Source of the DNA: Candidatus Roseilinea mizusawaensis
Lineage (GTDB): Bacteria > Chloroflexota > Anaerolineae > J036 > Brachytrichaceae
Assembly: GCA_016841965.1 (NCBI GenBank)
Contig: JAEANN010000053.1
Location: 62,001 to 126,000 of the forward strand
Direction of reading: 5' to 3'
Length of the DNA: 64,000 nucleotides
Part shown: piece by piece, positions 1 to 64,000 of the stretch
Position numbering within the stretch: the first letter of the stretch is position 1
How the letters are laid out: every line of letters begins with the position of its first letter
Notes under the pieces: model-generated
What the model was told of the DNA's origin: nothing
Databases searched by the model: none
The model's input: only the letters and a program-made list of their open reading frames with translations
Translations under genes and position numbers: made by a program

Positions 1-51
1 AATCAACCACCACCATTTCGTAAATACGCTGAAATATTGCCTGATCTCCAT
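1..51 (-). CDS. Wzz-like chain-length protein, N-terminal fragment
   Basis: This is the beginning of a gene running off the left edge. An ATG at 51-49 opens a frame that reads MEIRQYFSVFTKWWWLI to the window end. A CAGGAG ribosome-binding sequence lies 11 nt upstream. A short charged start followed by a Trp-rich entry into a membrane segment is the usual opening of Wzz/polysaccharide co-polymerase proteins and their fused tyrosine autokinases, which set polymer length in Wzy-type systems. The gene starts about 50 bp after the heptose fusion gene and on the same strand, so it probably shares its transcript. Only 17 residues are visible, so the call rests on pattern and context. Confidence 0.5.
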   Translation of the reverse strand, partial: MEIRQYFSVFTKWWWLI

Positions 52-99
52 TTGAGAATGCGCTCCTGGGGCGCCACTGCCTGACAACTTTCCCCCCGA

Positions 100-2127
100 T
101 CAAAAGACTGCTTGCGCGCTAGACCGGGCCGGCATGGAATGATTGGCGCGCGTGTACGAAACCTGCGCCCCGTTCACATGCAGACGAGGCGCGGCTATCC
201 CAACAGCAATGTGCACTGGCCGGTCAGCCTGTATCGCGCGCAACGCAGCAACTTGATCGAGAATCCAGTCTGCTCCTTGGAGGAGGTCGGCTGCGACATG
301 CTGAATGTGGAGTAGATGGGCGCGCAACTCGGCCGCCTGTTCGGCCCACCGGCCTGAGCGCACCACAACGGGCTTACACCCAGCAGCGCAGGCGGCCTCA
401 ACATCGCACGCCGCATCGCCAATCATGTAACTGCACGAAAGATCAATGTTGTGGCGTTCAGCCGCCTGATGGAAAAGCCCGGGCTGCGGCTTCCGGCAAT
501 CACAGTGCTCCTGTGGCGCGTGCGGACAATACAGCACATCATCCACCCGGCCGCCGGCCTGTCGAATAGCGGCGACCATTCGCGCATGGATGTCATCCAC
601 AACCTGCGGCTCGACCACGCCACGACCCACCACCGACTGATTGCTAACCACGATAATGGGCCAACCCAGTTGGCTCAGACGGCGCAACGCCTCGATGGCG
701 CCCGGCAGAAACTCGAACTCGGCCCATGACTTGACGTAGTCTGGTCGATTGCAGTTGATGACGCCATCGCGGTCCACGAAAATTGCCGGCTGCAGAACCG
801 TCTGGCGCACGCGCAGGTGCGCCGGCCAGTCCTGCTGGGCGCGATCGTACGCCGCGTGCGAGCCAATGTCCATGATAAATGTGTCAGCCGGCGCGACCCA
901 GCCATACATCGACACGCCCTTTTCCAGCAGCATGGGGAACAGATCACGCCCGAAGTCAAAGACAATTCCTGGAGGGATCATGTCGATCACCCACGGCTCG
1001 ACAACCAGAATGCCGGCGTTGGCCAAATCCGTGAACACTTCTTCGCGCTTGGGCTTCTCCACAAAGCGCAGAATCCGCCCATCGGAATCCAGATCCACCA
1101 GGCCCACCTCGGTCGGGTTGCTGACATGGTACAGGCTTAACGTGACAGCAGCGGCGCTGTCGCGGGTCGTGACTTGACGATGGAACGCCAGCAGGTCATG
1201 CAGATTGATGTCGGTGAGCACATCGCCGTACACAATTACCAAGGGGCTATCGCCGATGAAGTCGCGCATCTTGCGCACGCCGCCGGCGGTGCCCAGCACG
1301 GTATCTTCATAGGAGTAGGCCAGCTCGACGTCCAGCGGCTCGCCGGAGCCGAAGTAGTTGACGATCACATCCGGGCAATGGTGCAGATTGACCGCGATGT
1401 CCTTGATGCCATACCGGCGCAACCATTGCACGGTGTGCTCGAGCAAAGGCTTGCCATCGATGGGCAACATCGGCTTGGGCATGTTCAGTGTGAGCGGGCG
1501 GAGGCGAGACCCTTCGCCGGCCGCGAGCACAAAGGCCTTTGCCGGCTGAGATGCACGCCTGGCGACAGCCGTCAGCTTCTTGACCAGCACACTGGCGATC
1601 ATGTGGTTGAGAATGACGTGGATGTCCTCTTGCATGCCGATGAAGCTGACCGGCGCCAATACCGACACGTCGGACAGCTCGTGAAGCCGGCAGGCCGTGT
1701 TGCCGGTGAAGGCGACTACGCGCGCGCCCAGATCGCGCGCCACGCGAGCTGCTTTGACCACATTCGGGCTGTTCCCGCTGCAAGAAATGGCAACTAACAG
1801 ATCGCCAAGCCGGCATGCGTTGATCAATTGCTCGGAGAAGATGTTCTCATAGGCGGTGTCGTTGCCCCAGGCCGTCATAAGCGACTGGTTATCGGTGAGC
1901 GCCTGGACGCGAAACCGGCGCTGGCCGGGCACGGTGATCTTGCTGAGGTCAGTCGCCATGTGCGACGCGAGCGCAGCGCTGCCGCCGTTGCCCACGATGA
2001 AGATCGTGCAGCCATCGCGCCAGGCGCGCATTATTTCGTCTACGACCGCTTGGATCGCGTTGATATCAAGCGCGCCAACACCGCGACACAATTCCATCAG
2101 ATATGCATCGATATGCTCACGAACCAT
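100..2127 (-). CDS. Trifunctional heptose enzyme: GmhA-like isomerase, HddC-like nucleotidyltransferase, GmhB-like phosphatase
   Basis: The 675-residue protein joins three enzymes. Residues 1-190 form a SIS domain of the GmhA sedoheptulose-7-phosphate isomerase type (VGNGGSAALASH near 45-56, a SGNSPN loop near 117). Residues 197-430 are a sugar-phosphate nucleotidyltransferase with the signature LAAGEGSRLRPLT and PKPM, as in HddC. Residues 447-625 are a HAD phosphatase of the GmhB type, with DRDGV at 452-456 and a zinc-binding CPH...CDC cluster at 534-544. The last 45 residues match nothing I know. Together with the kinase at 4251-5330, all four steps to GDP-D-glycero-alpha-D-manno-heptose are covered. 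The ATG at 2127 has GGGAGG about 6 nt upstream. The order of domains differs from the order of reaction steps. Domain calls are firm; the substrate is inferred. Confidence 0.88.
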   Translation of the reverse strand: MVREHIDAYLMELCRGVGALDINAIQAVVDEIMRAWRDGCTIFIVGNGGSAALASHMATDLSKITVPGQRRFRVQALTDNQSLMTAWGNDTAYENIFSEQLINACRLGDLLVAISCSGNSPNVVKAARVARDLGARVVAFTGNTACRLHELSDVSVLAPVSFIGMQEDIHVILNHMIASVLVKKLTAVARRASQPAKAFVLAAGEGSRLRPLTLNMPKPMLPIDGKPLLEHTVQWLRRYGIKDIAVNLHHCPDVIVNYFGSGEPLDVELAYSYEDTVLGTAGGVRKMRDFIGDSPLVIVYGDVLTDINLHDLLAFHRQVTTRDSAAAVTLSLYHVSNPTEVGLVDLDSDGRILRFVEKPKREEVFTDLANAGILVVEPWVIDMIPPGIVFDFGRDLFPMLLEKGVSMYGWVAPADTFIMDIGSHAAYDRAQQDWPAHLRVRQTVLQPAIFVDRDGVINCNRPDYVKSWAEFEFLPGAIEALRRLSQLGWPIIVVSNQSVVGRGVVEPQVVDDIHARMVAAIRQAGGRVDDVLYCPHAPQEHCDCRKPQPGLFHQAAERHNIDLSCSYMIGDAACDVEAACAAGCKPVVVRSGRWAEQAAELRAHLLHIQHVAADLLQGADWILDQVAALRAIQADRPVHIAVGIAAPRLHVNGAQVSYTRANHSMPARSSAQAVF

Positions 2128-2208
2128 GACTGCCTCCCGTGCAATGCAACAACACTACGAGACCCACTCGAGATCACCGCAAATCGCAGAGCGTGCGCGC
2201 GTGATACC

Positions 2209-3636
2209 TCAGGCGGTATGGCCGATGACGCGGCGCGCGCCGAATAACGACAACACCGCTTGAACCAACAACTGGATATCCAGCTCGATGGTCCAGTTCC
2301 GCACGTAATACAATTCGTCACTGCTTTCGTCGGGCGACGACCAGGCGGGCGAAGCCATCCACGGGCCGATCAGGCCAGGTTTGACGGATTGCAAATAATG
2401 CGTGTCGTGCGCCTCGGCCGGCTCTGGGGCGATGACGCGCGGACGCGGACCGACCAGGCTCATCTCGCCCAAAACCACATTCAGCGTCTGCGGCATTTTG
2501 TCTGCACCCCAGCGGATCAGGAGCCGGTCTATCCAACTTCGCCCGGCGTCGGTGTTGAACTTGAACATGGTGAACGTGCGCCCGCCCTGCCCAATGGTTC
2601 GATGCCGCGCCAGAACCTGCGAAACACCCGACCACTTGAGGCCCAGCGCCACGAGCGCCATGGGCAACAAGGTGATCAGGAAGAGCGGGATGCCGACGCC
2701 ATAGTCAAGCAGCGCCTTAAAAAGGGCATCCACACCCACAATGCGCGCCTGGTGCAGTGTGAACAGCGGCACGAATGTCTTGTTTGTCACTGCCACACCA
2801 GAGGTGGACAGGGCATAGAAACCAGGGGACACTCTCAAGCTGAAACGCTTGTCGTTGCTCGCCTGAGTAATGATCTCCTCGAAAGTCTCCCAGGCCACCG
2901 CATTCGGCACCATGACCACTTCGTGGACGCACAGCCGGTCGGCCATCTGGCTCAGCGCGCTGGCCTGGCCAATCACCTTGATGCCATCCACCACAGGCGT
3001 GCCAATAGGCTTGAAGTCGTCCAGAAAGCCGATAATCTCCATGCCCGAGCTTGCAGACTGTCGCCATTGATGAGCCATGGCAACACCCTGGTCGTTCGCG
3101 CCGACGATCAGCACGCGTGCGTTGAACAGACCGCTTCGACGCAGGCGATACACCACGCGCCGCATGATGAACCTGCCGGTCGTGATCAGCGCGCTAGAGA
3201 TCAACCCTGTGAAAAGCAGCCAGCCGCGCGATACCATCACCACATCGCGCCATAGAAAAGACACCACCATCAGGGTGATGATGCCGGTGGTGACAGCCTT
3301 GGTCACCTGCTGATATTCGATTAACCCGCCCAGCAGATTGTCGCGGCGATACATGCCGTGGAACACAAAGATCAACAGCCACACCGGCAAGCTCAACAGC
3401 GCGATGCCGTTGTAGGTTGCATCCTGGTACGGCGCTTCATAGACCAGCAAGCCAGACGTGATGCGCAATGAATACGCCAGGGTCATGCCGGCCAAGACCA
3501 TCAGGGCATCGAGAACCGCCAACCCAAGCAGATACCCTTTCCATTCTCGGTCATAGGTGGACGGGTAGCACATCTCGAAGCGGTCTTGCTTCGATGACAT
3601 GAGGTTCAGCAGTTGTGGAACAGACTTCGCAATCAT
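2209..3636 (-). CDS. Polyprenyl-phosphate sugar-1-phosphate transferase homologue (large form), altered catalytic dyad
   Basis: This is a WbaP/EpsE-type protein that would load the first sugar phosphate onto undecaprenyl phosphate. About four membrane helices (residues 30-150) precede a Rossmann-like domain (ARVLIVGANDQG) and one more helix. A C-terminal sugar-transferase domain follows, ending in GEMSLVGPRPRV and VKPGLIGPW. In the family an Asp-Glu pair in the DELPQ motif is catalytic; here the matching stretch reads ADKMPQTLNV, so Glu is replaced by Lys (about residue 380). The usual FRSM stretch is FKFNTD. The protein may have reduced or changed activity. The frame is open to a GTG at 3705, but that codon sits directly after a strong hairpin, so I prefer the ATG at 3636. 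The start remains uncertain. Confidence 0.8.
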   Translation of the reverse strand: MIAKSVPQLLNLMSSKQDRFEMCYPSTYDREWKGYLLGLAVLDALMVLAGMTLAYSLRITSGLLVYEAPYQDATYNGIALLSLPVWLLIFVFHGMYRRDNLLGGLIEYQQVTKAVTTGIITLMVVSFLWRDVVMVSRGWLLFTGLISSALITTGRFIMRRVVYRLRRSGLFNARVLIVGANDQGVAMAHQWRQSASSGMEIIGFLDDFKPIGTPVVDGIKVIGQASALSQMADRLCVHEVVMVPNAVAWETFEEIITQASNDKRFSLRVSPGFYALSTSGVAVTNKTFVPLFTLHQARIVGVDALFKALLDYGVGIPLFLITLLPMALVALGLKWSGVSQVLARHRTIGQGGRTFTMFKFNTDAGRSWIDRLLIRWGADKMPQTLNVVLGEMSLVGPRPRVIAPEPAEAHDTHYLQSVKPGLIGPWMASPAWSSPDESSDELYYVRNWTIELDIQLLVQAVLSLFGARRVIGHTA

Positions 3637-3710
3637 GGCAACTTTAACCTTGTGTTTGACGTCTACAACACGCGCGGTAACAGCCGCTGAACAAGCATCG
3701 GACACTGCTT

Positions 3711-3744
3711 AGGCGCACAACCAACTGCCTCTGGTGGTGCGCCT
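3711..3744 (-). promoter_or_regulatory. Leader hairpin upstream of the sugar-transferase gene
   Basis: AGGCGCAC at 3711-3718 pairs perfectly with GTGCGCCT at 3737-3744. After one mismatch, ACCA (3720-3723) pairs with TGGT (3732-3735), leaving an 8-nt loop. No T-run follows on the minus strand, so it is not a classical terminator. It lies 5 nt before the GTG at 3705 and would mask translation from there. A role in attenuation or processing of the leader is inference. Confidence 0.5.
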
Positions 3745-3758
3745 GGTGAGTTACTGAT

Positions 3759-3781
3759 GAATCGGGCCGTTACAACGATTC
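3759..3781 (-). promoter_or_regulatory. Second leader inverted repeat
   Basis: GAATCG at 3759-3764 pairs with CGATTC at 3776-3781 across an 11-nt loop. It lies 14 bp from the longer hairpin, in the same 545-bp leader. The short stem alone is weak evidence; its proximity to the first hairpin is why it is listed. Confidence 0.3.
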
Positions 3782-3874
3782 GCCATGTGGTTCATCTGTG
3801 CTTGCCAGCATAAAGCCCTCAGGTATGAGCATAAAGAACCGGCCCCTGCTTGACAATGTGCACAAGCCCAGTGC

Positions 3875-3896
3875 TTTCCGAGGAAAAGCTACAGCA
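3875..3896 (-). promoter_or_regulatory. Leader motif copy A (TCCGAGGAAAAG-TACAGCA)
   Basis: On the plus strand 3877-3896 reads TCCGAGGAAAAGCTACAGCA. The same 19 bases, with only one inserted C, occur at 52445-52463. Both copies lie in the untranslated region upstream of a minus-strand surface-glycan gene. In this copy GCTTT and AAAGC can pair around CCGAGGA. The function is unknown. Confidence 0.4.
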
Positions 3897-4180
3897 TCAA
3901 AAGCGACATGGTCGCCTGTTCAAGAAAACAATATAGCCACAACCAAGCCAGCCTTCATGACATGTAAGCAGCATAAAAGCAATCTAGACTGCAAAAGACA
4001 CCCGCCGGCCCTGTGGCAAAGTACAGTGCTGCCGGGCCTGGCCTTTCACCCTGGTGATAACAACTAACAGCCATGATTGCCGGCACGACAAATCAACCTG
4101 TGCGTGAAGGACTGGAATGCAGCCTGTGTTATATGCACTGTTGCACAATACGGGTGCGCCCCCCTCACACATCTTCTTGG

Positions 4181-4216
4181 AAAAACAAAAGCGGCAGGGT
4201 GCTAATGCCCTGCCGC
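4181..4216 (-). terminator. Rho-independent terminator of the long EPS operon
   Basis: Read on the minus strand, the 9-bp arms GCGGCAGGG and CCCTGCCGC flank an 8-nt loop and are followed at once by TTTTGTTTTT (4190-4181). It begins 35 bp after the stop codon of the kinase gene at 4251. This is the clearest intrinsic terminator in the window and marks the 3' end of the transcript that comes from near 32 kb. Confidence 0.9.
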
Positions 4217-4250
4217 AATGCAACCTGTATTAGATTTTAGTCACAGCCGA

Positions 4251-5330
4251 TCAGCTTGAGCCGTTGGCCGGTGACTGCGCCGGCCGCGCCATGGCAGTCG
4301 CCGCCGACACGTCTACCAGGCGCAAGCCGGCGTTGAACAACACGCGCGCGCCATCGCGCTCGAAGTGCACATCCATACGCCGCAGCCCTTCCTGGGCCAG
4401 CGCCGCTTCCACACGATCCCTGGCCCCCTCTTCACAATACAGGATGAGAAAGCCCCCCCCGCCAGCGCCGGCAATCTTGCCGCCCAGCGCTCCGTTGCGC
4501 CGGGCAACTTCATAGCACCGATCAATGCGCTCATTGGTGACACCGCTCGCAAACTGCTTCTTGAGTTGCCAGGCCTGGTCTAGCATCCTTCCAAAGCGAT
4601 CGACTTGCCCGGCCATCAGGTATCGCCGGGCCTCCAGCGCCAGTTCGTGCACGCCTTTCAAGGATTCGATCACGCGCGGATTCTGCTCGCGGCTGGCTTT
4701 GGTTTGTCGCCCCAGAATCTGCGCCGAATCATGCGTCGCCCCCGTAAACATGAGCAACAGATTCGATTCGAGCCGCGCGATGGTCTCCTGGGGAATGTCC
4801 AGCGGCTCGACGCGGATGCCGTTTGCGTCAAACGTCACCCAGTTCAGGCCCCCATATGCCGCTGCGTACTGATCCTGCACGCCAATCGGTTTGCCCAGCT
4901 TCTCGATCTCAATGTAGCAGGCCAGTTCGGCCACCTGCTGCTTGGTCAGCTTCAACCCGCAGGCGGTGCTAACGGCCTTGATGAGCGCCACTGTCACCGC
5001 GCTCGACGACCCCAGCCCCGTGCCAGGCGGCACTTCAGAAGCCAGAAACATCGACACGCCATGCGCAACACCAAAATGCTGCAACACCGCTCTGGGCAGG
5101 CTCAGATCGCCATCCCACAACAATGGCTCGCCCGGCGGGTGCCGGTAGAACGTGTGGTAGTCAGAAGAGGTGATCTGCAAACCATTGCGCTCGCTCACAT
5201 TCACCACCACGTACACATATTTGTCCAGCGTCGTGCTCAGAACCGCCCCGCCATACCGCGTGTAGTACGCGGCCAGATCGGTGCCGCCCCCAAAAAAGCT
5301 GAGCCGGACAGGTGCGCGCGCGATGAGCAT
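4251..5330 (-). CDS. hddA: GHMP kinase, D-glycero-alpha-D-manno-heptose 7-phosphate kinase type
   Basis: The protein (359 residues) has the three GHMP kinase motifs: RAPVRLSFFGGGTD at the N-terminus, PPGTGLGSSSAV near residue 102, and IAGAGGGGFLILY near 285. The opening GGGTDL is typical of HddA and related sugar kinases. It would phosphorylate heptose 7-phosphate at C1, the one step missing from the fusion protein at 100-2127. The ATG at 5330 shares its A with the preceding TGA stop and has AAGGAG 7 nt upstream, so translation is probably coupled. It is the last gene of the long operon, 35 bp before the terminator. A fucokinase-like substrate cannot be excluded, but the neighbourhood favours heptose. 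Confidence 0.82.
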   Translation of the reverse strand: MLIARAPVRLSFFGGGTDLAAYYTRYGGAVLSTTLDKYVYVVVNVSERNGLQITSSDYHTFYRHPPGEPLLWDGDLSLPRAVLQHFGVAHGVSMFLASEVPPGTGLGSSSAVTVALIKAVSTACGLKLTKQQVAELACYIEIEKLGKPIGVQDQYAAAYGGLNWVTFDANGIRVEPLDIPQETIARLESNLLLMFTGATHDSAQILGRQTKASREQNPRVIESLKGVHELALEARRYLMAGQVDRFGRMLDQAWQLKKQFASGVTNERIDRCYEVARRNGALGGKIAGAGGGGFLILYCEEGARDRVEAALAQEGLRRMDVHFERDGARVLFNAGLRLVDVSAATAMARPAQSPANGSS

Positions 5331-6013
5331 CAGTACGCTCCTTGCCCCTTGATCACTGCCGGTATCGTCAGCAGGAGCAATTTCAAGTCCATCCAGAGAG
5401 TTCGTGTGCGGACATACTGCATATCCAGTTTCACACGGTCACCGCGATCGAGATCTGACCGGCCAGACACCTGCCACAGGCCGGTGATGCCGGGCCGCAC
5501 CGTCAGCAGTTCATCCGCGTCATCGCCATAGCGGGCCAGTTCAGGCGGCGAAATCATGCGCGGTCCCACCAGGCTCATCTGGCCACGCAACACGTTGAAT
5601 AGCTGGGGCAATTCATCCAGGCTGAGCTTGCGCATCCAGCGCCCGCTGCGCGTGACGCGCGGATCGTTGCGCAGCTTGTGATCCTGGGCAAGCCGAGCTT
5701 TCAGCTCAGGATACTGGTCGAGCAGCGCATCGCCGTTGACGCGCATGGTGCGAAACTTTAGCGCGTCGAATTGTGTGCGGCCCAGACCCATGACTCGCCG
5801 CCGATACAGCACCGGGCCGGGGCTGTCCAGCTTGACGATCAATGCCAGCACAACCAGTAGCGGGCTGAGGATCAGCACGCCGACGGCGCTGAGCAGCACT
5901 TCCAGAACCAGCTTTGCTGCGCGGTCAAATTGCCCGCCCCCCTGACGCCCGGCCGAGGGCTGCGCCGATCCTGTCGCTTCCGGCGGCAGATGGCTCGCTG
6001 TATTCCATTGCAT
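5330..6013 (-). CDS. Undecaprenyl-phosphate sugar phosphotransferase (short, PglC/EpsL type)
   Basis: This 227-residue monotopic sugar-phosphate transferase has one membrane segment (about residues 35-60). The catalytic domain carries [18 protein letters not shown], the intact Asp-Glu dyad in [20 protein letters not shown], and [14 protein letters not shown]. It would start assembly of a lipid-linked oligosaccharide. The ATG at 6013 was chosen over the GTG at 6022 because GAGGAG lies 8 nt upstream of it. It follows the GT4 gene by about 12 bp and overlaps hddA by one base. Unlike the larger homologue at 2209-3636 all key residues are present, so this is probably the working initiator. Confidence 0.88.
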
Positions 6014-6025
6014 GTCCAACACTCC

Positions 6026-7279
6026 TCAGTTCCGTGTCAATCCGTGATACACCGCTACCAGTTCGGAGGCGATCGCCGGCCAGTTGTGATATGTCTCCAC
6101 ATAGCGCCGGCCGGCCTCGCCCGCGCGGTGCTGCCGATCCGCGTCCGCAATGAACGCTGCAATACCGTCGGCAAACGCCTGGGGCGTGTCGGCGATCACG
6201 CACGGACGCATCCCTTCGGGCCGCAGCCCCATGACGGCGCGGCTTGTCGTCACTACCGGCGTCGCGCAGGCCATCGCTTCCAGCACCTTGTTCTGCACAC
6301 CCGCCCCGTATAGCAGCGGCGCCACTGCCACAGACGCCCGTGTCAGGTAAGGCCGCAGGTCCGGCACCTGGCCTGTCACCTCCACATGGCCGGCATGCTC
6401 GGCAGCCAGGCGTCTCAGACGGTCAGGCGGACTGCTGCCGGCAATCACCAACTTCGCGTCGGGGCGCTGCCGCCACAGCAGCGGCATGACTTGCTCAATC
6501 AGGTAGAGCGCAGCCGTCAGGTTGGCGTGATAGCTCATCTTGCCGGTGAAGACAACCGTTGCCGGTTCGCGCCCATGGATCACCGGAACAAAGTAATCGA
6601 GATCGACACCGTTCGACAGCACGACTACCCGCTCGCTGTGATCCTCGCCATCGAGCGTCGCAGCCAAACCTGTCAGCGCCTGCCGATCCACGGTCGATGT
6701 CACCAGCACACGGTCAAAGCGGCCGACCAGCCAGCCCTCGTAGCGCCGGGTGCGGCCCAATTCCAGCCGCGTCACCAGCCGGCCAAACAAACTGCGACTG
6801 CTGCGCGCGGCCTGCTCGAACAAGTGCGAGATGCAGTCCACGCTGTCCCACACCACCGGTGGCCTGCGACCATTCGCAGCTGCCCACGCCGCCATATCCA
6901 ACGCATAGCGCGCGCCGCGCAGATGCTCGACATGAACGACATCGAAGCCGGCGCCGCCTCTCGCTGCCTCGCCCAGGGCTGCTCGAATCGCCCCGGCGAG
7001 CCGCGGCTGCCAGCTATACACCGCCTGCAACGGCACCCGCGTCGGCGCGGCCCGCAAAGCGTTGGCCAACTTGTGCCGGCGCGAGATTGGCTCGGCAAGG
7101 ACGCGCACCCCTGCGCCGGCCAGCGCCGCAAGCGACTCGCGCTCGCCATCGGCCTCGACCAGCGTCGCCAGGGTCACCCGATGCCCCGCCCGACTCAAAA
7201 AGCGGATCAGGTTATACGGCCGGACACGGATCAGTGTCGGCGCATAGGGCACCACGTAGAGAATGTTCAACGGATTCAT
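6026..7279 (-). CDS. Glycosyltransferase, GT4 family
   Basis: This is a two-domain GT-B glycosyltransferase of 417 residues. The N-terminal half opens NILYVVPYAPTLIRVRPYN, the style of the EPS-associated transferases often grouped as TIGR03087. The C-terminal half carries FTGKMSYHANLTAAL, then VEVTGQVPDLRPYL and VAPLLYGAGVQNKVLEAMA, which includes the donor-binding EX7E-like segment. It acts on the cytoplasmic face, adding a sugar from a nucleotide donor to the lipid-linked glycan. The ATG overlaps the stop of the upstream GT39 gene by 4 bp (ATGA). Donor and linkage cannot be read from sequence. Confidence 0.88.
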   Translation of the reverse strand: MNPLNILYVVPYAPTLIRVRPYNLIRFLSRAGHRVTLATLVEADGERESLAALAGAGVRVLAEPISRRHKLANALRAAPTRVPLQAVYSWQPRLAGAIRAALGEAARGGAGFDVVHVEHLRGARYALDMAAWAAANGRRPPVVWDSVDCISHLFEQAARSSRSLFGRLVTRLELGRTRRYEGWLVGRFDRVLVTSTVDRQALTGLAATLDGEDHSERVVVLSNGVDLDYFVPVIHGREPATVVFTGKMSYHANLTAALYLIEQVMPLLWRQRPDAKLVIAGSSPPDRLRRLAAEHAGHVEVTGQVPDLRPYLTRASVAVAPLLYGAGVQNKVLEAMACATPVVTTSRAVMGLRPEGMRPCVIADTPQAFADGIAAFIADADRQHRAGEAGRRYVETYHNWPAIASELVAVYHGLTRN

Positions 7280-8622
7280 GACTCCACGTTACGCAGCGCA
7301 GGTCGCACCTTACCCACCGCGCGCCTCAGCTTGTGTCCCGCATCCACCACACCATAGGCGGCGAAAACGAGAAATACAGCATCCACCGGCAATCGATAGC
7401 GCACCAAGGCCCAGGACAAGAGATGGATCGCCGTGTACACCCCCACAAACAAATACAGCAACACCCACGCGCGCCAGCGACGCGCGGCCACAATCAGGCC
7501 ATACACGATGAACGGCAACGCAACGGCAAAGGACAGTACGCGGGCCACATTGCTGAACAGCGTGGAGTCACCGGATGGCCAGAACATGAAATAGGCGGCG
7601 ATGCGACTGATGGACAGTTGAATGTAACGAAGTGGGTCCTGGAGCACAAATTCCAACCCCTTACCCATCAGCGCCGAATCCATCTCGGCTTCGGAAAGGG
7701 AGCGCAGCTCGCGTGGGATGAGCGATTCGTAAGGCGTGTCGGCCGGCAGGATGCCAACGAAGGCGGCGCCATACACCGGATGGTTGGCCCAGAAAAATGC
7801 AAAGCCGGCGTTTGTATTCAGCAGCACGAAGCGGTTGAAGGCGACAGCATTGCGCACTGTCCACGGCGCGATCAGCAGCGCGATGACACCCACGGCAATC
7901 GCCGGATAGAGCAGGCTTTGCGCAGCGGGCCGGATGATGCGGCGCGCCAGCCTGCCAGCCCCCGGCTGAAGGCTGCGGCGGAGCTGCGCGATCCAGACGT
8001 ATCCAACCAGAAATGGGACGAAGACCAGAAATAGCTGGCGCAGCAACACGGCAATGCCAAGGATGAGGCCGAGCAGCGCCCACCGGCCGGCCGTTCGGCC
8101 CCGCCCTGCCGGCTCAACAGACTGGGCGGCCATGGTCAGCGCCAGTTCCAGCGAGGCCAGAATGGCCGTGATGTAGAACGGCTCTGTCATCAGGGCCGCC
8201 CCGTAGTACACAAAATAGGGATACGCAGCCGACCAGCCTGCCGCAACCAGGCCGGTTGTCTCGCCGGCCAATCGTCGTCCGAGGCGATACGCCAGAAGCG
8301 GCCACAGAATACCGACGATCAGCGCTTGCAGCAACCGCGCCCCCAGCGGCTGGGCGCCAAACACGGCATACACACCGACGAGGTAGAGCGTGTACAGATA
8401 AGACCAGTGGGCAGTCGCTTCGCCGGCGCGCGTCAGCGGCCACCAGTCCTCGGCTACTGTGAAACCGTGCCCTTGCAGCACGCGCTGGGCCAGCATGTGG
8501 TACGACTGCTGATCCTGGATGCCCGGCAACGGCTCGATGCGGTTGCCCATGATGAAGGCAACGCCGACGCGCAACACCACCGACACAACAATAATGGCAA
8601 TCAGCGTTCTGGTCGGCTTCAT
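7276..8622 (-). CDS. Membrane glycosyltransferase, GT39/ArnT-like
   Basis: This is a polytopic protein of 448 residues with about ten hydrophobic segments. The first loop holds GIQDQQSYHMLAQRVL, which corresponds to the acidic first-loop motif of polyprenyl-phosphate-sugar dependent transferases of the PMT/ArnT/RgtA group. Such enzymes act on the outer face of the membrane, using a sugar carried on undecaprenyl phosphate. The donor could come from the DPM1-like enzyme at 26157-26906. It overlaps both neighbours by ATGA. A C-terminal soluble domain is absent, so it is a short member of the group. Confidence 0.75.
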   Translation of the reverse strand: MKPTRTLIAIIVVSVVLRVGVAFIMGNRIEPLPGIQDQQSYHMLAQRVLQGHGFTVAEDWWPLTRAGEATAHWSYLYTLYLVGVYAVFGAQPLGARLLQALIVGILWPLLAYRLGRRLAGETTGLVAAGWSAAYPYFVYYGAALMTEPFYITAILASLELALTMAAQSVEPAGRGRTAGRWALLGLILGIAVLLRQLFLVFVPFLVGYVWIAQLRRSLQPGAGRLARRIIRPAAQSLLYPAIAVGVIALLIAPWTVRNAVAFNRFVLLNTNAGFAFFWANHPVYGAAFVGILPADTPYESLIPRELRSLSEAEMDSALMGKGLEFVLQDPLRYIQLSISRIAAYFMFWPSGDSTLFSNVARVLSFAVALPFIVYGLIVAARRWRAWVLLYLFVGVYTAIHLLSWALVRYRLPVDAVFLVFAAYGVVDAGHKLRRAVGKVRPALRNVES

Positions 8623-9863
8623 GGTGAGTAGATGCGGTCCAGCGCGGCATACGCTGAACGCCAGTCGTATTTCTGAGCAACAAGCTGCCGGCCATTGGCA
8701 GACAGACGATCTGCAAACGCCCGATCGCGCAACAGCCGTATGGCCGACTGCGCAAACGTCTGCGGGTCATCGGCAATCAGCACATCATGGCCGTCAGACA
8801 CGGCGATGCCTTCGCAGCCGATGCGGGTAGTGACGATGGGCACTCCCCACTGCAAGGCTTCCACGATCTTTACACGCATGCCGCCGCCAGACCGTAGCGC
8901 AACGAGCAGCATGGCGCTTTCCTCCAGGAACGGTGTCGGGTCGTCCACATAGCCGGTCACGGCGACAGGCGAGTCGCCGGCCTGATCGGGATGCCGGATG
9001 CCCACACGATCGCCCAGCGCGCGGATATCATCCGGCGGTCGCGCACCCACGATAAAGAGCCGTGCGTCGGGGGCTTGTGCGCGAACGAGCGGCCAGATGT
9101 CAGCGACAAACCAGCGCGTGGCATCCGCATTCGGCGGCCAGTGCAGGCCGCCCAGCATGAGCAACCCGCGCGCGCCGGGGCGACGCGCCACCGGCGGCGC
9201 AGAGGCGTCAATACAGATAGGCACAGTGGTGAAACGTGGCGCGCGACCGTTCAGGCCAGGCAACCGGCGAATGCTGGCCAGATCGTCGTCGGTGACTGTC
9301 AACACATCGTCGAACTGCCGGTATACCCGCGACTCATAGCGCGCGGTCAGACTTGCCTCGCGCCGCAAAAAGCGCTTCATCAGCGGGTTGCGCGCCACAT
9401 CGGCCATGCGCTGCGGAATCAGGTAATAGGCATTGTGTGCGTCGAGCACCATTTTGGCCGGCCGCGTAACCGGCGTCTGCCGGCGCGCCCAAAGGCCGTA
9501 TTGCGCCATGGACAACTGGTCGGCGTGAATCACATCGAAGGGCCGGCGCTGAACCAGCTCGCTCAAAAGCAGTTTCATCGCGCGCCGGTCATCGCGCACG
9601 ATGTTGAACGGATGCGCTGTGATCAGGCTGCGCGCCAAAGCGAGCGCCTCTGAAGCCGGCGCCCGATGCATTGGCGCAGTGTGCACATCGCGGCATAGGG
9701 TTCTCAGATGTTCGATTGAGGCCGGCCGGTCGCTGGGGCGCGAGAAACACACCAGCGTCACTTGGTGCCGCTGCGCCAGGTATTGCAGCATATGGTACTG
9801 GCGCACCCTGGCGCCGGCATCCAGCGGATACGGCACGATCTGTGCCAGATAGAGAATTCGCAT
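8619..9863 (-). CDS. Glycosyltransferase, GT4 family
   Basis: A 414-residue GT-B protein. It opens MRILYLAQIVPYPLDAGARV, with the glycine-rich acceptor loop typical of TIGR03087-like EPS transferases. The C-terminal donor domain includes LFIVGARPPDDI, VTGYVDDPTPFL and ALRSGGGMRVKIVEALQWGVP. I chose the ATG at 9863, where the family fold begins. The frame is open to an ATG at 9887, but the extra eight residues are not family-like and neither start has a clear ribosome-binding sequence. It is the second TIGR03087-like enzyme in this operon; the other is at 6026-7279. Confidence 0.86.
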   Translation of the reverse strand: MRILYLAQIVPYPLDAGARVRQYHMLQYLAQRHQVTLVCFSRPSDRPASIEHLRTLCRDVHTAPMHRAPASEALALARSLITAHPFNIVRDDRRAMKLLLSELVQRRPFDVIHADQLSMAQYGLWARRQTPVTRPAKMVLDAHNAYYLIPQRMADVARNPLMKRFLRREASLTARYESRVYRQFDDVLTVTDDDLASIRRLPGLNGRAPRFTTVPICIDASAPPVARRPGARGLLMLGGLHWPPNADATRWFVADIWPLVRAQAPDARLFIVGARPPDDIRALGDRVGIRHPDQAGDSPVAVTGYVDDPTPFLEESAMLLVALRSGGGMRVKIVEALQWGVPIVTTRIGCEGIAVSDGHDVLIADDPQTFAQSAIRLLRDRAFADRLSANGRQLVAQKYDWRSAYAALDRIYSP

Positions 9864-9897
9864 GGGTCTGAATCGTGTCAAATGCAAGGCGTGGCGT

Positions 9898-10815
9898 TCA
9901 GAAGCCCGGGAGTCGCATCAGCAAACGCCAGTAGTTGCCGGCCAGGCTGAGATGTTGCCGGCGCCTGTCAAGTGGCTCAAGCCACGCCAGCGGGCTGAGC
10001 AACAGGCGGGGCAGCGTGGCGGCCGCGACCACCAGCTTGTAGAGCTGCGCCGTCAGCCAGCCGTGACGCTTGCGAAAGTACAGCACCTTGCCTTGATACA
10101 GATGCAGGAAGGCCTGCTCGGCAACCTGCCGCGAGCTTTGGCCGCCGTAGTGAATGATCTCGGCTTGCGGGACCCAGTGAATCGACCAGCCGGCGCTGCG
10201 GATGCGATGACACAGATCGATCTCTTCGCCGGTGAAGAAATAGTGGGGGTCAAGCGCGCCCACCTGATCGAGCACGCTGCGGCGTACCATCAGGCTGGCG
10301 CCCAACACAGCATCAACCTCGCGGCTGTGCTGAACATCCCAGCCGGCCATGTCGTATGCGCCGTATGGGCGCAACCGGTTCAGATGAAGCAGTCGCCACA
10401 GCTCACGGCTGAGCGTGGGCGCGGGGTAACATGACAGCTGGAGCGTGCCATCTGGGTTGAGCACGCGCGAACCTATAGCGCCGGCCTGCGCATGCTCATC
10501 CATGAAACGGATCATGGCGTCGAGGGCGCCGGGCAACACGCGCGTGTCGGGGTTCAGCAACAACACCAGACCGCCCTGGCAAACCTCGATAGCCTGATTG
10601 TTGGCCCGCGCAAAACCGACGTTCTCAGCATTCTGGATCAGACGCGCCTGTGGAAAGTTCTGTCGAACCGCCTGGGCGCTGCCATCGCGCGACCCATTGT
10701 CCACAACGATCGTCTCGAATGGGATCGACGGCGGATGGGTGTAGATGGACGCCAGGCACTGCTCCAGCAACTCGCGCGTGTTCCAGCTAATGATGACAAT
10801 GGAGAGATCGATCAT
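9898..10815 (-). CDS. Glycosyltransferase, GT2 family, rhamnosyltransferase-like
   Basis: This 305-residue GT-A enzyme opens MIDLSIVIISWNTRELLEQC. It has the nucleotide-binding VVDNGSRDGS, the NVGFARANNQ segment common in rhamnosyltransferases, a DxD-like LLNPDTRV, and EEIDLCHRIRSAGW near the catalytic base. The frame is open to 10959, but that extension is encoded by the 91-bp direct repeat and is not protein-like, so the start is placed at 10815. A hydrophobic C-terminus may associate with the membrane. Because of the repeat, the distance from the upstream Wzy-like gene is 200 bp, the largest gap inside this operon. Confidence 0.86.
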   Translation of the reverse strand: MIDLSIVIISWNTRELLEQCLASIYTHPPSIPFETIVVDNGSRDGSAQAVRQNFPQARLIQNAENVGFARANNQAIEVCQGGLVLLLNPDTRVLPGALDAMIRFMDEHAQAGAIGSRVLNPDGTLQLSCYPAPTLSRELWRLLHLNRLRPYGAYDMAGWDVQHSREVDAVLGASLMVRRSVLDQVGALDPHYFFTGEEIDLCHRIRSAGWSIHWVPQAEIIHYGGQSSRQVAEQAFLHLYQGKVLYFRKRHGWLTAQLYKLVVAAATLPRLLLSPLAWLEPLDRRRQHLSLAGNYWRLLMRLPGF

Positions 10816-10844
10816 GGCATGTAGAGGTCTTGATTCGGCTGGAG

Positions 10845-11018
10845 TCTCACCACAAAGAAACAAAGCACACGAAGGCAGCTTGACCCCCCCCTTATCTTTG
10901 TGCCCTTCGTGTCTTCGTGGTTCACTCACCCGCAATCTCACCACAAAGAAACAAAGCACACGAAGGCAGCTTGAACCCCCTTATCTTTGTGCCCTTCGTG
11001 TCTTCGTGGTTCACTCAC
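10845..11018. repeat. Two tandem copies of a 91-bp intergenic repeat with internal dyad
   Basis: The unit starting TCTCACCACAAAGAAACAAA occurs at 10845 and again at 10936, nearly identical over about 83 bp. Inside each unit CACACGAAGG faces CCTTCGTGTC, and ACCACAAAGA faces TCTTCGTGGT, so each copy can fold into a long imperfect hairpin. Repeats with this wording are scattered between genes in several Chloroflexota and other large bacterial genomes, as far as I recall. The second copy runs to the 3' end of the gene at 11015. Confidence 0.88.
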
Positions 11019-12544
11019 ACATCATTCACACAAAGGACCGACTGCCGGGCCTTGATGATCTGGTCGACCGCGACCAGGCCGCCGACAAACAGCCAGCCAT
11101 AGACGGCGGCGCGGAAGCCCACGAAGCCCACGTTGTAGACAAATGGAAGGAACCAATCACCCAGCATGCCGGAGGATAGCGTCGCTGCAAAACCGCTGAA
11201 GGCGCCGATGACAAAGGCATGCAGAAAGTGCGCATCCTCAGGACCGAACAGGCTCTCGATCGGCAGGCGGGCTGTATCGCCCGGCGACGGCCGCGGCGAT
11301 GAGCGGGCAAACAAAGCCGGCCGGAGCGCGTTATCGGGGAGAGGTCTCAACTGAGTGCGCCACACGCGCCATCCCACCTGCATCAGCCGCGCGCTCAGCC
11401 ACAGAAAACACGCCAGCCCGAGCGCGCCCGTCTGAGCGATCAAGTCGATGTAGTTGTTGTGTGAGTTGAAGCTGACCGCATAGCCCAGGATCGGGAAGAG
11501 CGGTGTGTAAAAGTAGTAGTTGGCCGGCCCCAAGCCCAGCACAGGATTCGCCTTCACGATCTCCAGCAGGATGCTCCACGCTTCGAGCCGGGTGAACGCG
11601 CTGTACTCATTGTCGCCAATGTAGACCAGGTTGAGGATGACATCGAGCTGAAAGAGAGCAATCATGCCACCCACGATCGTCGCCAGAAGCCCCAGACGCG
11701 GCCTGGCCATCCAAACGATGATGAGCATGGCAAGCACCCCCGGCATCCAACCGGAAGCCCAATCGCGGCGCTGGAAGAAGCCAATGTAGACCGCCATGCC
11801 AACAATGGCAAACAGAGCTAACCGCCAGCCTTTGCTCAGACTTCGATTGACCAGCGCCTGGCTGAAGGCCATTGCCATGATCCACGTCCAGAACATGCTG
11901 GACTGTGAACCATACTGGAACAGGCGTGTGACAGGCCGGCCACCGGGGATGATGCGGCTTGCCAGATACACAGCGCCCAGTGCCAGGAAAACATAGGTGA
12001 GCCAGCGCAGCCAGCGCACATCCTGCATCTGATGCGCCACCAGGATCACCGTCGCCACGGCAAGCAGCATCAGCGCAAGCCCTCCCACCTGGGCTGCAAT
12101 GGGCGCAGGCAACGCCACGAACCAGGGCAACTGGCCGGACAGGAAAGCCAGCACAGCCGCCACCGCGAACGCAAACGCCGGCGCGATCACCGGTGACGCA
12201 ATGAACCGCAGCTGGCGCCGCAGCAGCATCGACAACACCCACAACGCCAAAAGCGTCGCCAACAAGGCGATGGTGGCGTTGATCTCCGTACCCGTTCCAG
12301 TGCCAATGCTCACCGGCGCGAGCATACTGGCCGGGATCAGACCAATGATGCCGAGGTGCGGTTTGCGGATGATGAGAAGTAGGCCCGCAACCCCCACCAC
12401 AACGCCCAGATACATCACGTCTGCGCGATATGCCAGCACGGCGCTGCCCAAAATGGCCGCAGCGATCAGCAGCACACGAGACAGTGGAAGCCGAATGTGC
12501 TCGAGCCAGGGCCGGGACATCTTATGGGGCGTGTGTGTCGCCAT
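11015..12544 (-). CDS. O-antigen polymerase/ligase-like membrane protein (Wzy/WaaL superfamily)
   Basis: A 509-residue integral membrane protein with about twelve hydrophobic segments and a large outer loop. The loop region shows NPVLGLGPANYYFY followed by NSHNNYIDLIAQTGALGL. The SHNxY(I/L) motif with its histidine is the hallmark of the O-antigen ligase/polymerase superfamily. It would either polymerise lipid-linked repeat units outside the membrane or transfer the finished chain to an acceptor. Both this protein and an ABC exporter (26903-29055) occur in one operon, so its exact role is open. The last codons overlap a 91-bp repeat. The ATG at 12544 lacks a strong ribosome-binding sequence. 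Confidence 0.82.
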   Translation of the reverse strand: MATHTPHKMSRPWLEHIRLPLSRVLLIAAAILGSAVLAYRADVMYLGVVVGVAGLLLIIRKPHLGIIGLIPASMLAPVSIGTGTGTEINATIALLATLLALWVLSMLLRRQLRFIASPVIAPAFAFAVAAVLAFLSGQLPWFVALPAPIAAQVGGLALMLLAVATVILVAHQMQDVRWLRWLTYVFLALGAVYLASRIIPGGRPVTRLFQYGSQSSMFWTWIMAMAFSQALVNRSLSKGWRLALFAIVGMAVYIGFFQRRDWASGWMPGVLAMLIIVWMARPRLGLLATIVGGMIALFQLDVILNLVYIGDNEYSAFTRLEAWSILLEIVKANPVLGLGPANYYFYTPLFPILGYAVSFNSHNNYIDLIAQTGALGLACFLWLSARLMQVGWRVWRTQLRPLPDNALRPALFARSSPRPSPGDTARLPIESLFGPEDAHFLHAFVIGAFSGFAATLSSGMLGDWFLPFVYNVGFVGFRAAVYGWLFVGGLVAVDQIIKARQSVLCVNDV

Positions 12545-12599
12545 TTAGACTTTTCATGCTGCGCCGGCCTTGCCATGACAGCCAGGCCAGCGGCGATCT

Positions 12600-13988
12600 C
12601 TACTTGTCCAGGCCGGTCAGTTGCCAGATCAACTGGCGGGTGACGGCGCGGGCGTGATGAGTAGCTTGTGTGATGCGATGCTGCGTGTGGGTCGCAGCGC
12701 GATCCGGCGCGCGATGCGGCGCGCGATGCGGCGCGCGATCCGGCGCCAGGCTGGGCGACATGACCCAGTCTCGCACGGGGCGCGTCGTCTGTGCGAAAGA
12801 CAGATCGGTGCGCGCGTACTCGAGCGCAAGCCGGGCAAGCCGATCTCGACGGTCAGGGTTGCGCGACAGAGACAGGATGTGTTCGGACAGGGCCGGCGCG
12901 TCGCCGACGGCAAAGCTGAGGCCGGCCCCACGGTCGCGCAACACATAGCTCAACGCGCACCCTTCGGTCGTGAGCACCGGCAATCCCGCTGACATCATCT
13001 CCAGCAAGCGCGTGCGCGTGCCATACACGGTTTCATAGTGCATGGCATCCACATTCAGCCCAACATCACTGTCGCGGTAATAGCCGGCGATCTCGCGCCA
13101 GGGTCGCCAGCCCAGCAGATGATAGCGCGCGCGATGCCTAGAGCCTGCAATCATGCTGATGAAGCGGTCATACTGCGTCTGCGGCCCAGGATACGTGCTG
13201 GCCCCGATCGAGACAAAACGAATGCGCGGATCGCGCGACAGGGCAACTTCCAGCGCGGCAAACAGCGTGTCCACATCGGTCCACGTGTTGTAGCCGCCAC
13301 ACCACAAGACGATGAAATCATTGGGCTGCACGCCGATCTCAGCCAGCGCGGGCCGCTCGCGGGACGAGGAGGTGGATGGTAACGCAACGTCGGTGGATGG
13401 CGCGCCCGGCAGCACAATCCGCACGAACTCGTAGCCGGTGGTCTGCCAGTTGAGCCGGCCTGCCATGGCCAGTTCTCCCACGGTCATGTGCGCCTGAGGC
13501 GCACCGCAGGCCGAGAAGACATCCCCCCGTTGCAGCACCTGCCGCATGAATGCAATCGTCGTCGGCAGGCCCCGATTCGAGCGGCGGCGAAAGGCCGCCA
13601 ACTGCATGATGGTCAGGTAATCGCCGTAGATATCCATCCAGATTGGCCGGCTGGTGCGCAGGCGCGTGGCGTACAAACACGGCGCGAAGTTGACCGCCAC
13701 GATGACATCGGGGGCAAAGGCGTCATGGATGCGCTGAAGCTGGCTGATCCATCCAGGGCGGTTAAATGCAATTGGATGATACGACAACCGGTTGCGCCAC
13801 GACGCGGGAATGTACTGCGCGGCATGTTCGTTTGACGCGGGCATTGCATCTTCAGCGCACAGGCTGACCACATGTCCATCGTCCAGCAGCGGCTGGAGGA
13901 ATTGCCAGGTGCGATAATGCGCCGCCTCAACCTTGACAGTGGGGTCGAATTGCGGGGGCTTGTTGCCAATCAACAAGATGCGAGACAT
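12600..13988 (-). CDS. Glycosyltransferase, GT4 family, with repeat-derived C-terminal tail
   Basis: This 462-residue GT-B enzyme has VLWCGGYNTWTDVDTLFAAL at the start of the donor domain and GLNVDAMHYETVYGTRTRLLEMMSAGLP further on, a GT4 donor site. It opens SRILLIGNKPPQFDP. After about residue 415 the fold ends, and the tail is built of APHR/APDR units encoded by 12-bp tandem repeats (12693-12747). The tail is Arg- and His-rich and probably disordered. The start ATG overlaps the stop of the sulfotransferase gene by one base. Confidence 0.84.
   Translation of the reverse strand: MSRILLIGNKPPQFDPTVKVEAAHYRTWQFLQPLLDDGHVVSLCAEDAMPASNEHAAQYIPASWRNRLSYHPIAFNRPGWISQLQRIHDAFAPDVIVAVNFAPCLYATRLRTSRPIWMDIYGDYLTIMQLAAFRRRSNRGLPTTIAFMRQVLQRGDVFSACGAPQAHMTVGELAMAGRLNWQTTGYEFVRIVLPGAPSTDVALPSTSSSRERPALAEIGVQPNDFIVLWCGGYNTWTDVDTLFAALEVALSRDPRIRFVSIGASTYPGPQTQYDRFISMIAGSRHRARYHLLGWRPWREIAGYYRDSDVGLNVDAMHYETVYGTRTRLLEMMSAGLPVLTTEGCALSYVLRDRGAGLSFAVGDAPALSEHILSLSRNPDRRDRLARLALEYARTDLSFAQTTRPVRDWVMSPSLAPDRAPHRAPHRAPDRAATHTQHRITQATHHARAVTRQLIWQLTGLDK
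12693..12747. repeat. In-frame 12-bp tandem repeat in a GT4 gene
   Basis: About four units of CGGCGCGCGATG (last base C or G) lie head to tail, clearest at 12705-12740. They fall in the coding frame of the gene at 12600-13988, where each unit adds four residues (APHR or APDR on the minus strand). The period is a multiple of three, so unit gain or loss would not break the gene. Confidence 0.85.
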
Positions 13989-14767
13989 TATCCAGTCACA
14001 AATCCACTCACAAAGCTGCCGATGCGCTGGCCGGCCCGGGTTGGTACGATGACTTCGTCAAACATAGCTTCATACTCGGTGCCGCTGTAGCGCGCGCGCA
14101 GGGCGTCGAAATTGGTGATGACTTCACGCAGGTCGTCGCTGGTTGCTTTGAACGTGCTCGGCTTCACCGGCAGCAGTGGAACGTTCAGGAATTCAAATGT
14201 CCGCGCCAGCACCGCGTTGATGTCTTGCAGCATCTCCTCGTAAGTGATGGACAGCGTCGGCAAACCAAGACTGCTCACGTAATCCGCCGATTCACGGTCT
14301 GTCCGCTCGCGGTTGCGGAGCGCTTTTTCAAACTGAATAAAGTCAACCTCGAATGGCGGCAGACGCTTGGATTCATCGTACAGGTTCCACATGCCGGTGG
14401 CTTTCTCCAGGCGTTTGCCGTTCAAATGCGAGACGACCGACTTGATACGGTTGCGGCGCCAGATGTGAATAATCTTTGGCTGCTTCTCGCGCAACACCTG
14501 GGCGTACCCGGCGGGATCGGCAAGCTGAACCGGCTTGATCTTGAAGCCGATGGCGCCCTTGCGGCTGATCAGTGGGGGGGTTAGAAATTTGAGCGTCCAT
14601 TCTCGCTGCTGTTCGGCAGTCATATCCATGAGTGTCTCGTTCAAACCCAACACGTTTGGATGGGCGTTCATCGAACTGGTGAGGAAGTTGCTCCCAACCC
14701 GGCCAACAATAAACATCACGAAGTAAGTCACTTCAGACCCCAGATAAAACAGTCTTGCCTTGCTCAT
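13988..14767 (-). CDS. Sulfotransferase (P-loop, PAPS-dependent type)
   Basis: This 259-residue protein carries a 5'-phosphosulfate loop near the N-terminus, FIVGRVGSNFLTSSMNAHP (residues 21-39), and a 3'-phosphate-binding stretch around HIWRRNRIKSVVSHL. This is the layout of bacterial and animal-type sulfotransferases. It would move sulfate from PAPS to a sugar hydroxyl, pointing to a sulfated polysaccharide. I chose the ATG at 14767 over a TTG at 14785 because GAGGAG lies 10 nt before the ATG and inside the longer reading. PAPS synthesis genes are not in the window. It sits between two glycosyltransferases on one transcript. Confidence 0.8.
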   Translation of the reverse strand: MSKARLFYLGSEVTYFVMFIVGRVGSNFLTSSMNAHPNVLGLNETLMDMTAEQQREWTLKFLTPPLISRKGAIGFKIKPVQLADPAGYAQVLREKQPKIIHIWRRNRIKSVVSHLNGKRLEKATGMWNLYDESKRLPPFEVDFIQFEKALRNRERTDRESADYVSSLGLPTLSITYEEMLQDINAVLARTFEFLNVPLLPVKPSTFKATSDDLREVITNFDALRARYSGTEYEAMFDEVIVPTRAGQRIGSFVSGFVTG

Positions 14768-14835
14768 ATGTTTCAAGCTCCTCAAGTGTGATAGCGCATG
14801 TTGTGCGACAGTGGCATGGCATGTCGCGTAGCATG

Positions 14836-15882
14836 TCAGAGAACCTGGCGGCCAGCCAGGGCCTGCGTCAGAATGTCATTCACAGATCGGCGCATGGTCA
14901 GTTCCGATGTGACCAGCTCATACGCGCGTTCGGCGATCCGGCTGCGCTCAGCGTCCTGCTGCACATAGTGCACGATCGTGTCGGCCAGTTGTTCGACCGG
15001 CGCCGAAACGAGGTGAACACCCGGCTCAAACGGCGTGTGCGGATAGGTCGGTTCGGTGACAATCATGGCGCGATTTGGCGCAGCCAGGAAGTAGCGCAGC
15101 GAATGATTGTCCCATGGCTCGCGCAGGATATTCAGCACCACCTGCGTGCGGTTCAGAAGCCTGGTGCGCTCATCGCCGAACACGTAAGGGTGTTCCTCGC
15201 CATCGACCATCAGCATGTCCAGACCGCGTTGGCGCAGGTCCGCGCGCACAGCTTGAAGCACGCGCCGGCGCCGGCTCGACGCCACCTTGCCCAGCCACAA
15301 CACCGGCACATCGCGCTCCAGCTTCAGGTCCGCGCCCCAACTCGGATGCGCTCCGATAAACGCCACCATGGCGTCAATGCCGCGCGCTTTGAGATATTGC
15401 GCGATCCAGCGCGAGCCGACGGCCAACACCGTCAGCACACCGGCAGCGCGCAACCATTCCAGATCGCCAAAATAGCGTAGCCGGTGCGCCCGACGGGTGA
15501 GCGGCTGAAAGCGTGGGTTCAGTTGCCACACGCCTGTGTCTGTTTCACGGTAAGCAAGCCGTTCCAGACGCGATCGCGCCGCCCCGGCCACATGCTGCGC
15601 CCAGGCCGGCAACGCCGGGTTCGAGAATTGCTCGGTCATCCACAGCGCCAGCGCCGGCCGCTCATGCTGGGGCATACGCGACAGTTGGCTTCCCAGAGGC
15701 GCCAGACTGCCAAACGGCCCACAGACAAGCACCACATCCAGCCCCTGAGGCACGCGGGAATCGGCCGGGAAGTTCGTCACCTCGCAGCCGAGATCACGGA
15801 CTGTGCCAGAGATGAGCGACAACAAGTCGGTTTCTTGCTTCCAGTAGACAACACCCACACGCTTTGACTCCAAACGGCTCAT
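14836..15882 (-). CDS. Glycosyltransferase, CgeB-like
   Basis: This 348-residue protein has a C-terminal half with TQVVLNILREPWDNHSLRYFLAAPN, then VHLVSAPVEQLADTIVHYV, typical of the CgeB/DUF3880-type GT-B transferases. It has a single nucleotide-sugar binding domain of usual form and a weakly conserved N-terminal domain. The ATG at 15882 overlaps the stop of the aminotransferase gene by 4 bp (ATGA), so I prefer it to the ATG at 15906. Translational coupling to the aminotransferase hints that it may transfer the amino sugar made there, but that is only an inference. Confidence 0.72.
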   Translation of the reverse strand: MSRLESKRVGVVYWKQETDLLSLISGTVRDLGCEVTNFPADSRVPQGLDVVLVCGPFGSLAPLGSQLSRMPQHERPALALWMTEQFSNPALPAWAQHVAGAARSRLERLAYRETDTGVWQLNPRFQPLTRRAHRLRYFGDLEWLRAAGVLTVLAVGSRWIAQYLKARGIDAMVAFIGAHPSWGADLKLERDVPVLWLGKVASSRRRRVLQAVRADLRQRGLDMLMVDGEEHPYVFGDERTRLLNRTQVVLNILREPWDNHSLRYFLAAPNRAMIVTEPTYPHTPFEPGVHLVSAPVEQLADTIVHYVQQDAERSRIAERAYELVTSELTMRRSVNDILTQALAGRQVL

Positions 15883-17174
15883 ACAGTTTTCTCCACCGTG
15901 ACGCACGGATCATTTTCGGAATGTGTGAACAGCGCCTGGTAATGCGCGAGATTGGCCTGCGCTGTAAACAGCGACCTCACCTGCGCAGATTCTGCAACCG
16001 CCAGGCGAATCAGTCGGCAGACAGCGTCAGCCTTGTCGATCCCCACCGACCCTCCAGCCGGCAGGGCCATTACGCGCTGCGCCAGTTTATCGGCCACCGG
16101 CATCACCACGTTAGCATATCTGGGGTCCGAACGATATGGCTCGGCTCGATGGCATCCTGGATAGAAGTATCGACGCGCCATCACGTTTTCTGCGCGCAGG
16201 ACCTCCATGAGCTGGTCCCGGCTCAAGCCGGCCTGTGCTTCATCCACTTCCACAACAACATAGTGAAATGTGTTGTGTTCGCACTCGTCGTAGATAACGG
16301 GGCGTATGCCCGGAATGCCTGCCAGGCCGTACAGGTAACGCCGGTAAACCTGCCGGTTTGCGGCAATGATGTCGTCCATGCTGTCGAGCAAAGTAAGGCC
16401 CATGGCCGCCGAGATCTCGTTCAGCTTGCCATTTGTGCCGATGTCGATGACATCATCGTGGTCGCCGGCGAATCCGAAATCGCGCATTTGCCGCAGCCGA
16501 CTTGCCAGCACGGCGTTATTCGTCACCACCGCCCCACCCTCCAGGGCATTGATGCTTTTGGTGGCGTGAAAGCTGAACACCTCTGCATCGCCGAAGCCGC
16601 CCACCCTGCGACCGCGATAAGACGACCCGAAGGCATGGGCAGCATCGAAGATCAGTTTGAGTCCGTGGCGACGGGCCAGAGATTCGAGCGCATCTACATC
16701 GCAGGGCCGGCCCCACAGATGCACCCCCACGATTGCGCTTGTGCGTGGGGTGATCAGCGTCTCGACTTGCCGGGGATCAATCGTGTGGGTAAACGGATCC
16801 ACATCACAGAACACCGGTGTGAGACCCAGCCAGCGAAAGGCATGCGCAGTGGCGATGAACGTGAAGGCCGGCACGATGACCTCGCCGCTCAAATCCAGCG
16901 CGCGCGCCAGTATTTCCAGGCCGGCCGTGGCATTGCACACCGCCACAGCATGATCTACCCCGCTTCGGTTTTCGATGCGCTGTTCGAACTCCAGCACGAA
17001 CGGGCCGTTATTTGTTAGCCAGCAGCGATCCAGCGCAGCATTGACGCGCTGAAGGAATAGCCAGCGATTTCCCAGATTGGGACGCCCGACATACAGCGGC
17101 TCTTCGAACACCGGGTTCGCGCCAAAGATGGCAAAATCCTCGGCGCGCGTTTTGTTGATTCCCACTCTAGACAT
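15879..17174 (-). CDS. DegT/DnrJ/EryC1/StrS-family aminotransferase
   Basis: A PLP-dependent fold-type I enzyme of 431 residues. The Schiff-base lysine is K206 in FHATKSINALEGGAV; D177 in FDAAHAFGS would hold the pyridine nitrogen. CNATAGLEILARAL binds the cofactor phosphate. The family puts amino groups onto nucleotide-linked keto sugars such as dTDP-4-keto-6-deoxyhexoses, so the polymer probably contains an amino sugar. No sugar dehydratase of the RmlB type lies in the window, so the keto-sugar would come from elsewhere. The start at 17174 avoids an overlap with the next gene and has GGGAAG 6 nt upstream; the frame is open to 17237. Confidence 0.86.
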   Translation of the reverse strand: MSRVGINKTRAEDFAIFGANPVFEEPLYVGRPNLGNRWLFLQRVNAALDRCWLTNNGPFVLEFEQRIENRSGVDHAVAVCNATAGLEILARALDLSGEVIVPAFTFIATAHAFRWLGLTPVFCDVDPFTHTIDPRQVETLITPRTSAIVGVHLWGRPCDVDALESLARRHGLKLIFDAAHAFGSSYRGRRVGGFGDAEVFSFHATKSINALEGGAVVTNNAVLASRLRQMRDFGFAGDHDDVIDIGTNGKLNEISAAMGLTLLDSMDDIIAANRQVYRRYLYGLAGIPGIRPVIYDECEHNTFHYVVVEVDEAQAGLSRDQLMEVLRAENVMARRYFYPGCHRAEPYRSDPRYANVVMPVADKLAQRVMALPAGGSVGIDKADAVCRLIRLAVAESAQVRSLFTAQANLAHYQALFTHSENDPCVTVEKTV

Positions 17175-17215
17175 GGCAACTTCCCACTTACGGGCAATCG
17201 ATGAAGCAACATGCG

Positions 17216-18118
17216 TCAGGCAACGCGCATGCCCCATCGCCTCCGGACAAAATCAAGCGTGCCCTGCCACATGGCGTTGCGATGCTCGTGCATAGCACGC
17301 CAGCGCGGTTTGACCGTCCAACTGGTCAGCGTGCGCAGCGTGGCCTGCCATGCCGCCAGCCACACCTTGAGTGGGGCCCGGCGCTTGGCCAGCATCAGAA
17401 AGTGGTTGCGCGTGTTGTAGTAGGTGACGTTGGGACTGGGGCGGTACTCGCGCTGCACGCCCTTGTGCCACAAACGGGCCGCCGGAACATGCACGATTCT
17501 CCAGCCATATTCCCTGGCGCGCAGGCACCACTCTGTCTCGTCGTAGTAATAGAAGAAACGGTCGTCGAGAGCGCCGGCGTGTTCGACACATGCGCGCCGC
17601 ACCATCATCGAACAGCCCGACAACCAGTCCACATCATGCGGGCTGTCGAACTGGCCGCGGTCGCGCTCATTCTCGCCGTAGTGCAACGCCTCCCAAGCCG
17701 GCCCAAGCTTGCCGCCGGCTGACTGAATCACATCCGGCTCGGAGTGGTGATAGACCATCGGACCGACCATGCCGATGCGCCCATCACGCTCGCCCACCTC
17801 GACCATGCGAGTGATGCAGTCGGGCGCCAGAATCGTGTCCTCGTTCAACACAAAGATCCAGTCTGCGCCCCGTTGGCGCGCCAGCTCGATGCCCACGTTG
17901 TTGTTGCCGCCATAGCCCAGGTTGTGCGCCAGGCTGACCACCTCCGCCTCAGGAAATAAGCCGCGCACTGCATCTACTGAGCCATCGCTGGAGTTGTTGT
18001 CGAGCACGATGACGCTGTGGGTGCGGTACACCGTGTGGCGCAACGAATCCAGACAAGCCAGCGTATCGTCGCGATGGTTGGTGTTCAGAATGACCGTGAT
18101 CACGCGCGGCTCTGACAT
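17216..18118 (-). CDS. Glycosyltransferase, GT2 family, rhamnosyltransferase-like
   Basis: This 300-residue GT-A enzyme has ITVILNTNHRDDTLACLDSL at the start, then VLDNNSSDGSVDAV, LAHNLGYGGNNNVGIE, a DxD-like VLNEDTILA, and YYYDETEWCLRAREYGW near the base. The order matches bacterial rhamnosyltransferases. The ATG at 18118 has GGAGGG about 5 nt upstream, located inside the last codons of the preceding GT4 gene (19-bp overlap). It would work in the cytoplasm on the growing repeat unit. Confidence 0.86.
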   Translation of the reverse strand: MSEPRVITVILNTNHRDDTLACLDSLRHTVYRTHSVIVLDNNSSDGSVDAVRGLFPEAEVVSLAHNLGYGGNNNVGIELARQRGADWIFVLNEDTILAPDCITRMVEVGERDGRIGMVGPMVYHHSEPDVIQSAGGKLGPAWEALHYGENERDRGQFDSPHDVDWLSGCSMMVRRACVEHAGALDDRFFYYYDETEWCLRAREYGWRIVHVPAARLWHKGVQREYRPSPNVTYYNTRNHFLMLAKRRAPLKVWLAAWQATLRTLTSWTVKPRWRAMHEHRNAMWQGTLDFVRRRWGMRVA

Positions 18119-19461
18119 GCTGCCCTCCTGTATACATCCTGCAAAATAGCCATCTCTTCGTCAATCTTCTTAACGGGCGGGATATTCGAGACAAGACGCG
18201 CCGCCAAATCCGGCTCGTCGATCAGCCGCTGAAGCTGGCGCGTCAAATCGCCTGCATCGCCGGCCCGGAACAACAGCCCATTCCTGTCATGCTCCACCAC
18301 ATACGACATATTTGGCAGATTCGTCGTCACCACCGGCAGCCGAGCTTCAAACGCCTCGAAGAGCGTCCATGGGCCGATCTCATTCCACAGGGACGGAATC
18401 ACCAGCGCGTCGAACTGCGACAGAATCTGAGCCACCTGCTCGTTCTTGTAGCGGCCCATGATCCTGATGCGCGCGTCGCCGGCAGTCTGCCGGCGAAGGA
18501 ACTCGGTGTAGCGCGGCGCAGCCTGCTCGTTGCCATAGATCAACAGATCGAGCGGCCGATCCGTGCGCAATTTCGACAGCGCCTGCGCCACCAGATGCAC
18601 GCCCTTGTGATGCTCGATCTGGCCGATGTAGCCGATGCGAAACACGCCATCCAGCGCGCGCGGCGCAGCCGGCAGCCACATCGACGTGTCCAGGCCATGC
18701 GTGTTCAGCACCAACCTGTCGGGGTCGATGCCATGCGCTGTAAACGTCTCGATCAGGAAGCGCGACGGGCAGATGATGGCCGTCGCCGTCTGCAAGGCCG
18801 CCATCAGGTCTCGATAGCGGGCCGCGAACGCACGCACGATGTCGCCTAGACCCAACACATTGCCTAGCCCGGTCGAGAACGCAAGCGACCACACCGCGTC
18901 GGCCACCGCCGGCGCCGATTGCGCTGCCAGCCGGAAGCGGCGCTTCTCCTCAAAGAAGCAGCGCGCACACGCGCGCGGATCGTATTCGGTCGGGCTAGAG
19001 AGCCGACCGGTCGGGCGCAACAGCGTCAACCGACGGCAGAAAAACCAGAAGTCCACCAGCGTCACCACCGATGGCACTTGCGCCTGGCGGGCTGCCTTCA
19101 GCGCGCCCGCGCCCATGATGTAGCCGCTGATGAGATGAAACAGATCGGGGCGCCATTCGGACAGATAGCCGGCCAGATGGCGCTCGATCCACGGGTTGTC
19201 ATACTGCCAACGCAACACATCAGCCGGGCGCGCCGCGGGGGCCTTGCGCAAGTCATAGGACAGCCGGCGCACCGGCACACCCTGATAGTCATCGTCCTGC
19301 CAGGCCACGCCATCAGCCGGCCCCTGGTCAATGTGTTCGACAGCCACGACACGCGCATCGTGCCCGTGCTTGCGCATCCAGTTTGCGGTGCGGTAGGCGC
19401 GCAACTCGGCGCCGGCCTGGAAGCGCGGCGGAAAATGATGCACCGCGATGAGGATCTTCAC
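18100..19461 (-). CDS. Glycosyltransferase, GT4 family
   Basis: This 453-residue GT-B enzyme has HHFPPRFQAGAELRAY at the start and a donor domain with FRIGYIGQIEHHKGVHLVAQAL, then IRIMGRYKNEQVAQIL and VIPSLWNEIGPWTLFEAFEARLP, which includes the EX7E motif. A cluster of Cys residues (ACARCFFEEKRRF) in the N-terminal half is shared by a subgroup of EPS transferases. I chose the GTG at 19461 because it overlaps the stop of the previous gene (GTGA) and the fold starts there. The frame extends to 19635, but the extra 58 residues are out-of-frame shadow sequence. Confidence 0.86.
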   Translation of the reverse strand: MKILIAVHHFPPRFQAGAELRAYRTANWMRKHGHDARVVAVEHIDQGPADGVAWQDDDYQGVPVRRLSYDLRKAPAARPADVLRWQYDNPWIERHLAGYLSEWRPDLFHLISGYIMGAGALKAARQAQVPSVVTLVDFWFFCRRLTLLRPTGRLSSPTEYDPRACARCFFEEKRRFRLAAQSAPAVADAVWSLAFSTGLGNVLGLGDIVRAFAARYRDLMAALQTATAIICPSRFLIETFTAHGIDPDRLVLNTHGLDTSMWLPAAPRALDGVFRIGYIGQIEHHKGVHLVAQALSKLRTDRPLDLLIYGNEQAAPRYTEFLRRQTAGDARIRIMGRYKNEQVAQILSQFDALVIPSLWNEIGPWTLFEAFEARLPVVTTNLPNMSYVVEHDRNGLLFRAGDAGDLTRQLQRLIDEPDLAARLVSNIPPVKKIDEEMAILQDVYRRAACQSRA

Positions 19462-20678
19462 GCCTTCGCGTGTCCTTGCGTCAGGGATTTCACCAGCGCC
19501 CTGACCAGCGTGTTGCGCCAGCGCGCGTTCGCGACGAGTCGCATGTCGCTGCGGACCGCGCGCGTCAGATAACGCCGGGCCAGCGCGAAACGGCGCGTGT
19601 TGTAAGCCAGCACCCCGAGGGCGAGCGCCGCGCACCCATAGGCCCGGCGACGCGCAGCCCGCGAGGCCGGCGGCAGGTTCGGATCGGCGAACACGATATT
19701 CAAGCTACTCGTTATCAGCGCCGCGTTCCGCTCGATATCCAGCGTGCCAGTCGAGCCGCGCGCGCCGCGCGGCTGGTTGGCGCAGCCCAGCTCGTAGAAC
19801 GCCTCGAAGTCCTCGGCCACGTCTGGATAGATGGCGAACGCCTGCTTGAGATGGGCGCGCCCGCCCTCGAGATCGCCGGCTTGGAAGTGGTCGAGCGCGG
19901 TGCGCAGATGCAAACCGCCCCAGGCCCGCCGGCGCAAGGGCGGCCAGCCTTGCGAATCGCCTTCCGCCGAGCCGAAGTGCTTGGTTGCCACGTAGCGACG
20001 CGCCGTCTCCATACGGGCCAGATCGCGCGTCATGTTCTCCCCGTGCGTGCGATAGCCGACCAGCACTTTCGGCACACCGATGATCCTGTGCGTGCGCGCA
20101 ATGCGCAGCCACATATCGCGGTCTTCGACGGCGCGCAGGTTGACATCGAACGGGCCGGCCTGCTCGAGGCACGTGCGCCGCGCCAGCACCCCGCTCGGCA
20201 CCAGAAAGTTGGTGTAGGCAAGTGTGGCATAGAACTGTTCTGGCGGAACAATCCGTGTGGAGTGCTGCGGCAGCATATTGCCGTTCGCGTCAATGTATCG
20301 CCAGCCGGAATAGGCGGCGCCTGCGCTTGGGTCACCATCCAGCAACGGCGCCATCGTCGCAAGGTAGTCGGGAAACCAGATGTCGTCGGCGTCCAGCGGC
20401 GCGATATAGCGCCCCCGGCTTTCGCGCACGCCGGTGTTGCGCGCCGCCGACAGACCCTGGTTTGGCTGCCAGACATACCGCACGCGATCCATGAACGGCG
20501 CAATGACCGCGCGGCTGTGATCCGTGGAGCCGTCGTCAATTACCACAATTTCGTAGTCGTGATAGGTTTGCGCCAGCGCGCTTTGGATCGCCTGGGCGAC
20601 ATAGCGGGCATGGTTGTAAGTCGGGATGATCACGCTGACCGCAGGTGTGTCAGATTGCGCCGGGGATGTCGTGGTCAT
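19458..20678 (-). CDS. Glycosyltransferase GT2 with C-terminal TPR-like helical domain
   Basis: This 406-residue protein has a GT-A domain (residues 13-240) with VSVIIPTYNHARYVAQAIQS, VIDDGSTDHS, the DAD of PLDADDIW, and EDRDMWLRIARTH. Beyond residue 250 helical pairs resemble tetratricopeptide repeats (GGRAHLKQAFAIYPDVAEDF, then FALARRYLTRAVRSD). The gene at 24885-26027 has the same layout and the shared block FxDPNLP...R..AY, so the two look like paralogues. The ATG at 20678 overlaps the preceding stop by 4 bp; the open frame to 20801 is not used, judging from family length. Confidence 0.84.
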   Translation of the reverse strand: MTTTSPAQSDTPAVSVIIPTYNHARYVAQAIQSALAQTYHDYEIVVIDDGSTDHSRAVIAPFMDRVRYVWQPNQGLSAARNTGVRESRGRYIAPLDADDIWFPDYLATMAPLLDGDPSAGAAYSGWRYIDANGNMLPQHSTRIVPPEQFYATLAYTNFLVPSGVLARRTCLEQAGPFDVNLRAVEDRDMWLRIARTHRIIGVPKVLVGYRTHGENMTRDLARMETARRYVATKHFGSAEGDSQGWPPLRRRAWGGLHLRTALDHFQAGDLEGGRAHLKQAFAIYPDVAEDFEAFYELGCANQPRGARGSTGTLDIERNAALITSSLNIVFADPNLPPASRAARRRAYGCAALALGVLAYNTRRFALARRYLTRAVRSDMRLVANARWRNTLVRALVKSLTQGHAKA

Positions 20679-21910
20679 TGCGCCACCAGTTGATTGAAGA
20701 TGCGCTCGAGTTGGCGGGCAGTATGCTCCCAACTGTGATGGTCTTCGGCATCTTGCCGGGCAGCCCGGCCCATCTGCCGCCGGCGCTGCGGGTCGCGGCA
20801 CAACTGCACAATGGCGTCGCGCAGCGCTGCTTCATCGCACGGCGGGACAATCAGGCCCGTCTCGCCATGTCGGACGGTGGGCGGTTGCCCATCCTGACCC
20901 GAAGCGATCGCTGCCAGGCCGGCCGCCTTGTAGTCGAGAATCTTCAAGCCAGAGAACTCTTTCCAGCCGCAATACGGCGACACCCCGATATCTGCATCGG
21001 CCAGAATGGGTGCGAACTGCTCGGCGGTTAGATGGCCGGCAAATGTGACCACGCCGGCCAGATGCAGCGCTTCCGTCAACGCGCGCGCCTCTGCTTCACC
21101 CGTTCCGGCGCCGATCAGAATCACGCGAACTTGCTCGCCGGCGGCCAGCGCGCCGGCTACCGCGCGCAACAACACCGGCACACCGTGCCAGGGATAAAAC
21201 CCACCCACGTAAACCAGCGTGGTGATGTGACCATCGTCGGCGGCGTTCTGGCGAAAACTGCGCAGCGCGCTGCGATCGAGCAGCTTGACCAATTCGGTGC
21301 CACTCTCAACGGCGGTGACGAGTTTCGAATCGACGCCCCAGCGCTCGATAAAGTGCTCACGCCATTTCTGGCCGGCGGCCACCACGTGAGCAGCCCGACG
21401 CATGGCTTTGCCCATCAGCCAGACTTCGAGCCGGCGTTGAAAACCCTTGGGCGCGTTGCCGATGGCCTCCATCGTGGCGAGATGATTGCCGTTCTCTTCG
21501 AGCACCAGCGGAATGCCCATCCAGCGCGCAGCAAAGCCGCCGCCGTAGGAGACCCAACCGATACGCTCGTAGAGAATGTCACATCCGCGCAATGCCTGCC
21601 GGCAGGCCAGACCAAATCGCAGACTCTCGAACCAGTTGAAGTAAGGCAACTGCAATTGGCGCTGGATGCGCCGCCCTGCCCGCTCGACCCAGCGCACCGG
21701 GCCGAGATCAACCAGCGGCACCGTCACCGGCGTGAAGTGGTCAAGATCGTCTGACAGCCAGATGCGGTTGTCCCAGCGCGCTAGAAGGCGCACGGTGTGT
21801 CCAAGCGACTTCAGCGCCAGAATCACCTGACGAACGTGGTTGGCCGGGCCGGAGAGTGGGCGCTTGCGCACGTCGGCCTCGCCGGCTTCCATGATGTAGC
21901 CGATTTTCAT
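20675..21910 (-). CDS. Glycosyltransferase, GT4 family
   Basis: This 411-residue GT-B enzyme opens MKIGYIMEAGEADVRKRPLSG. The donor domain has LVYVGGFYPWHGVPVLLRAV, VTFAGHLTAEQFAPIL and GVSPYCGWKEFSGLKILDYKAAGL, with an EX7E-like acidic pair. It lies in the centre of the operon, with a 38-bp gap to the previous gene and an ATGA overlap with the next. The donor is unknown. Confidence 0.87.
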   Translation of the reverse strand: MKIGYIMEAGEADVRKRPLSGPANHVRQVILALKSLGHTVRLLARWDNRIWLSDDLDHFTPVTVPLVDLGPVRWVERAGRRIQRQLQLPYFNWFESLRFGLACRQALRGCDILYERIGWVSYGGGFAARWMGIPLVLEENGNHLATMEAIGNAPKGFQRRLEVWLMGKAMRRAAHVVAAGQKWREHFIERWGVDSKLVTAVESGTELVKLLDRSALRSFRQNAADDGHITTLVYVGGFYPWHGVPVLLRAVAGALAAGEQVRVILIGAGTGEAEARALTEALHLAGVVTFAGHLTAEQFAPILADADIGVSPYCGWKEFSGLKILDYKAAGLAAIASGQDGQPPTVRHGETGLIVPPCDEAALRDAIVQLCRDPQRRRQMGRAARQDAEDHHSWEHTARQLERIFNQLVAQ

Positions 21911-21948
21911 GATGGATCGCTGCGAATCGCAGGTGTGTGGGGCCGACT

Positions 21949-22986
21949 TCAGCCGGCATGTTGCGCCACCGCGCTATGAGAGCGGACACGCCCGCCCAGG
22001 TCGGCGCCCACTTCGTCGATCACGCGCCGGATCTGCGCCTTTGTCACATCGACGCTGAATCGCTGGCGGGCCGCTGCCTGCAAGCCATCACGCCGGCGTT
22101 GCCGTTCCGGCTCGGCGCTGGCGCAGTAGTCTCGAATTCGCTGAACCAGCTCCGTGTCGGTGTAGTACAGGCAGTCCTCGGGCAGCAGCTCATCCGCGCC
22201 CTCCCAACGATGTGAGAACACCATGCATCCTGAAGCCATCGCCTCGATCGACGCCACCTGCAATCCTTCGGAATAGCTGTTAGAGACAAAGATATCGATG
22301 TTGCGATACCACGCGGCAGGATCGGTGACGTTACCGTAGAAGACAACTTTATCCTGGATACCCAACCCACGCACCAGACTATGCAGCGCGGCGTAATAAT
22401 CCTTGAACCTCGGCTTGGGACCGCCGCCGATGTGCAGCCGCACGCCCGGCTCGTGCCGGGTCAGTTCAGAAAAGGCCAGGATCAACTCGTACACGCGCTT
22501 GCGCGGCACCAGATGACATAGCGTGCCGATGTCGGCGCCAAACTTGCGCGGGCCGGGGTGAAACTGGTCGAGCGAGACCGCCTCGTAGATCACTTCCGTT
22601 TTGGCTGCGTGGGCCGGAAAGCGCATGTTGAACTCGCGCTGCTTGGCCTTGCTGACCAGGATGACTTTATCGACCACGTCCCAGTTGATTCGGTCGGCCC
22701 ACGTATACAACTCGTAACGGTGAATGCGGGTGATGATGCCGCAGGTCTTGGGCAAATTGCTGGCCGCGGCCAGGAAGTCGCTGCCCCATTCGAAGAACGC
22801 CACATCATTGGCCCGCAGAAACGCCTGCAAGTCGCGCCGGAACAGAAGGTCGTTGACGCGCCGGCTGATGACAGGCGCCTTGATCTGCCTGGGCTTGAAC
22901 AGGCTGGTCTCATGGCGCTCCTTCAGGTCTTGATAGATCTCCGTGAAGAAGCTCCATGTGTCTTTGATTGCGATTCCAAGTTTCAT
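21949..22986 (-). CDS. Glycosyltransferase, GT4 family
   Basis: The protein (345 residues) has a short N-terminal domain and a good GT4 donor domain: IGTLCHLVPRKRVYELILAF, VVFYGNVTDPAAWYRNIDIF and VSNSYSEGLQVASIEAMASGC, where the Ser/Glu pair contacts the nucleotide sugar. I chose the ATG at 22986, with AAAGG about 8 nt upstream; the frame is open to 23031 but that start lies inside the upstream gene's 3' end region. GT4 enzymes of this size often add mannose, glucose or rhamnose, but this cannot be resolved here. Confidence 0.86.
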   Translation of the reverse strand: MKLGIAIKDTWSFFTEIYQDLKERHETSLFKPRQIKAPVISRRVNDLLFRRDLQAFLRANDVAFFEWGSDFLAAASNLPKTCGIITRIHRYELYTWADRINWDVVDKVILVSKAKQREFNMRFPAHAAKTEVIYEAVSLDQFHPGPRKFGADIGTLCHLVPRKRVYELILAFSELTRHEPGVRLHIGGGPKPRFKDYYAALHSLVRGLGIQDKVVFYGNVTDPAAWYRNIDIFVSNSYSEGLQVASIEAMASGCMVFSHRWEGADELLPEDCLYYTDTELVQRIRDYCASAEPERQRRRDGLQAAARQRFSVDVTKAQIRRVIDEVGADLGGRVRSHSAVAQHAG

Positions 22987-23006
22987 CCCGATGCCTTTTG
23001 TGAGAG

Positions 23007-24836
23007 TCAATCTACGAATAGCCGGTGCCACAGTTCAATGGTCAACAGCGCGCCCAACTTGACAGCGTGTTTTTCGCCGGCCACTTGCTCATCGATTAGC
23101 CGGCGCACGGTGGCCGGGTTGAAGATGTCGCGCTGCATCGCGCATTCGCTCAGCAACAGCCCCTCGACCCAGGGCCGCAGCACCGTGCGCAGCCAGTGGT
23201 TATAGTTGGCGTAGGGCCGGCGCTTTAACTCATCGACCCAGGTTACCCCTGCCGCCCGCAAGCGCCAGCGCATCTGTTGATCCAGGCGAATCAGCACATC
23301 ACGCGCGCAGGGAACCATCGGCAGGCCGGTGTCTGTGTAAGGCACTCTGGCCAGGCGCGGGAAGGCCTGCACAAACGCTGTTTTGATCAGGTAGCGGTCA
23401 TGCAACAGGCCGGGCGGGACGCGCAACGTGAAATCGATCAGGTCGGTGTCGCAAAACGGCAAGCGCGCCACAGCCTGACTGCGCACAACCTCCACGCCGT
23501 GGATGGTCATACGCGGCACACGCTGGCGCAGGTCGAAGTACAGCCGCTGTTGGGCCAGCAAGGGGGCCGGGCATTCGTGTAGGGCAGCGCGATAGCTGTC
23601 CCACACGCCAGAGCCGATCTGCCGGGCAAATGCCGGCGCAAACAGATCGTCGTGTTCGTGGAGCTTGAACGCGAGCAAATTGCGCTCCTCATGCGCCGCG
23701 TAATGCGCCTGCGCGATCTGCTCGCGCGCGCAGTTGGCCCAGTGATGGCGGGTCAGCCCATAACCCATCATGGCGTCGCCCATGAAGCCTTTGTAGATGG
23801 CTTTGGCATACTGCGTCTGCGCATCAAGCGTCGCCAATGCGTGCAGGTTGACGACACTGCCCATGCCATCGGTCAGGCGCACACTTTTCTCGGCCAGGGC
23901 AAGCAGGTAATCGGGCTTCAACTCGAAGAAATGGTGCTCGGCGCCGGCAATCGCCGACGCTTCACGCGCATAGCGCGCATCGTCGCAGCCGGGCACGCCC
24001 CACGTGAACGAATACAGCGTGCCTGGGATGGCCTCGCTCAAGAACGCCAGCAGCACGCGCGAGTCGAGGCCGCCGCTGAGCAGCACGCCGGTAGGCAGGC
24101 TGTCGCGCACTTGCCGCTTGACAGCCTGTCGCAACAGATGAAGCAACTCTTGCACATAGTCTGCTTCGCTGCGCGGGGCGTGATGGTCGGCATAGCGCAA
24201 ATCCCAGTAACGGCGGACATTCAGCCGGCCTTCCTGAAAGGTGAGGATCGATGAGCCGGGTAGCAGGCGCACATCGGCCAGAAAGGTGCGATGGTCCAGG
24301 GGGTGCTGGAATGTCAGGAATTGAGCGATGGCAAGCGGATCGATCCGCCGCGACACAGCCGGATCAGCCAGCAGCGCGCGCACACCCCCGCCGAAGATCA
24401 GGCCATCTCCGCGACGGGCGTAGTACACCGGCACAAGCCCGATGCGGTCGTTGACCACAACTAGCTTGCGCGCCGGCCCGTCCCAGATGGCCGCCGCAAA
24501 CGCGCCGTTCAGTTCGCGGGCAAAATCCTCGCCGCGCGCCTCGTACAGGCGCAGCAGGGACTCGGGGTCATTGGCCGGCGCCGGCCGCAGCGCCGCGTCC
24601 TGATAGTCATAGACCTCGCCTTCCATGACGATGCAGCGTGTGCGATCCGCGTTCCAGATCGGCTGAGGCTGAGGATTGAGCAGACCGAGACCAACCCGCC
24701 CCAGCCCAAAGCCGGCCCCGGCATGTGTTTCGACAGTTTGCCAGCGCTCATCCTGCAAGGCGCCAGCCATGGCCGCGAGGTATGCGGCCGGCTCGGCAGC
24801 ATGGATATCGCCGGCAAAGCCGATCAAACCCGGCAT
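23007..24836 (-). CDS. Asparagine synthetase B homologue lacking the catalytic cysteine
   Basis: This 609-residue protein has a class-II glutamine amidotransferase-like N-terminal domain (1-210) and an adenylating synthetase domain with the pyrophosphate loop SGGLDS at 254-259. In active AsnB enzymes residue 2 is Cys, exposed after Met removal, and attacks glutamine. Here the protein begins MPGLIGFAG, so the nucleophile is absent and there is no alternative upstream start with MC. It may use free ammonia, or an amine other than ammonia, for amide formation on a sugar acid or peptide substituent. The second AsnB in the window (39024-41045) keeps MC. It sits among glycosyltransferases, so a role in glycan amidation is inferred. 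Confidence 0.83.
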   Translation of the reverse strand: MPGLIGFAGDIHAAEPAAYLAAMAGALQDERWQTVETHAGAGFGLGRVGLGLLNPQPQPIWNADRTRCIVMEGEVYDYQDAALRPAPANDPESLLRLYEARGEDFARELNGAFAAAIWDGPARKLVVVNDRIGLVPVYYARRGDGLIFGGGVRALLADPAVSRRIDPLAIAQFLTFQHPLDHRTFLADVRLLPGSSILTFQEGRLNVRRYWDLRYADHHAPRSEADYVQELLHLLRQAVKRQVRDSLPTGVLLSGGLDSRVLLAFLSEAIPGTLYSFTWGVPGCDDARYAREASAIAGAEHHFFELKPDYLLALAEKSVRLTDGMGSVVNLHALATLDAQTQYAKAIYKGFMGDAMMGYGLTRHHWANCAREQIAQAHYAAHEERNLLAFKLHEHDDLFAPAFARQIGSGVWDSYRAALHECPAPLLAQQRLYFDLRQRVPRMTIHGVEVVRSQAVARLPFCDTDLIDFTLRVPPGLLHDRYLIKTAFVQAFPRLARVPYTDTGLPMVPCARDVLIRLDQQMRWRLRAAGVTWVDELKRRPYANYNHWLRTVLRPWVEGLLLSECAMQRDIFNPATVRRLIDEQVAGEKHAVKLGALLTIELWHRLFVD

Positions 24837-24884
24837 GACGTGTTCACCCTTGTGTTTGTTCTCATGTCAGTCGGTGAGAGGAAA

Positions 24885-26027
24885 TCAGCGCAGCCCGCGA
24901 GAGAGCACAGAGCGGGCCAGAATCGACCACGCGCCCCGGTTGGTCAACCACACAGGCTGATGGCGCAAGCCGCGCAACAACAGTGCGCGCGCCCGTGTCA
25001 GATCACCGCGCGCAAAAGACTCAAAAGCGTACTGCGCCGCCGCCTGGCCGAGTATGGTTCTGCTGCGGCGTCGCAACGCATCGAGGCTGTCGGGCAGATG
25101 GGCATACACGACTTCCAGGTAAGCCATCGCGTCTGGCGTCCGAGGGTCTTCGGCCCACGCCGCGATGCGCCGGGCAATTGGGCCGGCATTGTCGGTCAGC
25201 AGTTGCGGGTCCAGCCGGATTGCCTCGTCCATCGCCGATCGCGCGCGGTCGAACGCGCCGGCCTGATAAGCCTGCGCGGCAGCCCGCAAATGGCCGTGCG
25301 CGTAGGCGCTGTCGCGCAGGGCTGCCCAACTCGCCGGCAAGTTCGGATCGCCGAACACCTTGTCGAGCACCGCGAAGGTGGCTCGCGTCATCTGCTCGGC
25401 GTTGCGCGTCATCTGGCCGCGATGGAATCGGTACAGCGACACCGGCTGATCGACCCATCCAAAGCGACAACCGGCGCGCGCCAGCCGCAGCCACATGTCC
25501 CAGTCCTCATAGGAACGCAACGTCTCATCGAACGGCCCGACGCGGTCGAGCCATGCACGGCGCACCAGCACACTGCCCACGTGCAGCGGATTCCAGATCA
25601 GCAATCGGGCGCTGTCTTCTGGGAGCGGGGTCGTGAACGATCGGCCGGTCGGCCGGCCGTGCTCGTCGATGATGATGGCCTGGCCGGCCAGCATGCCCAG
25701 ATTGGGCTGCGCGCGCAGCGCCTCGACCAGCAACGCCAACTTCTCCGGCAGAAACAGATCGTCCGAATCGAGAAAGCTGACCAGTTCGCCTGTCGCATTG
25801 CGGATGCCAGTGTTGCGCGCGCCTGACAAGCCGCGATTCTCCTGGCGGATGTAGCGGATGCGCGGGTCGGTGAAGGCGCGGGCAATTTCGGGCGTGTTGT
25901 CGGTTGAGCCGTCGTCGACGACGATGACTTCGTAGTGCGGCCAGGTCTGGCTGAGCACACTGCGCACAGCCGCGCCGAGATAGTGTCCCTGGTTGTACGC
26001 CGGGATGATGATGCTCACCGCAGGCAT
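24885..26027 (-). CDS. Glycosyltransferase GT2 with C-terminal TPR-like helical domain
   Basis: This 380-residue GT-A protein has [49 protein letters not shown], the DSD of FLDSDDLFLP, and YEDWDMWLRLARAG. The C-terminal third is helical (QAYQAGAFDRARSAMDEAIR) and matches the layout of the 19458-20678 gene. The frame is open to 26147, but family length and the VSIIIPAYN start favour the ATG at 26027. The TPR-like region may hold the enzyme to other proteins of the assembly complex. Confidence 0.84.
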   Translation of the reverse strand: MPAVSIIIPAYNQGHYLGAAVRSVLSQTWPHYEVIVVDDGSTDNTPEIARAFTDPRIRYIRQENRGLSGARNTGIRNATGELVSFLDSDDLFLPEKLALLVEALRAQPNLGMLAGQAIIIDEHGRPTGRSFTTPLPEDSARLLIWNPLHVGSVLVRRAWLDRVGPFDETLRSYEDWDMWLRLARAGCRFGWVDQPVSLYRFHRGQMTRNAEQMTRATFAVLDKVFGDPNLPASWAALRDSAYAHGHLRAAAQAYQAGAFDRARSAMDEAIRLDPQLLTDNAGPIARRIAAWAEDPRTPDAMAYLEVVYAHLPDSLDALRRRSRTILGQAAAQYAFESFARGDLTRARALLLRGLRHQPVWLTNRGAWSILARSVLSRGLR

Positions 26028-26156
26028 GCTGAAAAGTGTTTGCCCGGCGTATCTTCGCGGCTGAGCCGGCCGCATAGACGCGCGACCAGAACGCAGATTG
26101 GTTAGGTGGGATGAGTCGGCAGCTTGCGTTACACAAGCCCCACACAAGCCGGCAGG

Positions 26157-26906
26157 TTATCGGGAGGCTTTGGCGCCGGTCGGGTATGAAGCTCTGAAAA
26201 CCTTGGGTTGTGGCCGGCGAAAAAGCCCATACTTCAAAATCACCACAATGGCGCGCACCCCATCCTTCCAGCCGATCTTCTTGCCCTGTTCGTAGGTGCG
26301 CCCGTAGTACGACACACCCACCTCGTAGATGGCGTAGCCGTTGCGGGCAATCTTTGCGGTGAACTCCGGCTCGAAGCCGAAGCGATCTTCTTCCAACTCG
26401 ATGTCCTGAAGAATGTCGCGCTTGAACACCTTGTAGCACACTTCCATGTCCGTCAGGTTCAGGTTGGTGAAGATGTTGGAAAGCAGCGTGAGGAACTTGT
26501 TGCCCATGGAGTGCCAGAAGTAAAGCACACGATGCGATTCGCCGCCGATGAAGCGGGAGCCGTAGACCACATCGGCTTGTCCGTCCAGAATGGGCTTCAG
26601 CAATTTCGGATATTCGGCCGGCTCGTACTCCAGGTCTGCGTCCTGCACGATGATCACGTCGCCGGTGGCGCGGCTAAATCCGGTGCGCAGCGCAGCGCCC
26701 TTGCCGCGATTGACCTCGTGCAGCACCACCTTGATCGGGCCGGATGGGTCGAGCCGGGCCAGGTAATCGCGCGTGCCGTCTGTCGAGCCGTCATCGACAA
26801 CGATGACCTCGTAATCCATCTTTTCACAGGCAGCCATGACCTTGCGCAGGATGGCATCGATGGTCTTGATTTCGTTGTAGCACGGCATCACGACGGACAC
26901 TTTCAT
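26157..26906 (-). CDS. GT2 polyprenyl-phosphate glycosyltransferase, DPM1-like
   Basis: This 249-residue protein has no C-terminal membrane helices. It opens [20 protein letters not shown] and carries [28 protein letters not shown], the DAD of [10 protein letters not shown], and VYGSRFIGG, all typical of dolichyl/polyprenyl-phosphate mannose synthases. It probably loads a hexose onto undecaprenyl phosphate on the inner face, giving the lipid donor that GT39-type enzymes (7276-8622, 30676-32220) need. The ATG overlaps the stop of the Wzt gene by 4 bp, so I prefer it over an ATG at 26957. Confidence 0.86.
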
Positions 26907-28234
26907 TGATTGGTCTCCAAAGATGGGATCGCTGCCGGTGCGCCAGCGGGCAAACACGCGCCGCCCGGCGCCGATTCGGCGAGGGCAGTATGAACCACTG
27001 CAAATCGCGCCCCAAGGTCGGCCACCCCGCGGGCGCCATCGCGGCCAACCACCACAAAGTCTACCGCCCGCACCATGCGATCATAGTAGCACGACAGATC
27101 AGCATAAGCCAGATCGACGCCAAGTTGATAAGCGCCGCTCACCAGATTCATTTTGAGCGCAAATTCAACCTCGGCAACGCTATGCGGCTCGAATGTCGGG
27201 GTTGTCACGCCGGCCCAACCGGTTGTGTAGTCGTAGACAGTCTGGCCGTCGGGCAGGCGCAGCGAGCAGGCAAAGATAGGCGCAGGCGCGGCTTCATGAA
27301 AGCGAAGCTGCATGCGCACGCGAACGGTTTCTCCGGACTGGAATGTGAAGGCTGGCGTCCCGTCTTCTCGCAGCAACTTCACACCTTCGATGACCGCAGC
27401 ATGGGTCATCACCATCTGCGACAAGGCGCCGTTTTCCGGCACGTCCGAACGGGCCTGGGCTGCCTTGCGCAAGATGTTGGAATACTCAGCCGTCGCGTCG
27501 GGCGCTGGGCCGTCGAAGGCAATCTGCCCGCGATACATGACCAGGCAGCGTGGCGTGACCCGCTGCACGGCGCTGAAGTCGTGTGTGACGAGCACCAGGG
27601 TGGTGCCGTTCTTCATCATCTGCACCATGCGATCGTAGCACTTGCGACGAAAGGCCATGTCGCCAACCGCCAGCACTTCGTCGACGATCAACACCTCGGG
27701 GTCAACGTGGGCAGCCACGGCAAAACCAAGCCGCGCGTACATGCCGGATGAGTAGCGCTTGACGGGCGTGTCGAGGTATTGCCCGATGCCGGCGAACTGC
27801 ACGATATCGTCGAATCGGCGGGTAATTTCGGCGCGCCGCATACCGAGGATGATGCCGTTGAGATAGACATTTTCGCGGCCGGTCAGGTCAGGATGAAAGC
27901 CGGCGCCCAACTCGATCAGCGACGAGTAGCGGCCGTTCACTGCGACGCGACCGCCGGTGGGATACGTCACTTTCGACAACAGCTTGAGAATCGTGGTCTT
28001 GCCGGCGCCGTTCGGCCCGATAATGCCAAGCGACTGGCCGGGTTGCAACGAGAAGTCGACATCGCGCAAAGCCCAGTGATAGCGCTCCTGCGCGCGCTCC
28101 TGCGCACGCTCCTGCGCGCGCTCCTGCGCTTCGGCCCGGCGCCGCAAGCTGCCAAGCAACGTTTTCAGGCTCAGCGGCGGCCGGCCGATGCGGTAACGTT
28201 TTGAGACGTGATCGAAATGGACAGCTTCGCTCAT
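26903..28234 (-). CDS. wzt: ABC transporter ATPase for polysaccharide export, Wzt type
   Basis: This 443-residue protein has an ABC domain with Walker [10 protein letters not shown], signature region [13 protein letters not shown], Walker [13 protein letters not shown] and the LVTHD switch. The C-terminal third (about 280-420) is the extra beta-rich domain that in Wzt proteins reads the non-reducing end of the polymer before export. An unusual insert of four AQER units (about residues 36-51), encoded by 12-bp repeats at 28082-28129, lies ahead of the Walker A loop. It pairs with the permease at 28270-29055, 35 bp upstream. Confidence 0.9.
28082..28129. repeat. In-frame 12-bp tandem repeat in wzt
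   Basis: Four head-to-tail units of GCGCTCCTGCGC, the third beginning with A instead of G. On the minus strand they encode AQER four times, a charged helical insert near the N-terminus of the ATPase. The period is a multiple of three. Confidence 0.9.
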
Positions 28235-28269
28235 GGTCTGTTCTGGAAAGAGTCAGTTCGCTGCCGCAT

Positions 28270-29055
28270 CTACACGACATCTGCAAACTGGTGCTCCATG
28301 CGCTTGAAGAACCAGAAACCAAATCCTAACATCAGCGCGGCGACCACGGCCGACACGACAAGATATGGCGCGTGAAGGTCACCACTCAGCAGCACGGCGC
28401 GATAGCCCTGAATAACGCCGGCCATGGGGTTCAGAAAGTACACCCCGCGTAGATGCTCTGGCACCAGCGTGGCAGGGTAGATGATCGGCGTCGCGTACAG
28501 CCAGATTTGCAGGCCCAGTGCGACCAGATGTTTGACATCTCGATAGAAGACATTGACTGCCGCAGCGATCAAACCGACGCCCAGCGCAAGCGCCAACTGG
28601 ACTGCCAACAACACTGGCAACAGCAACAGGCCAGGCAGGTTCACCGCAGCCTGGTACAGCACCAGCAGGACAATCAGGATGCTGAAGGCGATGGCGAAAT
28701 CGACCAGGCGGGCCAGCAGGGCCGCAATAACCAGAATATCGCGCGGAAAGTAGATCTTGGTGACCAGGTTCATGTTGGTCACCAGCGATTCAACCATGTC
28801 GGTGATGGAAGCTGAGAACAACGTCCAGGGCACCATGGCTGCATAGGCGAAGAGAATGTACGGAATCCCGCCGGTGTCTACGCGCAGAAAGCGGGTGAAC
28901 AAGACGGTGAAGATCGCTACCGTGGCTGCCGGCTGAATGATCGCCCACAGCCCGCCCAGGATGGATTGCTGGTAGCGCGCGCGAACGATGCGGCCAGTCC
29001 AGGCGAACAGCAAGTCGCGGTAGTCATACAGCGTGCGAAAGACAAGGGTTGGCAT
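28270..29055 (-). CDS. wzm: ABC transporter permease for polysaccharide export, Wzm type
   Basis: This 261-residue integral membrane protein has six hydrophobic segments in the ABC2/Wzm arrangement. RARYQQSILGGLWAIIQPAA near residue 25 and LNPMAGVIQGYRAVLL near 220 are family stretches; the latter is the conserved NPM...(Y)R segment. It forms the channel through which finished polymer leaves the cytoplasm, driven by the adjacent Wzt ATPase. It starts with MPTLVFRTLYDYRDL. The upstream gap to the BNR protein gene is 63 bp. Confidence 0.9.
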   Translation of the reverse strand: MPTLVFRTLYDYRDLLFAWTGRIVRARYQQSILGGLWAIIQPAATVAIFTVLFTRFLRVDTGGIPYILFAYAAMVPWTLFSASITDMVESLVTNMNLVTKIYFPRDILVIAALLARLVDFAIAFSILIVLLVLYQAAVNLPGLLLLPVLLAVQLALALGVGLIAAAVNVFYRDVKHLVALGLQIWLYATPIIYPATLVPEHLRGVYFLNPMAGVIQGYRAVLLSGDLHAPYLVVSAVVAALMLGFGFWFFKRMEHQFADVV

Positions 29056-29118
29056 TCTCAGTTGAAGCCTCTGTTTCGGTCTGGTTCAGAATGTTCAGGC
29101 AAGATGGATCGGCCGGCT

Positions 29119-30621
29119 TCAGGAGCGGGGTATGCGCGCCAGTCGCACAACCACGACAATGGCGATCATCGCCAAAACCGGCGCCAGCCCGGCGATCAGC
29201 GGCAGAGCCGGAGACGACAACACGTCATCGGTGGTCTCTGATGAGAAGTCAGGGATCGGCGTGCGCGTGGGCGTAATCGTCGTCACCCCGGCATCGAGAG
29301 CGGCGGGCGTCGATGTGGGCGCCGGGGCCGGCACAGTCTGCACGGGAAGCTCAGGCGCTGCCAGCACAGAATATGAATACGTCGCCGGCGTGGACTCGCG
29401 TGCGTCATGCCGCCAGGCAGCCAGCAACACATTACCCTGACTGACCACGGCCTGAGGCGCGCTGGGTGCGAACGGTTCCACACGCCCGCGGTAGACGATC
29501 TGCGAACCTTGCATAGAGATCACCGGCTTAAAATCACCCCAGCGATCTCCCAGCCACACGCTGTGCCACATGCCATTGACGGCAGGGTTGCCTACACGCG
29601 CGCCATGCAGCAAGTGCAGCACGCCTGCGCCATCGACCAGCAGCGCAGGCGTCTCCGCCTCGCCTACATGTGGGAAGGGACGGACCGGGGCGCTCCACGT
29701 CGCGCCGCCGTCTCTCGAGCGGGTCATCCAAAGCGTGGCCGGAAAGCTGTCCTGATACACAATGATCAGGTCGTCGCGGTAAGCCACGATGGCCGGCCAG
29801 TTGGCCGAGTAGTCATCGCCTTCGCGCGCGGCAAGCTGGACCGGCGTGCTCCACGCAGACAGATCCGGTTCCGATTGCGCGTAGTAGACATAGTCACCCA
29901 CACCACGCTCGTTGACCACGCTCCAGGCGGCGTGGATGCGCCCCTCTTTGCCCAACGCCAGACGAATGGCGTATGGGGAGCGATTAGGCCCAAACACCAA
30001 AAACACCGCGACCGGGCGGGACCACGTCAATCCTCCATCGGTCGAATAAGTAGAGTACAAACCCGGGCCATTGCCCCGCCCACCATATACCAGCACAAGC
30101 CGGCCTGTGTCGTCGACGATCAGCGCAGCGGCAGCCACAGCATCGGCATCTTCCACAATCGCGCGCGGCGTAGACCAGGCCGGCGCTTTGGCCGCCTCGA
30201 CAATCGGGGCCGAAGTAAGCATGATGTGCCCGCCCTCAGTCTCGTTCAAATAGAAGATGAGATGGAACCAGCCGGCATCATCTGCCACCGCACCCAGGAG
30301 CGGCCGGCGCGTCGCGGCGCGATCAATGATCAGGATATCGGACGGCCTGGACCAGCCCTGTGAAAGCGACCATTGGCGGTAATAAATCAGCTTGGCCGCG
30401 CCTTCGGGCGATTCCACGTTGAAGGCATGCACCGTCTTGTTGTGATCAGCGATCATCAGGGGCGGCCATTCGTCCGTATAAAACGGAATCTGCTCCTGCG
30501 GCGTCCAGACCGGCTCGGATTGAGCCGGCGCAGTCTGAGGCACGGCCCCGACCAGCAGCACAATAACGAAGGCAGCGACTGCCCACCCCGTCCGGATAAC
30601 CTTAAGAACCTGTGCTTCCAT
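29119..30621 (-). CDS. Secreted, membrane-anchored BNR (Asp-box) beta-propeller protein
   Basis: This 500-residue protein has an N-terminal signal or anchor segment (TGWAVAAFVIVLLVGAVP) and a long extracellular part with Asp-box motifs STDGGLTW and SRDGGATW, as in sialidase-type propellers. A Thr/Pro-rich stalk follows and a C-terminal helix (PLIAGLAPVLAMIAIVVVV) before a short Arg tail. It is thus held on the outer face of the membrane. The catalytic Arg triad of real sialidases cannot be identified, so binding or hydrolysis of the glycan is open. The protein at 44195-47005 has the same architecture. The ATG at 30621 has a GAGG in range; an alternative start lies at 30642. Confidence 0.75.
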   Translation of the reverse strand: MEAQVLKVIRTGWAVAAFVIVLLVGAVPQTAPAQSEPVWTPQEQIPFYTDEWPPLMIADHNKTVHAFNVESPEGAAKLIYYRQWSLSQGWSRPSDILIIDRAATRRPLLGAVADDAGWFHLIFYLNETEGGHIMLTSAPIVEAAKAPAWSTPRAIVEDADAVAAAALIVDDTGRLVLVYGGRGNGPGLYSTYSTDGGLTWSRPVAVFLVFGPNRSPYAIRLALGKEGRIHAAWSVVNERGVGDYVYYAQSEPDLSAWSTPVQLAAREGDDYSANWPAIVAYRDDLIIVYQDSFPATLWMTRSRDGGATWSAPVRPFPHVGEAETPALLVDGAGVLHLLHGARVGNPAVNGMWHSVWLGDRWGDFKPVISMQGSQIVYRGRVEPFAPSAPQAVVSQGNVLLAAWRHDARESTPATYSYSVLAAPELPVQTVPAPAPTSTPAALDAGVTTITPTRTPIPDFSSETTDDVLSSPALPLIAGLAPVLAMIAIVVVVRLARIPRS

Positions 30622-30675
30622 GATGCTCGCCTCGCGCATCAAAGCCCGCGCATGTCGCCGCGCCGGGCGGCGTCC

Positions 30676-32220
30676 TCAGTCGTTCGGGGACAGATACTGG
30701 TACAGGTCATACTGCCCGGCGCGCGCAACCAGCGCACAACAGCCACCCTCTAGCGCGGGACGATAGATGCCAGTCCACTTTGAGAAAGGCCCATCGATGA
30801 TGAAATCAGGCCGGTACCGGCCGGGATCATAGACGACATCGAGCGCCTCGCCGAACTGGGTCAGCGCCGTGAAGCGATCCACCCAGTCATTGGTCGGATG
30901 ATGGTAGCGCAGGTCGGCCAACACATCCAACTCCCACTCCCAGGACTCGACGATCTGATCTGGCCCAACTGTGTCCAGCAAAACTTGAGCGAACTGCTGC
31001 GGAGATCTGTTCGGCTCGGCGATAAGATTGGCTGCCTGGCCGGCCAAACCCACTGCGCCCCACAGCGCCATCGCCGCGATCAACACAGCCGCAGCCCACT
31101 GCGCCACACGTCGGCCGGGGCGTCGCGCAAACGCAATGGCATCGCGCGCAAATTTGCCGGCCAGCAGCAGTCCGACCGCATACGGCTCGAAGGTGTAGCG
31201 CGCCCAGCCAACCGAGGCGAAGGCATACCAGACGATCCACACCGCAACAAAGGCGATCAGCAACAACACAGTGCGATCTAGAGAGCCGCGCCGGACATAC
31301 TGCCATGTCGCAAGCACCAGGCCGGGTAACACAAACAGCGCAAAGCCGGAGCGCGCCAAATACCACAGATTGCCCGGAATACGCGACAAGCGGAATGCCA
31401 GAACGGTGACGTTGGTGCTCGAGCGAATGGCCTCCAAGTGCTGCGCATAATTGTCCGCGCCGACAATGAGCCATTGCGCAAGTTGCCATCCTGCGAGGCA
31501 GGCGGCAAATGCCCCGAGGACGGCGAGGTTGCGCGCGACAGGCGCCTTGCGATGAATCAGCCATTCAACAGCCCAGGCCACCAGAAGAATGGGCAGCAAC
31601 AGGATGTACTGTGCTTTGGTGACGGCTGCAATGCCCATCATCAGGCCGGCCAACGCGCCCCAATACCAACGGCGCCGCCGGTCGGCCACGGTGTAGATCA
31701 AGCACCCCAGCAGAAACCACGCCAGCGCCGGCACATTGCCCAACGCATGCCGCCCATACAGAATGAACCCCTCATCCGGAACAGCCATCAAGAGAAAGGT
31801 TGAGAAAATCGCCGCCGGCCACCCGAAGAGACGCCGCGCCAGCAGAAAGAAGACGACGGCAGAGAAGACCATGTAGGCAACCATCACAAGCCGGGCCTGC
31901 AACAAACCCGTCCCAGAAATGGCGAAAGCCGCCGCGATCGGAAGCACCAATCCCGGACCATTGGCAACCAGCGGCTGGTCTAGGACGCGAAAACCTTCAG
32001 ATGAGCGCATGGCCCACTGCCCGTGCCGCACGAGATTCATCGCCCCCTGCAAGACAAAGCCCTCGTCCTGCCAGGTCTTCGGGTAATAGGGCTGTCGCAC
32101 CACACCGATGCCGACCAACACAAGAATGGCGAGGAGCGCAAGCACGACACGAAGCAACGCGCTACGCGCAAACGCAGATGGGTCGTCTCGACGCGCAACC
32201 GGGTGGTCTGTCATGTGCAT
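30676..32220 (-). CDS. Membrane glycosyltransferase, GT39/ArnT-like
   Basis: This 514-residue polytopic protein has about eleven hydrophobic segments. After the first helix the outer loop reads YPKTWQDEGFVLQGAMNLVRHG, with the acidic WQDEG that matches the catalytic Asp/Glu region of PMT-type enzymes. It would use a polyprenyl-phosphate sugar outside the membrane. As the first gene of the long minus-strand run, it marks the promoter-proximal end. The frame starts with GTG at 32235; the ATG at 32220, with GGTGGGA some 8 nt upstream, is preferred. Confidence 0.77.
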   Translation of the reverse strand: MHMTDHPVARRDDPSAFARSALLRVVLALLAILVLVGIGVVRQPYYPKTWQDEGFVLQGAMNLVRHGQWAMRSSEGFRVLDQPLVANGPGLVLPIAAAFAISGTGLLQARLVMVAYMVFSAVVFFLLARRLFGWPAAIFSTFLLMAVPDEGFILYGRHALGNVPALAWFLLGCLIYTVADRRRRWYWGALAGLMMGIAAVTKAQYILLLPILLVAWAVEWLIHRKAPVARNLAVLGAFAACLAGWQLAQWLIVGADNYAQHLEAIRSSTNVTVLAFRLSRIPGNLWYLARSGFALFVLPGLVLATWQYVRRGSLDRTVLLLIAFVAVWIVWYAFASVGWARYTFEPYAVGLLLAGKFARDAIAFARRPGRRVAQWAAAVLIAAMALWGAVGLAGQAANLIAEPNRSPQQFAQVLLDTVGPDQIVESWEWELDVLADLRYHHPTNDWVDRFTALTQFGEALDVVYDPGRYRPDFIIDGPFSKWTGIYRPALEGGCCALVARAGQYDLYQYLSPND

Positions 32221-32235
32221 GGTGATTCGTCCCAC

Positions 32236-32809
32236 CCAATCTGGCGCAACGCGACTGACGCATCAGCATGACGTCGCGCGATGCTGAAGGGGTGGCTATA
32301 TTCATGGATCGATGAGCAACACAAAGTTCGCGTTATGCCATCAAATAAGCCTATTCGCCTACATTAACAGACGTAACCGGAAACAGGTATGACACTCTTC
32401 AGGTGTTCTATAACCATAAATCACTTGACAGCGCCAAGTGTTCCTGCTACCCTGACACGCGAGTCATCCAGACTGGCCTAAGCAATCTTAGTGAAACCTG
32501 CTTATGCTGGCCTGTTGCTCAAGCAAGCACGGACTTTCAGATACTTGGAAACACGGCTCAGGCTATCGCGAGGAGGCAATCAACCGGATACACCATTTGC
32601 AGTTCACGCACGATAGGGTGACCGCTTGGCTCGCCTGCAAGTACGCCGAAAACGCTGAAAGTTCGACTCCCAAGACAGGATTCCTGGCGCCCGCCTAACG
32701 GGTTACCAGATCATCTTGTGCCCTAGAGCACCACTAGGTTGTGATGCCGATTTGACCTCTTGCTTTCGGGCGGGCTGCCTGATCCAATCCACAAATGAGG
32801 GATGTACTG
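32236..32809. other. Divergent intergenic region between the EPS operon and the secreted-protein pair
   Basis: About 570 bp of lower GC content separate the divergent genes. It must hold the promoter of the 28-kb minus operon and that of the plus genes. A plus-strand TTGACA lies at 32425. On the minus strand TTGGCG and TATAGA near 32438-32412 could form a promoter with a 19-bp spacer. Perfect short dyads such as CCTAG/CTAGG near 32723 are present. Open frames of 64 and 72 codons here overlap each other, lack ribosome-binding sequences and are not called. Confidence 0.5.
32425..32453 (+). promoter_or_regulatory. Candidate sigma-70-type promoter
   Basis: A perfect TTGACA at 32425-32430 is followed after 17 bp by TACCCT (32448-32453), which matches the -10 consensus at only three positions. 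It points toward the secreted-protein gene at 32810, leaving a leader of about 350 nt. The -10 is weak, so this is only a candidate. Confidence 0.3.
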
Positions 32810-33685
32810 ATGCATTTGAGAAAAATCTGCGCCGCTAGTCTCAGCGTTCTGCTTGTCGGGGTCGTATGGTTCACGTTTATCGCCACTTCAGCCGGCCAAG
32901 GCATGGCCCACACGCCTGCCTCGACTTCAGACACTCATTTCGCATTCCTGCCGGTGGTGCTCTCAGCACCGACATCCCCACCAAGTGCCATCATCGCCGA
33001 CCATACAGTCGTTGACCGCTTCGATCAGATTCCCATGCCAATGGTTCAGGCGGCCTCAGCGCTGCGTGTATTGCAACTGCATGCTTCCACCGGCAATGCC
33101 GTCAGCAGCCAGGGTCTCAATTACCTCGACGGCACGCGAGACGGTTCGCCATACCCGGACTACCTGTACGACCGGCGCAACTGGGTCTTTGAGTGGTGGC
33201 CGGACACGATGGACAAAACGTTCAGGGCCAAGGTCGATCACTTTGGGCAGGCTGTGGCGGCGCGCATTGCCAACTACGACGTGTTCGGCATGAAGCTGTG
33301 CTATCAGGACTGGTTCGGCCTGGACTTTGCCTACTACCGCGATCGTATGCTGAGTCTTGAGCAAGCCTACCCGAACAAGAAGTTCATCTGGTGGACCCAG
33401 CCGATCCGCAATGACTGGAGCAGCCAACAGCCGGGCACCTGTGAGTTGCTGCAGAACTTCAATAACAATGTGCGCGCCTATGCGCTGGCCCACAACAAGC
33501 CGCTGGTTGACATTGCCGATATCGAATCCCATGACCCAGCCGGCAATCCGTGTTTCACGACCTGCGAGACAAAGTGCGCGCCGGTCTATGGCACCAATCC
33601 CCACCCCAACTCCGAACTTGCCATCCGCGTAGCCAAAGCCTATTGGTGGACCCTGGCGCGTGTGGCCGGCTGGGATGGAAACTGA
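32810..33685 (+). CDS. Secreted protein, SGNH-hydrolase-like
   Basis: This 291-residue protein starts with a signal peptide (CAASLSVLLVGVVWFTFIAT). The mature part has IIADHTVVDRFDQIPMPMVQ, resembling a family of uncharacterised secreted proteins that open with a DHT...IP...A segment, and HPNSELAIRVAKAYWWTLA near the C-terminus, which looks like the closing His block of SGNH esterases. The Ser/Gly nucleophile block is not obvious; the matching stretch reads LHASTGNAVSSQG. I chose the ATG at 32810 (TGAGGG 8 nt upstream) over the ATG at 32795. Four Cys near residues 238-250 may form disulfides. Esterase activity is a guess. Confidence 0.6.
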   Translation: MHLRKICAASLSVLLVGVVWFTFIATSAGQGMAHTPASTSDTHFAFLPVVLSAPTSPPSAIIADHTVVDRFDQIPMPMVQAASALRVLQLHASTGNAVSSQGLNYLDGTRDGSPYPDYLYDRRNWVFEWWPDTMDKTFRAKVDHFGQAVAARIANYDVFGMKLCYQDWFGLDFAYYRDRMLSLEQAYPNKKFIWWTQPIRNDWSSQQPGTCELLQNFNNNVRAYALAHNKPLVDIADIESHDPAGNPCFTTCETKCAPVYGTNPHPNSELAIRVAKAYWWTLARVAGWDGN

Positions 33686-33726
33686 TCTTGGCGTGTGGCC
33701 GGCTGGGATGGAAACTGATCTTGGCG
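33661..33726. repeat. 33-bp tandem duplication across a stop codon
   Basis: The unit starting TGTGGCCGGCTGGGATGGAA occurs at 33661-33693 and, identical, at 33694-33726. The first copy holds the last codons and TGA stop of the SGNH-like gene. Because 33 is a multiple of three, the second copy carries a silent duplicate of the same ending in the same frame. Confidence 0.95.
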
Positions 33727-33798
33727 TGTGGCAATTGGGCACAGTTTCGCTGATTCAACAAATGACCAAATGCCAAGATAAGCATATTGCAGCAATTT

Positions 33799-33833
33799 CA
33801 GGAAATAAAACACATCTTTTCAGGTATTTCCTG
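33799..33833. promoter_or_regulatory. Inverted repeat in an A+T-rich intergenic segment
   Basis: CAGGAAATA at 33799-33807 and TATTTCCTG at 33825-33833 are perfect 9-bp arms with a 17-nt loop. It lies 80 bp before the propeller gene at 33912 in an A+T-rich stretch. It could be an operator or an mRNA hairpin. No T-run follows. Confidence 0.4.
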
Positions 33834-33911
33834 ATCAACAGACTCACAATCCGGCAATATCCTAATTTATGCGCAACCGCATACGTTGGACTGGAGGTGC
33901 GCATCAGCACT

Positions 33912-36833
33912 ATGAAGATGAGTCTGTTTTGCTGCCGGCCATCAGGATTGACAGCACACGCCAGGTTAGGCACCCGACGACAGGTGCTCGCAATTACGCT
34001 AGCGCTCTCATTAGGTGTGGCAATCATTGCCAGCATGCCCCTGCCATCGCTTGCGACCGGCGCCCAGCGCAGTTGGCCGGCTGTCGCCGGCCCGGCGCAG
34101 AGCGGCGGGTACTACATGACATACTTGCCGGCCGTGTTGGCACCGCCACCACCGCCTGAGGATGGCTGGCCGATGGCCGCCGCCAACCCGGCGCGCACCT
34201 CGTGGACGCCCGAGGAAGTCACCGGCACACTGCGCATCGACTGGTACCGGCCCATCGAGGCTTACATACCGCAAAACGCCCAGGTAATCGCCAGCAACGG
34301 CCGGCTGTTCATCGCCACCTCGCGCGGCCTGATCGCGCTGAGCGCCGAGGACGGCAGCCTGCTGTGGCGCTATGACACCGAATTGCCGCTCGGCGGCTCG
34401 CCAACCGTAAACCGGGGCGTCGTCTATGTGGGCGGCTATGACCGCAGACTGCACGCAATCGACGTGCGCACCGGCGCGCGGCTGTGGGTCTTCGACGGCG
34501 CCAAAGCCGGCTACGACACCAATCCTCTGGTTGTCGAGAACAAGGTCATCCTGGGCAATCGTGACGGCTCGATGTATGCCATCGGCGCCCACGGCACAGC
34601 CGACCAGGGGCGCCTGGTGTGGCGATACACCGTCGGGGCACCCATTCACCTGTCTGCGGCTTATGACAATGGCATTATTTATTTCGCTGCAGCCGACAAT
34701 CATGCCTATGCCTTGCGGGCCGCCAACGGATCGCTGGTCTGGAAGTCAGGCCGGCTGCCCGGCGATGGTTATCACGCCTACTGGCCGGTCGTCGCCGGCG
34801 ACAAAGTCATCTTCTCCGCAGCGCCAGGTTACCGCACTGCCCTATCGCCAGGCACACTCAACGTCACCAGCGCCGATGGATATGGTTATGAGCAATCGCT
34901 CTACATGGACCGCGATGACCTTTTCCCCGGCGCTCCAGACGGCACACTGATCGGGCAGGTCATGAGCGGACAGGCATGGGCAAACGGCTTTCCCGTCATC
35001 GAGGTGTCGAGAATCGCCCAATACCTCGAGAACAACCCCAACGCACATCCCAATCTGCACAAGCCATGGCGCCGCTCGCTCGTCGCGCTGAACGCCGGCA
35101 ACGGCAGCGAATACACGTTTGATTCGGATGGTGATGGCTATGGCGAGCACCTCCCTGTCGCCTATTGGGGCACTCAGTCGGGCAACCGTTATCCGCCGAT
35201 CTACGGCCCGGACGGACTGCTTTACGTTGGAAACATTTACGAGAAGCGCTTCATCTCTCAGGGCCGTGTGATGGGCTGGAATATCAACGCGCCCACGCAG
35301 ATGAAATTGATGCGCGGCCAGGGCGCGATCGACGAGCCTCAATCCATTTCCGGCGGCGGTAACGTCATCTACCGCAGCATCGCTGTTGATCGCGTCGGCG
35401 ACTGGTTTAGCATTAAATCCCCCACCCAGAACGGGACGCTCTGGAGCTATAGCCAACCGCTCTTTCAGCAAGCGCCCGGCTATGACGTGATGTGGTGGAG
35501 CCCCGACGGCACGAATGACCCGGACCGCTTCCGCATGAACTATGGCGGCCCCAACGGCATCTATGACAACGGCGGGGTGCAGAATCCGATCGTGCCTTAT
35601 CGTGGCCGGCTGTACATTCACCGCAGCAATGCCGTCATCGCCTTCGGGCGCGGCAACGGGCCGGGGCAGCTTCCGCTCCTACGCGCCGTCCCGGCCACGG
35701 ACACGATTGCCACTCCGAGCGTGACCGACCTGAAGTCGCGTCTGGCCGAGCAGGTGGCGCGCATGGTGCAAACGCCGACCGTGTTTCTAAAGCCGGGCTA
35801 TTACAACGCCGGCCAGTTCAACGTCTTCCGCGAGCTGGCCGATTACTTCAACAATCCTGGCGAGACGCTGTACACACTGTCCATCGCCTATCCACACCTG
35901 CAGGCCGAACTTCAGTCTCAGGTCAAGAGCTACTTGCAGGCCTTCTTCACAACCTATTTCAACCCCGTCATGTACTCGCGCATGGGCTGGGTGGACGGCG
36001 TGCAACGCGAGACTGTGTTGATCCCGCCGGAAGTGCAGGCCGCCATGGCCGGGATGGGCAAACGCACGTCGCCGGGCAGCGGCTGGACCTGGAGCTATCC
36101 GCAGTTCAACTTCTACGCCATGTGGAAGTATGCGCAGATCGCGCCAGAGCACACAGTCACTTTGTACGACCTGGCCAAAAGCAAACTTCAAGTGCCTGTG
36201 CCGGCCTCTGCCGACAACGCCTACTTCGTGCAACGCATGTGGGAACTCAACGGCTGGATCGCCGGCTATATGGGATTCCTGCGCCTGCAAGAGCTGGCCG
36301 GCCGCGCGCAGGCCGACGCCGCCCTGCGCGCCCAGGTGCAAGCCGAGCTTAACCGGCTGCTCAGTGTGTGGGAAACCATCTTCAGCAAGGATACGCCCTG
36401 GGTCGATATGTGGCACAAACGCCATCTCAACTTTGCGCGCAGTTTCATCATGCTGACACCGGAACTCGGCGAGTACCTGCGGCTGGTCAAGCTGGCCGAG
36501 GTGCGCGCGGCGCTCGACGAATACAACCGGATCGGCCCCTACTGGTTCGTGGCGCGCTACGAGGCGGTGATGGACGAGGGCATCATGTCGAACCTCTACA
36601 ATTACCCGGCCCTGTTCCAGGCGAAGGCATTCATTCTCGGTGAGAACCGCAGCCAACTGACGAAATATCTGGATGTGCCGGCCTTTGCGCGCGGCGACCT
36701 GTTCTACATTCAAAATCTCGTGGCCGCCATCGAAGCGCCGGCCGGCCCCACAACCATGCTCGATTCAGATACGCCCGAGGCAGACGCCGCATCGGTGTGC
36801 GATCAGTCGTGCGAGGCCAGCGCGCAACCTTAA
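33912..36833 (+). CDS. Secreted PQQ-type beta-propeller protein with helical C-terminal domain
   Basis: The protein has 973 residues. A signal or anchor segment (VLAITLALSLGVAIIASM) is followed by PQQ/BamB-like propeller blades, each with a GxxYxxxxDxxLxAxDxxTGxxxW pattern, for instance VVYVGGYDRRLHAIDVRTG and FAAADNHAYALRAANGSLVW. After about residue 620 the sequence becomes helical and Trp/Tyr-rich (MWKYAQIAPEHTVTLYDLA), a domain I do not recognise. PQQ blades here are more likely structural or ligand-binding than cofactor-binding. GGAGGT lies 13 nt before the chosen ATG; the frame is open upstream to 33660, through the 33-bp duplication, but that part is not protein-like. It forms a pair with the gene at 32810. 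Confidence 0.75.
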   Translation: MKMSLFCCRPSGLTAHARLGTRRQVLAITLALSLGVAIIASMPLPSLATGAQRSWPAVAGPAQSGGYYMTYLPAVLAPPPPPEDGWPMAAANPARTSWTPEEVTGTLRIDWYRPIEAYIPQNAQVIASNGRLFIATSRGLIALSAEDGSLLWRYDTELPLGGSPTVNRGVVYVGGYDRRLHAIDVRTGARLWVFDGAKAGYDTNPLVVENKVILGNRDGSMYAIGAHGTADQGRLVWRYTVGAPIHLSAAYDNGIIYFAAADNHAYALRAANGSLVWKSGRLPGDGYHAYWPVVAGDKVIFSAAPGYRTALSPGTLNVTSADGYGYEQSLYMDRDDLFPGAPDGTLIGQVMSGQAWANGFPVIEVSRIAQYLENNPNAHPNLHKPWRRSLVALNAGNGSEYTFDSDGDGYGEHLPVAYWGTQSGNRYPPIYGPDGLLYVGNIYEKRFISQGRVMGWNINAPTQMKLMRGQGAIDEPQSISGGGNVIYRSIAVDRVGDWFSIKSPTQNGTLWSYSQPLFQQAPGYDVMWWSPDGTNDPDRFRMNYGGPNGIYDNGGVQNPIVPYRGRLYIHRSNAVIAFGRGNGPGQLPLLRAVPATDTIATPSVTDLKSRLAEQVARMVQTPTVFLKPGYYNAGQFNVFRELADYFNNPGETLYTLSIAYPHLQAELQSQVKSYLQAFFTTYFNPVMYSRMGWVDGVQRETVLIPPEVQAAMAGMGKRTSPGSGWTWSYPQFNFYAMWKYAQIAPEHTVTLYDLAKSKLQVPVPASADNAYFVQRMWELNGWIAGYMGFLRLQELAGRAQADAALRAQVQAELNRLLSVWETIFSKDTPWVDMWHKRHLNFARSFIMLTPELGEYLRLVKLAEVRAALDEYNRIGPYWFVARYEAVMDEGIMSNLYNYPALFQAKAFILGENRSQLTKYLDVPAFARGDLFYIQNLVAAIEAPAGPTTMLDSDTPEADAASVCDQSCEASAQP

Positions 36834-36843
36834 AACGCCCGTC

Positions 36844-37920
36844 TCAGCCAAACACATAGCGATAGACTGAGCGAATCGGCAGCCTGGCTGCACCGGCCAT
36901 CAGCAGCGCCGGCCCGCCCATGCCCACCGCAAACAACAGCGGCTGCGCCATCGCCTGCAGTCCCAACACCGCCGGCGCGACCGCCATCATCAGCATGATG
37001 GCCAGATTGATCGCTACCAGATGCATCAAATAAAAACCATATGAACACTTGCCGATCCATTCAAACGTCTCGACCAGCGGAATCGCGTTGCGCCGGATGA
37101 GCGGCAGCAGGCCCATAAGCGCCACAGGGCACAGGATACGCGCCAGCGGAAAGCGGATGAAACCCAGCTCGTGCAGACACACAACGATGAAAAGCGCAAC
37201 CGTTGCAGCCAGCAACGCCCACTTGACACGCTGCAGTTGCGCCGGCACAGACCGCACGTGCAGGCTGTACAGCAGACCCAGCGGAAAGTAAATGGCCCAG
37301 TCGGCCAGCGACCGCCCGATCACCGGCGGGATCAACACGCGCAGCGACTCCGGCAGTTGAATCCCGAACATCACCGGGTAATGCAAGGCAATGAGCAAGA
37401 CCTGATACGCCGGGACTGCAAGCACAATCCAGACGCCATAACGCCGACCATACCGCGCCAGCAACGGCGACAACAGATACCAGAACACCAGCAACGGCAC
37501 GAAGTGATACGGATAGCCGACGATCAAATGCTTGACGTGATCGAGAAGGCTATAGGACTGAAGCCACGGATACGAATGGCCGGACAGTTGCTGAGCCGCC
37601 AGCAGCGCGTAGAACACACTCGACCACAAGACATAGGGCAGCACGATGCTGCGCAAGCGAGAGAGTGTTGTCTTGTAAGTCTGGAGCAAGTTGCTGCTTT
37701 GGCCGGCATAGGCCGCGAAACACCCGGAGATAAAAAAGAACGTCGGCACGGCAAACACGATGCCGAGTTGTTGCAGGATGGTCAGCAGGCCGCCCCATAC
37801 GCCTGCCGGCGGCGTCTCGCCCACCAGGCCCGGCCCCGCCAGGCCCAGCGTGATGGCGTGGTTCAGCACCACCAGGGTCATTGCCACGCCGCTCAACGCG
37901 CCAAATTGACGACCGATCAT
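36844..37920 (-). CDS. Acyltransferase family 3 membrane protein
   Basis: This 358-residue integral membrane protein has about ten helices. It opens with LSGVAMTLVVLNHAITLGL, where the His in LNHA matches the catalytic region of OafA/NolL-type O-acyltransferases, and continues to FFFISGCFAAYAG, the FFxxSG block of the family. Such enzymes move acetyl or another acyl group onto a sugar hydroxyl. It is the last gene of the minus-strand module with ACP and an AMP ligase, so the acyl group could come from that carrier protein. It converges with the propeller gene at only 10 bp distance, with no terminator in between. Confidence 0.82.
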   Translation of the reverse strand: MIGRQFGALSGVAMTLVVLNHAITLGLAGPGLVGETPPAGVWGGLLTILQQLGIVFAVPTFFFISGCFAAYAGQSSNLLQTYKTTLSRLRSIVLPYVLWSSVFYALLAAQQLSGHSYPWLQSYSLLDHVKHLIVGYPYHFVPLLVFWYLLSPLLARYGRRYGVWIVLAVPAYQVLLIALHYPVMFGIQLPESLRVLIPPVIGRSLADWAIYFPLGLLYSLHVRSVPAQLQRVKWALLAATVALFIVVCLHELGFIRFPLARILCPVALMGLLPLIRRNAIPLVETFEWIGKCSYGFYLMHLVAINLAIMLMMAVAPAVLGLQAMAQPLLFAVGMGGPALLMAGAARLPIRSVYRYVFG

Positions 37921-37948
37921 TGCTGCGCCTCACAAATTACGTCGGTGT

Positions 37949-38977
37949 TCAGTGTTGCGCCTGGGCGGCGCAGTTGATCGGCGCCGCGCGCAGATAGGCC
38001 GTCGTGCGCTGCTTGCGCAGCGTGTCGTTGATCACGCGCTCGACCTGCTCCGGCGTCAGCCCCAGCGCCGCCGCGATCTGCTCCACCGGCACACCATGCT
38101 CGTGCCCATACCACACCACATCGAGAATCTCAAACGGCACGCGGAAGAAGAACTCTTCCTGCGTGCTGCCGCCGCTGTATGTGTCGCTGGTGGGCGTGCG
38201 TCGCCGGATATCAGGTGGCACGTCCAGATAGTCGGCCAACTGGTATACCTGCGTCTTGAACAAATGCACGATCGGGTTCACATCCACGCCGCCATCGCCG
38301 TGCTTGACAAAGAAACCCAGACCGTGCTCGTTCTTGTTCGGCGTGCCGATCACGGCGTAGTTGCGCAACTCGGCGTGATAGTAGAGCATCGCCATGCGCG
38401 TGCGCTGCTTGAAGTTAGACGCAGCCACGATCTGGAAGTATTCAGCCGGCGGCAGGCGCCTGGTCATCTCGCGGCCATCAGGCGACGTGACAGTCAGCGA
38501 AAACACATTTAGTGTTTCCTTCTCCAGCAGGCTGCCCGGCAACACTATCTTCGACTTCCAACCCGGCCCAAAGTCGGGAAACACGCGCCGGATCGCCTCG
38601 TCACGCCGGCGGTAGCAGCCAAATCCCTCCAGCGCGCCGCTGATCTCTTCGATCACTGTCGCCACGCCATAGTGCTGCGCCAGCCGGAGTGCCAGATCGA
38701 TGCTGTCGGGGCTGGAATCCTTTTCTGGCAGCAGAATGCCGACCACGCGCTCCGCGCCGAAAGCCCGTGCGCACAGCGCCAGCACTGTGGATGAATCGAT
38801 GCCGCCGCTGATGCCGACGACTGCTCCCTGCCGGCGCAAGCGTTCGTTCACCGTCTGACGCAGCGCGGCGACGATGCGCTGAGTTTCCTGCGCCGCGTCG
38901 AGCGCCAGCGCATCTTTCGTAAACACGCGGCGGGCCTGCCCCCGGACAGTGTCCAGCGTATCTTGATTCGGTGTCAT
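37949..38977 (-). CDS. NAD synthase-like (NadE family) ATP-pyrophosphatase
   Basis: This 342-residue protein has the PP-loop VVGISGGIDSSTVLAL near residue 53 and NadE-type stretches NKNEHGLGFFVKHGDGGVDVNPI and YQLADYLDVPPDI. No glutaminase domain is present, so ammonia must come from elsewhere. Two features make a housekeeping role less certain: an insert around YRRRDEAIRRVFPDFGPGWK, and a location between an O-acyltransferase and an AsnB gene. Similar NadE-like genes occur in surface-polysaccharide loci. It could amidate a carboxyl on a sugar or carrier-bound group by the same adenylate chemistry. The reaction is not settled by sequence. Confidence 0.75.
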   Translation of the reverse strand: MTPNQDTLDTVRGQARRVFTKDALALDAAQETQRIVAALRQTVNERLRRQGAVVGISGGIDSSTVLALCARAFGAERVVGILLPEKDSSPDSIDLALRLAQHYGVATVIEEISGALEGFGCYRRRDEAIRRVFPDFGPGWKSKIVLPGSLLEKETLNVFSLTVTSPDGREMTRRLPPAEYFQIVAASNFKQRTRMAMLYYHAELRNYAVIGTPNKNEHGLGFFVKHGDGGVDVNPIVHLFKTQVYQLADYLDVPPDIRRRTPTSDTYSGGSTQEEFFFRVPFEILDVVWYGHEHGVPVEQIAAALGLTPEQVERVINDTLRKQRTTAYLRAAPINCAAQAQH

Positions 38978-39013
38978 GATGTTCTGTGCAAGAAAGCGCG
39001 CGCGACTTCAGTC

Positions 39014-39050
39014 GCCGGCCAGTCTATCGACTGCCGGCCAGTCTATCGAC
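39014..39050. repeat. 19-bp tandem duplication creating a stop codon
   Basis: GCCGGCCAGTCTATCGAC occurs at 39014-39031 and 39033-39050, separated by one base. The copies fall in different reading frames on the minus strand. The asparagine synthetase gene ends with the TAG supplied by the distal copy (39026-39024), so the duplication defines its present C-terminus. Confidence 0.9.
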
Positions 39051-41045
39051 CAGCTTGATCCGGTCATGACGCGCATCGCCGCGCCGGCGATCAAACGCTT
39101 TGACGAATTGTTGGTAGACCAACTGCGCCGACAGAACGCCAACGACCGCCATATCCTCCACTTCGCTCATGCGCGCGCCGCCGGCCGCCTTGCGCGCCAG
39201 TTGCGCTACTGCGCCGGCGTTGAATAACCCGCTCTCGCGCAACGCGGCTTCTGACAGAACGTCGCTCACCCAGTCTGGCGCGCGGCCGGCCAACCCATCG
39301 CCGAAAAAGCTGCGATGAATGGGAGCGCGGTAAGGGCGCTTAGGACGCTGCCAGATCTCGGGCGGCACCAGCTTACGGCCCAGTTGTTTGAGCAACCACT
39401 TCTCTGTCAGGCCGCCCAACTTCACTGTCGATGGCAGCCGGTTGCAGAACTCGATCACGCGGTAGTCCAGGAACGGGAAACGCCCCTCCACTGAGTGCGC
39501 CATCGCCGGGCGGTCTCCCTGCGACGACAAAAGATACTGCGATAGAAAAACCGAAATCTCCAGATATTGCGCCTGCGCCAACGGAGACCAACGGGAAAAC
39601 TCCAGCGGAAGCGGCGGCCAGGCGACATCGTGCGCATTGCCCAGCGCATCGTCTGTGTTGTGTGCTCTGTGCTCTGTGTTCTGAAGAAACCGCCGCGTGC
39701 GAGCCGTGTTCGTCCAGCGGATCATGTGCGAGTAATACGGGGAGTCCACTTCTGTCAGACCGCGCTTGAAGAACGCTGCCAGATAAGCGCCGCTGACGCT
39801 GTTCAGGTCGGTGATGTCGGGATAGAGCCGGCGCAATAACGCGGGGCGCATCCTCGAATCTGGCTGTCTGGCCCAAAACCGCCGCACCGCCATCTCTTTG
39901 AAGATGTCGTAACCGGCCAGGAATTCGTCAGCGCCTTCGCCGGTCAGCACCACTTTCATGTTGTGCTGCCGCACCAGGGCTGACAGCAAAAACATCGGCG
40001 CCGGCGATGCGCGCAGGATGGGCGTCTCGGTGTGCCACACCACCTCTGGAAACACGCGCCCGATGTCGGCAGGGGTACACTCGACCACGCGATGGTCTGT
40101 GCCCAGGTGGGCGGCCATGCGCTGCTGGAACGCACTCTCGTCAAACTCTGGGTTGTTGACGAAGGCGATCGAGAAGGTGTCGAGCCGGGCATTGGTGTCG
40201 CGCCGGATAATCGCAGTGGTGGTGGATGAATCCAGGCCGCCGCTCAAGTAGGCACCCACCGGCACGTCGGCGCGCAACCGGATGCGCGTTGCGTCGACCA
40301 ACAAGCTCTCCAGTTCGTCGAGATAGTCCTGCGCCGGCCGGCGCGCAGACGCAGCCGGCTCCTCAAAGTTCAGGCGCCAGAACGGTTGGGCCTGGCCGAC
40401 TGGCTCGCCCGGTCGCGCCAGCAGATAGTGCCCCGGCGGCACATCCACAATCCCGCGAAACGCCGTGTGCGGCGACAGCGTGCTCCAGTAAGTGAAGATT
40501 TGATCGAGCGCCTGCGGATCGATCTCGGCCGTCACGCCGGGCGCAGCCAAAAGGGTCTTGATCTCCGAGCCGAAGATCAGCCGGCCATCGTGCTGGGTAT
40601 AGAACAGTGGCCGAACCCCAACCCGATCGCGCGCCAGCAACAGGCTGCGCTCCTGCGCGTCCCAGATCGCCACGGCAAACTGCCCATTCAGCAGATTCAG
40701 GCATTCCGGGCCATAGTCTTCGTACAGATGCACGATGACTTCGGTGTCGCAATTCGTGGCAAAGCGATGCCCGCGCTTCTCCAGTTCAGGGCGCAACTCC
40801 ACGTAGTTGAAGACCTCGCCGTTGTAGACGATCCAGACCGTGCCGTCTTCATTGCCGATGGGCTGATCGCCGCCCTCCAGGTCGATGATGCTCAGCCGCG
40901 CGTTGCCCAGGCCAACGTGCGCGTCGCGGTATACGCCAAAGCCATCCGGCCCACGATGCCGGATCATGCCCAGCATGTCCATGAGAACCGACAGCTCGAC
41001 CGGCGGGCGATCTGCCAGATTTAGCACGCCAACAATTGCGCACAT
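39024..41045 (-). CDS. asnB: Glutamine-dependent asparagine synthetase-like amidotransferase
   Basis: This 673-residue protein starts MCAIVGVLN, with the catalytic Cys2 intact. The class-II amidotransferase domain (RHRGPDGFGVY, then NGEVFNYVELRPEL) is followed by a synthetase domain with SGGLDSSTTTAII. It resembles the amidotransferase 1 of exosortase-type EPS loci. A low-complexity stretch QNTEHRAHNTDDAL is encoded by a short repeat of GAGCACAGA-like units near 39650-39690 and looks inserted. The 19-bp duplication at 39014-39050 sets the stop. It lies between NadE-like and AMP-ligase genes on one strand, which suggests amide formation on an activated acid. Confidence 0.87.
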   Translation of the reverse strand: MCAIVGVLNLADRPPVELSVLMDMLGMIRHRGPDGFGVYRDAHVGLGNARLSIIDLEGGDQPIGNEDGTVWIVYNGEVFNYVELRPELEKRGHRFATNCDTEVIVHLYEDYGPECLNLLNGQFAVAIWDAQERSLLLARDRVGVRPLFYTQHDGRLIFGSEIKTLLAAPGVTAEIDPQALDQIFTYWSTLSPHTAFRGIVDVPPGHYLLARPGEPVGQAQPFWRLNFEEPAASARRPAQDYLDELESLLVDATRIRLRADVPVGAYLSGGLDSSTTTAIIRRDTNARLDTFSIAFVNNPEFDESAFQQRMAAHLGTDHRVVECTPADIGRVFPEVVWHTETPILRASPAPMFLLSALVRQHNMKVVLTGEGADEFLAGYDIFKEMAVRRFWARQPDSRMRPALLRRLYPDITDLNSVSGAYLAAFFKRGLTEVDSPYYSHMIRWTNTARTRRFLQNTEHRAHNTDDALGNAHDVAWPPLPLEFSRWSPLAQAQYLEISVFLSQYLLSSQGDRPAMAHSVEGRFPFLDYRVIEFCNRLPSTVKLGGLTEKWLLKQLGRKLVPPEIWQRPKRPYRAPIHRSFFGDGLAGRAPDWVSDVLSEAALRESGLFNAGAVAQLARKAAGGARMSEVEDMAVVGVLSAQLVYQQFVKAFDRRRGDARHDRIKLVDRLAGSR

Positions 41046-41082
41046 GCTCCACCCGTTCTCAACTCAAACGTCGCGCGCGACC

Positions 41083-42612
41083 CTACTTCAGATCCGTCTT
41101 TTTGATCTTGCCCGAAGAGGTCTTGGGCAACTCAGCCACGAACTCCACGTATTTGGGAACCATGAAGTCCTCAAGGTTCGCGCGGCAATGGCGGATCACC
41201 TCCGCTGCCGTCAGCGTTTGACCGCCAGACACCACCACGAATGCTTTCACCGCCTGCCCCAGCAGCGGGTCAGGCACACCAACCACAGCCGCCTCTGTCA
41301 CGCCCTTCAACTGGTACAGGACGGTCTCGACTTCCTTCGGCGCCACTTTCTCGCCCCGGCTCTTGATGATGTCGTCCTTGCGGGCCACGAAGTACATGTA
41401 GCCTTCCTCATCGGTGCGGAAAAGGTCGCCGGTGAAGCACAGTCGCTCGCCGGGGATCGGGCCGGGCCGGTAGCGCCTGGCTGTCATCTCGGGATCGCCC
41501 CAGTACCCGCGCATGACATGCCGCCCACGCGCCACCAGCTCGCCTGTGCTGCCATTGGGCAAGCGGTTGCCCGCTTCATCAACCAGCCACACCTCGGTGC
41601 CCGGAATGGCAATTCCAACCGACCCCGGCCGCACGTCGAGTTGCTCCGGCGGCAGATACAATGTGCGCTTGGTCTCGGTCAGGCCATACATGGAGTACAG
41701 CCGCGCCCAAGGAAACTTGAAGCGCAGTTCGGTGATGTGCGCCGGCGGGAGGGCAGCCGCAGTATTCGTCAGGTAGCGCAGGCTCGACAGGTCATAGGGG
41801 CTGAGATCCATCTGCACCAGCACGGCATACAGGGTCGGCACACCCGGGAATCCGGTCACGCGCTCTGCTTCGATGCGCCTCAGGATTTGGGCCGGGAAGG
41901 CGAATCCCTTCTCCAGCACCAGCGTGCCGCCGAACTTGAACACCATCAGCAACTGATACAACCCGTAGTCGAACGAGAGCGGCAGCACATCGATCACAAT
42001 ATCGTCTTCGGTGTTCTCCAGATATTCGATGATCGAACTGGCGGCGAACACCACGTTGCTGTGATCGGACATCACACCTTTCGGGTCGCCGGTGCTGCCG
42101 GAGGTGTAGATCAGGCAGGCCAGGTCCAGGTCGATGTTGTGATGGCGGGGCCGCGTGGCCTCGAAATGCGAATCGACATCTGAAAAGGTGAGAGCCTCTG
42201 GCAGGCTCGAATGGTTGTCGAACGGCTGGGTCAACACCACCGCGCGCAGAGAGGGCGCCTGACTGGCCACGTCTGCCATCAGGCCGGCCTGCGCGCCGGC
42301 GCCGATCAGCGCGCTCGCCTGACAGTTGTTGAGGATATACAACAGCTTGTCGCGCTTGGTGGTGTGGTTGATTACAACAAACACCGCCCCGGCCTTGAGT
42401 GCCGCGAAGATCGACACCACCAGTTCAACGCTGTTCGGCAGGTAGGTCACGACGCGGTCTGCGCGCCGCAAACCTTTCGCCATGAGCGCGTGGGCAAGCC
42501 GGTTGGCGCGCGCTTCGATTTCGGCATACGTCAGGCGCTGGCCGTCGCACACCAGTGCAATCTTGTCCGGCAGCCGGTCTGCGCTCGCTTCAAGGAATTC
42601 TTGCACCAGCAT
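41083..42612 (-). CDS. AMP-forming acyl/aryl ligase (ANL superfamily)
   Basis: This 509-residue adenylate-forming enzyme has the phosphate-binding A3 motif CLIYTSGSTGDPKGVM, LYSMYGLTE for A5, the TGDLFR Asp motif, and the C-terminal KTSSGKIKKTDL that holds the catalytic Lys. It activates a carboxylic acid as acyl-AMP and would load the acyl carrier protein encoded 70 bp upstream, or CoA. It is like the ligase found with exosortase-type EPS loci. The ATG at 42612 has AGGAG 8 nt upstream, better than the ATG at 42636. The acid is unknown. Confidence 0.88.
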   Translation of the reverse strand: MLVQEFLEASADRLPDKIALVCDGQRLTYAEIEARANRLAHALMAKGLRRADRVVTYLPNSVELVVSIFAALKAGAVFVVINHTTKRDKLLYILNNCQASALIGAGAQAGLMADVASQAPSLRAVVLTQPFDNHSSLPEALTFSDVDSHFEATRPRHHNIDLDLACLIYTSGSTGDPKGVMSDHSNVVFAASSIIEYLENTEDDIVIDVLPLSFDYGLYQLLMVFKFGGTLVLEKGFAFPAQILRRIEAERVTGFPGVPTLYAVLVQMDLSPYDLSSLRYLTNTAAALPPAHITELRFKFPWARLYSMYGLTETKRTLYLPPEQLDVRPGSVGIAIPGTEVWLVDEAGNRLPNGSTGELVARGRHVMRGYWGDPEMTARRYRPGPIPGERLCFTGDLFRTDEEGYMYFVARKDDIIKSRGEKVAPKEVETVLYQLKGVTEAAVVGVPDPLLGQAVKAFVVVSGGQTLTAAEVIRHCRANLEDFMVPKYVEFVAELPKTSSGKIKKTDLK

Positions 42613-42684
42613 GATGTCATCTCCTGCGCCGCACACTGTTGTTTTGCGATATGGTAAGCGCGGAATGAGTCCACAGCCGGCAGG

Positions 42685-42939
42685 TCAGACCGCCGGGGAC
42701 TTGCGCCGAACGTAGTCTGCCAGCCGGCTCACCGAGTCGAAGTTGTCCGGGACCAGATCCTGATCTTCCACTGCGATGCCAAATTGCTTCTCCACAAAAC
42801 TCACCAACTCGAGCACATTCATCGAGTCCACAATGCCTTTGTCGAGGAACGACGCATCGTCTGGATAGGGATACCCGTTGTCATTAAAGAGAATGTTGTT
42901 GGAGATGTATGTTTTGATGGTTTGCTCCACACTGCTCAT
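42685..42939 (-). CDS. Acyl carrier protein
   Basis: The protein is 84 residues long and acidic. It has the phosphopantetheine site GIVDSMNVLELV, where Ser (about residue 39) would take the prosthetic group. It is a stand-alone carrier, separate from fatty-acid synthesis genes, and most likely works with the ligase at 41083-42612. The ATG at 42939 has GGGGAG 5-6 nt upstream; the frame is open to 42966. It is the first gene of the module that runs to 36844. Confidence 0.88.
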   Translation of the reverse strand: MSSVEQTIKTYISNNILFNDNGYPYPDDASFLDKGIVDSMNVLELVSFVEKQFGIAVEDQDLVPDNFDSVSRLADYVRRKSPAV

Positions 42940-43035
42940 CTCTGCTCCCCAAGTCTGATTGCACAACTAGCTACCCCACAGATTTGAAAACAGTGACTGA
43001 TTGCCCGTGTGCCGCTTACTGGCTCGTCTTGTCAC

Positions 43036-43178
43036 GGCGCGAAGATGCGGCGCGAAGACGCGGCGCGAAGACGCGGCGCGAAGATGCGGCGCGAAGACGC
43101 GGCGCGAAGACGCGGCGCGAAGACGCGGCGCGAAGATGCGGCGCGAAGATGCGGCGCGAAGACGCGGCGCGAGAGCGG
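43036..43178. repeat. 13-bp tandem array, ten to eleven copies
   Basis: Ten full units of GGCGCGAAGAYGC lie head to tail from 43036 to 43165, then a partial degraded unit. Position 11 alternates between T and C in the order TCCTCCCTTC. The array fills most of the 233-bp gap between the carrier-protein gene and the epimerase gene. Since 13 is not a multiple of three, all three plus-strand frames stay open through it and give Arg/Ala/Glu-rich phantom frames. Confidence 0.95.
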
Positions 43179-43199
43179 ACGGCAGTCTGGGGATTTACC

Positions 43200-44126
43200 C
43201 TACCACGCAGTGCGCATGTGCGCTACGGTGCGCGCCAGACCATCGGGCAAAGAAACACTGGCGCGCCAGCCCAGGTCGCGCTGCGCGCGCGTTGCATCGA
43301 GCGTGTTTGCACGCACTTCGCCGGCCTTGGCCGGGCCATACTGGGCCGGCAAGGTGTAGCCGGTTAATCGCGCCAGATGCTCGAAGATGGTATTCACATC
43401 GGCGCCAATGCCGGTGCCGATGTTGTACACCCCACTGCCGCTACGAATCGCTCGCAGGTTGGCATCGGCCACGTCACCTACGTAAGTGAAGTCGCGCTGT
43501 TGCTTGCCATCGCCGTTGATGGTCAGCGGTTCGCCGCGCAACATGCGCCCACAGAAAATAGCCACCACGCCGGCCTCGCCAAATGGGTTTTGGCGCGGCC
43601 CATAGACGTTGCCATAGCGCAACGCACAGTAATCCAACCCGAAGTTGTGCCGGAACGCATAGAGATAATGCTCGGCAGAAAGCTTGCTGACGCCATAAGG
43701 ATCGATTGGATGTGCCATAGTGTCCTCGGTAGCCGGCAGGGGCACCCCCTCCCCATAGATCGCGCCGCCGGTAGAAGCCATCACGATCTTGTGCACACCA
43801 TGCCGATGGGCCGCCTTCAACAGTCGCAAGGTGCCGATCACATTGACCATGGCATAGGCATCTGGCGCCTCGATGCTGCCGCGCACATCGGCCATGGCAG
43901 CCTGATGGCTTACAGCCACCGGCTTGGTTTCTGCAAACACCTGCTCCAACGCATCGGCATCACAAATATCGGCCTCATAGAAAGTCGCTTTTGGGTTTAG
44001 GTTTTCGCGCCTGCCCGTGCTCAGGTTATCGATGACTGCAACCTCGTAGCCGGCGTCGATCAGGGTATCGACGATGTGTGAGCCAATAAAACCTGCGCCG
44101 CCTGTGACAATGACTCGATCTGGCAT
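43200..44126 (-). CDS. NAD-dependent sugar epimerase/dehydratase, GalE-like
   Basis: This 308-residue extended short-chain dehydrogenase has the nucleotide-binding VTGGAGFIGSHIVD at the N-terminus, the catalytic YGVSK (Tyr-x-x-x-Lys) after DPY near residue 145, and RYGNVYGPRQNPFGE. The best match is the UDP-glucose 4-epimerase group, which provides UDP-galactose or related sugars for glycan synthesis. The ATG at 44126 has AGGA about 9 nt upstream. Other activities of the superfamily (dehydratase, uronate epimerase) are possible. Confidence 0.86.
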   Translation of the reverse strand: MPDRVIVTGGAGFIGSHIVDTLIDAGYEVAVIDNLSTGRRENLNPKATFYEADICDADALEQVFAETKPVAVSHQAAMADVRGSIEAPDAYAMVNVIGTLRLLKAAHRHGVHKIVMASTGGAIYGEGVPLPATEDTMAHPIDPYGVSKLSAEHYLYAFRHNFGLDYCALRYGNVYGPRQNPFGEAGVVAIFCGRMLRGEPLTINGDGKQQRDFTYVGDVADANLRAIRSGSGVYNIGTGIGADVNTIFEHLARLTGYTLPAQYGPAKAGEVRANTLDATRAQRDLGWRASVSLPDGLARTVAHMRTAW

Positions 44127-44194
44127 GTTGTCCTATTTCCTTTCTGTTCTGTAATGTGTCAGAGTGTCCCCAGTGTATCGCTTTCGCCACAGGC

Positions 44195-47005
44195 TTAGCG
44201 CCGACGTTGCGCTGCGCGCCAACCGACTAAAGCGAAGAGAACAGCCACTACTGCAGCCGCGCTGCTCAGCAATAAGACATCCCCGCCCTGAACGTTGATG
44301 GTTTGATCGGATGTGCGTTCAGCCGGCACAGTTGGCGTGGCAGCCGGCGTGGGTGATGGCGTGACCAGCGGCGTTGGCGTCGGCTCCAGCGTGGGCATGG
44401 CCGTCGACGCCACAAGTGGAGCTGGTTGTAATACCTTCACCTCGCGCTGCACATAAACGATCTGGTACGCACCGGCTTGATCCGCGCCCGCCGACCAGCG
44501 ATTGACCAGCGCCGTTAGCTCGCCGGTCTTCGCCGCAACCGCTGCAACGACTGCGCTGCGATACAGGCCCAGTCCACCGAAAGGCAGATCATCCCGCCCG
44601 ATCCAGCGCGATCCATCCCACTGAACCATACTCACAGCAGCTTCGCCATTGGCTCGCCGGACGGCGCCGGCCAAATAGAGATGGCCGGCCAGGTCAGTCG
44701 CCAGACCAAACGGCCCATCGACTTGCAACCCGGCAAGTCTATCGGCCGATGTCCACCGAGCGCCCTGTTCAGCATAGTGGCGGCCCCAGACGCGCTGCAC
44801 CGGCATCGTGTCGCCGGAAAGCTGAGGGTCTGGCATTATCCAGGCCACATACACCTTGCCGGCGTCATAGGCTGCCAATTGCAGCCACGTGGCTGCGTCC
44901 TGGGACAACTCGAGTGAGCTGCTCCAGGTCAAGCCCATGTCGGTCGAGCGCGCATAGTACACACCTTGCGCATCGTCCGAGCCGGGGAGCGCCACGCGCA
45001 GCCAAGCGACATGGAGTATGCCGGTATAGGGATCGAGCGCAATCCGCGCCTGGTCAACCCCGCTCCAGCCGGCGGCTGCCGCATCAAAGACACTAGCCGG
45101 CGCCGACCACGCGGCGCCGCCATTCGACGACCGCGAGACGTAAACACCGCGCCCCTCATTGAAGGTGACCGCATAGACTACGAACAACTCGTTCGTGAGC
45201 GGGTGCGCCACAATCTGTGGCCAGGAGGCCAGCGCGGACGAAGTCCGCACACGCTGACCAGCGCCGGCCCCATTTCTGATCGTCGGCATCGGCACTGTGA
45301 CCGGTGCCGCCCAGGCAGAAGCCGAGGTCGATTCACGAGCGAGCACCCAACTGTACAACACATCGCCACGAGCCGAGGAGGTCCAGACAGCATGCAGTCT
45401 GCCTTGCCCATCGACTGCCAGCGAGGGCTGCTCGCTTCGGCGCGGGGCACCCGACCGCGGGGCATCTTCCAGGTCAGGGGAACACAGCGCGAGAGTCGGT
45501 CCGCTGGCCAGGCCGGCTGACCACATCATCGCATAGAGGCATGTAGCGGCCGATTGCTCTGCTTCCGCTCGGGTCCACATGGCATACACATTGCCGCCCT
45601 CATCGGCTGCCACGGCAGGAACACGATCCTGGCCTACACCCACTGGGTCAACGGAAAGCGCCTCCGGCCTAGACCAGTTCGAGCGTGTCGCAACAACCAG
45701 CCGCTCCAGCGGGATGGCGTTTCTCGCCGCCCAAACATCGCGCCGGCTGTCGCAACCGACAATGCCGACGCTGTGGCCACCCACCGTTGCTGCCAGACAA
45801 CTGAGTTCTTGCACAGCCCCGCCGGCCGCGTCGGTTGCCAGCGGACTGCCGAGCACAACTGACGACCACTGACTGCCATCCCAGGCCGCCAGGAGAATCA
45901 GATTGGCAGTATCCAGGGGCAGGTTGGCGCCTGCGCCGGCTGTGGCAACAGGAGTCGATGAACCGATCACCCACAACCGATTGTCAGCCGCCCAGGCCAG
46001 CGACCAACGCGTTGGGCAAAGGCCAACATCGCCAAGCACAATTTCGGGCTGCCCCCAGACCGACGCCTGATCGGAAGATCGACGCTGATAGATGCGGCAT
46101 CCGGAAACTGTCGGATCGCGCCACAAGAGCATCGCTTCACCATCTGGCCCGAACGTAGCCAGGGCTTGCGTCGCCGGACGTGTAGGCGAGCCGGCAACCG
46201 GCTCAGGATCTGCCCAGGTTTGGCCGCCATCCAGAGAGCGCGTGAACATGCTACGACCGAGAAGGGGATCATCCCAAGCAATCAGGATGTTGCGGTCGTC
46301 GCGCGTGGCAAGGCTGAGGTTGAAGCCGGCCTCGGACAGACCTCGGAAGTAGAGGGAGGGATAGGCCAGCCGAGGTTTACTCCACCCTCTTGCAGTGCGC
46401 GCGGTGTGATAGATGCCGGCCGGCAAACCTGCGCGCTCGGTGGGGGCCACATACACCCCGTGAAGCGTCTGGCTCGGCGACATCAGCACATCGAACACCG
46501 TGGCGAGGTCGGTTACTTGAGTAGGATTCGTCCACCGTCCTCCGGCCAGACTGGCGCTGAGGAGCGCGCCGACGCCGTTCTGCCAGACAACAGTCAAGCT
46601 GCCATCTGGGCCGGCATACAAGCGCATGGCGCGCGGTTCGGTCAGAGAGACACGCGGCGGCCCGCCGGCGGGCGAAGGCTGCTCATCCCGCAATCCGAAC
46701 ACAAAGGTCAATGCCTGTTGCGGCGACCACACCGTGTCGGTCACCGTAAGGCTGGCATACTTTGCGCCATCAATCGCATCCCACCAGAGCGCATACAGCG
46801 TCCCATCAGGGGCCGCGCTGATAGCGGGCCTGGATGCGGTGCCAGCAAGCGACAGATTGGCCGGCGGGTCCCACGCCATACCCTCGGCCTGCGCCAAAAC
46901 GCGCTGCAAAGCCGGCCCGCCCGGATTGCTCATGGCCAGGGTGATGGCGATCAACCCCATTGTGTACAGCAGGCGGGGCATCACGCGCACTGTTCGATTG
47001 TCCAC
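44195..47005 (-). CDS. Large secreted, membrane-anchored BNR (Asp-box) propeller protein
   Basis: This 936-residue protein has a signal segment (LLYTMGLIAITLAM), many sialidase-like strands and Asp-boxes SLDGGQTW, SSNGGAAW and STDMGLTW spread over at least two propellers. A Pro/Thr-rich stalk (TPTPLVTPSPTPAATPTVP) leads to a final membrane helix and an Arg-rich tail. It is therefore displayed on the outside of the cell. It shares layout with the protein at 29119-30621 and may bind or trim the polysaccharide. The frame begins with GTG at 47005 (AAAGG just upstream); an ATG at 46981 is an alternative. Confidence 0.76.
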   Translation of the reverse strand: MDNRTVRVMPRLLYTMGLIAITLAMSNPGGPALQRVLAQAEGMAWDPPANLSLAGTASRPAISAAPDGTLYALWWDAIDGAKYASLTVTDTVWSPQQALTFVFGLRDEQPSPAGGPPRVSLTEPRAMRLYAGPDGSLTVVWQNGVGALLSASLAGGRWTNPTQVTDLATVFDVLMSPSQTLHGVYVAPTERAGLPAGIYHTARTARGWSKPRLAYPSLYFRGLSEAGFNLSLATRDDRNILIAWDDPLLGRSMFTRSLDGGQTWADPEPVAGSPTRPATQALATFGPDGEAMLLWRDPTVSGCRIYQRRSSDQASVWGQPEIVLGDVGLCPTRWSLAWAADNRLWVIGSSTPVATAGAGANLPLDTANLILLAAWDGSQWSSVVLGSPLATDAAGGAVQELSCLAATVGGHSVGIVGCDSRRDVWAARNAIPLERLVVATRSNWSRPEALSVDPVGVGQDRVPAVAADEGGNVYAMWTRAEAEQSAATCLYAMMWSAGLASGPTLALCSPDLEDAPRSGAPRRSEQPSLAVDGQGRLHAVWTSSARGDVLYSWVLARESTSASAWAAPVTVPMPTIRNGAGAGQRVRTSSALASWPQIVAHPLTNELFVVYAVTFNEGRGVYVSRSSNGGAAWSAPASVFDAAAAGWSGVDQARIALDPYTGILHVAWLRVALPGSDDAQGVYYARSTDMGLTWSSSLELSQDAATWLQLAAYDAGKVYVAWIMPDPQLSGDTMPVQRVWGRHYAEQGARWTSADRLAGLQVDGPFGLATDLAGHLYLAGAVRRANGEAAVSMVQWDGSRWIGRDDLPFGGLGLYRSAVVAAVAAKTGELTALVNRWSAGADQAGAYQIVYVQREVKVLQPAPLVASTAMPTLEPTPTPLVTPSPTPAATPTVPAERTSDQTINVQGGDVLLLSSAAAVVAVLFALVGWRAAQRRR

Positions 47006-47060
47006 GCAGCCTTTGTCTACACTTGCTTGCTTGCTGTCGATCCCGATGCGCCCCGCCGGG

Positions 47061-47864
47061 TCACGCGGTCAGGATATACCCAGCGCCGCGCGTATTGAGG
47101 ATACGGCTGGCCAGGTCTGGCTGCACAGCCAGTTTGCGGCGCAGACGCATCATGTGCGGGCGCAATTGCTGCACGGCTGCTTGCATGGGCATATCGGGCC
47201 TGTTCAAGGCATGGCGCATGAAATCCTCCAGCGTGACGGTGTGACCCACATTCTGCAGCAGCAGGTTGAACATACGACCTTCGATCGGGCTGAGGTGAAT
47301 GTACTTGCCCTCGACTCGAATCACACGGCCAACCGGCTCCCACTCGATGCTCTGGCGGATGGGCGTCGGATCGACTGCGCGGGCCGGTATGCGCGCCATG
47401 ATGACCTGAGGCAACTGCCGGCGGGCCGATGCACGCGGCTCGCGCTCCGATATCACACGCTCGACCAGAAACTGCGCGCTGAACTCGCGGTCGATATCCG
47501 GATCGCTTGACAGTAGGTATTCCCGAGCGCCCAGGCGCAACGCTTTGATCGGGGCATAGATATCCTTGCCCTCCCGGTCGAGCACCAGGGTTGGCGGCAC
47601 GCTGGCGTGAAGCGCAACCCCACGCGTGCGCTCGCGCAGAATGCTCAACAGCGCCAGCGCGCCGGCCTGCAACTCTGCCACAAGGATGGTCGGTGTCGCC
47701 TCCGCGCCATCTGTGAGATTGCCGCCTTCCGCACGGGGCATCTGCTCTAGGGTCTCGCCAACGCTGTGGGTGTGTGTCACCTTACAGCCTGCCTGCGCCA
47801 GTCCGCGTTGGATCGCGGCATCCGGCTCATGCCCATTCGTCAAGTAAATCGCATGTATAGACAT
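47061..47864 (-). CDS. OmpR-type transcription regulator with degenerate receiver domain
   Basis: This 267-residue protein has an N-terminal part that follows the receiver fold (TILVAELQAGALALL, then IKALRLGAREYLL), but the phospho-accepting Asp is Glu and the acidic pocket is missing, so it is probably not phosphorylated. The C-terminal 95 residues form a winged helix of the Trans_reg_C type (LSPIEGRMFNLLLQNVG, NTRGAGYIL). Start 47864 has AGGAGG 4-5 nt upstream, the strongest ribosome-binding sequence seen. It lies 60 bp downstream of the radical SAM gene in the same direction and likely shares its promoter. Confidence 0.78.
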   Translation of the reverse strand: MSIHAIYLTNGHEPDAAIQRGLAQAGCKVTHTHSVGETLEQMPRAEGGNLTDGAEATPTILVAELQAGALALLSILRERTRGVALHASVPPTLVLDREGKDIYAPIKALRLGAREYLLSSDPDIDREFSAQFLVERVISEREPRASARRQLPQVIMARIPARAVDPTPIRQSIEWEPVGRVIRVEGKYIHLSPIEGRMFNLLLQNVGHTVTLEDFMRHALNRPDMPMQAAVQQLRPHMMRLRRKLAVQPDLASRILNTRGAGYILTA

Positions 47865-47924
47865 CTTTCCTCCTTCTTTTCCCATCCGAGAGACTTCTCA
47901 ACGCACTCCCGAATGTAAAACCGG

Positions 47925-49772
47925 CTACGCCGATTGCGACCGCGCCGACTTCGGCCGAGGTAACTGCGACGGCTTGTGCTTCGGCGTCTCCCTGCCCCAT
48001 TTCAGTGTTGCCAGCGCAATCTCCACAGCCGATCGAACCACTGACAGGCTGTTGATGCTCTTCAGGTAAGTCATGATCGGCCCTGGCCGGAATGCCCACT
48101 CGCGGAAGGCGCGCTTCTGCCAATACTCCATCTCTTCCGCGGTCAGCCCTGGGTAATCCAGCACGGTCGACTTGTCCATATCCACTTCCTCCCATTGCGT
48201 GCCGGCTCTGAACCAGTTGTTCTCCAACACGTCGAAGAAGAATGGCGTACCCGGATAAGGGGCAGCGACGTGGAACAGCGCGATATCCAGTGGCAGTTCC
48301 TTAGAGAACTTGATCGTCTGCCGGATCGTCTCGACCGTCTCGCCCGGCAGTCCAATGATGAAATAGCCCCAGTTCTTGATGCCGGCGTTGTGCGCCCAGG
48401 TAAGGGCGCGCGGCGCCTGCTCCATGCGATAGCCCTTGGCCGCCCGTTTCAGGATTTGCTCGTTGGCGCTCTCGATGCCCCACGAGATGTAGGTGCAGCC
48501 CGACTTGCCCATCATCTTCAACATTTCCTCGTCGACGTAGTCCACGCGGCTGTTGCACGTCCAGGTGATCTTCATGCCGCTATCGAGAATCGCCTGGGCG
48601 ATGCCCATGACCTGATCGCGGTTCACGGTGAACAGGTCGGCGTACATGTGGACGTGGTGCACCCCCAGGTCGTACAGCACCTTGATCTCTTTCATGATGT
48701 TTTCCGGAGATCGCAGTCGTATCGAATACTGATAGCTGACGTGCTTGATGCAATACTTGCAGCCGGCGGTGCAGCCCCGGCTCGTCACGATGAACGTGTA
48801 CGGCCCCTTGATCATGGGGATGCGATACTTGTCGAACGGCAGCAGGTGATGCGCTGGTATCGGCAGGTCATCCAGATTGCGGATGAAGGGCCGGTCGAAG
48901 TTGACCAGCACTTCATTGCCCCTGCGCCAGGCCAGCCCCCGAATGGAAGCGAGTTGCGCATGGGTCACCGGCATGCGCGAGTCACTGATCGGCGCTTCAA
49001 CATCCTGCACTGTCCAAGCCGGCCGCCAAGTTGGGTCCGCATCGCGCATCATCCGGCGCATCAAGCCGTCCGCGTCAGCCGGCTCGCCCTCCGGCTTGAC
49101 CAACGTGCCATCGTCGGTGATGGACCATAGTTTCAGCGCGGTCATGATGGTGTCCATCAACTCGCGCAGAGTCAACTCCGGCTCGCCGCGCAGCACGAAG
49201 TCCAGCGCCGGGTACTGCTCCAGCGTCTGGCGCGGCATGGGCGTCACATGCGTGCCAAAGCCGATGGTGATCGCACCCAGGCTGCGCGCCAGAAAGGCGC
49301 CATACATGTCGTTGGTGAGCGTCGGCGCTGTCACCTGTGTGAGGTAGAAGCGCGGGCGTTTTTCGCGCAAAAGCTGCTCGAACTCGGCCCAACTCATGCG
49401 CAGGGCATTTGCGTCAACGATCTCGACGCTGTAGTCTTCGAGCAGCATGGCGGCCATCTGAGCCAGCTCAATCTGCGGCCACACCATGTTCTCGCGGCTA
49501 CGCCGGCCCACCCGATGCTGGCTGCGAATCCAGATCGTGCCGTCGGGCGTTGGCGGGTTCACCAGAAGAATGTCAACGTTATGCTTCGGTCTCAGAATGC
49601 CCTTGGCGCGCACCGCCAGATCGGCGTCGGGAAATTTTGGGTTCGGCAACGATTTCAGCGCCCGCGTGCCGAGGTTGAGTTTCAGTTGCTCTTGAAGTGA
49701 TAAATCGCCGCCCGGCTTGCCGTTGCGCGGCCGGTTGCTTTCAGTTTGTTCAATTCGTGGTTGCTCGCTCAT
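47925..49772 (-). CDS. B12-binding-like radical SAM protein
   Basis: This 615-residue protein starts with a cobalamin-binding-like Rossmann domain (VDILLVNPP, then VEIVDANALRMSW). The radical SAM core follows, with the [4Fe-4S] ligands C334, C338 and C341 in TSRGCTAGCKYC, and a helical end. The DxHxxG histidine that binds cobalt in many family members is not visible. Members of this group methylate or rearrange diverse substrates, so the reaction is not predictable; modification of a lipid or sugar is plausible from context. The gene starts behind an A+T-rich promoter region with two contiguous dyads (49838-49871). Confidence 0.82.
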   Translation of the reverse strand: MSEQPRIEQTESNRPRNGKPGGDLSLQEQLKLNLGTRALKSLPNPKFPDADLAVRAKGILRPKHNVDILLVNPPTPDGTIWIRSQHRVGRRSRENMVWPQIELAQMAAMLLEDYSVEIVDANALRMSWAEFEQLLREKRPRFYLTQVTAPTLTNDMYGAFLARSLGAITIGFGTHVTPMPRQTLEQYPALDFVLRGEPELTLRELMDTIMTALKLWSITDDGTLVKPEGEPADADGLMRRMMRDADPTWRPAWTVQDVEAPISDSRMPVTHAQLASIRGLAWRRGNEVLVNFDRPFIRNLDDLPIPAHHLLPFDKYRIPMIKGPYTFIVTSRGCTAGCKYCIKHVSYQYSIRLRSPENIMKEIKVLYDLGVHHVHMYADLFTVNRDQVMGIAQAILDSGMKITWTCNSRVDYVDEEMLKMMGKSGCTYISWGIESANEQILKRAAKGYRMEQAPRALTWAHNAGIKNWGYFIIGLPGETVETIRQTIKFSKELPLDIALFHVAAPYPGTPFFFDVLENNWFRAGTQWEEVDMDKSTVLDYPGLTAEEMEYWQKRAFREWAFRPGPIMTYLKSINSLSVVRSAVEIALATLKWGRETPKHKPSQLPRPKSARSQSA

Positions 49773-49837
49773 TCCAGCCCAGCCATACTTCGCATCATAA
49801 TCATAATTTACTTTGCTAAAATAACAAGATTAAGCGC

Positions 49838-49871
49838 CTTTAGCATCTAAAGAACAATTTTTACAATTGTT
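49838..49871. promoter_or_regulatory. Two contiguous perfect dyads upstream of the radical SAM/regulator operon
   Basis: CTTTAG-CAT-CTAAAG (49838-49852) is followed with no gap by AACAATT-TTTAC-AATTGTT (49853-49871). Both are perfect inverted repeats in a 100-bp A+T-rich island in otherwise GC-rich DNA, 66-100 bp upstream of the ATG at 49772. The second could also serve as a weak terminator for the gene that ends at 49910. Operator function is inferred. Confidence 0.5.
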
Positions 49872-49909
49872 TTGTGGCGGCAAGCGCACTCAAAGCAGGC
49901 ACGCAGAGG

Positions 49910-51223
49910 CTACAGAGTGCTACTGCCTTGCAGATCGAGGTGTACTTGCGCATCACGCCGGCTCAGCTCATCCAGCACACGCATAACAATAAAGGAGATC
50001 ACAAACTGCATACCGACCAGAATCAGCATCGTTGCGCCCAGCAGCCACAACCACAGGCGTGACATGTCCCAACCACCGAAGCTGAAGAAGAACGAGACGA
50101 CGCCGACTGCTAGCCCCGCGATGATAAACATGCCCCCTATCCACCAGAAATGGCGCTCCAGCGGGCGGGCGAAAATCGGTCGGCCAAACATGCCTTGCCG
50201 AATTGGGCGCTTCTGAAACAGCGTCACCAGATAGTTGAACATCGCGCCCAGATTGAACAAGCTGACGCCTGCCACTGCCGAAACCAGCGCCGTCGTCACA
50301 GCGAAGACACCCCACCGGTCGATCTCTGTGACGCCGCTCAGCCGGGCCACCAACAGACTACCCAGAGTCAGCACAGCCAGAGCAACGCCGGCCATCCCAA
50401 TCAGGCCAAGGATGCGAACAGGGTTGTACGCCAGCGCCGTCCACAGGATCGCATTCAGAAAGCGCATTCCATCGCGAATCACGCCGAGCTTAGAGTCCCC
50501 CAGCCGCTCGCTGTGGGGAATCGGCACCTCGGCTAGCTTGAGGTTCTCGTGGATCGCCCGGGTGCTCATGGCAGGCGTAAAGTTCAGCCCGTCGGGGAGT
50601 GGATAAAGCGCCGGCAGCGCTTCACGACGGAAGACGCGCATGCCACTGGCGACATCCGTGACCTGCGTATTGCCGATCAAGCTGACCAGCCGGGCAAACA
50701 TGAAGTTGCCGACCTGCCGCACGAGCGGGCTGTCATTTTTGGCGCCGGCCATGCGCGATCCCACGCACATGTCTGCGCCCTTCATCACTTCACCACACAG
50801 TTGAGGCAAGTATTCGGGCGGGTACGTGCCGTCGGCATCCAGAAACGCGAGCAGGTCGCCGGCGGCGACGCGAAACCCCGTCTTCAGCGCGCCGCCATAG
50901 TTGCGGTTGACTTTGTGCTGCACCAGCCTGACGCCGGGGTAGCCGCGCACGATGTCGGCCGTGCGATCCTTGCTGCCATCGTCCACGACGATGACCTCGA
51001 AGCCGGCGATGCCGGTTGCCTTGACAGCCGGCCCCACTGCCAGAACACGCTCCAGAATGTCAGCGATGCCATCTTCTTCGTTGTAGGCCGGGATCACCAC
51101 CGACAAGGTGTGCTCGGCTGCTGCCCATCCTTCGGCAGCGCTGCGCGCCGGGCCAGGCGCGCGTGCACTGTCTCTACTTCTGCCGGCGCTGCCCAAAGCA
51201 ACGCCACTGCTGTATGTGCCCAT
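49910..51223 (-). CDS. Membrane-anchored GT2 glycosyltransferase (GtrB/ArnC-like)
   Basis: This 437-residue protein has a 38-residue Ala/Ser/Arg-rich N-terminal extension. Next comes a GT-A domain: LSVVIPAYNEEDGIADIL, VVDDGSKDRT, NRNYGGALKTGF, the DAD of FLDADGTYPP, VGSRMAG. At least four C-terminal membrane helices follow. This is the GtrB/ArnC type that transfers a sugar to undecaprenyl phosphate, or a closely related enzyme. The ATG at 51223 has GGAGGAG 5 nt upstream, which supports the long N-terminus. It would supply lipid-linked sugar for GT39-type enzymes. Confidence 0.86.
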   Translation of the reverse strand: MGTYSSGVALGSAGRSRDSARAPGPARSAAEGWAAAEHTLSVVIPAYNEEDGIADILERVLAVGPAVKATGIAGFEVIVVDDGSKDRTADIVRGYPGVRLVQHKVNRNYGGALKTGFRVAAGDLLAFLDADGTYPPEYLPQLCGEVMKGADMCVGSRMAGAKNDSPLVRQVGNFMFARLVSLIGNTQVTDVASGMRVFRREALPALYPLPDGLNFTPAMSTRAIHENLKLAEVPIPHSERLGDSKLGVIRDGMRFLNAILWTALAYNPVRILGLIGMAGVALAVLTLGSLLVARLSGVTEIDRWGVFAVTTALVSAVAGVSLFNLGAMFNYLVTLFQKRPIRQGMFGRPIFARPLERHFWWIGGMFIIAGLAVGVVSFFFSFGGWDMSRLWLWLLGATMLILVGMQFVISFIVMRVLDELSRRDAQVHLDLQGSSTL

Positions 51224-51287
51224 TCAGCTCCTCCACAACTCGCCAGACGATCCGGCGACCGATCTCACTGTCGCGTCCATCGGGCTT

Positions 51288-52127
51288 TCAGGCCATGTAC
51301 ACGGGTGCTCGGCGTCTGGCCGAGGCACGCTTTGCGGTTTCGGGTGTGATCTCGCGTATCAGCCGAGCCGGCACGCCACCCACCACTGTATGAGGCGCAA
51401 CATCCCGCGTCACCACTGCGCCGGCTGCAACTACCGCGCCTTTGCCGACCGTGACCCCATCCGTAATCACCGCCCCTGAACCGATCCAGACATCGTCTTC
51501 GATCACAATCCCCTCGGCAGTGATGCCCTGTTCCACGAATGGCCGGGCCGGATCATCGAACACATGATTCACCGCGATAATCTGCGCCAGCGGCGATGTG
51601 TAGACTCGGTCGCCGATGGCGACGCCACCCTGACCACGAATGACGTTCATCTCACCGATCAGGCAATCGGCGCCGATGGTGATGCCGGAGTGAGGCAGGC
51701 TGCGAAAGTTGTACACATGCAGCACGCTGCCATGCATGACATAGGTGCGCGGACCGATAGTGACACCGTGGGGGCAGGCATGAATGTATACCCCCTGGTC
51801 GATATAGCTGCTCCGACCGAGACTAATACGACTGGCAAAGCACAATCGCACGCCGCGCTCGATGGCGGCCAATCCATCCATATGCAGGATCAAGCGATAC
51901 ACAAACGCGCGCAGCCCGATCCCCACAATGCCGGGAACCCACCCCGCCGCCGCCTGAATGACCTGCTCCCGCACATATCGACCGACACTGTCTGCTTGGC
52001 GACTGAGGTACAGCCGAACCAGATGGGATGCAGAACGTTGCGCTGCAAAAGAGCGCGCTGCAAAAGAGCGCGCTGCAGGGGCGCCGGCCCCGGCCTGATG
52101 GTGGGGGCGCTGGTCGAGCGCTGTCAT
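51288..52127 (-). CDS. Left-handed beta-helix (hexapeptide) O-acetyltransferase
   Basis: This 279-residue protein has hexapeptide repeats from about residue 85 onward: [69 protein letters not shown]. The order is that of maltose/galactoside O-acetyltransferases, which take acetyl-CoA. The likely catalytic His is in [10 protein letters not shown]. The N-terminal part carries a repeat-encoded ARSFA stretch. I prefer the ATG at 52127 because GGAG lies 9 nt before it; ATGs at 52190 and 52292 are open alternatives. It would acetylate the surface glycan. Confidence 0.82.
52042..52077. repeat. In-frame 15-bp tandem repeat in the acetyltransferase gene
   Basis: Two full units of GCTGCAAAAGAGCGC and a partial third. 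On the minus strand each gives five residues (ARSFA) near the N-terminus. The period is a multiple of three. Confidence 0.85.
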
Positions 52128-52434
52128 GGATGAAAGCTCCGATTTGGTTGAGGCTTGCCTGCGCCGGGGCAGCGTCCGCCGTTCCGACATGCAGACATCC
52201 CGGCTCGTTCTACTCTTGCGCAACAACACACTTCTGTTTTTGAACTGCGGCTGGGCAAATCGCTCACCTTTCACCATCACGACGATCACCATCGCCGCAG
52301 CCCGTCGCGGGTTCGACCGCGCACATCACATGCGCTGCAACCGTCAACCTGGCACTTCTTCATCGCTAACGGTTGTCATTCGCGCTGCACGGAATAGGAT
52401 ACGAAACACCGCTCCTGTCGCCAATGTGGTTAGA

Positions 52435-52484
52435 CACAGTTCTGTCCGAGGAAAAGTACAGCAGGGTGAAAGTCACGAACTGTG
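52435..52484 (-). promoter_or_regulatory. Leader motif copy B within an inverted repeat
   Basis: TCCGAGGAAAAGTACAGCA (52445-52463, plus strand) matches 3877-3896 apart from one base. It lies in the loop between CACAGTTC (52435-52442) and GAACTGTG (52477-52484), a perfect 8-bp dyad. Both copies are upstream of minus-strand surface-glycan genes, 150-320 bp from the start codon. A binding site or RNA element is inferred. Confidence 0.4.
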
Positions 52485-52659
52485 CTCCAGCCCAGTCAAT
52501 GGCAATTGAGGGTGGTGGATTTATGCACAGTGGGCCATCGCGCTGGCTGTGATGGGGCCACTGACCTGTGGAAAAGAACAGTCGCCGGGCAACTGGATGC
52601 CGCCCGCGCACAAGGGGCAAAGAGTACGGACAAGCCTGGCGGCTTATCCCCGCAGGATG

Positions 52660-52735
52660 GGCGCGCAGGCGGCGCGCGCAAGCGGCGCGCGCAGGCGGCG
52701 CACGCAAGCGGCGCACGCAAGCGGCGCAAAGAAAC
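52660..52735. repeat. 13-bp tandem array, five to six degenerate copies
   Basis: Units of GGCGCRCGCARGC run from about 52671 to 52735, preceded by a shortened unit. Period and the GGCGCR core match the 13-bp array at 43036, while the second half of the unit differs. It lies 11 bp from the stop of the response-regulator gene. Confidence 0.9.
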
Positions 52736-52746
52736 GGTGCGCCCGG

Positions 52747-53433
52747 TCAGGCCGGCCCGAATGGGCCGCCTTGGTCGATCAGGCCGGCGCGGGTGGCATA
52801 GGCGATCACTTGGGCACGGTTCTGCAAGTGCAAACGATTCAAGATTTCACCCATGTGATACTCGACTGTTCGCTCGGTGATATTCAAGGCTGCGGCGATT
52901 TCCTTGTAGGTGAAACCTTGCGCCACCATCTGAAGCACTTCGATCTGACGCCGAGTGAGAGTGCGGCTGTCAGAGCTGGTTGCAAGGCCGGCGCCGGGCT
53001 GCTCGCGCGGGCGGGCTTCCGGCTGTGCGAACTCGTTGATAATGCGGGCCGCCAGTCGACGTGGTATGGCCGGCTCGCCTTCCAATACCCCGATCACCAA
53101 TTCCATGAACTCCTCGGGAGTCAGGCTTTTGGGCAAGTAACCCGACGCGCCGCTCTTGATCGCCTCGAAAAGATCCTCGTCTTCTTCGGACATGGTAAGA
53201 ATGACGATCTTCACATCGGGCATCTCGGCCTTGATCAGCCGGGTGGCATCGAGGCCATTGCAGCGGGGCATGCGAATATCCATCAGCACCACATCTGGAC
53301 GCAAGGCGCGCGTTTGCTCCAACGCCTGGATGCCGTCGTTTGCGGTGCCGACCACATTAACGCCGCGCCCGGCCAGAACGTTGCGCAAGCCCTCCAGAAA
53401 AAGTGGATGGTCATCTGCCAGCAATACGCGCAT
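52747..53433 (-). CDS. LuxR/NarL-type response regulator
   Basis: This 228-residue protein has a receiver domain with the phospho-acceptor Asp in VVLMDIRMPRCNG, the acidic pair in LLADDHP and the Lys in YLPKSLTPEEF. A LuxR-type helix-turn-helix follows near the C-terminus: LTRRQIEVLQMVAQGFTYKE and RTVEYHMGEILNRL. A 30-residue linker (EARPREQPGAGLATSS) separates them. The ATG at 53433 is better spaced from AAGG than the one at 53442. The partner kinase starts 25 bp upstream and shares the transcript. It may control the surrounding glycan genes. Confidence 0.92.
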   Translation of the reverse strand: MRVLLADDHPLFLEGLRNVLAGRGVNVVGTANDGIQALEQTRALRPDVVLMDIRMPRCNGLDATRLIKAEMPDVKIVILTMSEEDEDLFEAIKSGASGYLPKSLTPEEFMELVIGVLEGEPAIPRRLAARIINEFAQPEARPREQPGAGLATSSDSRTLTRRQIEVLQMVAQGFTYKEIAAALNITERTVEYHMGEILNRLHLQNRAQVIAYATRAGLIDQGGPFGPA

Positions 53434-53458
53434 GGTACACATCCTTGTGTGTCGTCAG

Positions 53459-56134
53459 TCACGTGGTCAATTCGTAACACTCATCGGATTGGGAGGCTGG
53501 CGCTTGTGCTTTGCGGGCGGGAACGCGCACATATACCTGGGTGCCCGCGCCGGGGCGCGACACAATCTGCAAATGACCGCCGATCTCTTGCGCGCGCGCG
53601 CGCATGATATCCAGCCCGAAATGCTGGTCGGTTTGCCATCTTACATTGTCGACGTCGAACCCACAGCCGTCATCGCCAATCAGCGCCTCGATTTGACCTT
53701 CTTCACCTACGGAGAGCGTGATGGAAACGCGGTGTGCGCCAGAATGTCTGCGGACATTGGCCAGCGCTTCTTGAATGATGCGAAGGAGTTGTGCGCCTGT
53801 ATGTGGAAACAATTCTACATTGCTCAAGGCAGCCGGCAGATTCGCCTGCACTTCCAGCGCGCAGTCCTGACGAAAGTGCTCGATGTAATCACGCAATGCG
53901 TTCAGGAAATTAGGGCTGTCGAGCGGGCGTGTAAACAGGCTGCGAATATCTTGCCGCACAACGATCTGAGTGTCTTGAGCGCTCTCAATCAAGCGCTTAA
54001 GCAGCGCATCGGCCATCGGCACATCGCCACGGGCCAGGGCGTCACGCGCGGCGAGGCTCTGCAATTTGACATACCCTAGACTCTGGCCGATGCTGTCGTG
54101 CAACTCGCGCGCTAGGCGCTCGCGTTCTTCGAGGATGGTCATGGCGCGTCGCTCGCGGAGACGCTGCTCTTCGGCGCGTTTGCGATCGCTGATGTCACGG
54201 CTGGCCATGACAGCGCCGGCCAGGTTGCCTTGCTCATCGTAAAGGGTATTGGCGATCGACTCCATCCACAGGTATGCGCCGTCGGCGCGACGATAGCGCA
54301 CCTCGACCGGCGTCGCCGGCAGATCGGGCGCGCGCAACGCCAAGGCTGCCAGCTTTTCCTGATCATCTGGGTGGACGATATCTGCAACCGGCTTATCCAG
54401 CAGATCGTCGGGCAGGTACCCCAGCAGCGCGCGATAGGATGGGCTGACATATGTGAACACGCTGCGCCTGTCAACCTGAGCGATCAAGTCAAGCATGTTG
54501 TCAGTGATGCGGCGCAGACGTTGTTCGCTTTCACGCAGGGCGATTTCGGCGCGCTGGCGCATCACAAACTGCACCAGCATCTCACCGACGAGCTTTAGCG
54601 GTGCAATGTCGGCAAACTCCCACACTCTGGGCACACGCTGCATGACAAAGCCAAAATAGCCGATCATGCCGCCATCCAACACCAGGGGCACAGCCAGGAA
54701 CGATTGCACATTTATGCGCTGCCAATGCGCGCGCTCGCTGGCCGCTTGGTCCGGCAACTCGGCAACACGCGCCACATTCAGCACTTCTAGGGCGCGCAAT
54801 TTACGCAGCGCCCACTTGCTGGCCGCCAGGTCCAGGGCTGGCGCGGCGCTGTTCGACGCTGACAACTCTTCGGCACACCAGCAATACTCGTCACCGATGC
54901 CCTGCTTGTTTGGCGACAGCAGGTTGATGTAGGCGCAGTCAGCTTGGAAAAGCTGGCGCATCTCGCGCAGTGTGTTCTGCAGAGTTGGCCCGATGTTAGC
55001 GGGATCAGCGTTGATAAAGCGCGCCGAGATCGTCGCCGCCAACATCTCAATGTGCAATTGCCGTTGCAGCACTTGTTCAGCCCGCTTCAGCTCTGTGATA
55101 TCGGACAGCAGCAACAAGGCGCCATTCACCGCGCCGCGCCGGCTGAGAAGCGGCGAGCTGCGCACTTCGTACCAATGAGTCGCAGGAGGTTCGCTGCCAG
55201 ATGGCCCGGCCGGCGCCGTGCGCATGACCACGCCGGCGGTTGCCCGCGCCGACAACGCGCAGAACGGCGCAAGTTCCGGCCAGCTCGATAGAACCTGCAC
55301 GATTGGCTGACCGATCAACGCCGCGCCGGTCTTGCCCACAATACGCAACGCAGTTGGATTGACATCAACCACCCGTCCAAGTTCGTCCAGCACCAACATG
55401 CCACTGGACATGCCTTCAATGACAGTGGCTCTGGCCAGCGGCGCCAGATTGAGCAGCCGGAATCGAAATAGACCAAACAACACCAGCAGGCCCGAAATCA
55501 TCACCGTATACGGCAGCAAATCGAGCTGAATCTGAGCGTTGACAACGATCTCACTGAAAGCCGGCATCAAGATTGCCAACAACAGCACCGCAATCTGGCC
55601 GACGTAGTAGCGTTGAGCGCGCAACAAGTCTGCCACCAGCACGCCAACCGTGCTTGCCAACAGCATCAGAGTGTAGGCATCCTGGATCGACCCCCACGGG
55701 CCATACGTCCGATCCAGCCAGAGCTTGGCCCAACCGATCCGTAGATAGGTGGACTCCCACACCAGGTTGTGATAGCGATTGGTGAGCAAGAGCACCCAGG
55801 TGAATGCCGGCACGATCAATAGAAGCACCAAAGCAGGCCGGCGCAGCCAGCGCGTATGGCCCGTGTAGAGCAGGACAAACACGAATAGCAGCACCGGCAA
55901 TATCGCCATCAGGCCATACTGGACATTAGCCCAGGGGCGCTTGTCCTCTAGAGTTGGCTGCACCATCTCGATGAAGCGAGCCAGCAACAATAGAGAGGCG
56001 ATCAGTAACATGATGGCAAATGGCCGACGGCCGGCTACAGTGCGCTGGCGCCATGCATAGAATGCAATGCCCATCGTCGTAGTGATCGACAGGACAAGAA
56101 ACACCTCGTATGTGATGCGATACCAGTCTTCCAT
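53459..56134 (-). CDS. Sensor histidine kinase, 7TM-PAS-GAF-PAS-HisKA_3-HATPase
   Basis: This 891-residue protein starts with seven membrane helices of the 7TM histidine-kinase type (residues 10-240). A PAS domain (GMLVLDELGRVVDVNPTALR), a GAF domain (about 370-530) and a second PAS (MLDLIAQVDRRSVFTYVSPS) follow. The transmitter has the phospho-accepting His in RERLARELHDSIGQSLGY and an ATPase with IGDDGCGFD and FGLDIMRARAQEIGG. This is the NarX/DesK-like transmitter class that pairs with LuxR-type regulators. The ATG at 56134 has AGGA 6-7 nt upstream; the open frame to 56224 is not needed. Confidence 0.92.
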   Translation of the reverse strand: MEDWYRITYEVFLVLSITTTMGIAFYAWRQRTVAGRRPFAIMLLIASLLLLARFIEMVQPTLEDKRPWANVQYGLMAILPVLLFVFVLLYTGHTRWLRRPALVLLLIVPAFTWVLLLTNRYHNLVWESTYLRIGWAKLWLDRTYGPWGSIQDAYTLMLLASTVGVLVADLLRAQRYYVGQIAVLLLAILMPAFSEIVVNAQIQLDLLPYTVMISGLLVLFGLFRFRLLNLAPLARATVIEGMSSGMLVLDELGRVVDVNPTALRIVGKTGAALIGQPIVQVLSSWPELAPFCALSARATAGVVMRTAPAGPSGSEPPATHWYEVRSSPLLSRRGAVNGALLLLSDITELKRAEQVLQRQLHIEMLAATISARFINADPANIGPTLQNTLREMRQLFQADCAYINLLSPNKQGIGDEYCWCAEELSASNSAAPALDLAASKWALRKLRALEVLNVARVAELPDQAASERAHWQRINVQSFLAVPLVLDGGMIGYFGFVMQRVPRVWEFADIAPLKLVGEMLVQFVMRQRAEIALRESEQRLRRITDNMLDLIAQVDRRSVFTYVSPSYRALLGYLPDDLLDKPVADIVHPDDQEKLAALALRAPDLPATPVEVRYRRADGAYLWMESIANTLYDEQGNLAGAVMASRDISDRKRAEEQRLRERRAMTILEERERLARELHDSIGQSLGYVKLQSLAARDALARGDVPMADALLKRLIESAQDTQIVVRQDIRSLFTRPLDSPNFLNALRDYIEHFRQDCALEVQANLPAALSNVELFPHTGAQLLRIIQEALANVRRHSGAHRVSITLSVGEEGQIEALIGDDGCGFDVDNVRWQTDQHFGLDIMRARAQEIGGHLQIVSRPGAGTQVYVRVPARKAQAPASQSDECYELTT

Positions 56135-56289
56135 CCGACATCCTGAATTCCGACTTCTTCCGACTTCATTGGCACAGAGATTACGGCTGGCAACAACGAG
56201 GCAAGACCTGCCCTGACCGCACATTGGGGCAGGGGCAAGCGGCTACCACACACCTCGATAGCTCGGCAGGCGATGATGCGCTATTCGGC

Positions 56290-56805
56290 TCAGCGAGATC
56301 TCGAGCGCCTGGGCTTGATATGAGCGGCGCTCAGTTCGACGGGCACACTTTGCCGGCCCAGCAACATCAGCAATACGCGTACCCGTTCGCGCCCGGACAA
56401 AGCGACGTCAAAAATCGCTTGGTAGCCGGCCAGCGGGCCAGAACGGATTTCGAGCGGATCGCCGCGCTTCAATCCCTCCAACGGCTGGGCCTCAGCGCGA
56501 TTCAACGCTTCGACATGACGCTTGAGCGACTCGATCAGTTGATCTTCAACTACGGCCGGCCGGCCGTCAAACATCACCAGGCCGGCAGCTTCTGGCATCC
56601 ACTTGAACGCCGTGACGCGCGCTTGCTCCAGGTCAACACGCACAAACAAATAGCCCGGAAAGTATGGCCGCACTTTACGCGCGCGCGGATTAATGGGATT
56701 CACCCGAATGCGAGGATAGAACGTATTGATGCCCTGCGATTCGGCCTGACGCCACACGAACTCTTCTTTGTTTGGCTTGCTTCGCAGCGCATACCAGCAC
56801 AACAT
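56290..56805 (-). CDS. NusG-paralogue transcription elongation factor (RfaH/LoaP-like)
   Basis: This 171-residue protein has an NGN domain (CWYALRSKPNKEEFVWRQ, VRPYFPGYLFVRVD) and a KOW domain near residues 110-165 (LKRGDPLEIRSGPLAGYQ). Specialised NusG paralogues of this kind bind paused RNA polymerase at a leader element and prevent early termination in long surface-polysaccharide operons, as RfaH does in enterobacteria and LoaP in Firmicutes. It is too distant from ribosomal genes to be the housekeeping NusG. The frame is open to 57135, but the family start is at 56805. It lies between an esterase and the sensor kinase. Confidence 0.85.
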   Translation of the reverse strand: MLCWYALRSKPNKEEFVWRQAESQGINTFYPRIRVNPINPRARKVRPYFPGYLFVRVDLEQARVTAFKWMPEAAGLVMFDGRPAVVEDQLIESLKRHVEALNRAEAQPLEGLKRGDPLEIRSGPLAGYQAIFDVALSGRERVRVLLMLLGRQSVPVELSAAHIKPRRSRSR

Positions 56806-56837
56806 TGGGCAACCATACCACACCGCCGGGCCGGCTT

Positions 56838-57887
56838 TTACAAATGCCGGCCAAAGAAAGCGGCCGAGCGGTTGCCACCCCAGCCATGTTCGCCAGGGAA
56901 CAGATCCAGTTCCAGGCGGTCGACCGCGCCGGCAGCGTGGTAGATGCGTTCCACCTGCCGATAGCAGGCCAGAGCCGTGTCCACTACGAAGCATGTGTCG
57001 TAGACGCCGATATCCACCAACAAGGGGCGTGGGGCCAGCAAGCCTTGCAAATCGGGCACATCGACCAGTTTGAAGAGTCCGGGCGCCACTTGCATCCCGC
57101 AATAGTTGTAATCGCGGAAGCCAAATGCCGCCCACAGATCGCTATAGCAAATAATCTCCACAGCCTTAAAACGCGCATCGCACAGCGCCGACCACAGCGC
57201 CATCGTGCCGCCGCCGCTCAAGCCCATCACACCCAGACGGTCTGGGTCAACAAAGGGGAATTCACACGCGAAGTCCGTGGCGGCCATGCCATGCGTGACG
57301 TTGATCGAGAGGGAGGTCATGCCCAGCATTGTCGCGCTGAGGTAATACAGATTGCACCAATCGCGCGCGCCGGCCTGCGCGCGCCAGTTCGGTTTGCTGC
57401 GCTCGCTGCGTTCTCCCATACCGATCCAGTCAATGGCAAAAGTGACGAAGCCGGCCTGCGCCATCTGCCGGCCATAGTCATAGTTGTGCTGTGTGATCTC
57501 GGCCTGGCGCTCTGGCGAGGCGTCATTGCCCATGACCGAATCTTTGCCAAACGCGCCATGCCCATGCCAGCACAAGATAGCCGGCCGACGCTCGCCGGCG
57601 GGAAGCTCGGCCGGGCGGGCGATCAAAAAGGTGGCCGCAATATAGCGGCCCACGTCGATGATCCAGCGTTCAAAGTGCAGCCCATCGCGCTGCCACACAG
57701 CAAGCAACTCTGGGTTGAGCGGTACACGCTCGGGGAAATCGCCCAGCGTCGCCAGCACTTTTGGCCAGGCCGCTGCTTTCCAGGCGGCAAAGTCCTGGCC
57801 GGGGTTTGTGGCAAAGTGATACTGCGGAACATGTTCCAGCGCCCAACGTTCAAACATCTGCTGCGGACTAAGGTTTCGCGTCGTCAT
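56838..57887 (-). CDS. Alpha/beta hydrolase, acetyl-esterase/dienelactone-hydrolase-like
   Basis: This 349-residue protein has the nucleophile elbow GLSGGGTMALW (Ser in the middle), the oxyanion-hole WHGHGAFGKD, and a C-terminal catalytic His in FPGEHGWGG; the acid is probably the Asp in LLVDIGVYD. It has no signal peptide, so it acts in the cytoplasm. The fold is that of acetyl-xylan esterase-like and DUF-type hydrolases. The ATG at 57887 has AGGATG some 5 nt upstream and overlaps the preceding gene by 20 bp; the longer open frame to 58079 is shadow sequence. Confidence 0.8.
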   Translation of the reverse strand: MTTRNLSPQQMFERWALEHVPQYHFATNPGQDFAAWKAAAWPKVLATLGDFPERVPLNPELLAVWQRDGLHFERWIIDVGRYIAATFLIARPAELPAGERRPAILCWHGHGAFGKDSVMGNDASPERQAEITQHNYDYGRQMAQAGFVTFAIDWIGMGERSERSKPNWRAQAGARDWCNLYYLSATMLGMTSLSINVTHGMAATDFACEFPFVDPDRLGVMGLSGGGTMALWSALCDARFKAVEIICYSDLWAAFGFRDYNYCGMQVAPGLFKLVDVPDLQGLLAPRPLLVDIGVYDTCFVVDTALACYRQVERIYHAAGAVDRLELDLFPGEHGWGGNRSAAFFGRHL

Positions 57888-58536
57888 AGCATCCTGTAAA
57901 GCTAAAGCTGCTGCTAAAGCTGCTGCCGGCCTGTAGAGTCTCATCGCACAGACGAGCCGCCGCCACGTGCCACCAACCGACGTGTGCCGGGATGCGCACA
58001 AGGTGCGCCACCTCATGACTGTCGTGTGCGCCCAAACGCGGCGCCAGCGGCGCAACACCCGGCAGCGCCAGCAACGCACGCGCCAGATTTGCTTCCAGAT
58101 TGTGCAACGCGCGCACGGCCAACACGCCGATGATCTCGGCGCTCAAATCATCGAGCAAATAATCGATATTCCAGAACAGCTTCTTGTGGCGAGGCGGCGC
58201 TGAGATTGGCAGTCCGGCCGCGACGCATGCCCTGAGCAGCTCGGCGCGAATAGCATGCGGCGGGCGCCGACCCGAGCGGGTGGCATGCCGCAACAGCCGA
58301 GGCGCTAGCGCAGTCGATCCACGCGACGCCAGCGCAGAGCCAACATAGGCGTACGCGCCGGCCGGCACATCGATCGGCGCCCCGCCTGCATAGCGCCCAA
58401 ATCTCACTTGTAGATCGGCGCATACGCAGATGCGGAGCACATACACGCCGGACGAGAGTGGCGAGCCGGCAAATACTACCGGTGGACCGTCAACGCCGTC
58501 GCCCTGCACCGGTGATAACCAGCAGCAACACTGCAC
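57868..58536 (-). CDS. DUF123 / GIY-YIG-like (Uri superfamily) protein
   Basis: This protein of about 213-222 residues belongs to the family found alone or fused to endonuclease III. It has SGVYVLRI, then AGAYAYVGSALASRG (the GIY and YIG elements), HATRSGRRPPHAIRAEL, KLFWNIDYLL and a closing GAHDSHEVAHLVRI. The nuclease function of the family is predicted, not proven. The C-terminus is extended by an SSFS stretch from a 12-bp repeat and ends 20 bp inside the esterase gene. The frame starts with GTG at 58536, with another GTG at 58509; both overlap the gene at 58490, so the start is uncertain. Confidence 0.72.
   Translation of the reverse strand: MQCCCWLSPVQGDGVDGPPVVFAGSPLSSGVYVLRICVCADLQVRFGRYAGGAPIDVPAGAYAYVGSALASRGSTALAPRLLRHATRSGRRPPHAIRAELLRACVAAGLPISAPPRHKKLFWNIDYLLDDLSAEIIGVLAVRALHNLEANLARALLALPGVAPLAPRLGAHDSHEVAHLVRIPAHVGWWHVAAARLCDETLQAGSSFSSSFSFTGCYDDAKP
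57901..57924. repeat. In-frame 12-bp tandem repeat at the end of the DUF123 gene
   Basis: Two units of GCTAAAGCTGCT stand head to tail, with a partial unit before and after. They encode the SSFS-type repeats of the C-terminus. The period is a multiple of three. Confidence 0.8.
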
Positions 58537-58744
58537 CGATTACGGCAACGACGAAACTGATGATGTTGAACTCAAAGTCAAACCCTCGCCCGGTGACGAG
58601 TTGCATCAGCAGTCCACCGATGAACGCGCCGATCACCCCGACAATAATGTTCATCAGGCATCCCTGGCGGGCGTTGTTGCCAACGAGAATGCTGGCCACC
58701 CAGCCGGCCAGCGCGCCGAAAATAATCCAAGTAATGAGACCCAC
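58490..58744 (-). CDS. GlsB/YeaQ/YmgE-family small membrane protein
   Basis: This 84-residue protein has three hydrophobic segments: ITWIIFGALAGWVASILVG, a Gly-rich NIIVGVIGAFIGGLL, and IISFVVAVIGAVLLLVI. They are separated by the short loops of the transglycosylase-associated/GlsB family, of unknown biochemical role but often stress-induced. GTG at 58744 is preferred because GAGGGAAG lies 7 nt before it; the frame is open to an ATG at 58795. It is the first gene of the set with esterase, NusG paralogue and two-component genes. Confidence 0.85.
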   Translation of the reverse strand: MGLITWIIFGALAGWVASILVGNNARQGCLMNIIVGVIGAFIGGLLMQLVTGRGFDFEFNIISFVVAVIGAVLLLVITGAGRRR

Positions 58745-59002
58745 GTGTTTGCTTCCCTCAAGCCAGTTTACTTTGAGTTGACAGGAGTTTATCACACCGG
58801 CGCCAGCGCAATGCGCTTTCTAGAGTTGACTCATATTCACCTCATGTTCGCCTTATGTAGCATCGCTACCTTTTGACCACAGGTGACAGCTTCACACACT
58901 CAGAGTTCATCGACAAGCCATCCATCAGGTTATCTGATGTATTGCTCTGACCCGCGGACCGGCATGACGCGACAAGCTGCGTGCAGCACATGAGGCAACA
59001 CC

Positions 59003-59953
59003 ATGCAAGCCATTCCGGCGCGAACCGATAACCAGCTTGACGCGCTGACACGCATCAACCTGCAAGACATGCTGGATAACCTGGGGCTGGGTCACCTGCG
59101 GCGCGGACGCGGGCTGATCGAGCAGATTTTCTGGGGGCCGGCGCAGAGCTTTGCACGCACAGTCATTGCCTTCGACCGGCGCATCGACACAGCCGGCCTG
59201 CAAACCGCATCCGCAGAGATGCTGGCGCGCTACACATGTGGGTTGGACGTGGCCGGCGCAGAACACGTCCCTGCCGACGGCCCTGTGTTATTCGTCGCCA
59301 ACCATCCGGGCATGGCAGACTCTTTGGCCTGCTTTGCCGCAATCACGCGAAACGACTTGCGGGTAGTCGCTAACGATCGCCCCTTTACCCGCTTGATGCC
59401 GGCATTAGGCCGCCACCTGATCTACGTGTCAGATCAGCCCGGCGAGCGCTTGTCTGTTGCGCGCAACGTCACTCGCCATCTGAATGACGGGGGGGCGGTA
59501 TTTATCAACCCGGCCGGCCACATCGAGCCAGACCCGAGCTGTATGCCCGGCGCAGTCGAGTCCCTTGCCACGTGGTCAGACAGCCTGGCCCTCTTCGTAC
59601 GGCGCGTGGCCACTGTGCGCGTGGTTCCCATCATCGTCAGCGGAGTCATCCTGCCGGCGACTTTGCGGCATCCCCTGACGCGCATCCGCCGCAACGCAAA
59701 AGACCGCGAACGCGTGGCAGCAACATTGCAATTGTTATTGCACACGCTGCGACCGACTTATCGTCCCCTGCGCGTGCGCGTGGCGCTTGGGCGGGCGCTG
59801 TCGGCATCTGAGCTGATCGCCTCTGCACAGGGCGAAACGCAGACTTCGGCAATCATGCAGCGCATCACAACCGAAGCCAGGCGCTTGATCGAGCATGTCA
59901 CCCAATCCAGCACGCTCGACGCAGCCAACTTGCCAGTGGCGTTAAGAGAATAA
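59003..59953 (+). CDS. Lysophospholipid acyltransferase-like (PlsC family) protein
   Basis: This 316-residue protein has the HX4D motif in ANHPGMADSL (about residue 95) and a second block, INPAGHIEPDP, in place of the usual EGTR. Membrane-type hydrophobic stretches are few. It would esterify a lipid or sugar acceptor with a fatty acid. GAGG lies 7-8 nt before the ATG at 59003. The start faces away from the GlsB gene across a 258-bp intergenic region, so it is the first gene of the plus-strand group that goes on to the right edge. The acceptor is unknown. Confidence 0.75.
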   Translation: MQAIPARTDNQLDALTRINLQDMLDNLGLGHLRRGRGLIEQIFWGPAQSFARTVIAFDRRIDTAGLQTASAEMLARYTCGLDVAGAEHVPADGPVLFVANHPGMADSLACFAAITRNDLRVVANDRPFTRLMPALGRHLIYVSDQPGERLSVARNVTRHLNDGGAVFINPAGHIEPDPSCMPGAVESLATWSDSLALFVRRVATVRVVPIIVSGVILPATLRHPLTRIRRNAKDRERVAATLQLLLHTLRPTYRPLRVRVALGRALSASELIASAQGETQTSAIMQRITTEARRLIEHVTQSSTLDAANLPVALRE

Positions 59954-59974
59954 GAGGAGAAAAGGAAGCGCGCG

Positions 59975-60331
59975 ATGACCACATCTGAAAACCGGCCCGC
60001 CTTGTTGTCGCTTGCTATCATTGCCCTGACGCTGGCAACGGCCATCATTCACATCGTGCTGGCCATCCCGGCCGGCCTGCTCATGTTCTACGCCAATGGG
60101 CTGGGGTACGTGGCGCTGCTGGGCGCGATCCACCTGCCCTTGCCCACATTAGACCGCTACCGCCGAGCGGCGCGCTATGCGCTGCTCGCCTACACCGCCG
60201 TCACGGTGCTGGGGTGGGTGGCATTCGGCGCGCGCGATACTATTGGCTACATCGACAAAGCGATCGAGGTCGCTCTAATTGTGCTGCTGCTGATTGAAAT
60301 CAAAAGAAACAAAAAACGCTCAATAGGTTGA
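59975..60331 (+). CDS. Small four-helix membrane protein of unknown function
   Basis: This 118-residue protein has four hydrophobic segments (ALLSLAIIALTLATAIIHIV, LMFYANGLGYVALLGAI, YALLAYTAVTVLGWVAF, AIEVALIVLLLIEI) and a basic tail (KRNKKRSIG). It resembles small uncharacterised proteins common in Chloroflexota. A GAGGAG-containing sequence lies upstream of the ATG. It follows the acyltransferase by 21 bp and ribA starts 6 bp after it, so it is part of the operon. No function is suggested. Confidence 0.72.
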   Translation: MTTSENRPALLSLAIIALTLATAIIHIVLAIPAGLLMFYANGLGYVALLGAIHLPLPTLDRYRRAARYALLAYTAVTVLGWVAFGARDTIGYIDKAIEVALIVLLLIEIKRNKKRSIG

Positions 60332-60337
60332 TGCAAT

Positions 60338-61069
60338 ATGTACCAGATGAACCGCATGGCGTGTGCGCGCATTCCCACAGCGGCGGGAGAGTTTCAGCTC
60401 TGCCTGTATAGCAATAACGCAGACGACAAGGAACATTTGGCACTGGTGTGGGGCGATGTGGCCGGCCGGCGCGATGTGCTGACTCGAGTACATTCTGAGT
60501 GTTTCACCGGCGATGTGCTCGGCTCACTGCGCTGCGACTGCGGCGAGCAACTGGCGCGCGCCATGGGCATGATCGCCGCCGAGCGCGTCGGCATCATTCT
60601 CTATCTGCGGCAGGAGGGACGCGGCATCGGCCTGCTCGCCAAGCTGCGCGCCTACAATCTGCAGGATATCGGCTACGACACCGTCGACGCAAATCTGCAA
60701 CTGGGGCATCAAGCAGACGAGCGGGACTACACGCCGGCAGCCTGTATGCTGCGCGACCTCGGTGTGGAATCGATTCGCCTGATTACCAACAACCCCTCCA
60801 AAGTCGAGGCGTTGCGCGAGTTGGGCATTGCGGTGACCGAGCGGGTGCCCATCATTCCAACAGTGCACAAAGAAAATGCAGCTTACCTCGATACCAAGGC
60901 GCGACGAATGCGCCACTGGCTCGATCTAAACGGGATGAACGCGCCGGCCCTTGTTAAGCCGGCGGATAGAGCTAGTTCAATCGGCCAGTCGCTTAACGGG
61001 AACGCTCACAGCAATGGGCATCGCAATCACCAGGTCAACGGAACAAACGGCGCACATGACGAACACTGA
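60338..61069 (+). CDS. ribA: GTP cyclohydrolase II
   Basis: The protein (243 residues) has the zinc ligands C55, C66 and C68 in HSECFTGDVLGSLRCDCG, the RQEGRGIGL phosphate-binding loop, and Y106, aligned with the Tyr105 of E. coli RibA that supports full conversion of GTP to the 2,5-diamino pyrimidinone. It stands alone, without the RibB (DHBP synthase) half common in two-domain RibBA proteins. The final 40 residues are low-complexity (SLNGNAHSNGHRNHQVNG). AGGTTGA lies ahead of the ATG. Clustering with a RibD-C reductase, a PTPS and a GT suggests a second role beyond riboflavin. Confidence 0.9.
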   Translation: MYQMNRMACARIPTAAGEFQLCLYSNNADDKEHLALVWGDVAGRRDVLTRVHSECFTGDVLGSLRCDCGEQLARAMGMIAAERVGIILYLRQEGRGIGLLAKLRAYNLQDIGYDTVDANLQLGHQADERDYTPAACMLRDLGVESIRLITNNPSKVEALRELGIAVTERVPIIPTVHKENAAYLDTKARRMRHWLDLNGMNAPALVKPADRASSIGQSLNGNAHSNGHRNHQVNGTNGAHDEH

Positions 61070-61739
61070 GCCGGCCGGCGTCAGACCATACGTCACGCTG
61101 ACCTATGCCCAGAGCCTCGACGGCAGCATTGCTGCACAAGCCGGCCGTCCACTAGCACTGAGCGGCGCGGAATCACTGCGCCTGACGCATCGTTTGCGCG
61201 CTCAACACGATGGCATTTTGGTCGGCATCGGCACGGTGCTGATCGACGACCCGCAACTGACGGTGCGTCTGGTGGAGGGGCGCAACCCCAGGCCGGTGAT
61301 CGTGGACAGCCAGTTGCGTTGCCCACCTACTGCACGCCTGTTTCGCGCCGGCACAGCACACCCCCTCATCGCCACGACGACGCTGGCGCCCGAATCACGC
61401 GCCAAGGCGCTGCAACAGGCCGGGGCGCGCATCCTGCGCTTGCCCCACACTGCCGACGCGCGCGTATCGCTGCCACACCTGCTGGCCGCCCTACGCGCCG
61501 AGGGCCTCACCAGCCTAATGGTCGAAGGCGGCGCCGGCATCATCACCAGTTTCATCCGCTCGCAGTTGGTCGATGAAATCGTGCTGACGATTGCGCCGCT
61601 TTTGGTGGGCGGCATGCACGCTATTAGCGGCCCCCTCTCTGCCGATACCACTGCGCTGCCACGCCTGCGCAACCTGACATGGCAACAACTCGGCAGCGAT
61701 CTCATCGTGCAGGGCATCCCCTACTGGCCCACCCCATAG
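61056..61739 (+). CDS. RibD C-terminal-type (DHFR-fold) reductase
   Basis: This 227-residue protein matches the reductase half of RibD: YVTLTYAQSLDGSIA, GILVGIGTVLIDDPQLTVR, PVIVDSQLRCP, and EGGAGIITSFIRSQLVDEI. The deaminase half is absent. It would reduce the ribosyl chain of the pyrimidine product of GTP cyclohydrolase II to a ribityl chain, using NADPH. The ATG at 61056 lies 14 bp inside ribA, pointing to translational coupling; an open frame from 60951 is not used. As no deaminase is visible, the pathway may diverge from riboflavin here. Confidence 0.82.
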   Translation: MTNTEPAGVRPYVTLTYAQSLDGSIAAQAGRPLALSGAESLRLTHRLRAQHDGILVGIGTVLIDDPQLTVRLVEGRNPRPVIVDSQLRCPPTARLFRAGTAHPLIATTTLAPESRAKALQQAGARILRLPHTADARVSLPHLLAALRAEGLTSLMVEGGAGIITSFIRSQLVDEIVLTIAPLLVGGMHAISGPLSADTTALPRLRNLTWQQLGSDLIVQGIPYWPTP

Positions 61740-61741
61740 CC

Positions 61742-61797
61742 AATACGCAATACGCAACACGCAACACGGAATACGCAATACGCAACACGCAACACGT
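61742..61797. repeat. Heptamer tandem array, eight copies
   Basis: AATACGC, AATACGC, AACACGC, AACACGG is repeated twice (28-bp super-unit) in the 66-bp gap between the reductase and dehydrogenase genes. Such heptamers recall the short tandemly repeated repetitive sequences known from cyanobacteria and are, as I recall, also found in Chloroflexota. Confidence 0.92.
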
Positions 61798-61805
61798 GCC
61801 ACACC

Positions 61806-62828
61806 ATGCAGCGACTCAGCGTTCTCTTCGCCGCCCCGCGCCACATCACCGTTGTCGAAGACAAGGCGCCGGATATCAGGCCCGATCAGGTCCTGGTGCG
61901 GGCCATCGTGTCGGGCATCAGCGCCGGCACTGAAATGCTGTTCTATCGCGGGCAGGTTCCACCGGACATGCCGGTGGACACCTCGATCACATCGCTGGCC
62001 GGCCCGATGGGCTATCCGCTCAAGTATGGCTATGCGCTGGTTGGCCAGGTGATTTCAGTCGGCGCAGACATCGACCCGGCCTGGCGGGGGCGACGCGTGT
62101 TTGCGTTCCATCCTCACGAGAGCCATTTCACCGCCACCCCAGACGAGCTGATCTCGGTGCCGGACGACATCGAAGCCGAAGACGCAGTGTTTCTAGCCAA
62201 CATGGAAACCGCCGTCAATCTGGTCATGGATGGCCGGCCCATGCTCGGCGAGCATGTGGGCGTGATCGGTCAGGGCGTGGTCGGGCTGCTCACCACCGGC
62301 CTACTGGCGCAGTTCCCGCTCGGCCGGCTCGTCGCGCTCGACCGCTACCCGTTGCGCCTGGAGGTGGCGCGCACTTTTGGCGCGCATCTGGCGCTCGACC
62401 CGGCCACGCGCTCCGACGACGCGCTGCACAGTGCGCTGGCCCAGGGCCGGGGCGCAGACCTCATCTATGAGTTGAGCGGCAACCCCGCTGCGCTCAATCA
62501 CGCCATCGCGCTCGCCGGCTACCACGGGCGGATTGTGGTCGGCTCATGGTATGGGCAGAAGCAGGCGCTGCTCGACCTGGGCGGGCGCTTCCATCGTCAG
62601 CGCATCCAGATCATCAGCAGCCAGGTGAGCACCATCGCGCCGGAGTGGTCGGGGCGATGGGACAAGGCGCGCCGGTTCAGCGTCGCATGGGACATGATTC
62701 GCCGGCTGCGCCCGCGCCGGCTGGTCACCCATCGCGTTGCAGTGAGCGAGGCAGCGCAAGTCTACGCGCTGCTAGATCAGCAGCCAGAGCAAGCACTTCA
62801 GGCCCTGCTGACTTATCCAGAGCTGTAA
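61806..62828 (+). CDS. Medium-chain dehydrogenase/reductase lacking the catalytic zinc cysteine
   Basis: This 340-residue protein has the MDR fold with a coenzyme domain starting VGVIGQGVVGLLTTGLL. In zinc alcohol dehydrogenases the first zinc ligand is a Cys in the GxCGTD motif; here the stretch is SGISAGTEMLFYRG, as in BchC-type and related zinc-less members. FHPHESHF precedes the substrate domain. It would oxidise or reduce an alcohol or ketone next to the pyrimidine/pterin enzymes. The ATG is 66 bp after the reductase stop, behind the heptamer array. Confidence 0.78.
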   Translation: MQRLSVLFAAPRHITVVEDKAPDIRPDQVLVRAIVSGISAGTEMLFYRGQVPPDMPVDTSITSLAGPMGYPLKYGYALVGQVISVGADIDPAWRGRRVFAFHPHESHFTATPDELISVPDDIEAEDAVFLANMETAVNLVMDGRPMLGEHVGVIGQGVVGLLTTGLLAQFPLGRLVALDRYPLRLEVARTFGAHLALDPATRSDDALHSALAQGRGADLIYELSGNPAALNHAIALAGYHGRIVVGSWYGQKQALLDLGGRFHRQRIQIISSQVSTIAPEWSGRWDKARRFSVAWDMIRRLRPRRLVTHRVAVSEAAQVYALLDQQPEQALQALLTYPEL

Positions 62829-62919
62829 CAGGGACACACCTCAAGCCTGGCTTGTGCTCTACATGCTCTACAAAAGAAGAAGCGAAACCGCTGAACTTTT
62901 TAAGGTCAGGTCGCGGTGG

Positions 62920-62936
62920 GATAATTGCAGCCACTA
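62920..62936 (+). promoter_or_regulatory. Possible -10 box just before the PTPS gene
   Basis: GATAAT at 62920-62925 lies 10 bp before the ATG at 62936, and no ribosome-binding sequence is visible there. A leaderless transcript starting at or near the ATG is possible. The -35 region (TTTTTA, 17 bp upstream) is poor. Confidence 0.25.
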
Positions 62937-63328
62937 TGTACACAACCGCAGTCAAACGTGACTTTGTCGCCCAGCATTTCCTAATCGGCGGAGACTGGGG
63001 CGCCGAAAACCAGTGGCACTCACATCACTATCAGATCGAAGTTCAACTTCAGGGTGCGACGCTTGATCGGCACGGCTATCTGGTCGATATCGTAGACATC
63101 GAGCGCGCCCTGAATGAACTGGTAGCCTATTTCCGCGATAAAACGCTGAACGAGCTGCCCGAGTTCGCCGGCCTCAATCCCAGCCTCGAACATTTCACGC
63201 GCATCTTTGCACACGCCTTCGCACAACGCATCCATGCGCCCAACCTGTCCAGCCTGATGGTCACCATCTGGGAGAACGACATCGCCTGGTCGGCCTATCG
63301 GCATGATCTGACTGCGCCGGCCAGTTAG
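62936..63328 (+). CDS. 6-pyruvoyl-tetrahydropterin synthase homologue (PTPS/QueD family) with altered active site
   Basis: This 130-residue protein has zinc ligands H14, H28 and H30 in FVAQHFLIGGD and WHSHHY, and the pterin-anchoring Glu in NPSLEHFTRIF and WENDIAW. The catalytic Cys of QueD and PTPS lies four residues before the second His; here that position is Glu (E24). Glu in place of Cys is a known mark of PTPS forms that cleave dihydroneopterin (PTPS-III type), replacing FolB. The gene starts 107 bp after the dehydrogenase. A longer open frame from 62546 is shadow. Its substrate is uncertain. Confidence 0.8.
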   Translation: MYTTAVKRDFVAQHFLIGGDWGAENQWHSHHYQIEVQLQGATLDRHGYLVDIVDIERALNELVAYFRDKTLNELPEFAGLNPSLEHFTRIFAHAFAQRIHAPNLSSLMVTIWENDIAWSAYRHDLTAPAS

Positions 63329-63339
63329 AACCGCACCTC

Positions 63340-64000
63340 ATGCGCGTTGGCCTGCTGATCTACGGCAGCCTGAACACAGTATCGGGTGGCTATCTCTACG
63401 ACCGTATGCTGGTGGACACTCTGCGCCGGCATGGCGATGAGGTCGAGATCATCAGCTTGCCCTGGCGGACATATACCGCCCACTTGACCGACAACCTCAG
63501 CCTGACGCTGGCTCGGCGCTTACAGCGCTTGCGAGTGGATGTGCTGCTGCAAGACGAACTGAACCATCCTTCTCTGTTCTGGGTCAATCGGCGCCTGCGC
63601 CCATTGCGCTACCCAATCGTCAGCATTGTGCACCACCTGCGTTGTAGCGAGCAGCGCCCGGCCTGGCGAAACGCGGTTGTGCGCGAGATCGAGCGGATCT
63701 ATCTGCACAACGTGGATGGCTTTGTGTTCAACAGTCAGACCACTGCCGCCAGCGTGCGCCGGCTACTCGCACACCGCTCGGCGGACTCGCGGATTGGCCA
63801 TGGCGCGGACGCAGTAGAGCGCGTTGTAGCCCGCGCCATGTTGCGCCGGCAGCAGCCGGCCAGAATGCGTCTCTCCAACGCGCTTGACTTCTCGGTGGTG
63901 GCTTATCCCGCCGGCAATCGCTTTGGGCCGGCTATTGGCGAGGCCGATCTCATCGCGCGGGCCAAACGCCCCGGCCCGCTCCAACTGCTTTTCGTCGGCA
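63340..64000 (+). CDS. Glycosyltransferase, GT4 family, 5' part (cut by window edge)
   Basis: An ATG at 63340, 11 bp after the PTPS stop, opens a frame without stop to the edge (220 codons). The protein opens MRVGLLIYGSLNTVSGGYLY, an N-terminal GT-B domain with a glycine-rich acceptor loop. It continues through VFNSQTTAASVRRLLA to the start of the donor domain at LQLLFVG. It is typical of GT4 transferases. Placement directly behind PTPS suggests that the product of this group is glycosylated, as in pterin glycosides. The rest of the gene is outside the window. Confidence 0.82.
   Translation, partial: MRVGLLIYGSLNTVSGGYLYDRMLVDTLRRHGDEVEIISLPWRTYTAHLTDNLSLTLARRLQRLRVDVLLQDELNHPSLFWVNRRLRPLRYPIVSIVHHLRCSEQRPAWRNAVVREIERIYLHNVDGFVFNSQTTAASVRRLLAHRSADSRIGHGADAVERVVARAMLRRQQPARMRLSNALDFSVVAYPAGNRFGPAIGEADLIARAKRPGPLQLLFVG

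Follow-up and report, generated by a model that had tools for sequence, protein, structure and literature searches.

A carrier-protein, ligase, AsnB, and NadE-like gene cassette in an exopolysaccharide locus of Candidatus Roseilinea mizusawaensis: a possible cross-phylum route to carboxamide acyl groups

We analyzed a 64,000-nucleotide stretch of the Candidatus Roseilinea mizusawaensis genome (assembly GCA_016841965.1), referred to here as the window. It sits on contig 16 of the 3.86-Mb assembly, which is 99% complete, and it contains a large exopolysaccharide locus that encodes sugar transferases, GT4 and GT2 enzymes, a protein with a Wzy_C domain, and a transporter of the Wzm/Wzt type. Two GT4 genes (6026 and 8619) that an earlier sequence-only reading had pointed out are both real. 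That reading had also described five consecutive minus-strand genes at 36844-42939; all were found there, and Pfam and NCBIfam models confirmed their families. The range it gave for the module is correct for these genes, but the module reaches further, to a protein with an SGNH fold. The genes considered here are as follows.

42685-42939, minus strand: acyl carrier protein (ACP, 84 aa) with a GIVDS-M phosphopantetheine site (PF00550, 27.7 bits)
41083-42636, minus strand: AMP-forming acid-activating ligase of the ANL superfamily (PF00501 and PF13193)
39024-41045, minus strand: AsnB-type glutamine amidotransferase with a Cys2 glutaminase domain and a synthetase domain (PF13537, PF13522, and PF00733)
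37949-38977, minus strand: NadE-like ATP-pyrophosphatase, ammonia-type, PRK00876 subfamily, with an insertion of approximately 60 aa (PF02540, 174.9 bits)
36844-37920, minus strand: integral membrane acyltransferase-3 (AT3; PF01757, 80.9 bits against a cutoff of 31)
32795-33685, plus strand: exported SGNH/GDSL-fold protein of a family that recurs beside the cassette

Computational family assignment was clear for AsnB (TIGR01536, 513 bits; cutoff 267) and for the NadE-like protein (NF002048/PRK00876, 469 bits; cutoff 313). For the ACP, the best NCBIfam models were small-molecule or lipid ACPs, with every score below its cutoff; its start is most likely the ATG at 42939, although a TTG at 42966 could give a longer form. 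The sequence-only reading had counted two ammonia-using enzymes. This stands for the NadE-like protein and not for AsnB, which carries its own glutaminase domain; this leaves the NadE-like protein as the one enzyme that would depend on ammonia, either free or supplied to it.

We scanned species genomes using the NadE-like protein as the seed, which yielded 80 loci, and added 7 loci from Chloroflexota genomes. Because the NadE-like gene alone was the seed, linkage to the ACP, ligase, and AsnB genes was not selected for. Linkage was counted on those 43 of the relatives' loci in which 6 kb or more of sequence flanks the NadE-like gene on each side (the adequately flanked loci), using mechanically called open reading frames and neighbor clusters named from a few representatives. 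The ACP gene lay no more than 5 kb from the NadE-like gene in 40 of these 43 loci, the ligase gene likewise in 40, and AsnB in 36. AsnB was not nearby in L046, L082, L086, L092, L093, and L124; many locus contigs are short, so a missing partner is weak evidence. At least two of the three partners lay within 6 kb in 42 of the 43 loci, all three in 33, and none in 0. These counts do not represent independent events, since a single genome or a set of close relatives supplies more than one locus in some cases (L042 and L058 are one contig) and metagenome assemblies are the source of many. The grouping of ACP, ligase, and AsnB with the NadE-like gene is not due to chance. The earlier reading would have been refuted by a lack of conserved linkage among relatives; the linkage is instead strongly kept, both in Chloroflexota and well beyond that phylum.

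By record title, the loci belong to Chloroflexota, Cyanobacteria, Acidobacteriota, Bacteroidota, Zixibacteria, Calditrichota, Myxococcota, Planctomycetota, and others, with isolates represented in Chloroflexota, Acidobacteriota (Geothrix), and Bacteroidota. A plasmid search returned 116 further records, nearly all from Alphaproteobacteria; 76 of them were Sinorhizobium, including pSymB of S. meliloti 1021, where the NadE-like gene is at NC_003078.1 1450615-1451568. On plasmids of Mesorhizobium, S. meliloti, and Azospirillum, the annotated cassette genes stand directly next to one another. The distribution is patchy: the NadE-like protein exceeded the subfamily cutoff in 8 of 301 sampled Chloroflexota genomes and was strong in 3 of 28 genomes of the host's family. 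The window NadE-like protein is nearer to cyanobacterial copies than it is to many of those from Chloroflexota, which suggests horizontal transfer, and the cassette is probably horizontally mobile. Distances among the core proteins were correlated (NadE-like with AsnB, r = 0.81; AsnB with ACP, 0.83; NadE-like with ACP, 0.69; NadE-like with ligase, 0.52), and these values were reached by 0 of 999 permutations. Such correlations are as expected if the cassette proteins move together; a shared organism history gives the same result.

The sequence-only reading would have been undermined had the NadE-like gene encoded the sole NAD synthetase of the genome. It does not: a second, full-length glutamine-dependent NAD synthetase of 670 aa is encoded elsewhere (NF002730, 906 bits; cutoff 473). 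The AF2 model of the NadE-like protein (pLDDT 90.8) has the NadE fold, with 2e18 as its best match. We compared the protein with 18 ordinary Chloroflexota NadE sequences. Both groups have the ATP/PPi loop (SGGxDS), N188, R192, R194, G211-T212, E217, D228, and K241, as well as the GTxNxxE and GD motifs, so that the two share their fold, the core that binds ATP/PPi, and several residues of the substrate region. The cassette enzyme differs in three respects. Position 222 is Phe where ordinary NadE has Tyr; in the segment at approximately 264-282, the P2-loop region, another conserved stretch stands in place of the positions that ordinary NadE conserves; and the insertion of approximately 60 aa has conserved residues of its own (Y122, R124, R125, D126, K143, and I144). 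In human NAD synthetase (PMC6946656), Tyr525 packs against the nicotinate ring, and a mobile P2 loop shuts the site, closing on nicotinate and ATP; we matched these two features to position 222 and to 264-282, respectively, by eye in the alignment. From these differences, we infer an altered carboxylate substrate, with ATP-dependent amide formation retained.

It is very improbable that the NadE-like protein is in the operon by happenstance and is an ordinary NAD synthetase or an enzyme that makes NMN or a similar nucleotide amide. The residues and motifs common to ordinary NadE fit such a role, as does the Francisella NadE homolog that acts on NaMN (PMC3376133). Against it stand the second NAD synthetase, the distinct P2 loop and insertion, and the almost constant presence of ACP, ligase, and AsnB genes nearby, which is itself a difference from NadE. 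Public records label copies of the NadE-like gene NAD(+) synthase, and this may mislead metabolic models.

In AsnB, Cys2 and the SGGxDS loop are conserved at 97% or more across 63 alignment rows; glutamine-derived ammonia and adenylation are therefore expected. The nearest PDB sequence is 7ylz, a hydroxyamidotransferase. In glutarimide polyketide pathways, AsnB homologs are proposed to amidate ACP-bound malonate (PMC7756379), which resembles the cassette in that an AsnB homolog would act on an ACP-bound diacid, whereas the cassette has no PKS, has a ligase rather than an acyltransferase for loading, and adds the NadE-like enzyme. The ligase has an A4-type motif (SFDYGLYQ in the window) whose Asp is present in 44 of 67 alignment rows. 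In ANL enzymes, the A4 Asp is typical of amino-acid activation. By this A4-like motif, the ligases fall into two active-site classes, one with the Asp, to which the window protein belongs, and one without it, so their substrates may differ. An Arg follows the TE motif within 4 residues in 65 of 67 rows. Together, the A4 Asp and this Arg suggest a charged substrate but are not decisive.

The sequence-only reading had likened the ligase and the amidotransferase to enzymes of exosortase-associated exopolysaccharide loci. As a family resemblance this is borne out, since the ligase and AsnB match TIGR03098 and TIGR03108, respectively, over nearly their full lengths; both matches nevertheless fall below the model cutoffs (499 bits against 592, and 434 bits against 817). 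The absence of exosortase and decarboxylase that it had noted extends to the whole genome. Exosortase EpsH (PF09721) had 0 matches in the genome, in a search that was positive in one control genome, and the associated PLP decarboxylase (TIGR03099) had 0 matches at an E value of 0.001, with positive results in 13 controls. PEP-CTERM (TIGR02595) had 0 matches in the genome and also 0 in the control genomes. The cassette thus shares related ligase and AsnB families and an exopolysaccharide setting with the XrtA-associated genes (TIGR03098, TIGR03108, and TIGR03099) but differs in lacking exosortase and decarboxylase, in its sub-cutoff scores, and in the added NadE-like gene. That it is a degenerate exosortase/PEP-CTERM module minus its sortase is barely credible and already largely refuted: the near end-to-end matches favor it, while the scores, the lack of PF09721 and TIGR03099 matches in the genome, and the separate linkage group that the NadE-like gene defines in many phyla all speak against it. 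Judged from these comparisons, the exosortase link is a distant family resemblance of the ligase and AsnB only, and the cassette is a separate system.

PrmC enzymes methylate the side-chain amide of glutamine. A PrmC/HemK-type methyltransferase gene adjoins the cassette in Chloroflexota, Geothrix, Calditrichota, Bacteroidales, Sinorhizobium, and Mesorhizobium. The encoded proteins scored 167 to 212 bits with TIGR03534 (cutoff 199), and all exceeded the TIGR00536 (hemK_fam) cutoff of 115.5. In each of the seven whole genomes with a cassette-linked gene of this type that we tested, there were exactly two TIGR03534 matches, and where coordinates could be mapped, one of the two sits at the cassette. 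The cassette copy is therefore a paralog and not the sole housekeeping PrmC.

The SGNH-fold protein was recognized as part of a wider family when four separate neighbor clusters and the window protein fused under iterated HMM search. Two spurious-looking matches from L124 were removed from the first alignment. S98, G100, D239, and H270 are invariant in the family, and the window protein has a hydrophobic N-terminus. Its AF2 model (pLDDT 82.9) gave a VIA Z score of 15.8 to 4ppy (174 residues) and a Z score of 13.5 to the OatA catalytic domain (5ufy). S98 is placed as the Ser nucleophile after strand 1 and H270 as the C-terminal His, as in the SGNH fold; block V reads DGGH or DSH in many relatives and NPH in the window, and the invariant D239 is a separate Asp. 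The family is rare, at approximately one to four copies per genome, and the best copy is at the cassette in most genomes searched, several of which were preselected for having the family. SGNH proteins adjoin the cassette in several phyla, and the gene was within the fetched flank in approximately 15 of the 43 adequately flanked loci, a count that the two weak L124 matches inflate by one.

An AT3 gene is near the cassette in 22 Chloroflexota loci and is linked to it only in that phylum. In 14 loci it directly follows the NadE-like gene, with which it co-diverges (r = 0.75). Since AT3 linkage is confined to Chloroflexota and the SGNH gene is found in about one-third of the adequately flanked loci, neither belongs to the core of the cassette. 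In L057, the order is ACP, ligase, AsnB, methyltransferase, NadE-like, SGNH, and AT3 in a single run; in the window, the SGNH and AT3 genes are on opposite strands and so do not form a single operon. In the first helix of the window AT3, Ser takes the place of the Arg of the R-X10-H motif, and approximately half of the relatives have Arg; this Arg has been described as absolutely conserved in AT3 proteins (PMC9833829). Characterized AT3 proteins use acyl-CoA as the donor, not ACP (PMC9558356). Both points weigh against the AT3 step. Conceivably, an ACP donor might relax the need for a CoA-binding Arg, yet about half of the relatives retain it. Relative to the AT3-SGNH O-acyltransferases OatA and OafB, the window is alike in pairing an AT3-family membrane protein with an OatA-like SGNH fold; it differs in that the two proteins are encoded by separate genes on different strands, that an ACP and a ligase of their own are close by, and that the motif has Ser for Arg.

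Another known system for comparison is Dlt teichoic acid D-alanylation, in which an MBOAT takes D-Ala from a carrier protein and hands it via DltX to the SGNH protein DltD (PMC12148441). Both systems have an AMP-forming ligase that would load a small carrier protein, a linked exported SGNH protein, and an adjoining membrane acyltransferase. The cassette differs in having AT3 (PF01757) rather than the MBOAT DltB, in the extra AsnB and NadE-like genes, and in its exopolysaccharide locus. No DltB-type MBOAT gene is next to the ligase and ACP genes, the two PF03062 matches of the genome being on other contigs, and the window ACP scored 23.6 bits with the DltC model NF003464 (cutoff 68). Because these MBOAT and DltC features are missing, we did not classify the cassette as a Dlt system. 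An MBOAT partner was also considered for the loci without AT3 and rejected: MBOAT proteins occurred in 10 of 22 genomes, and none was seen at the cassette, with coordinates compared by eye and some contigs unmapped.

The candidate delivery enzymes differ by lineage. Condensation-carrier-thioesterase (C-PCP-thioesterase) proteins are beside the cassette in cyanobacteria, Acidobacteriota, and some Chloroflexota (one representative per cluster scanned), WS/DGAT-type acyltransferases are at the cassette in Myxococcota and relatives, and GNAT proteins adjoin it in Alphaproteobacteria. The first two types would suit a small secreted product, NRPS-like, signal, or siderophore-like, instead of a glycan substituent. 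We consider such a product quite improbable, given that polysaccharide genes flank many cassette copies, including those of the window, Azospirillum, and Sinorhizobium. Against a glycan role, homologs of the window's glycosyltransferases were detected in only 41 of the 87 loci, many of these loci being short.

The GNAT proteins bear on another alternative, in which the amidated acyl-ACP would be consumed inside the cell: before export, an amino sugar would be acylated by a soluble N- or O-acyltransferase of the hexapeptide-repeat or GNAT type, and the window's AT3 and SGNH would carry out some unrelated modification. A hexapeptide-repeat transferase (51288-52292 in the window), a GT2 enzyme, and a B12-radical SAM protein form a block upstream of the ACP gene in approximately 10 Anaerolineae loci, and this, together with the acyl-CoA donor of characterized AT3 enzymes, is consistent with such use. 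We nevertheless consider it unlikely, because of the 14 loci with AT3 right behind the NadE-like gene, the co-divergence of the two, and the recurrence of SGNH beside the cassette in several phyla.

The earlier reading had offered, as one possibility, a carrier-bound acid that is amidated and then passed to the glycan, and this is partly supported. We regard it as an even call that the conserved cassette places an amide-bearing acyl group on its dedicated ACP, that such acyltransferases take it over, and that in the window it decorates the exopolysaccharide of the locus. The ligase would adenylate an acid, probably an amino acid or a dicarboxylic acid, and load it on the ACP as an acyl thioester. 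AsnB, with glutamine, and the NadE-like enzyme, with ammonia, would convert free carboxylates to carboxamides, and in lineages carrying one, the second PrmC-type enzyme may N-methylate the amide. A lineage-specific transferase would then deliver the acyl group; in Chloroflexota, AT3 and SGNH would fit outward O-acylation of an exported glycan. By analogy, the best reading of this scheme is a parallel to Dlt D-alanylation with AT3 replacing the MBOAT. The computations establish the identity of the genes, their conserved linkage and correlated divergence, the conservation of catalytic residues, the SGNH fold, and a second PrmC copy in each genome tested for it. Within the scheme, we infer which acid is used, whether amidation comes before or after loading, what the acceptor is, and that AT3 and SGNH act on this acyl group.

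The earlier reading knew of no described pathway with this exact set of genes, and our literature searches for the gene set likewise found no description. Tentatively, and with slightly less than even confidence, we propose an undescribed cross-phylum pathway for ACP-bound carboxamide and N-methylcarboxamide acyl groups, in which an NAD-synthetase paralog and, in some lineages, a release-factor-methyltransferase paralog have taken on the modification of acyl-ACP, while transferases that differ by lineage pass the product on to surface glycans or other acceptors. If true, amides would be added to acyl groups by a carrier-protein route before these groups reach surface polymers, and paralogs of NAD synthetase and PrmC would have been recruited to acyl tailoring. 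The cassette copy on pSymB is in a genetically tractable strain, S. meliloti 1021, which makes the question directly testable.

The exopolysaccharide locus in the window contains further genes outside the cassette of ACP, AMP-forming ligase, AsnB, NadE-like and acyltransferase-3 (AT3) genes:

100-2127, gene that fuses SIS, nucleotidyltransferase and HAD hydrolase domains
23007-24836, second gene of the AsnB type besides the one in the cassette
33660-36833, long ORF for a PQQ-type beta-propeller protein, convergent to AT3
47925-52292, B12-binding radical SAM, GT2 and hexapeptide-repeat genes

The domain fusion at 100-2127 suggests that the window glycan includes a heptose-type nucleotide sugar.

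The block of radical SAM, GT2 and hexapeptide-repeat genes stands ahead of the ACP gene in approximately 10 Anaerolineae loci; in the window, the two are separated by genes for an epimerase and a BNR-repeat protein and by a regulator-like gene. Part of the gap between the epimerase and ACP genes, upstream of the cassette, is filled by a tandem array of a 13-base unit (43035-43172, 10.6 copies, 96% match). The equivalent gap in the close relative's locus L047 holds a different array, with a 36-base unit in 4.9 copies. These arrays possibly provide phase-variable spacing, or they may simply be unstable DNA.

Homologues of the beta-propeller protein (950-1137 bits) occur at the equivalent position in three relatives' loci that hold NadE-like genes (L059, L066 and L102). 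The start of its ORF in the window is only putative, because it is overlapped by a perfect 33-base repeat (33658-33732, 2.3 copies), which also lies at the 3' end of the ORF for the exported SGNH/GDSL-fold protein.

Other lineages carry variants of the cassette. In four loci from Zixibacteria and Krumholzibacteriota (L082, L086, L092 and L093), the ACP and ligase genes are flanked by two NadE-like genes, the second of which is 38-40% identical to the window copy, and AsnB is absent nearby. In S. chiapasense (L134), the second, cassette-linked PrmC-type methyltransferase and a GNAT-like gene adjoin the cassette, whereas in S. meliloti CP050512 (L136, region 11182-28358) a minCDE-bearing stretch splits the cassette from both genes.

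Follow-up and report, generated by a model that had tools for sequence, protein, structure and literature searches.

The window, by which we mean the whole stretch of 64,000 nucleotides that was analysed, ends in a series of genes around a PTPS-fold protein, part of which continues beyond it in L002:

59003..59953, + strand: acyltransferase (PF01553), an optional neighbour found in 11 of 80 related loci
59975..60331, + strand: 118-aa hydrophobic, membrane-like protein, matched at 25 of the 80 related loci
60338..61069, + strand: monofunctional GTP cyclohydrolase II (GCH II), closest to E. coli RibA
61056..61739, + strand: RibD-C-type reductase lacking a deaminase domain, whose gene begins before that of GCH II stops
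61806..62828, + strand: MDR-family dehydrogenase, BchC/polyol-dehydrogenase-like by remote matches
62936..63328, + strand: PTPS-fold (T-fold) protein of a WGxEN...HSHHY subfamily, by Pfam, NCBIfam, alignment and AF2 model
63340..64000, + strand, continuing to L002:4573 outside the window: GT4-type glycosyltransferase, 11 bases after the PTPS gene
In L002 outside the window, same strand: methyltransferase, overlapping the GT4 gene

The 118-aa protein, GCH II, reductase, MDR dehydrogenase, PTPS-fold protein, GT4 and methyltransferase form a tight run on the same strand. The window GCH II, the only one in its genome, keeps Tyr105 and all three zinc-binding Cys of E. coli RibA, and the nearest solved structures of the reductase include 2,5-diamino-6-ribosylamino-4(3H)-pyrimidinone 5'-phosphate reductases. 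Across the 57 MDR rows aligned there is no conserved Cys, so the dehydrogenase probably works without the usual catalytic zinc, and its substrate is a guess from remote relatives. The gap between the reductase and MDR genes is filled by a tandem repeat at 61741-61796, which can be read as two 28-base or eight 7-base units (CAACACG/AATACGC). Outside the window, long near-identical repeats with PALAGVPIARN-like units, open in both directions, occupy L002:12533-13585 (contig C16), adjoined by an ORF at 13594-14244 that we labelled transposase-like by eye.

The PTPS-fold protein and its active site

The ORF at 62936-63328 (+) encodes 130 aa, beginning MYTTAVKRDFVAQHF and including the internal stretch DWGAENQWHSHHYQIEV, and its translation gives E24, H28, S29, H30, H31 and Y32, with no Cys anywhere in the protein. 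It belongs to Pfam PF01242 (88.3 bits; cut-off 22.4), as do 11/11 members of set A1, while its score against the NCBIfam QueD model, 45.6 bits, lies under the cut-off of 89.25, and it is likewise under those of 6PTHBS and TIGR03112.

To compare active sites we used a common alignment of 86 window-type, 5 haloarchaeal, 10 SCO6650-type and 6 reference rows. Row L009 (genome G012) is not among the 86, and by eye its E24, H28, H30 and D68 are identical to those of the window type; four further loci, duplicates of contigs L057, L069, L078 and L085, were also omitted. In this alignment E24 falls on the catalytic-Cys column, which holds Cys in 4 of the 6 reference rows, the other two being the engineered Ala of QueD C27A and the Trp of P. 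horikoshii 2dj6. H14, H28 and H30 fall on the zinc-His columns, E113 on that of the pterin-anchor Glu, and R67-D68 on the catalytic Asp-His pair, the roles of these columns being what we take them to be from QueD/PTPS work. Among the window-type rows, H14, E24 and H30 occur in 86/86, H28 and E113 in 85/86, D68 in 84/86, and S29 and Arg or Lys at 67 in 83/86 each; the haloarchaeal rows have E24, H14, H28, H30, D68 and E113 in 5/5 each. A smaller alignment set A23 instead of E24 opposite the Cys by means of a one-residue gap, and the AF2 model (pLDDT 86.2) is least confident just there, with residues 19-23 below 50. Thus E24 likely holds the Cys-position register in the loop, the exact register being uncertain.

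These results bear out the proposal of an earlier sequence-only reading that Glu takes the place of the catalytic Cys, with the register likely, and they leave no room for a Cys elsewhere in the active site, the protein having none. That reading had also described HSHHY as a departure from LHGHxY, which comes down to Gly29 being replaced by Ser: the two zinc His remain, with H14 as the third. The replacement of the catalytic Asp-His pair by R67 and D68 had escaped it. Judging from the aligned residues, the active site has been rebuilt consistently, with the zinc His and anchor Glu kept and Cys-Asp-His turned into E24/R67/D68. Since E24 (86/86) and D68 (84/86) are near-invariant, we regard this as a separate subfamily and not as decay. 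A local oddity or random drift is ruled out by the same figures and by the same residues in haloarchaea.

The best PDB match to the model is 3d7j, SCO6650 of S. coelicolor (PTPS-IV type; Foldseek rank 1), which VIA-align superposes with Z 16.4, rmsd 2.2 and 124 aligned residues; PTPS/QueD structures match the model at Z 13-16. By sequence, too, SCO6650 is the nearest relative of solved structure: phmmer relates the window protein to it at E 2.5e-10, and the window-family profile does so at E 3.3e-46, a value inflated since the SCO6650 sequence is itself in the profile.

The cassette in other genomes and on plasmids

A scan of genome contigs returned 452 relatives, of which the best 80 were kept; these come mostly from Chloroflexota, with some from Desulfobacterota-type, Calditrichia and Binatota MAGs. 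Among these best 80 of 452, many on contigs that are cut, we found matches to the glycosyltransferase in 73 loci, the MDR dehydrogenase in 58, the methyltransferase in 56, the reductase in 48, GCH II in 41, the membrane protein in 25, a CDP-alcohol phosphatidyltransferase in 18, the acyltransferase in 11 and a creatininase in 1. Where the flank was sufficient, the MDR dehydrogenase (50/65), the reductase (38/61) and GCH II (33/56) lay upstream of the PTPS gene, and the glycosyltransferase (59/65) and methyltransferase (42/56) downstream, all five being present in 19 of the 43 full-flank loci of this set. GCH II was not adjacent in 23 of the 56 loci with sufficient flank, and in two genomes searched over their whole sequence (G010 and G053) it lies elsewhere. 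Many loci without the upstream genes consist of the PTPS and glycosyltransferase genes alone, often with the methyltransferase. L030 and L031, 19-kb loci from the same class whose PTPS is not of the window type, contain no cassette gene.

On plasmids, for which 16 of the 31 distinct matched records were examined, the MDR gene lies directly upstream of the PTPS gene in 14 of 16 regions, from haloarchaea, Streptomyces, Arthrobacter and Proteobacteria. Haloarchaeal plasmids carry the same core, one with an adjoining GCH IIa and one with a creatininase, and an FGPAQ version of the cassette occurs on plasmids of Streptomyces, Arthrobacter, Thiodictyon, Methylosinus and Rhizobiales/Rhodobacterales. 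In a tree of 48 rows, the window clade including the haloarchaea (100/98) is distinct from the SCO6650 clade (100/99). The haloarchaeal rows are nested in Chloroflexota rows, with L012 excluded at 99/88 and nearer joins at 81/61 and 92/92, which suggests transfer, whichever its direction. These PTPS genes travel as a conserved cassette in Chloroflexota, Desulfobacterota and haloarchaea, and a related cassette surrounds SCO6650 (PTPS-IV) in Streptomyces and Proteobacteria.

Several loci show peculiarities of their own. Two Streptomyces plasmids (L133, L134) have an SCO6650-type PTPS gene without other cassette genes, near MEKHLA, cupin and MBL-fold genes; the Haloarcula marismortui match (L039:9001-9362) is split in two in both records, has no annotated gene and may be a broken copy; and one Chloroflexota cassette has about 1.3 kb extra between the MDR and PTPS genes (L026:8322-9683). 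CDP-alcohol phosphatidyltransferases lie near the cassette in 18 of the best 80 of 452 loci and on several plasmids (for example L033:6379-7152 and L054:5023-5739), and LPG-synthase-type membrane proteins in 20 of the same best 80; together, as neighbours, they hint at a lipid-linked product.

The window protein and SCO6650 share the fold, and both keep the pterin-anchor Glu and have lost the catalytic triad. The surroundings of the SCO6650 type, seen in its Streptomyces plasmid relatives, contain MDR, PTPS, GT4, methyltransferase, GCH II, reductase and CDP-alcohol phosphatidyltransferase genes. The SCO6650 structure paper is said to report no zinc and no PTPS activity. The two types differ in that the SCO6650 type has FGPAQ in place of WGxEN, lacks the third zinc His (HGA, with Ala in 10/10 rows), has Ala/Tyr in place of E24/D68, and is accompanied by a creatininase. 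Because the window methyltransferase does not align with the Streptomyces one (E 0.55) and the window PTPS-fold protein shares 25% identity with its S. fungicidicus counterpart of the SCO6650 type, the products of the two cassettes may differ. The association of the PTPS family with GCH II and RibD-C is already partly known: PF00925 and PF01872 were reported beside PTPS-IV in 2017, PF00925 being called GTP cyclohydrolase I in the relevant passage (PMC5445326).

The GCH II enzymes differ in a corresponding manner. Tyr105 is present in 41/41 of those at Chloroflexota/delta loci, where one of the best 80 of 452 loci has a match to a creatininase, while the cluster-linked Streptomyces enzymes, two in number, have Met in its place (2/2) and an adjoining creatininase (2/2); the one Streptomyces-side creatininase that was scanned scores under every curated cut-off. 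GCH II yields the diaminopyrimidine directly, whereas variants that stop at the formyl stage need a deformylase, and the Met-type GCH II of S. coelicolor, SCO6655, reportedly releases the formylated pyrimidine. According to passages of PMC9478397, Sinorhizobium has a creatininase-family protein that removes the formyl group from this very compound. By this Tyr/Met-creatininase pattern, all versions of the cassette appear to converge on the diaminopyrimidine.

The genome that contains the window (G000) is 99.19% complete and has one PTPS homologue and one GCH II, both in the window, with no match to FolE, FolE2, FolB, FolK, QueC or RibH (lumazine synthase). The QueC matches that the search gave elsewhere, being short or weak, may stem from similar ATP-binding proteins. 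The lack of lumazine synthase led us to reject, for this genome, a part of the GCH II/reductase pair in riboflavin synthesis. We then counted the genes in 180 genomes of the class, this one included, each at least 90% complete. Window-family PTPS was present in 43 at 100 bits or more and in 39 at 150 bits, GCH II in 54, and lumazine synthase over its cut-off in 18. Among the 162 genomes without lumazine synthase, the 150-bit line gave 35 with both genes, 3 with GCH II only, 1 with PTPS only and 123 with neither (Fisher p 7.5e-31, without correction for kinship); the 100-bit line gave 36, 2, 3 and 121, respectively. The exceptions with PTPS and no GCH II are G040 and, when the cut-off is loosened, G145 and G155; those with GCH II and neither PTPS nor RibH are G099, G124 and G158, of which G099 has a weak PTPS match of 104 bits. 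In a set of 60 genomes, window-type PTPS occurs in 10/10 of those with GCH II and no RibH (the window genome, G003, G005, G006, G010, G012, G015, G019, G047 and G053) and in one further genome lacking GCH II, G040; of these 11, FolE is absent from 9 (present in G047 and G053) and FolE2 from all 11.

A possible route from GTP to a glycosylated pteridine

The window gene encodes neither a folate nor a queuosine enzyme. It is one member of a widely conserved set whose enzymes probably convert GTP, along an unusual path, into a pterin-like molecule that carries sugar. More specifically, our leading reading, tentative and somewhat short of an even chance, is that a distinct PTPS-fold subfamily acts in a cassette that makes a glycosylated, probably methylated 2-amino-4-oxo pteridine from GTP via GCH II instead of GCH I. 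It builds on what is observed: family membership, the motif changes, gene order, co-occurrence, and the missing folate, queuosine and riboflavin genes. The suggestion of the sequence-only reading that the substrate may be a different one is supported: it is probably not dihydroneopterin triphosphate made by GCH I, the genome having no GCH I of either type.

The first two steps would follow from close family matches. GCH II would open and deformylate GTP to give 2,5-diamino-6-(5-phosphoribosylamino)pyrimidin-4-one, a step that in other versions may fall to the Met-type GCH II (Streptomyces) or GCH IIa/III (haloarchaea), together with a creatininase-family deformylase. The RibD-C reductase would then yield the ribityl compound, and since no deaminase is present, the 2-amino group would stay. 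From the dehydrogenase onwards, we infer the chemistry, the order of steps and the product. The MDR enzyme would oxidise a secondary alcohol of the side chain, most simply at C2', to a 1-amino-2-ketose, the same one that GCH I makes by Amadori rearrangement, so that reductase and dehydrogenase, with no net redox change, would replace the Amadori step. The ketose would close on the 5-amino group to give a dihydropterin. For this ring closure the PTPS-fold protein is a natural candidate, given its zinc site, anchor Glu and E24/D68: it would bind the 2-amino-4-oxo ring via Glu113, with zinc and Glu24/Asp68 aiding closure (or tautomerisation) to 7,8-dihydroneopterin phosphate. Decoration of the pterin would fall to the GT4 enzyme and methyltransferase, and some genomes may add a lipid to it by means of a CDP-alcohol phosphatidyltransferase or acyltransferase.

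Taken to its full extent, the proposal would have the GCH I reaction split over four proteins (GCH II, reductase, MDR dehydrogenase and zinc T-fold PTPS), feeding a glycosylated and in places lipid-linked pterin in uncultured Chloroflexota, Desulfobacterota and haloarchaea, a version that we consider somewhat unlikely. GTP cyclohydrolase I (FolE) is a T-fold zinc enzyme, as the window protein would be, and its overall reaction of ring opening, deformylation, Amadori rearrangement and ring closure would be that of the cassette, if the proposal is right. The likeness would be one of fold and overall reaction, with the work divided in the cassette over several unrelated enzymes. Against the route stand the zinc loss in the SCO6650 type, the dissimilar methyltransferases and the exceptions to co-occurrence; as the SCO6650 type has lost the third zinc His and has Ala/Tyr for E24/D68, zinc catalysis cannot be common to all versions.

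That same loss of a zinc ligand in relatives within a similar cassette, along with the replacement of all three catalytic residues, fits an unlikely alternative in which the protein is a pterin-binding, non-catalytic partner (carrier, chaperone or regulatory subunit) that has kept the fold and the anchor Glu. A decaying site, however, would not be expected to retain its zinc ligands, or E24 in 86/86 and D68 in 84/86 rows, both also in 5/5 haloarchaeal rows, over several phyla and in two domains of life. Quite unlikely, in our view, is that the product is not a pterin but a ribityl-pyrimidine, a lumazine-like or a deazaflavin/F420-related compound, with the PTPS-fold protein binding a 2-amino-4-oxopyrimidine. 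GCH II and a ribityl-forming reductase are indeed the entry to riboflavin and F420, and a passage of PMC5041015 mentions unpublished data linking PTPS-IV to F420, but the reductase here has no deaminase domain and the window genome no lumazine synthase.

If the GCH II route is true, GTP cyclohydrolase I would be dispensable for making pterins, and organisms now counted as pterin-less may make a glycosylated pterin of a new kind. PTPS homologues are annotated en masse as QueD/PTPS, and a subfamily as large as this one, with 452 relatives in a single scan, can be neither and has a clear set of genetic partners. The orphan solved structure SCO6650 can thereby be placed in a pathway whose order of reactions is open to test. 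In a limited literature search we found no paper assigning a product to the cassette, and no description of the zinc-keeping WGxEN/HSHHY clade with its Chloroflexota/haloarchaeal cassette, of the absence of GCH I, or of the Tyr/Met-creatininase pattern.

Relation to the known PTPS classes

The sequence-only reading, which is partly supported as a whole, had linked the Glu to the dihydroneopterin aldolase-like PTPS-III, and it is this link that fails. PTPS-III retains the catalytic Asp-His pair, which in the rows aligned is present in those with a CExxHGH motif and in 2dj6, whereas the window type has Arg or Lys at 67 in 83/86 rows and Asp on the His column in 84/86. The two have in common a Glu by the zinc motif that replaces the catalytic Cys, with the zinc ligands kept. 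As given in passages of PMC5041015, the motifs are CxxxHGH for PTPS-I/QueD, CxxxxxHGH for PTPS-II and ExxHGH for PTPS-III, while FGPAQ is the signature of PTPS-IV in the part of PMC5445326 that treats it. The window protein has ExxxHSH (E24 in 86/86, S29 in 83/86) and WGAEN. Its Glu stands at -4 from the first zinc His, in the Cys register, one residue earlier than the -3 of PTPS-III, which leaves the PTPS-III link unsupported. The genomic context is not that of PTPS-III either, where folE and folK would accompany a missing folB: folE, folE2 and folK number zero here, and with folB and folK both absent there would be no next enzyme for a FolB substitute to supply. Looking for folB and folE in the genome thus found neither, and the sole PTPS homologue is the window gene itself.

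A control is provided by four Chloroflexota genomes of the 60 (G031, G034, G048 and G055), whose PTPS has a hybrid CExxHGH motif and in no case is of the window type. All four have FolE and FolK and lack FolB, the pattern expected of a FolB bypass, from which the window genome differs. It is therefore decidedly improbable that Glu24 cleaves the side chain of dihydroneopterin (phosphate) in the manner of Plasmodium and bacterial PTPS-III to give a 6-hydroxymethyl-dihydropterin that the glycosyltransferase then modifies, even if a Glu at the catalytic position, the retained zinc ligands and the presence of P. vivax PTPS with Glu37 mutants among the structural matches speak for it. The CExxHGH proteins found with FolE and FolK and without FolB (L014, L015, L016 and L017) are likely PTPS-I/III folate bypass enzymes.

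Ordinary QueD (6-carboxytetrahydropterin synthase), the NCBI annotation of the plasmid relatives, has virtually no chance of being correct, as the protein has no catalytic Cys, scores under the QueD cut-off and falls in a separate clade (100/98), and its genome lacks GCH I and any QueC match. Both its distinctness from QueD and its grouping outside ordinary QueD thus agree with the sequence-only reading. What it shares with QueD/PTPS-I is the T-fold, the zinc His and the pterin-anchor Glu; the Cys, the Asp-His pair and the queuosine genes are missing and the neighbours are others. The CxxxxxHGH motif of PTPS-II is absent too, and motif and genome inventory together rule out QueD, PTPS-II and folate roles. 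With PTPS-IV the window locus shares the neighbourhood, PF00925 and PF01872 being represented by the genes at 60338-61069 and 61056-61739, but not the signature, which is WGAEN as against FG[P/S]AQ in 10/10 SCO-type rows. The window-type clade, set apart from PTPS-I to IV by motif, may already bear the number PTPS-V. Two further PTPS homologues, L018 and L019, are divergent, have the motifs HTHSY and HSHSW, and lie on long branches outside all groups.
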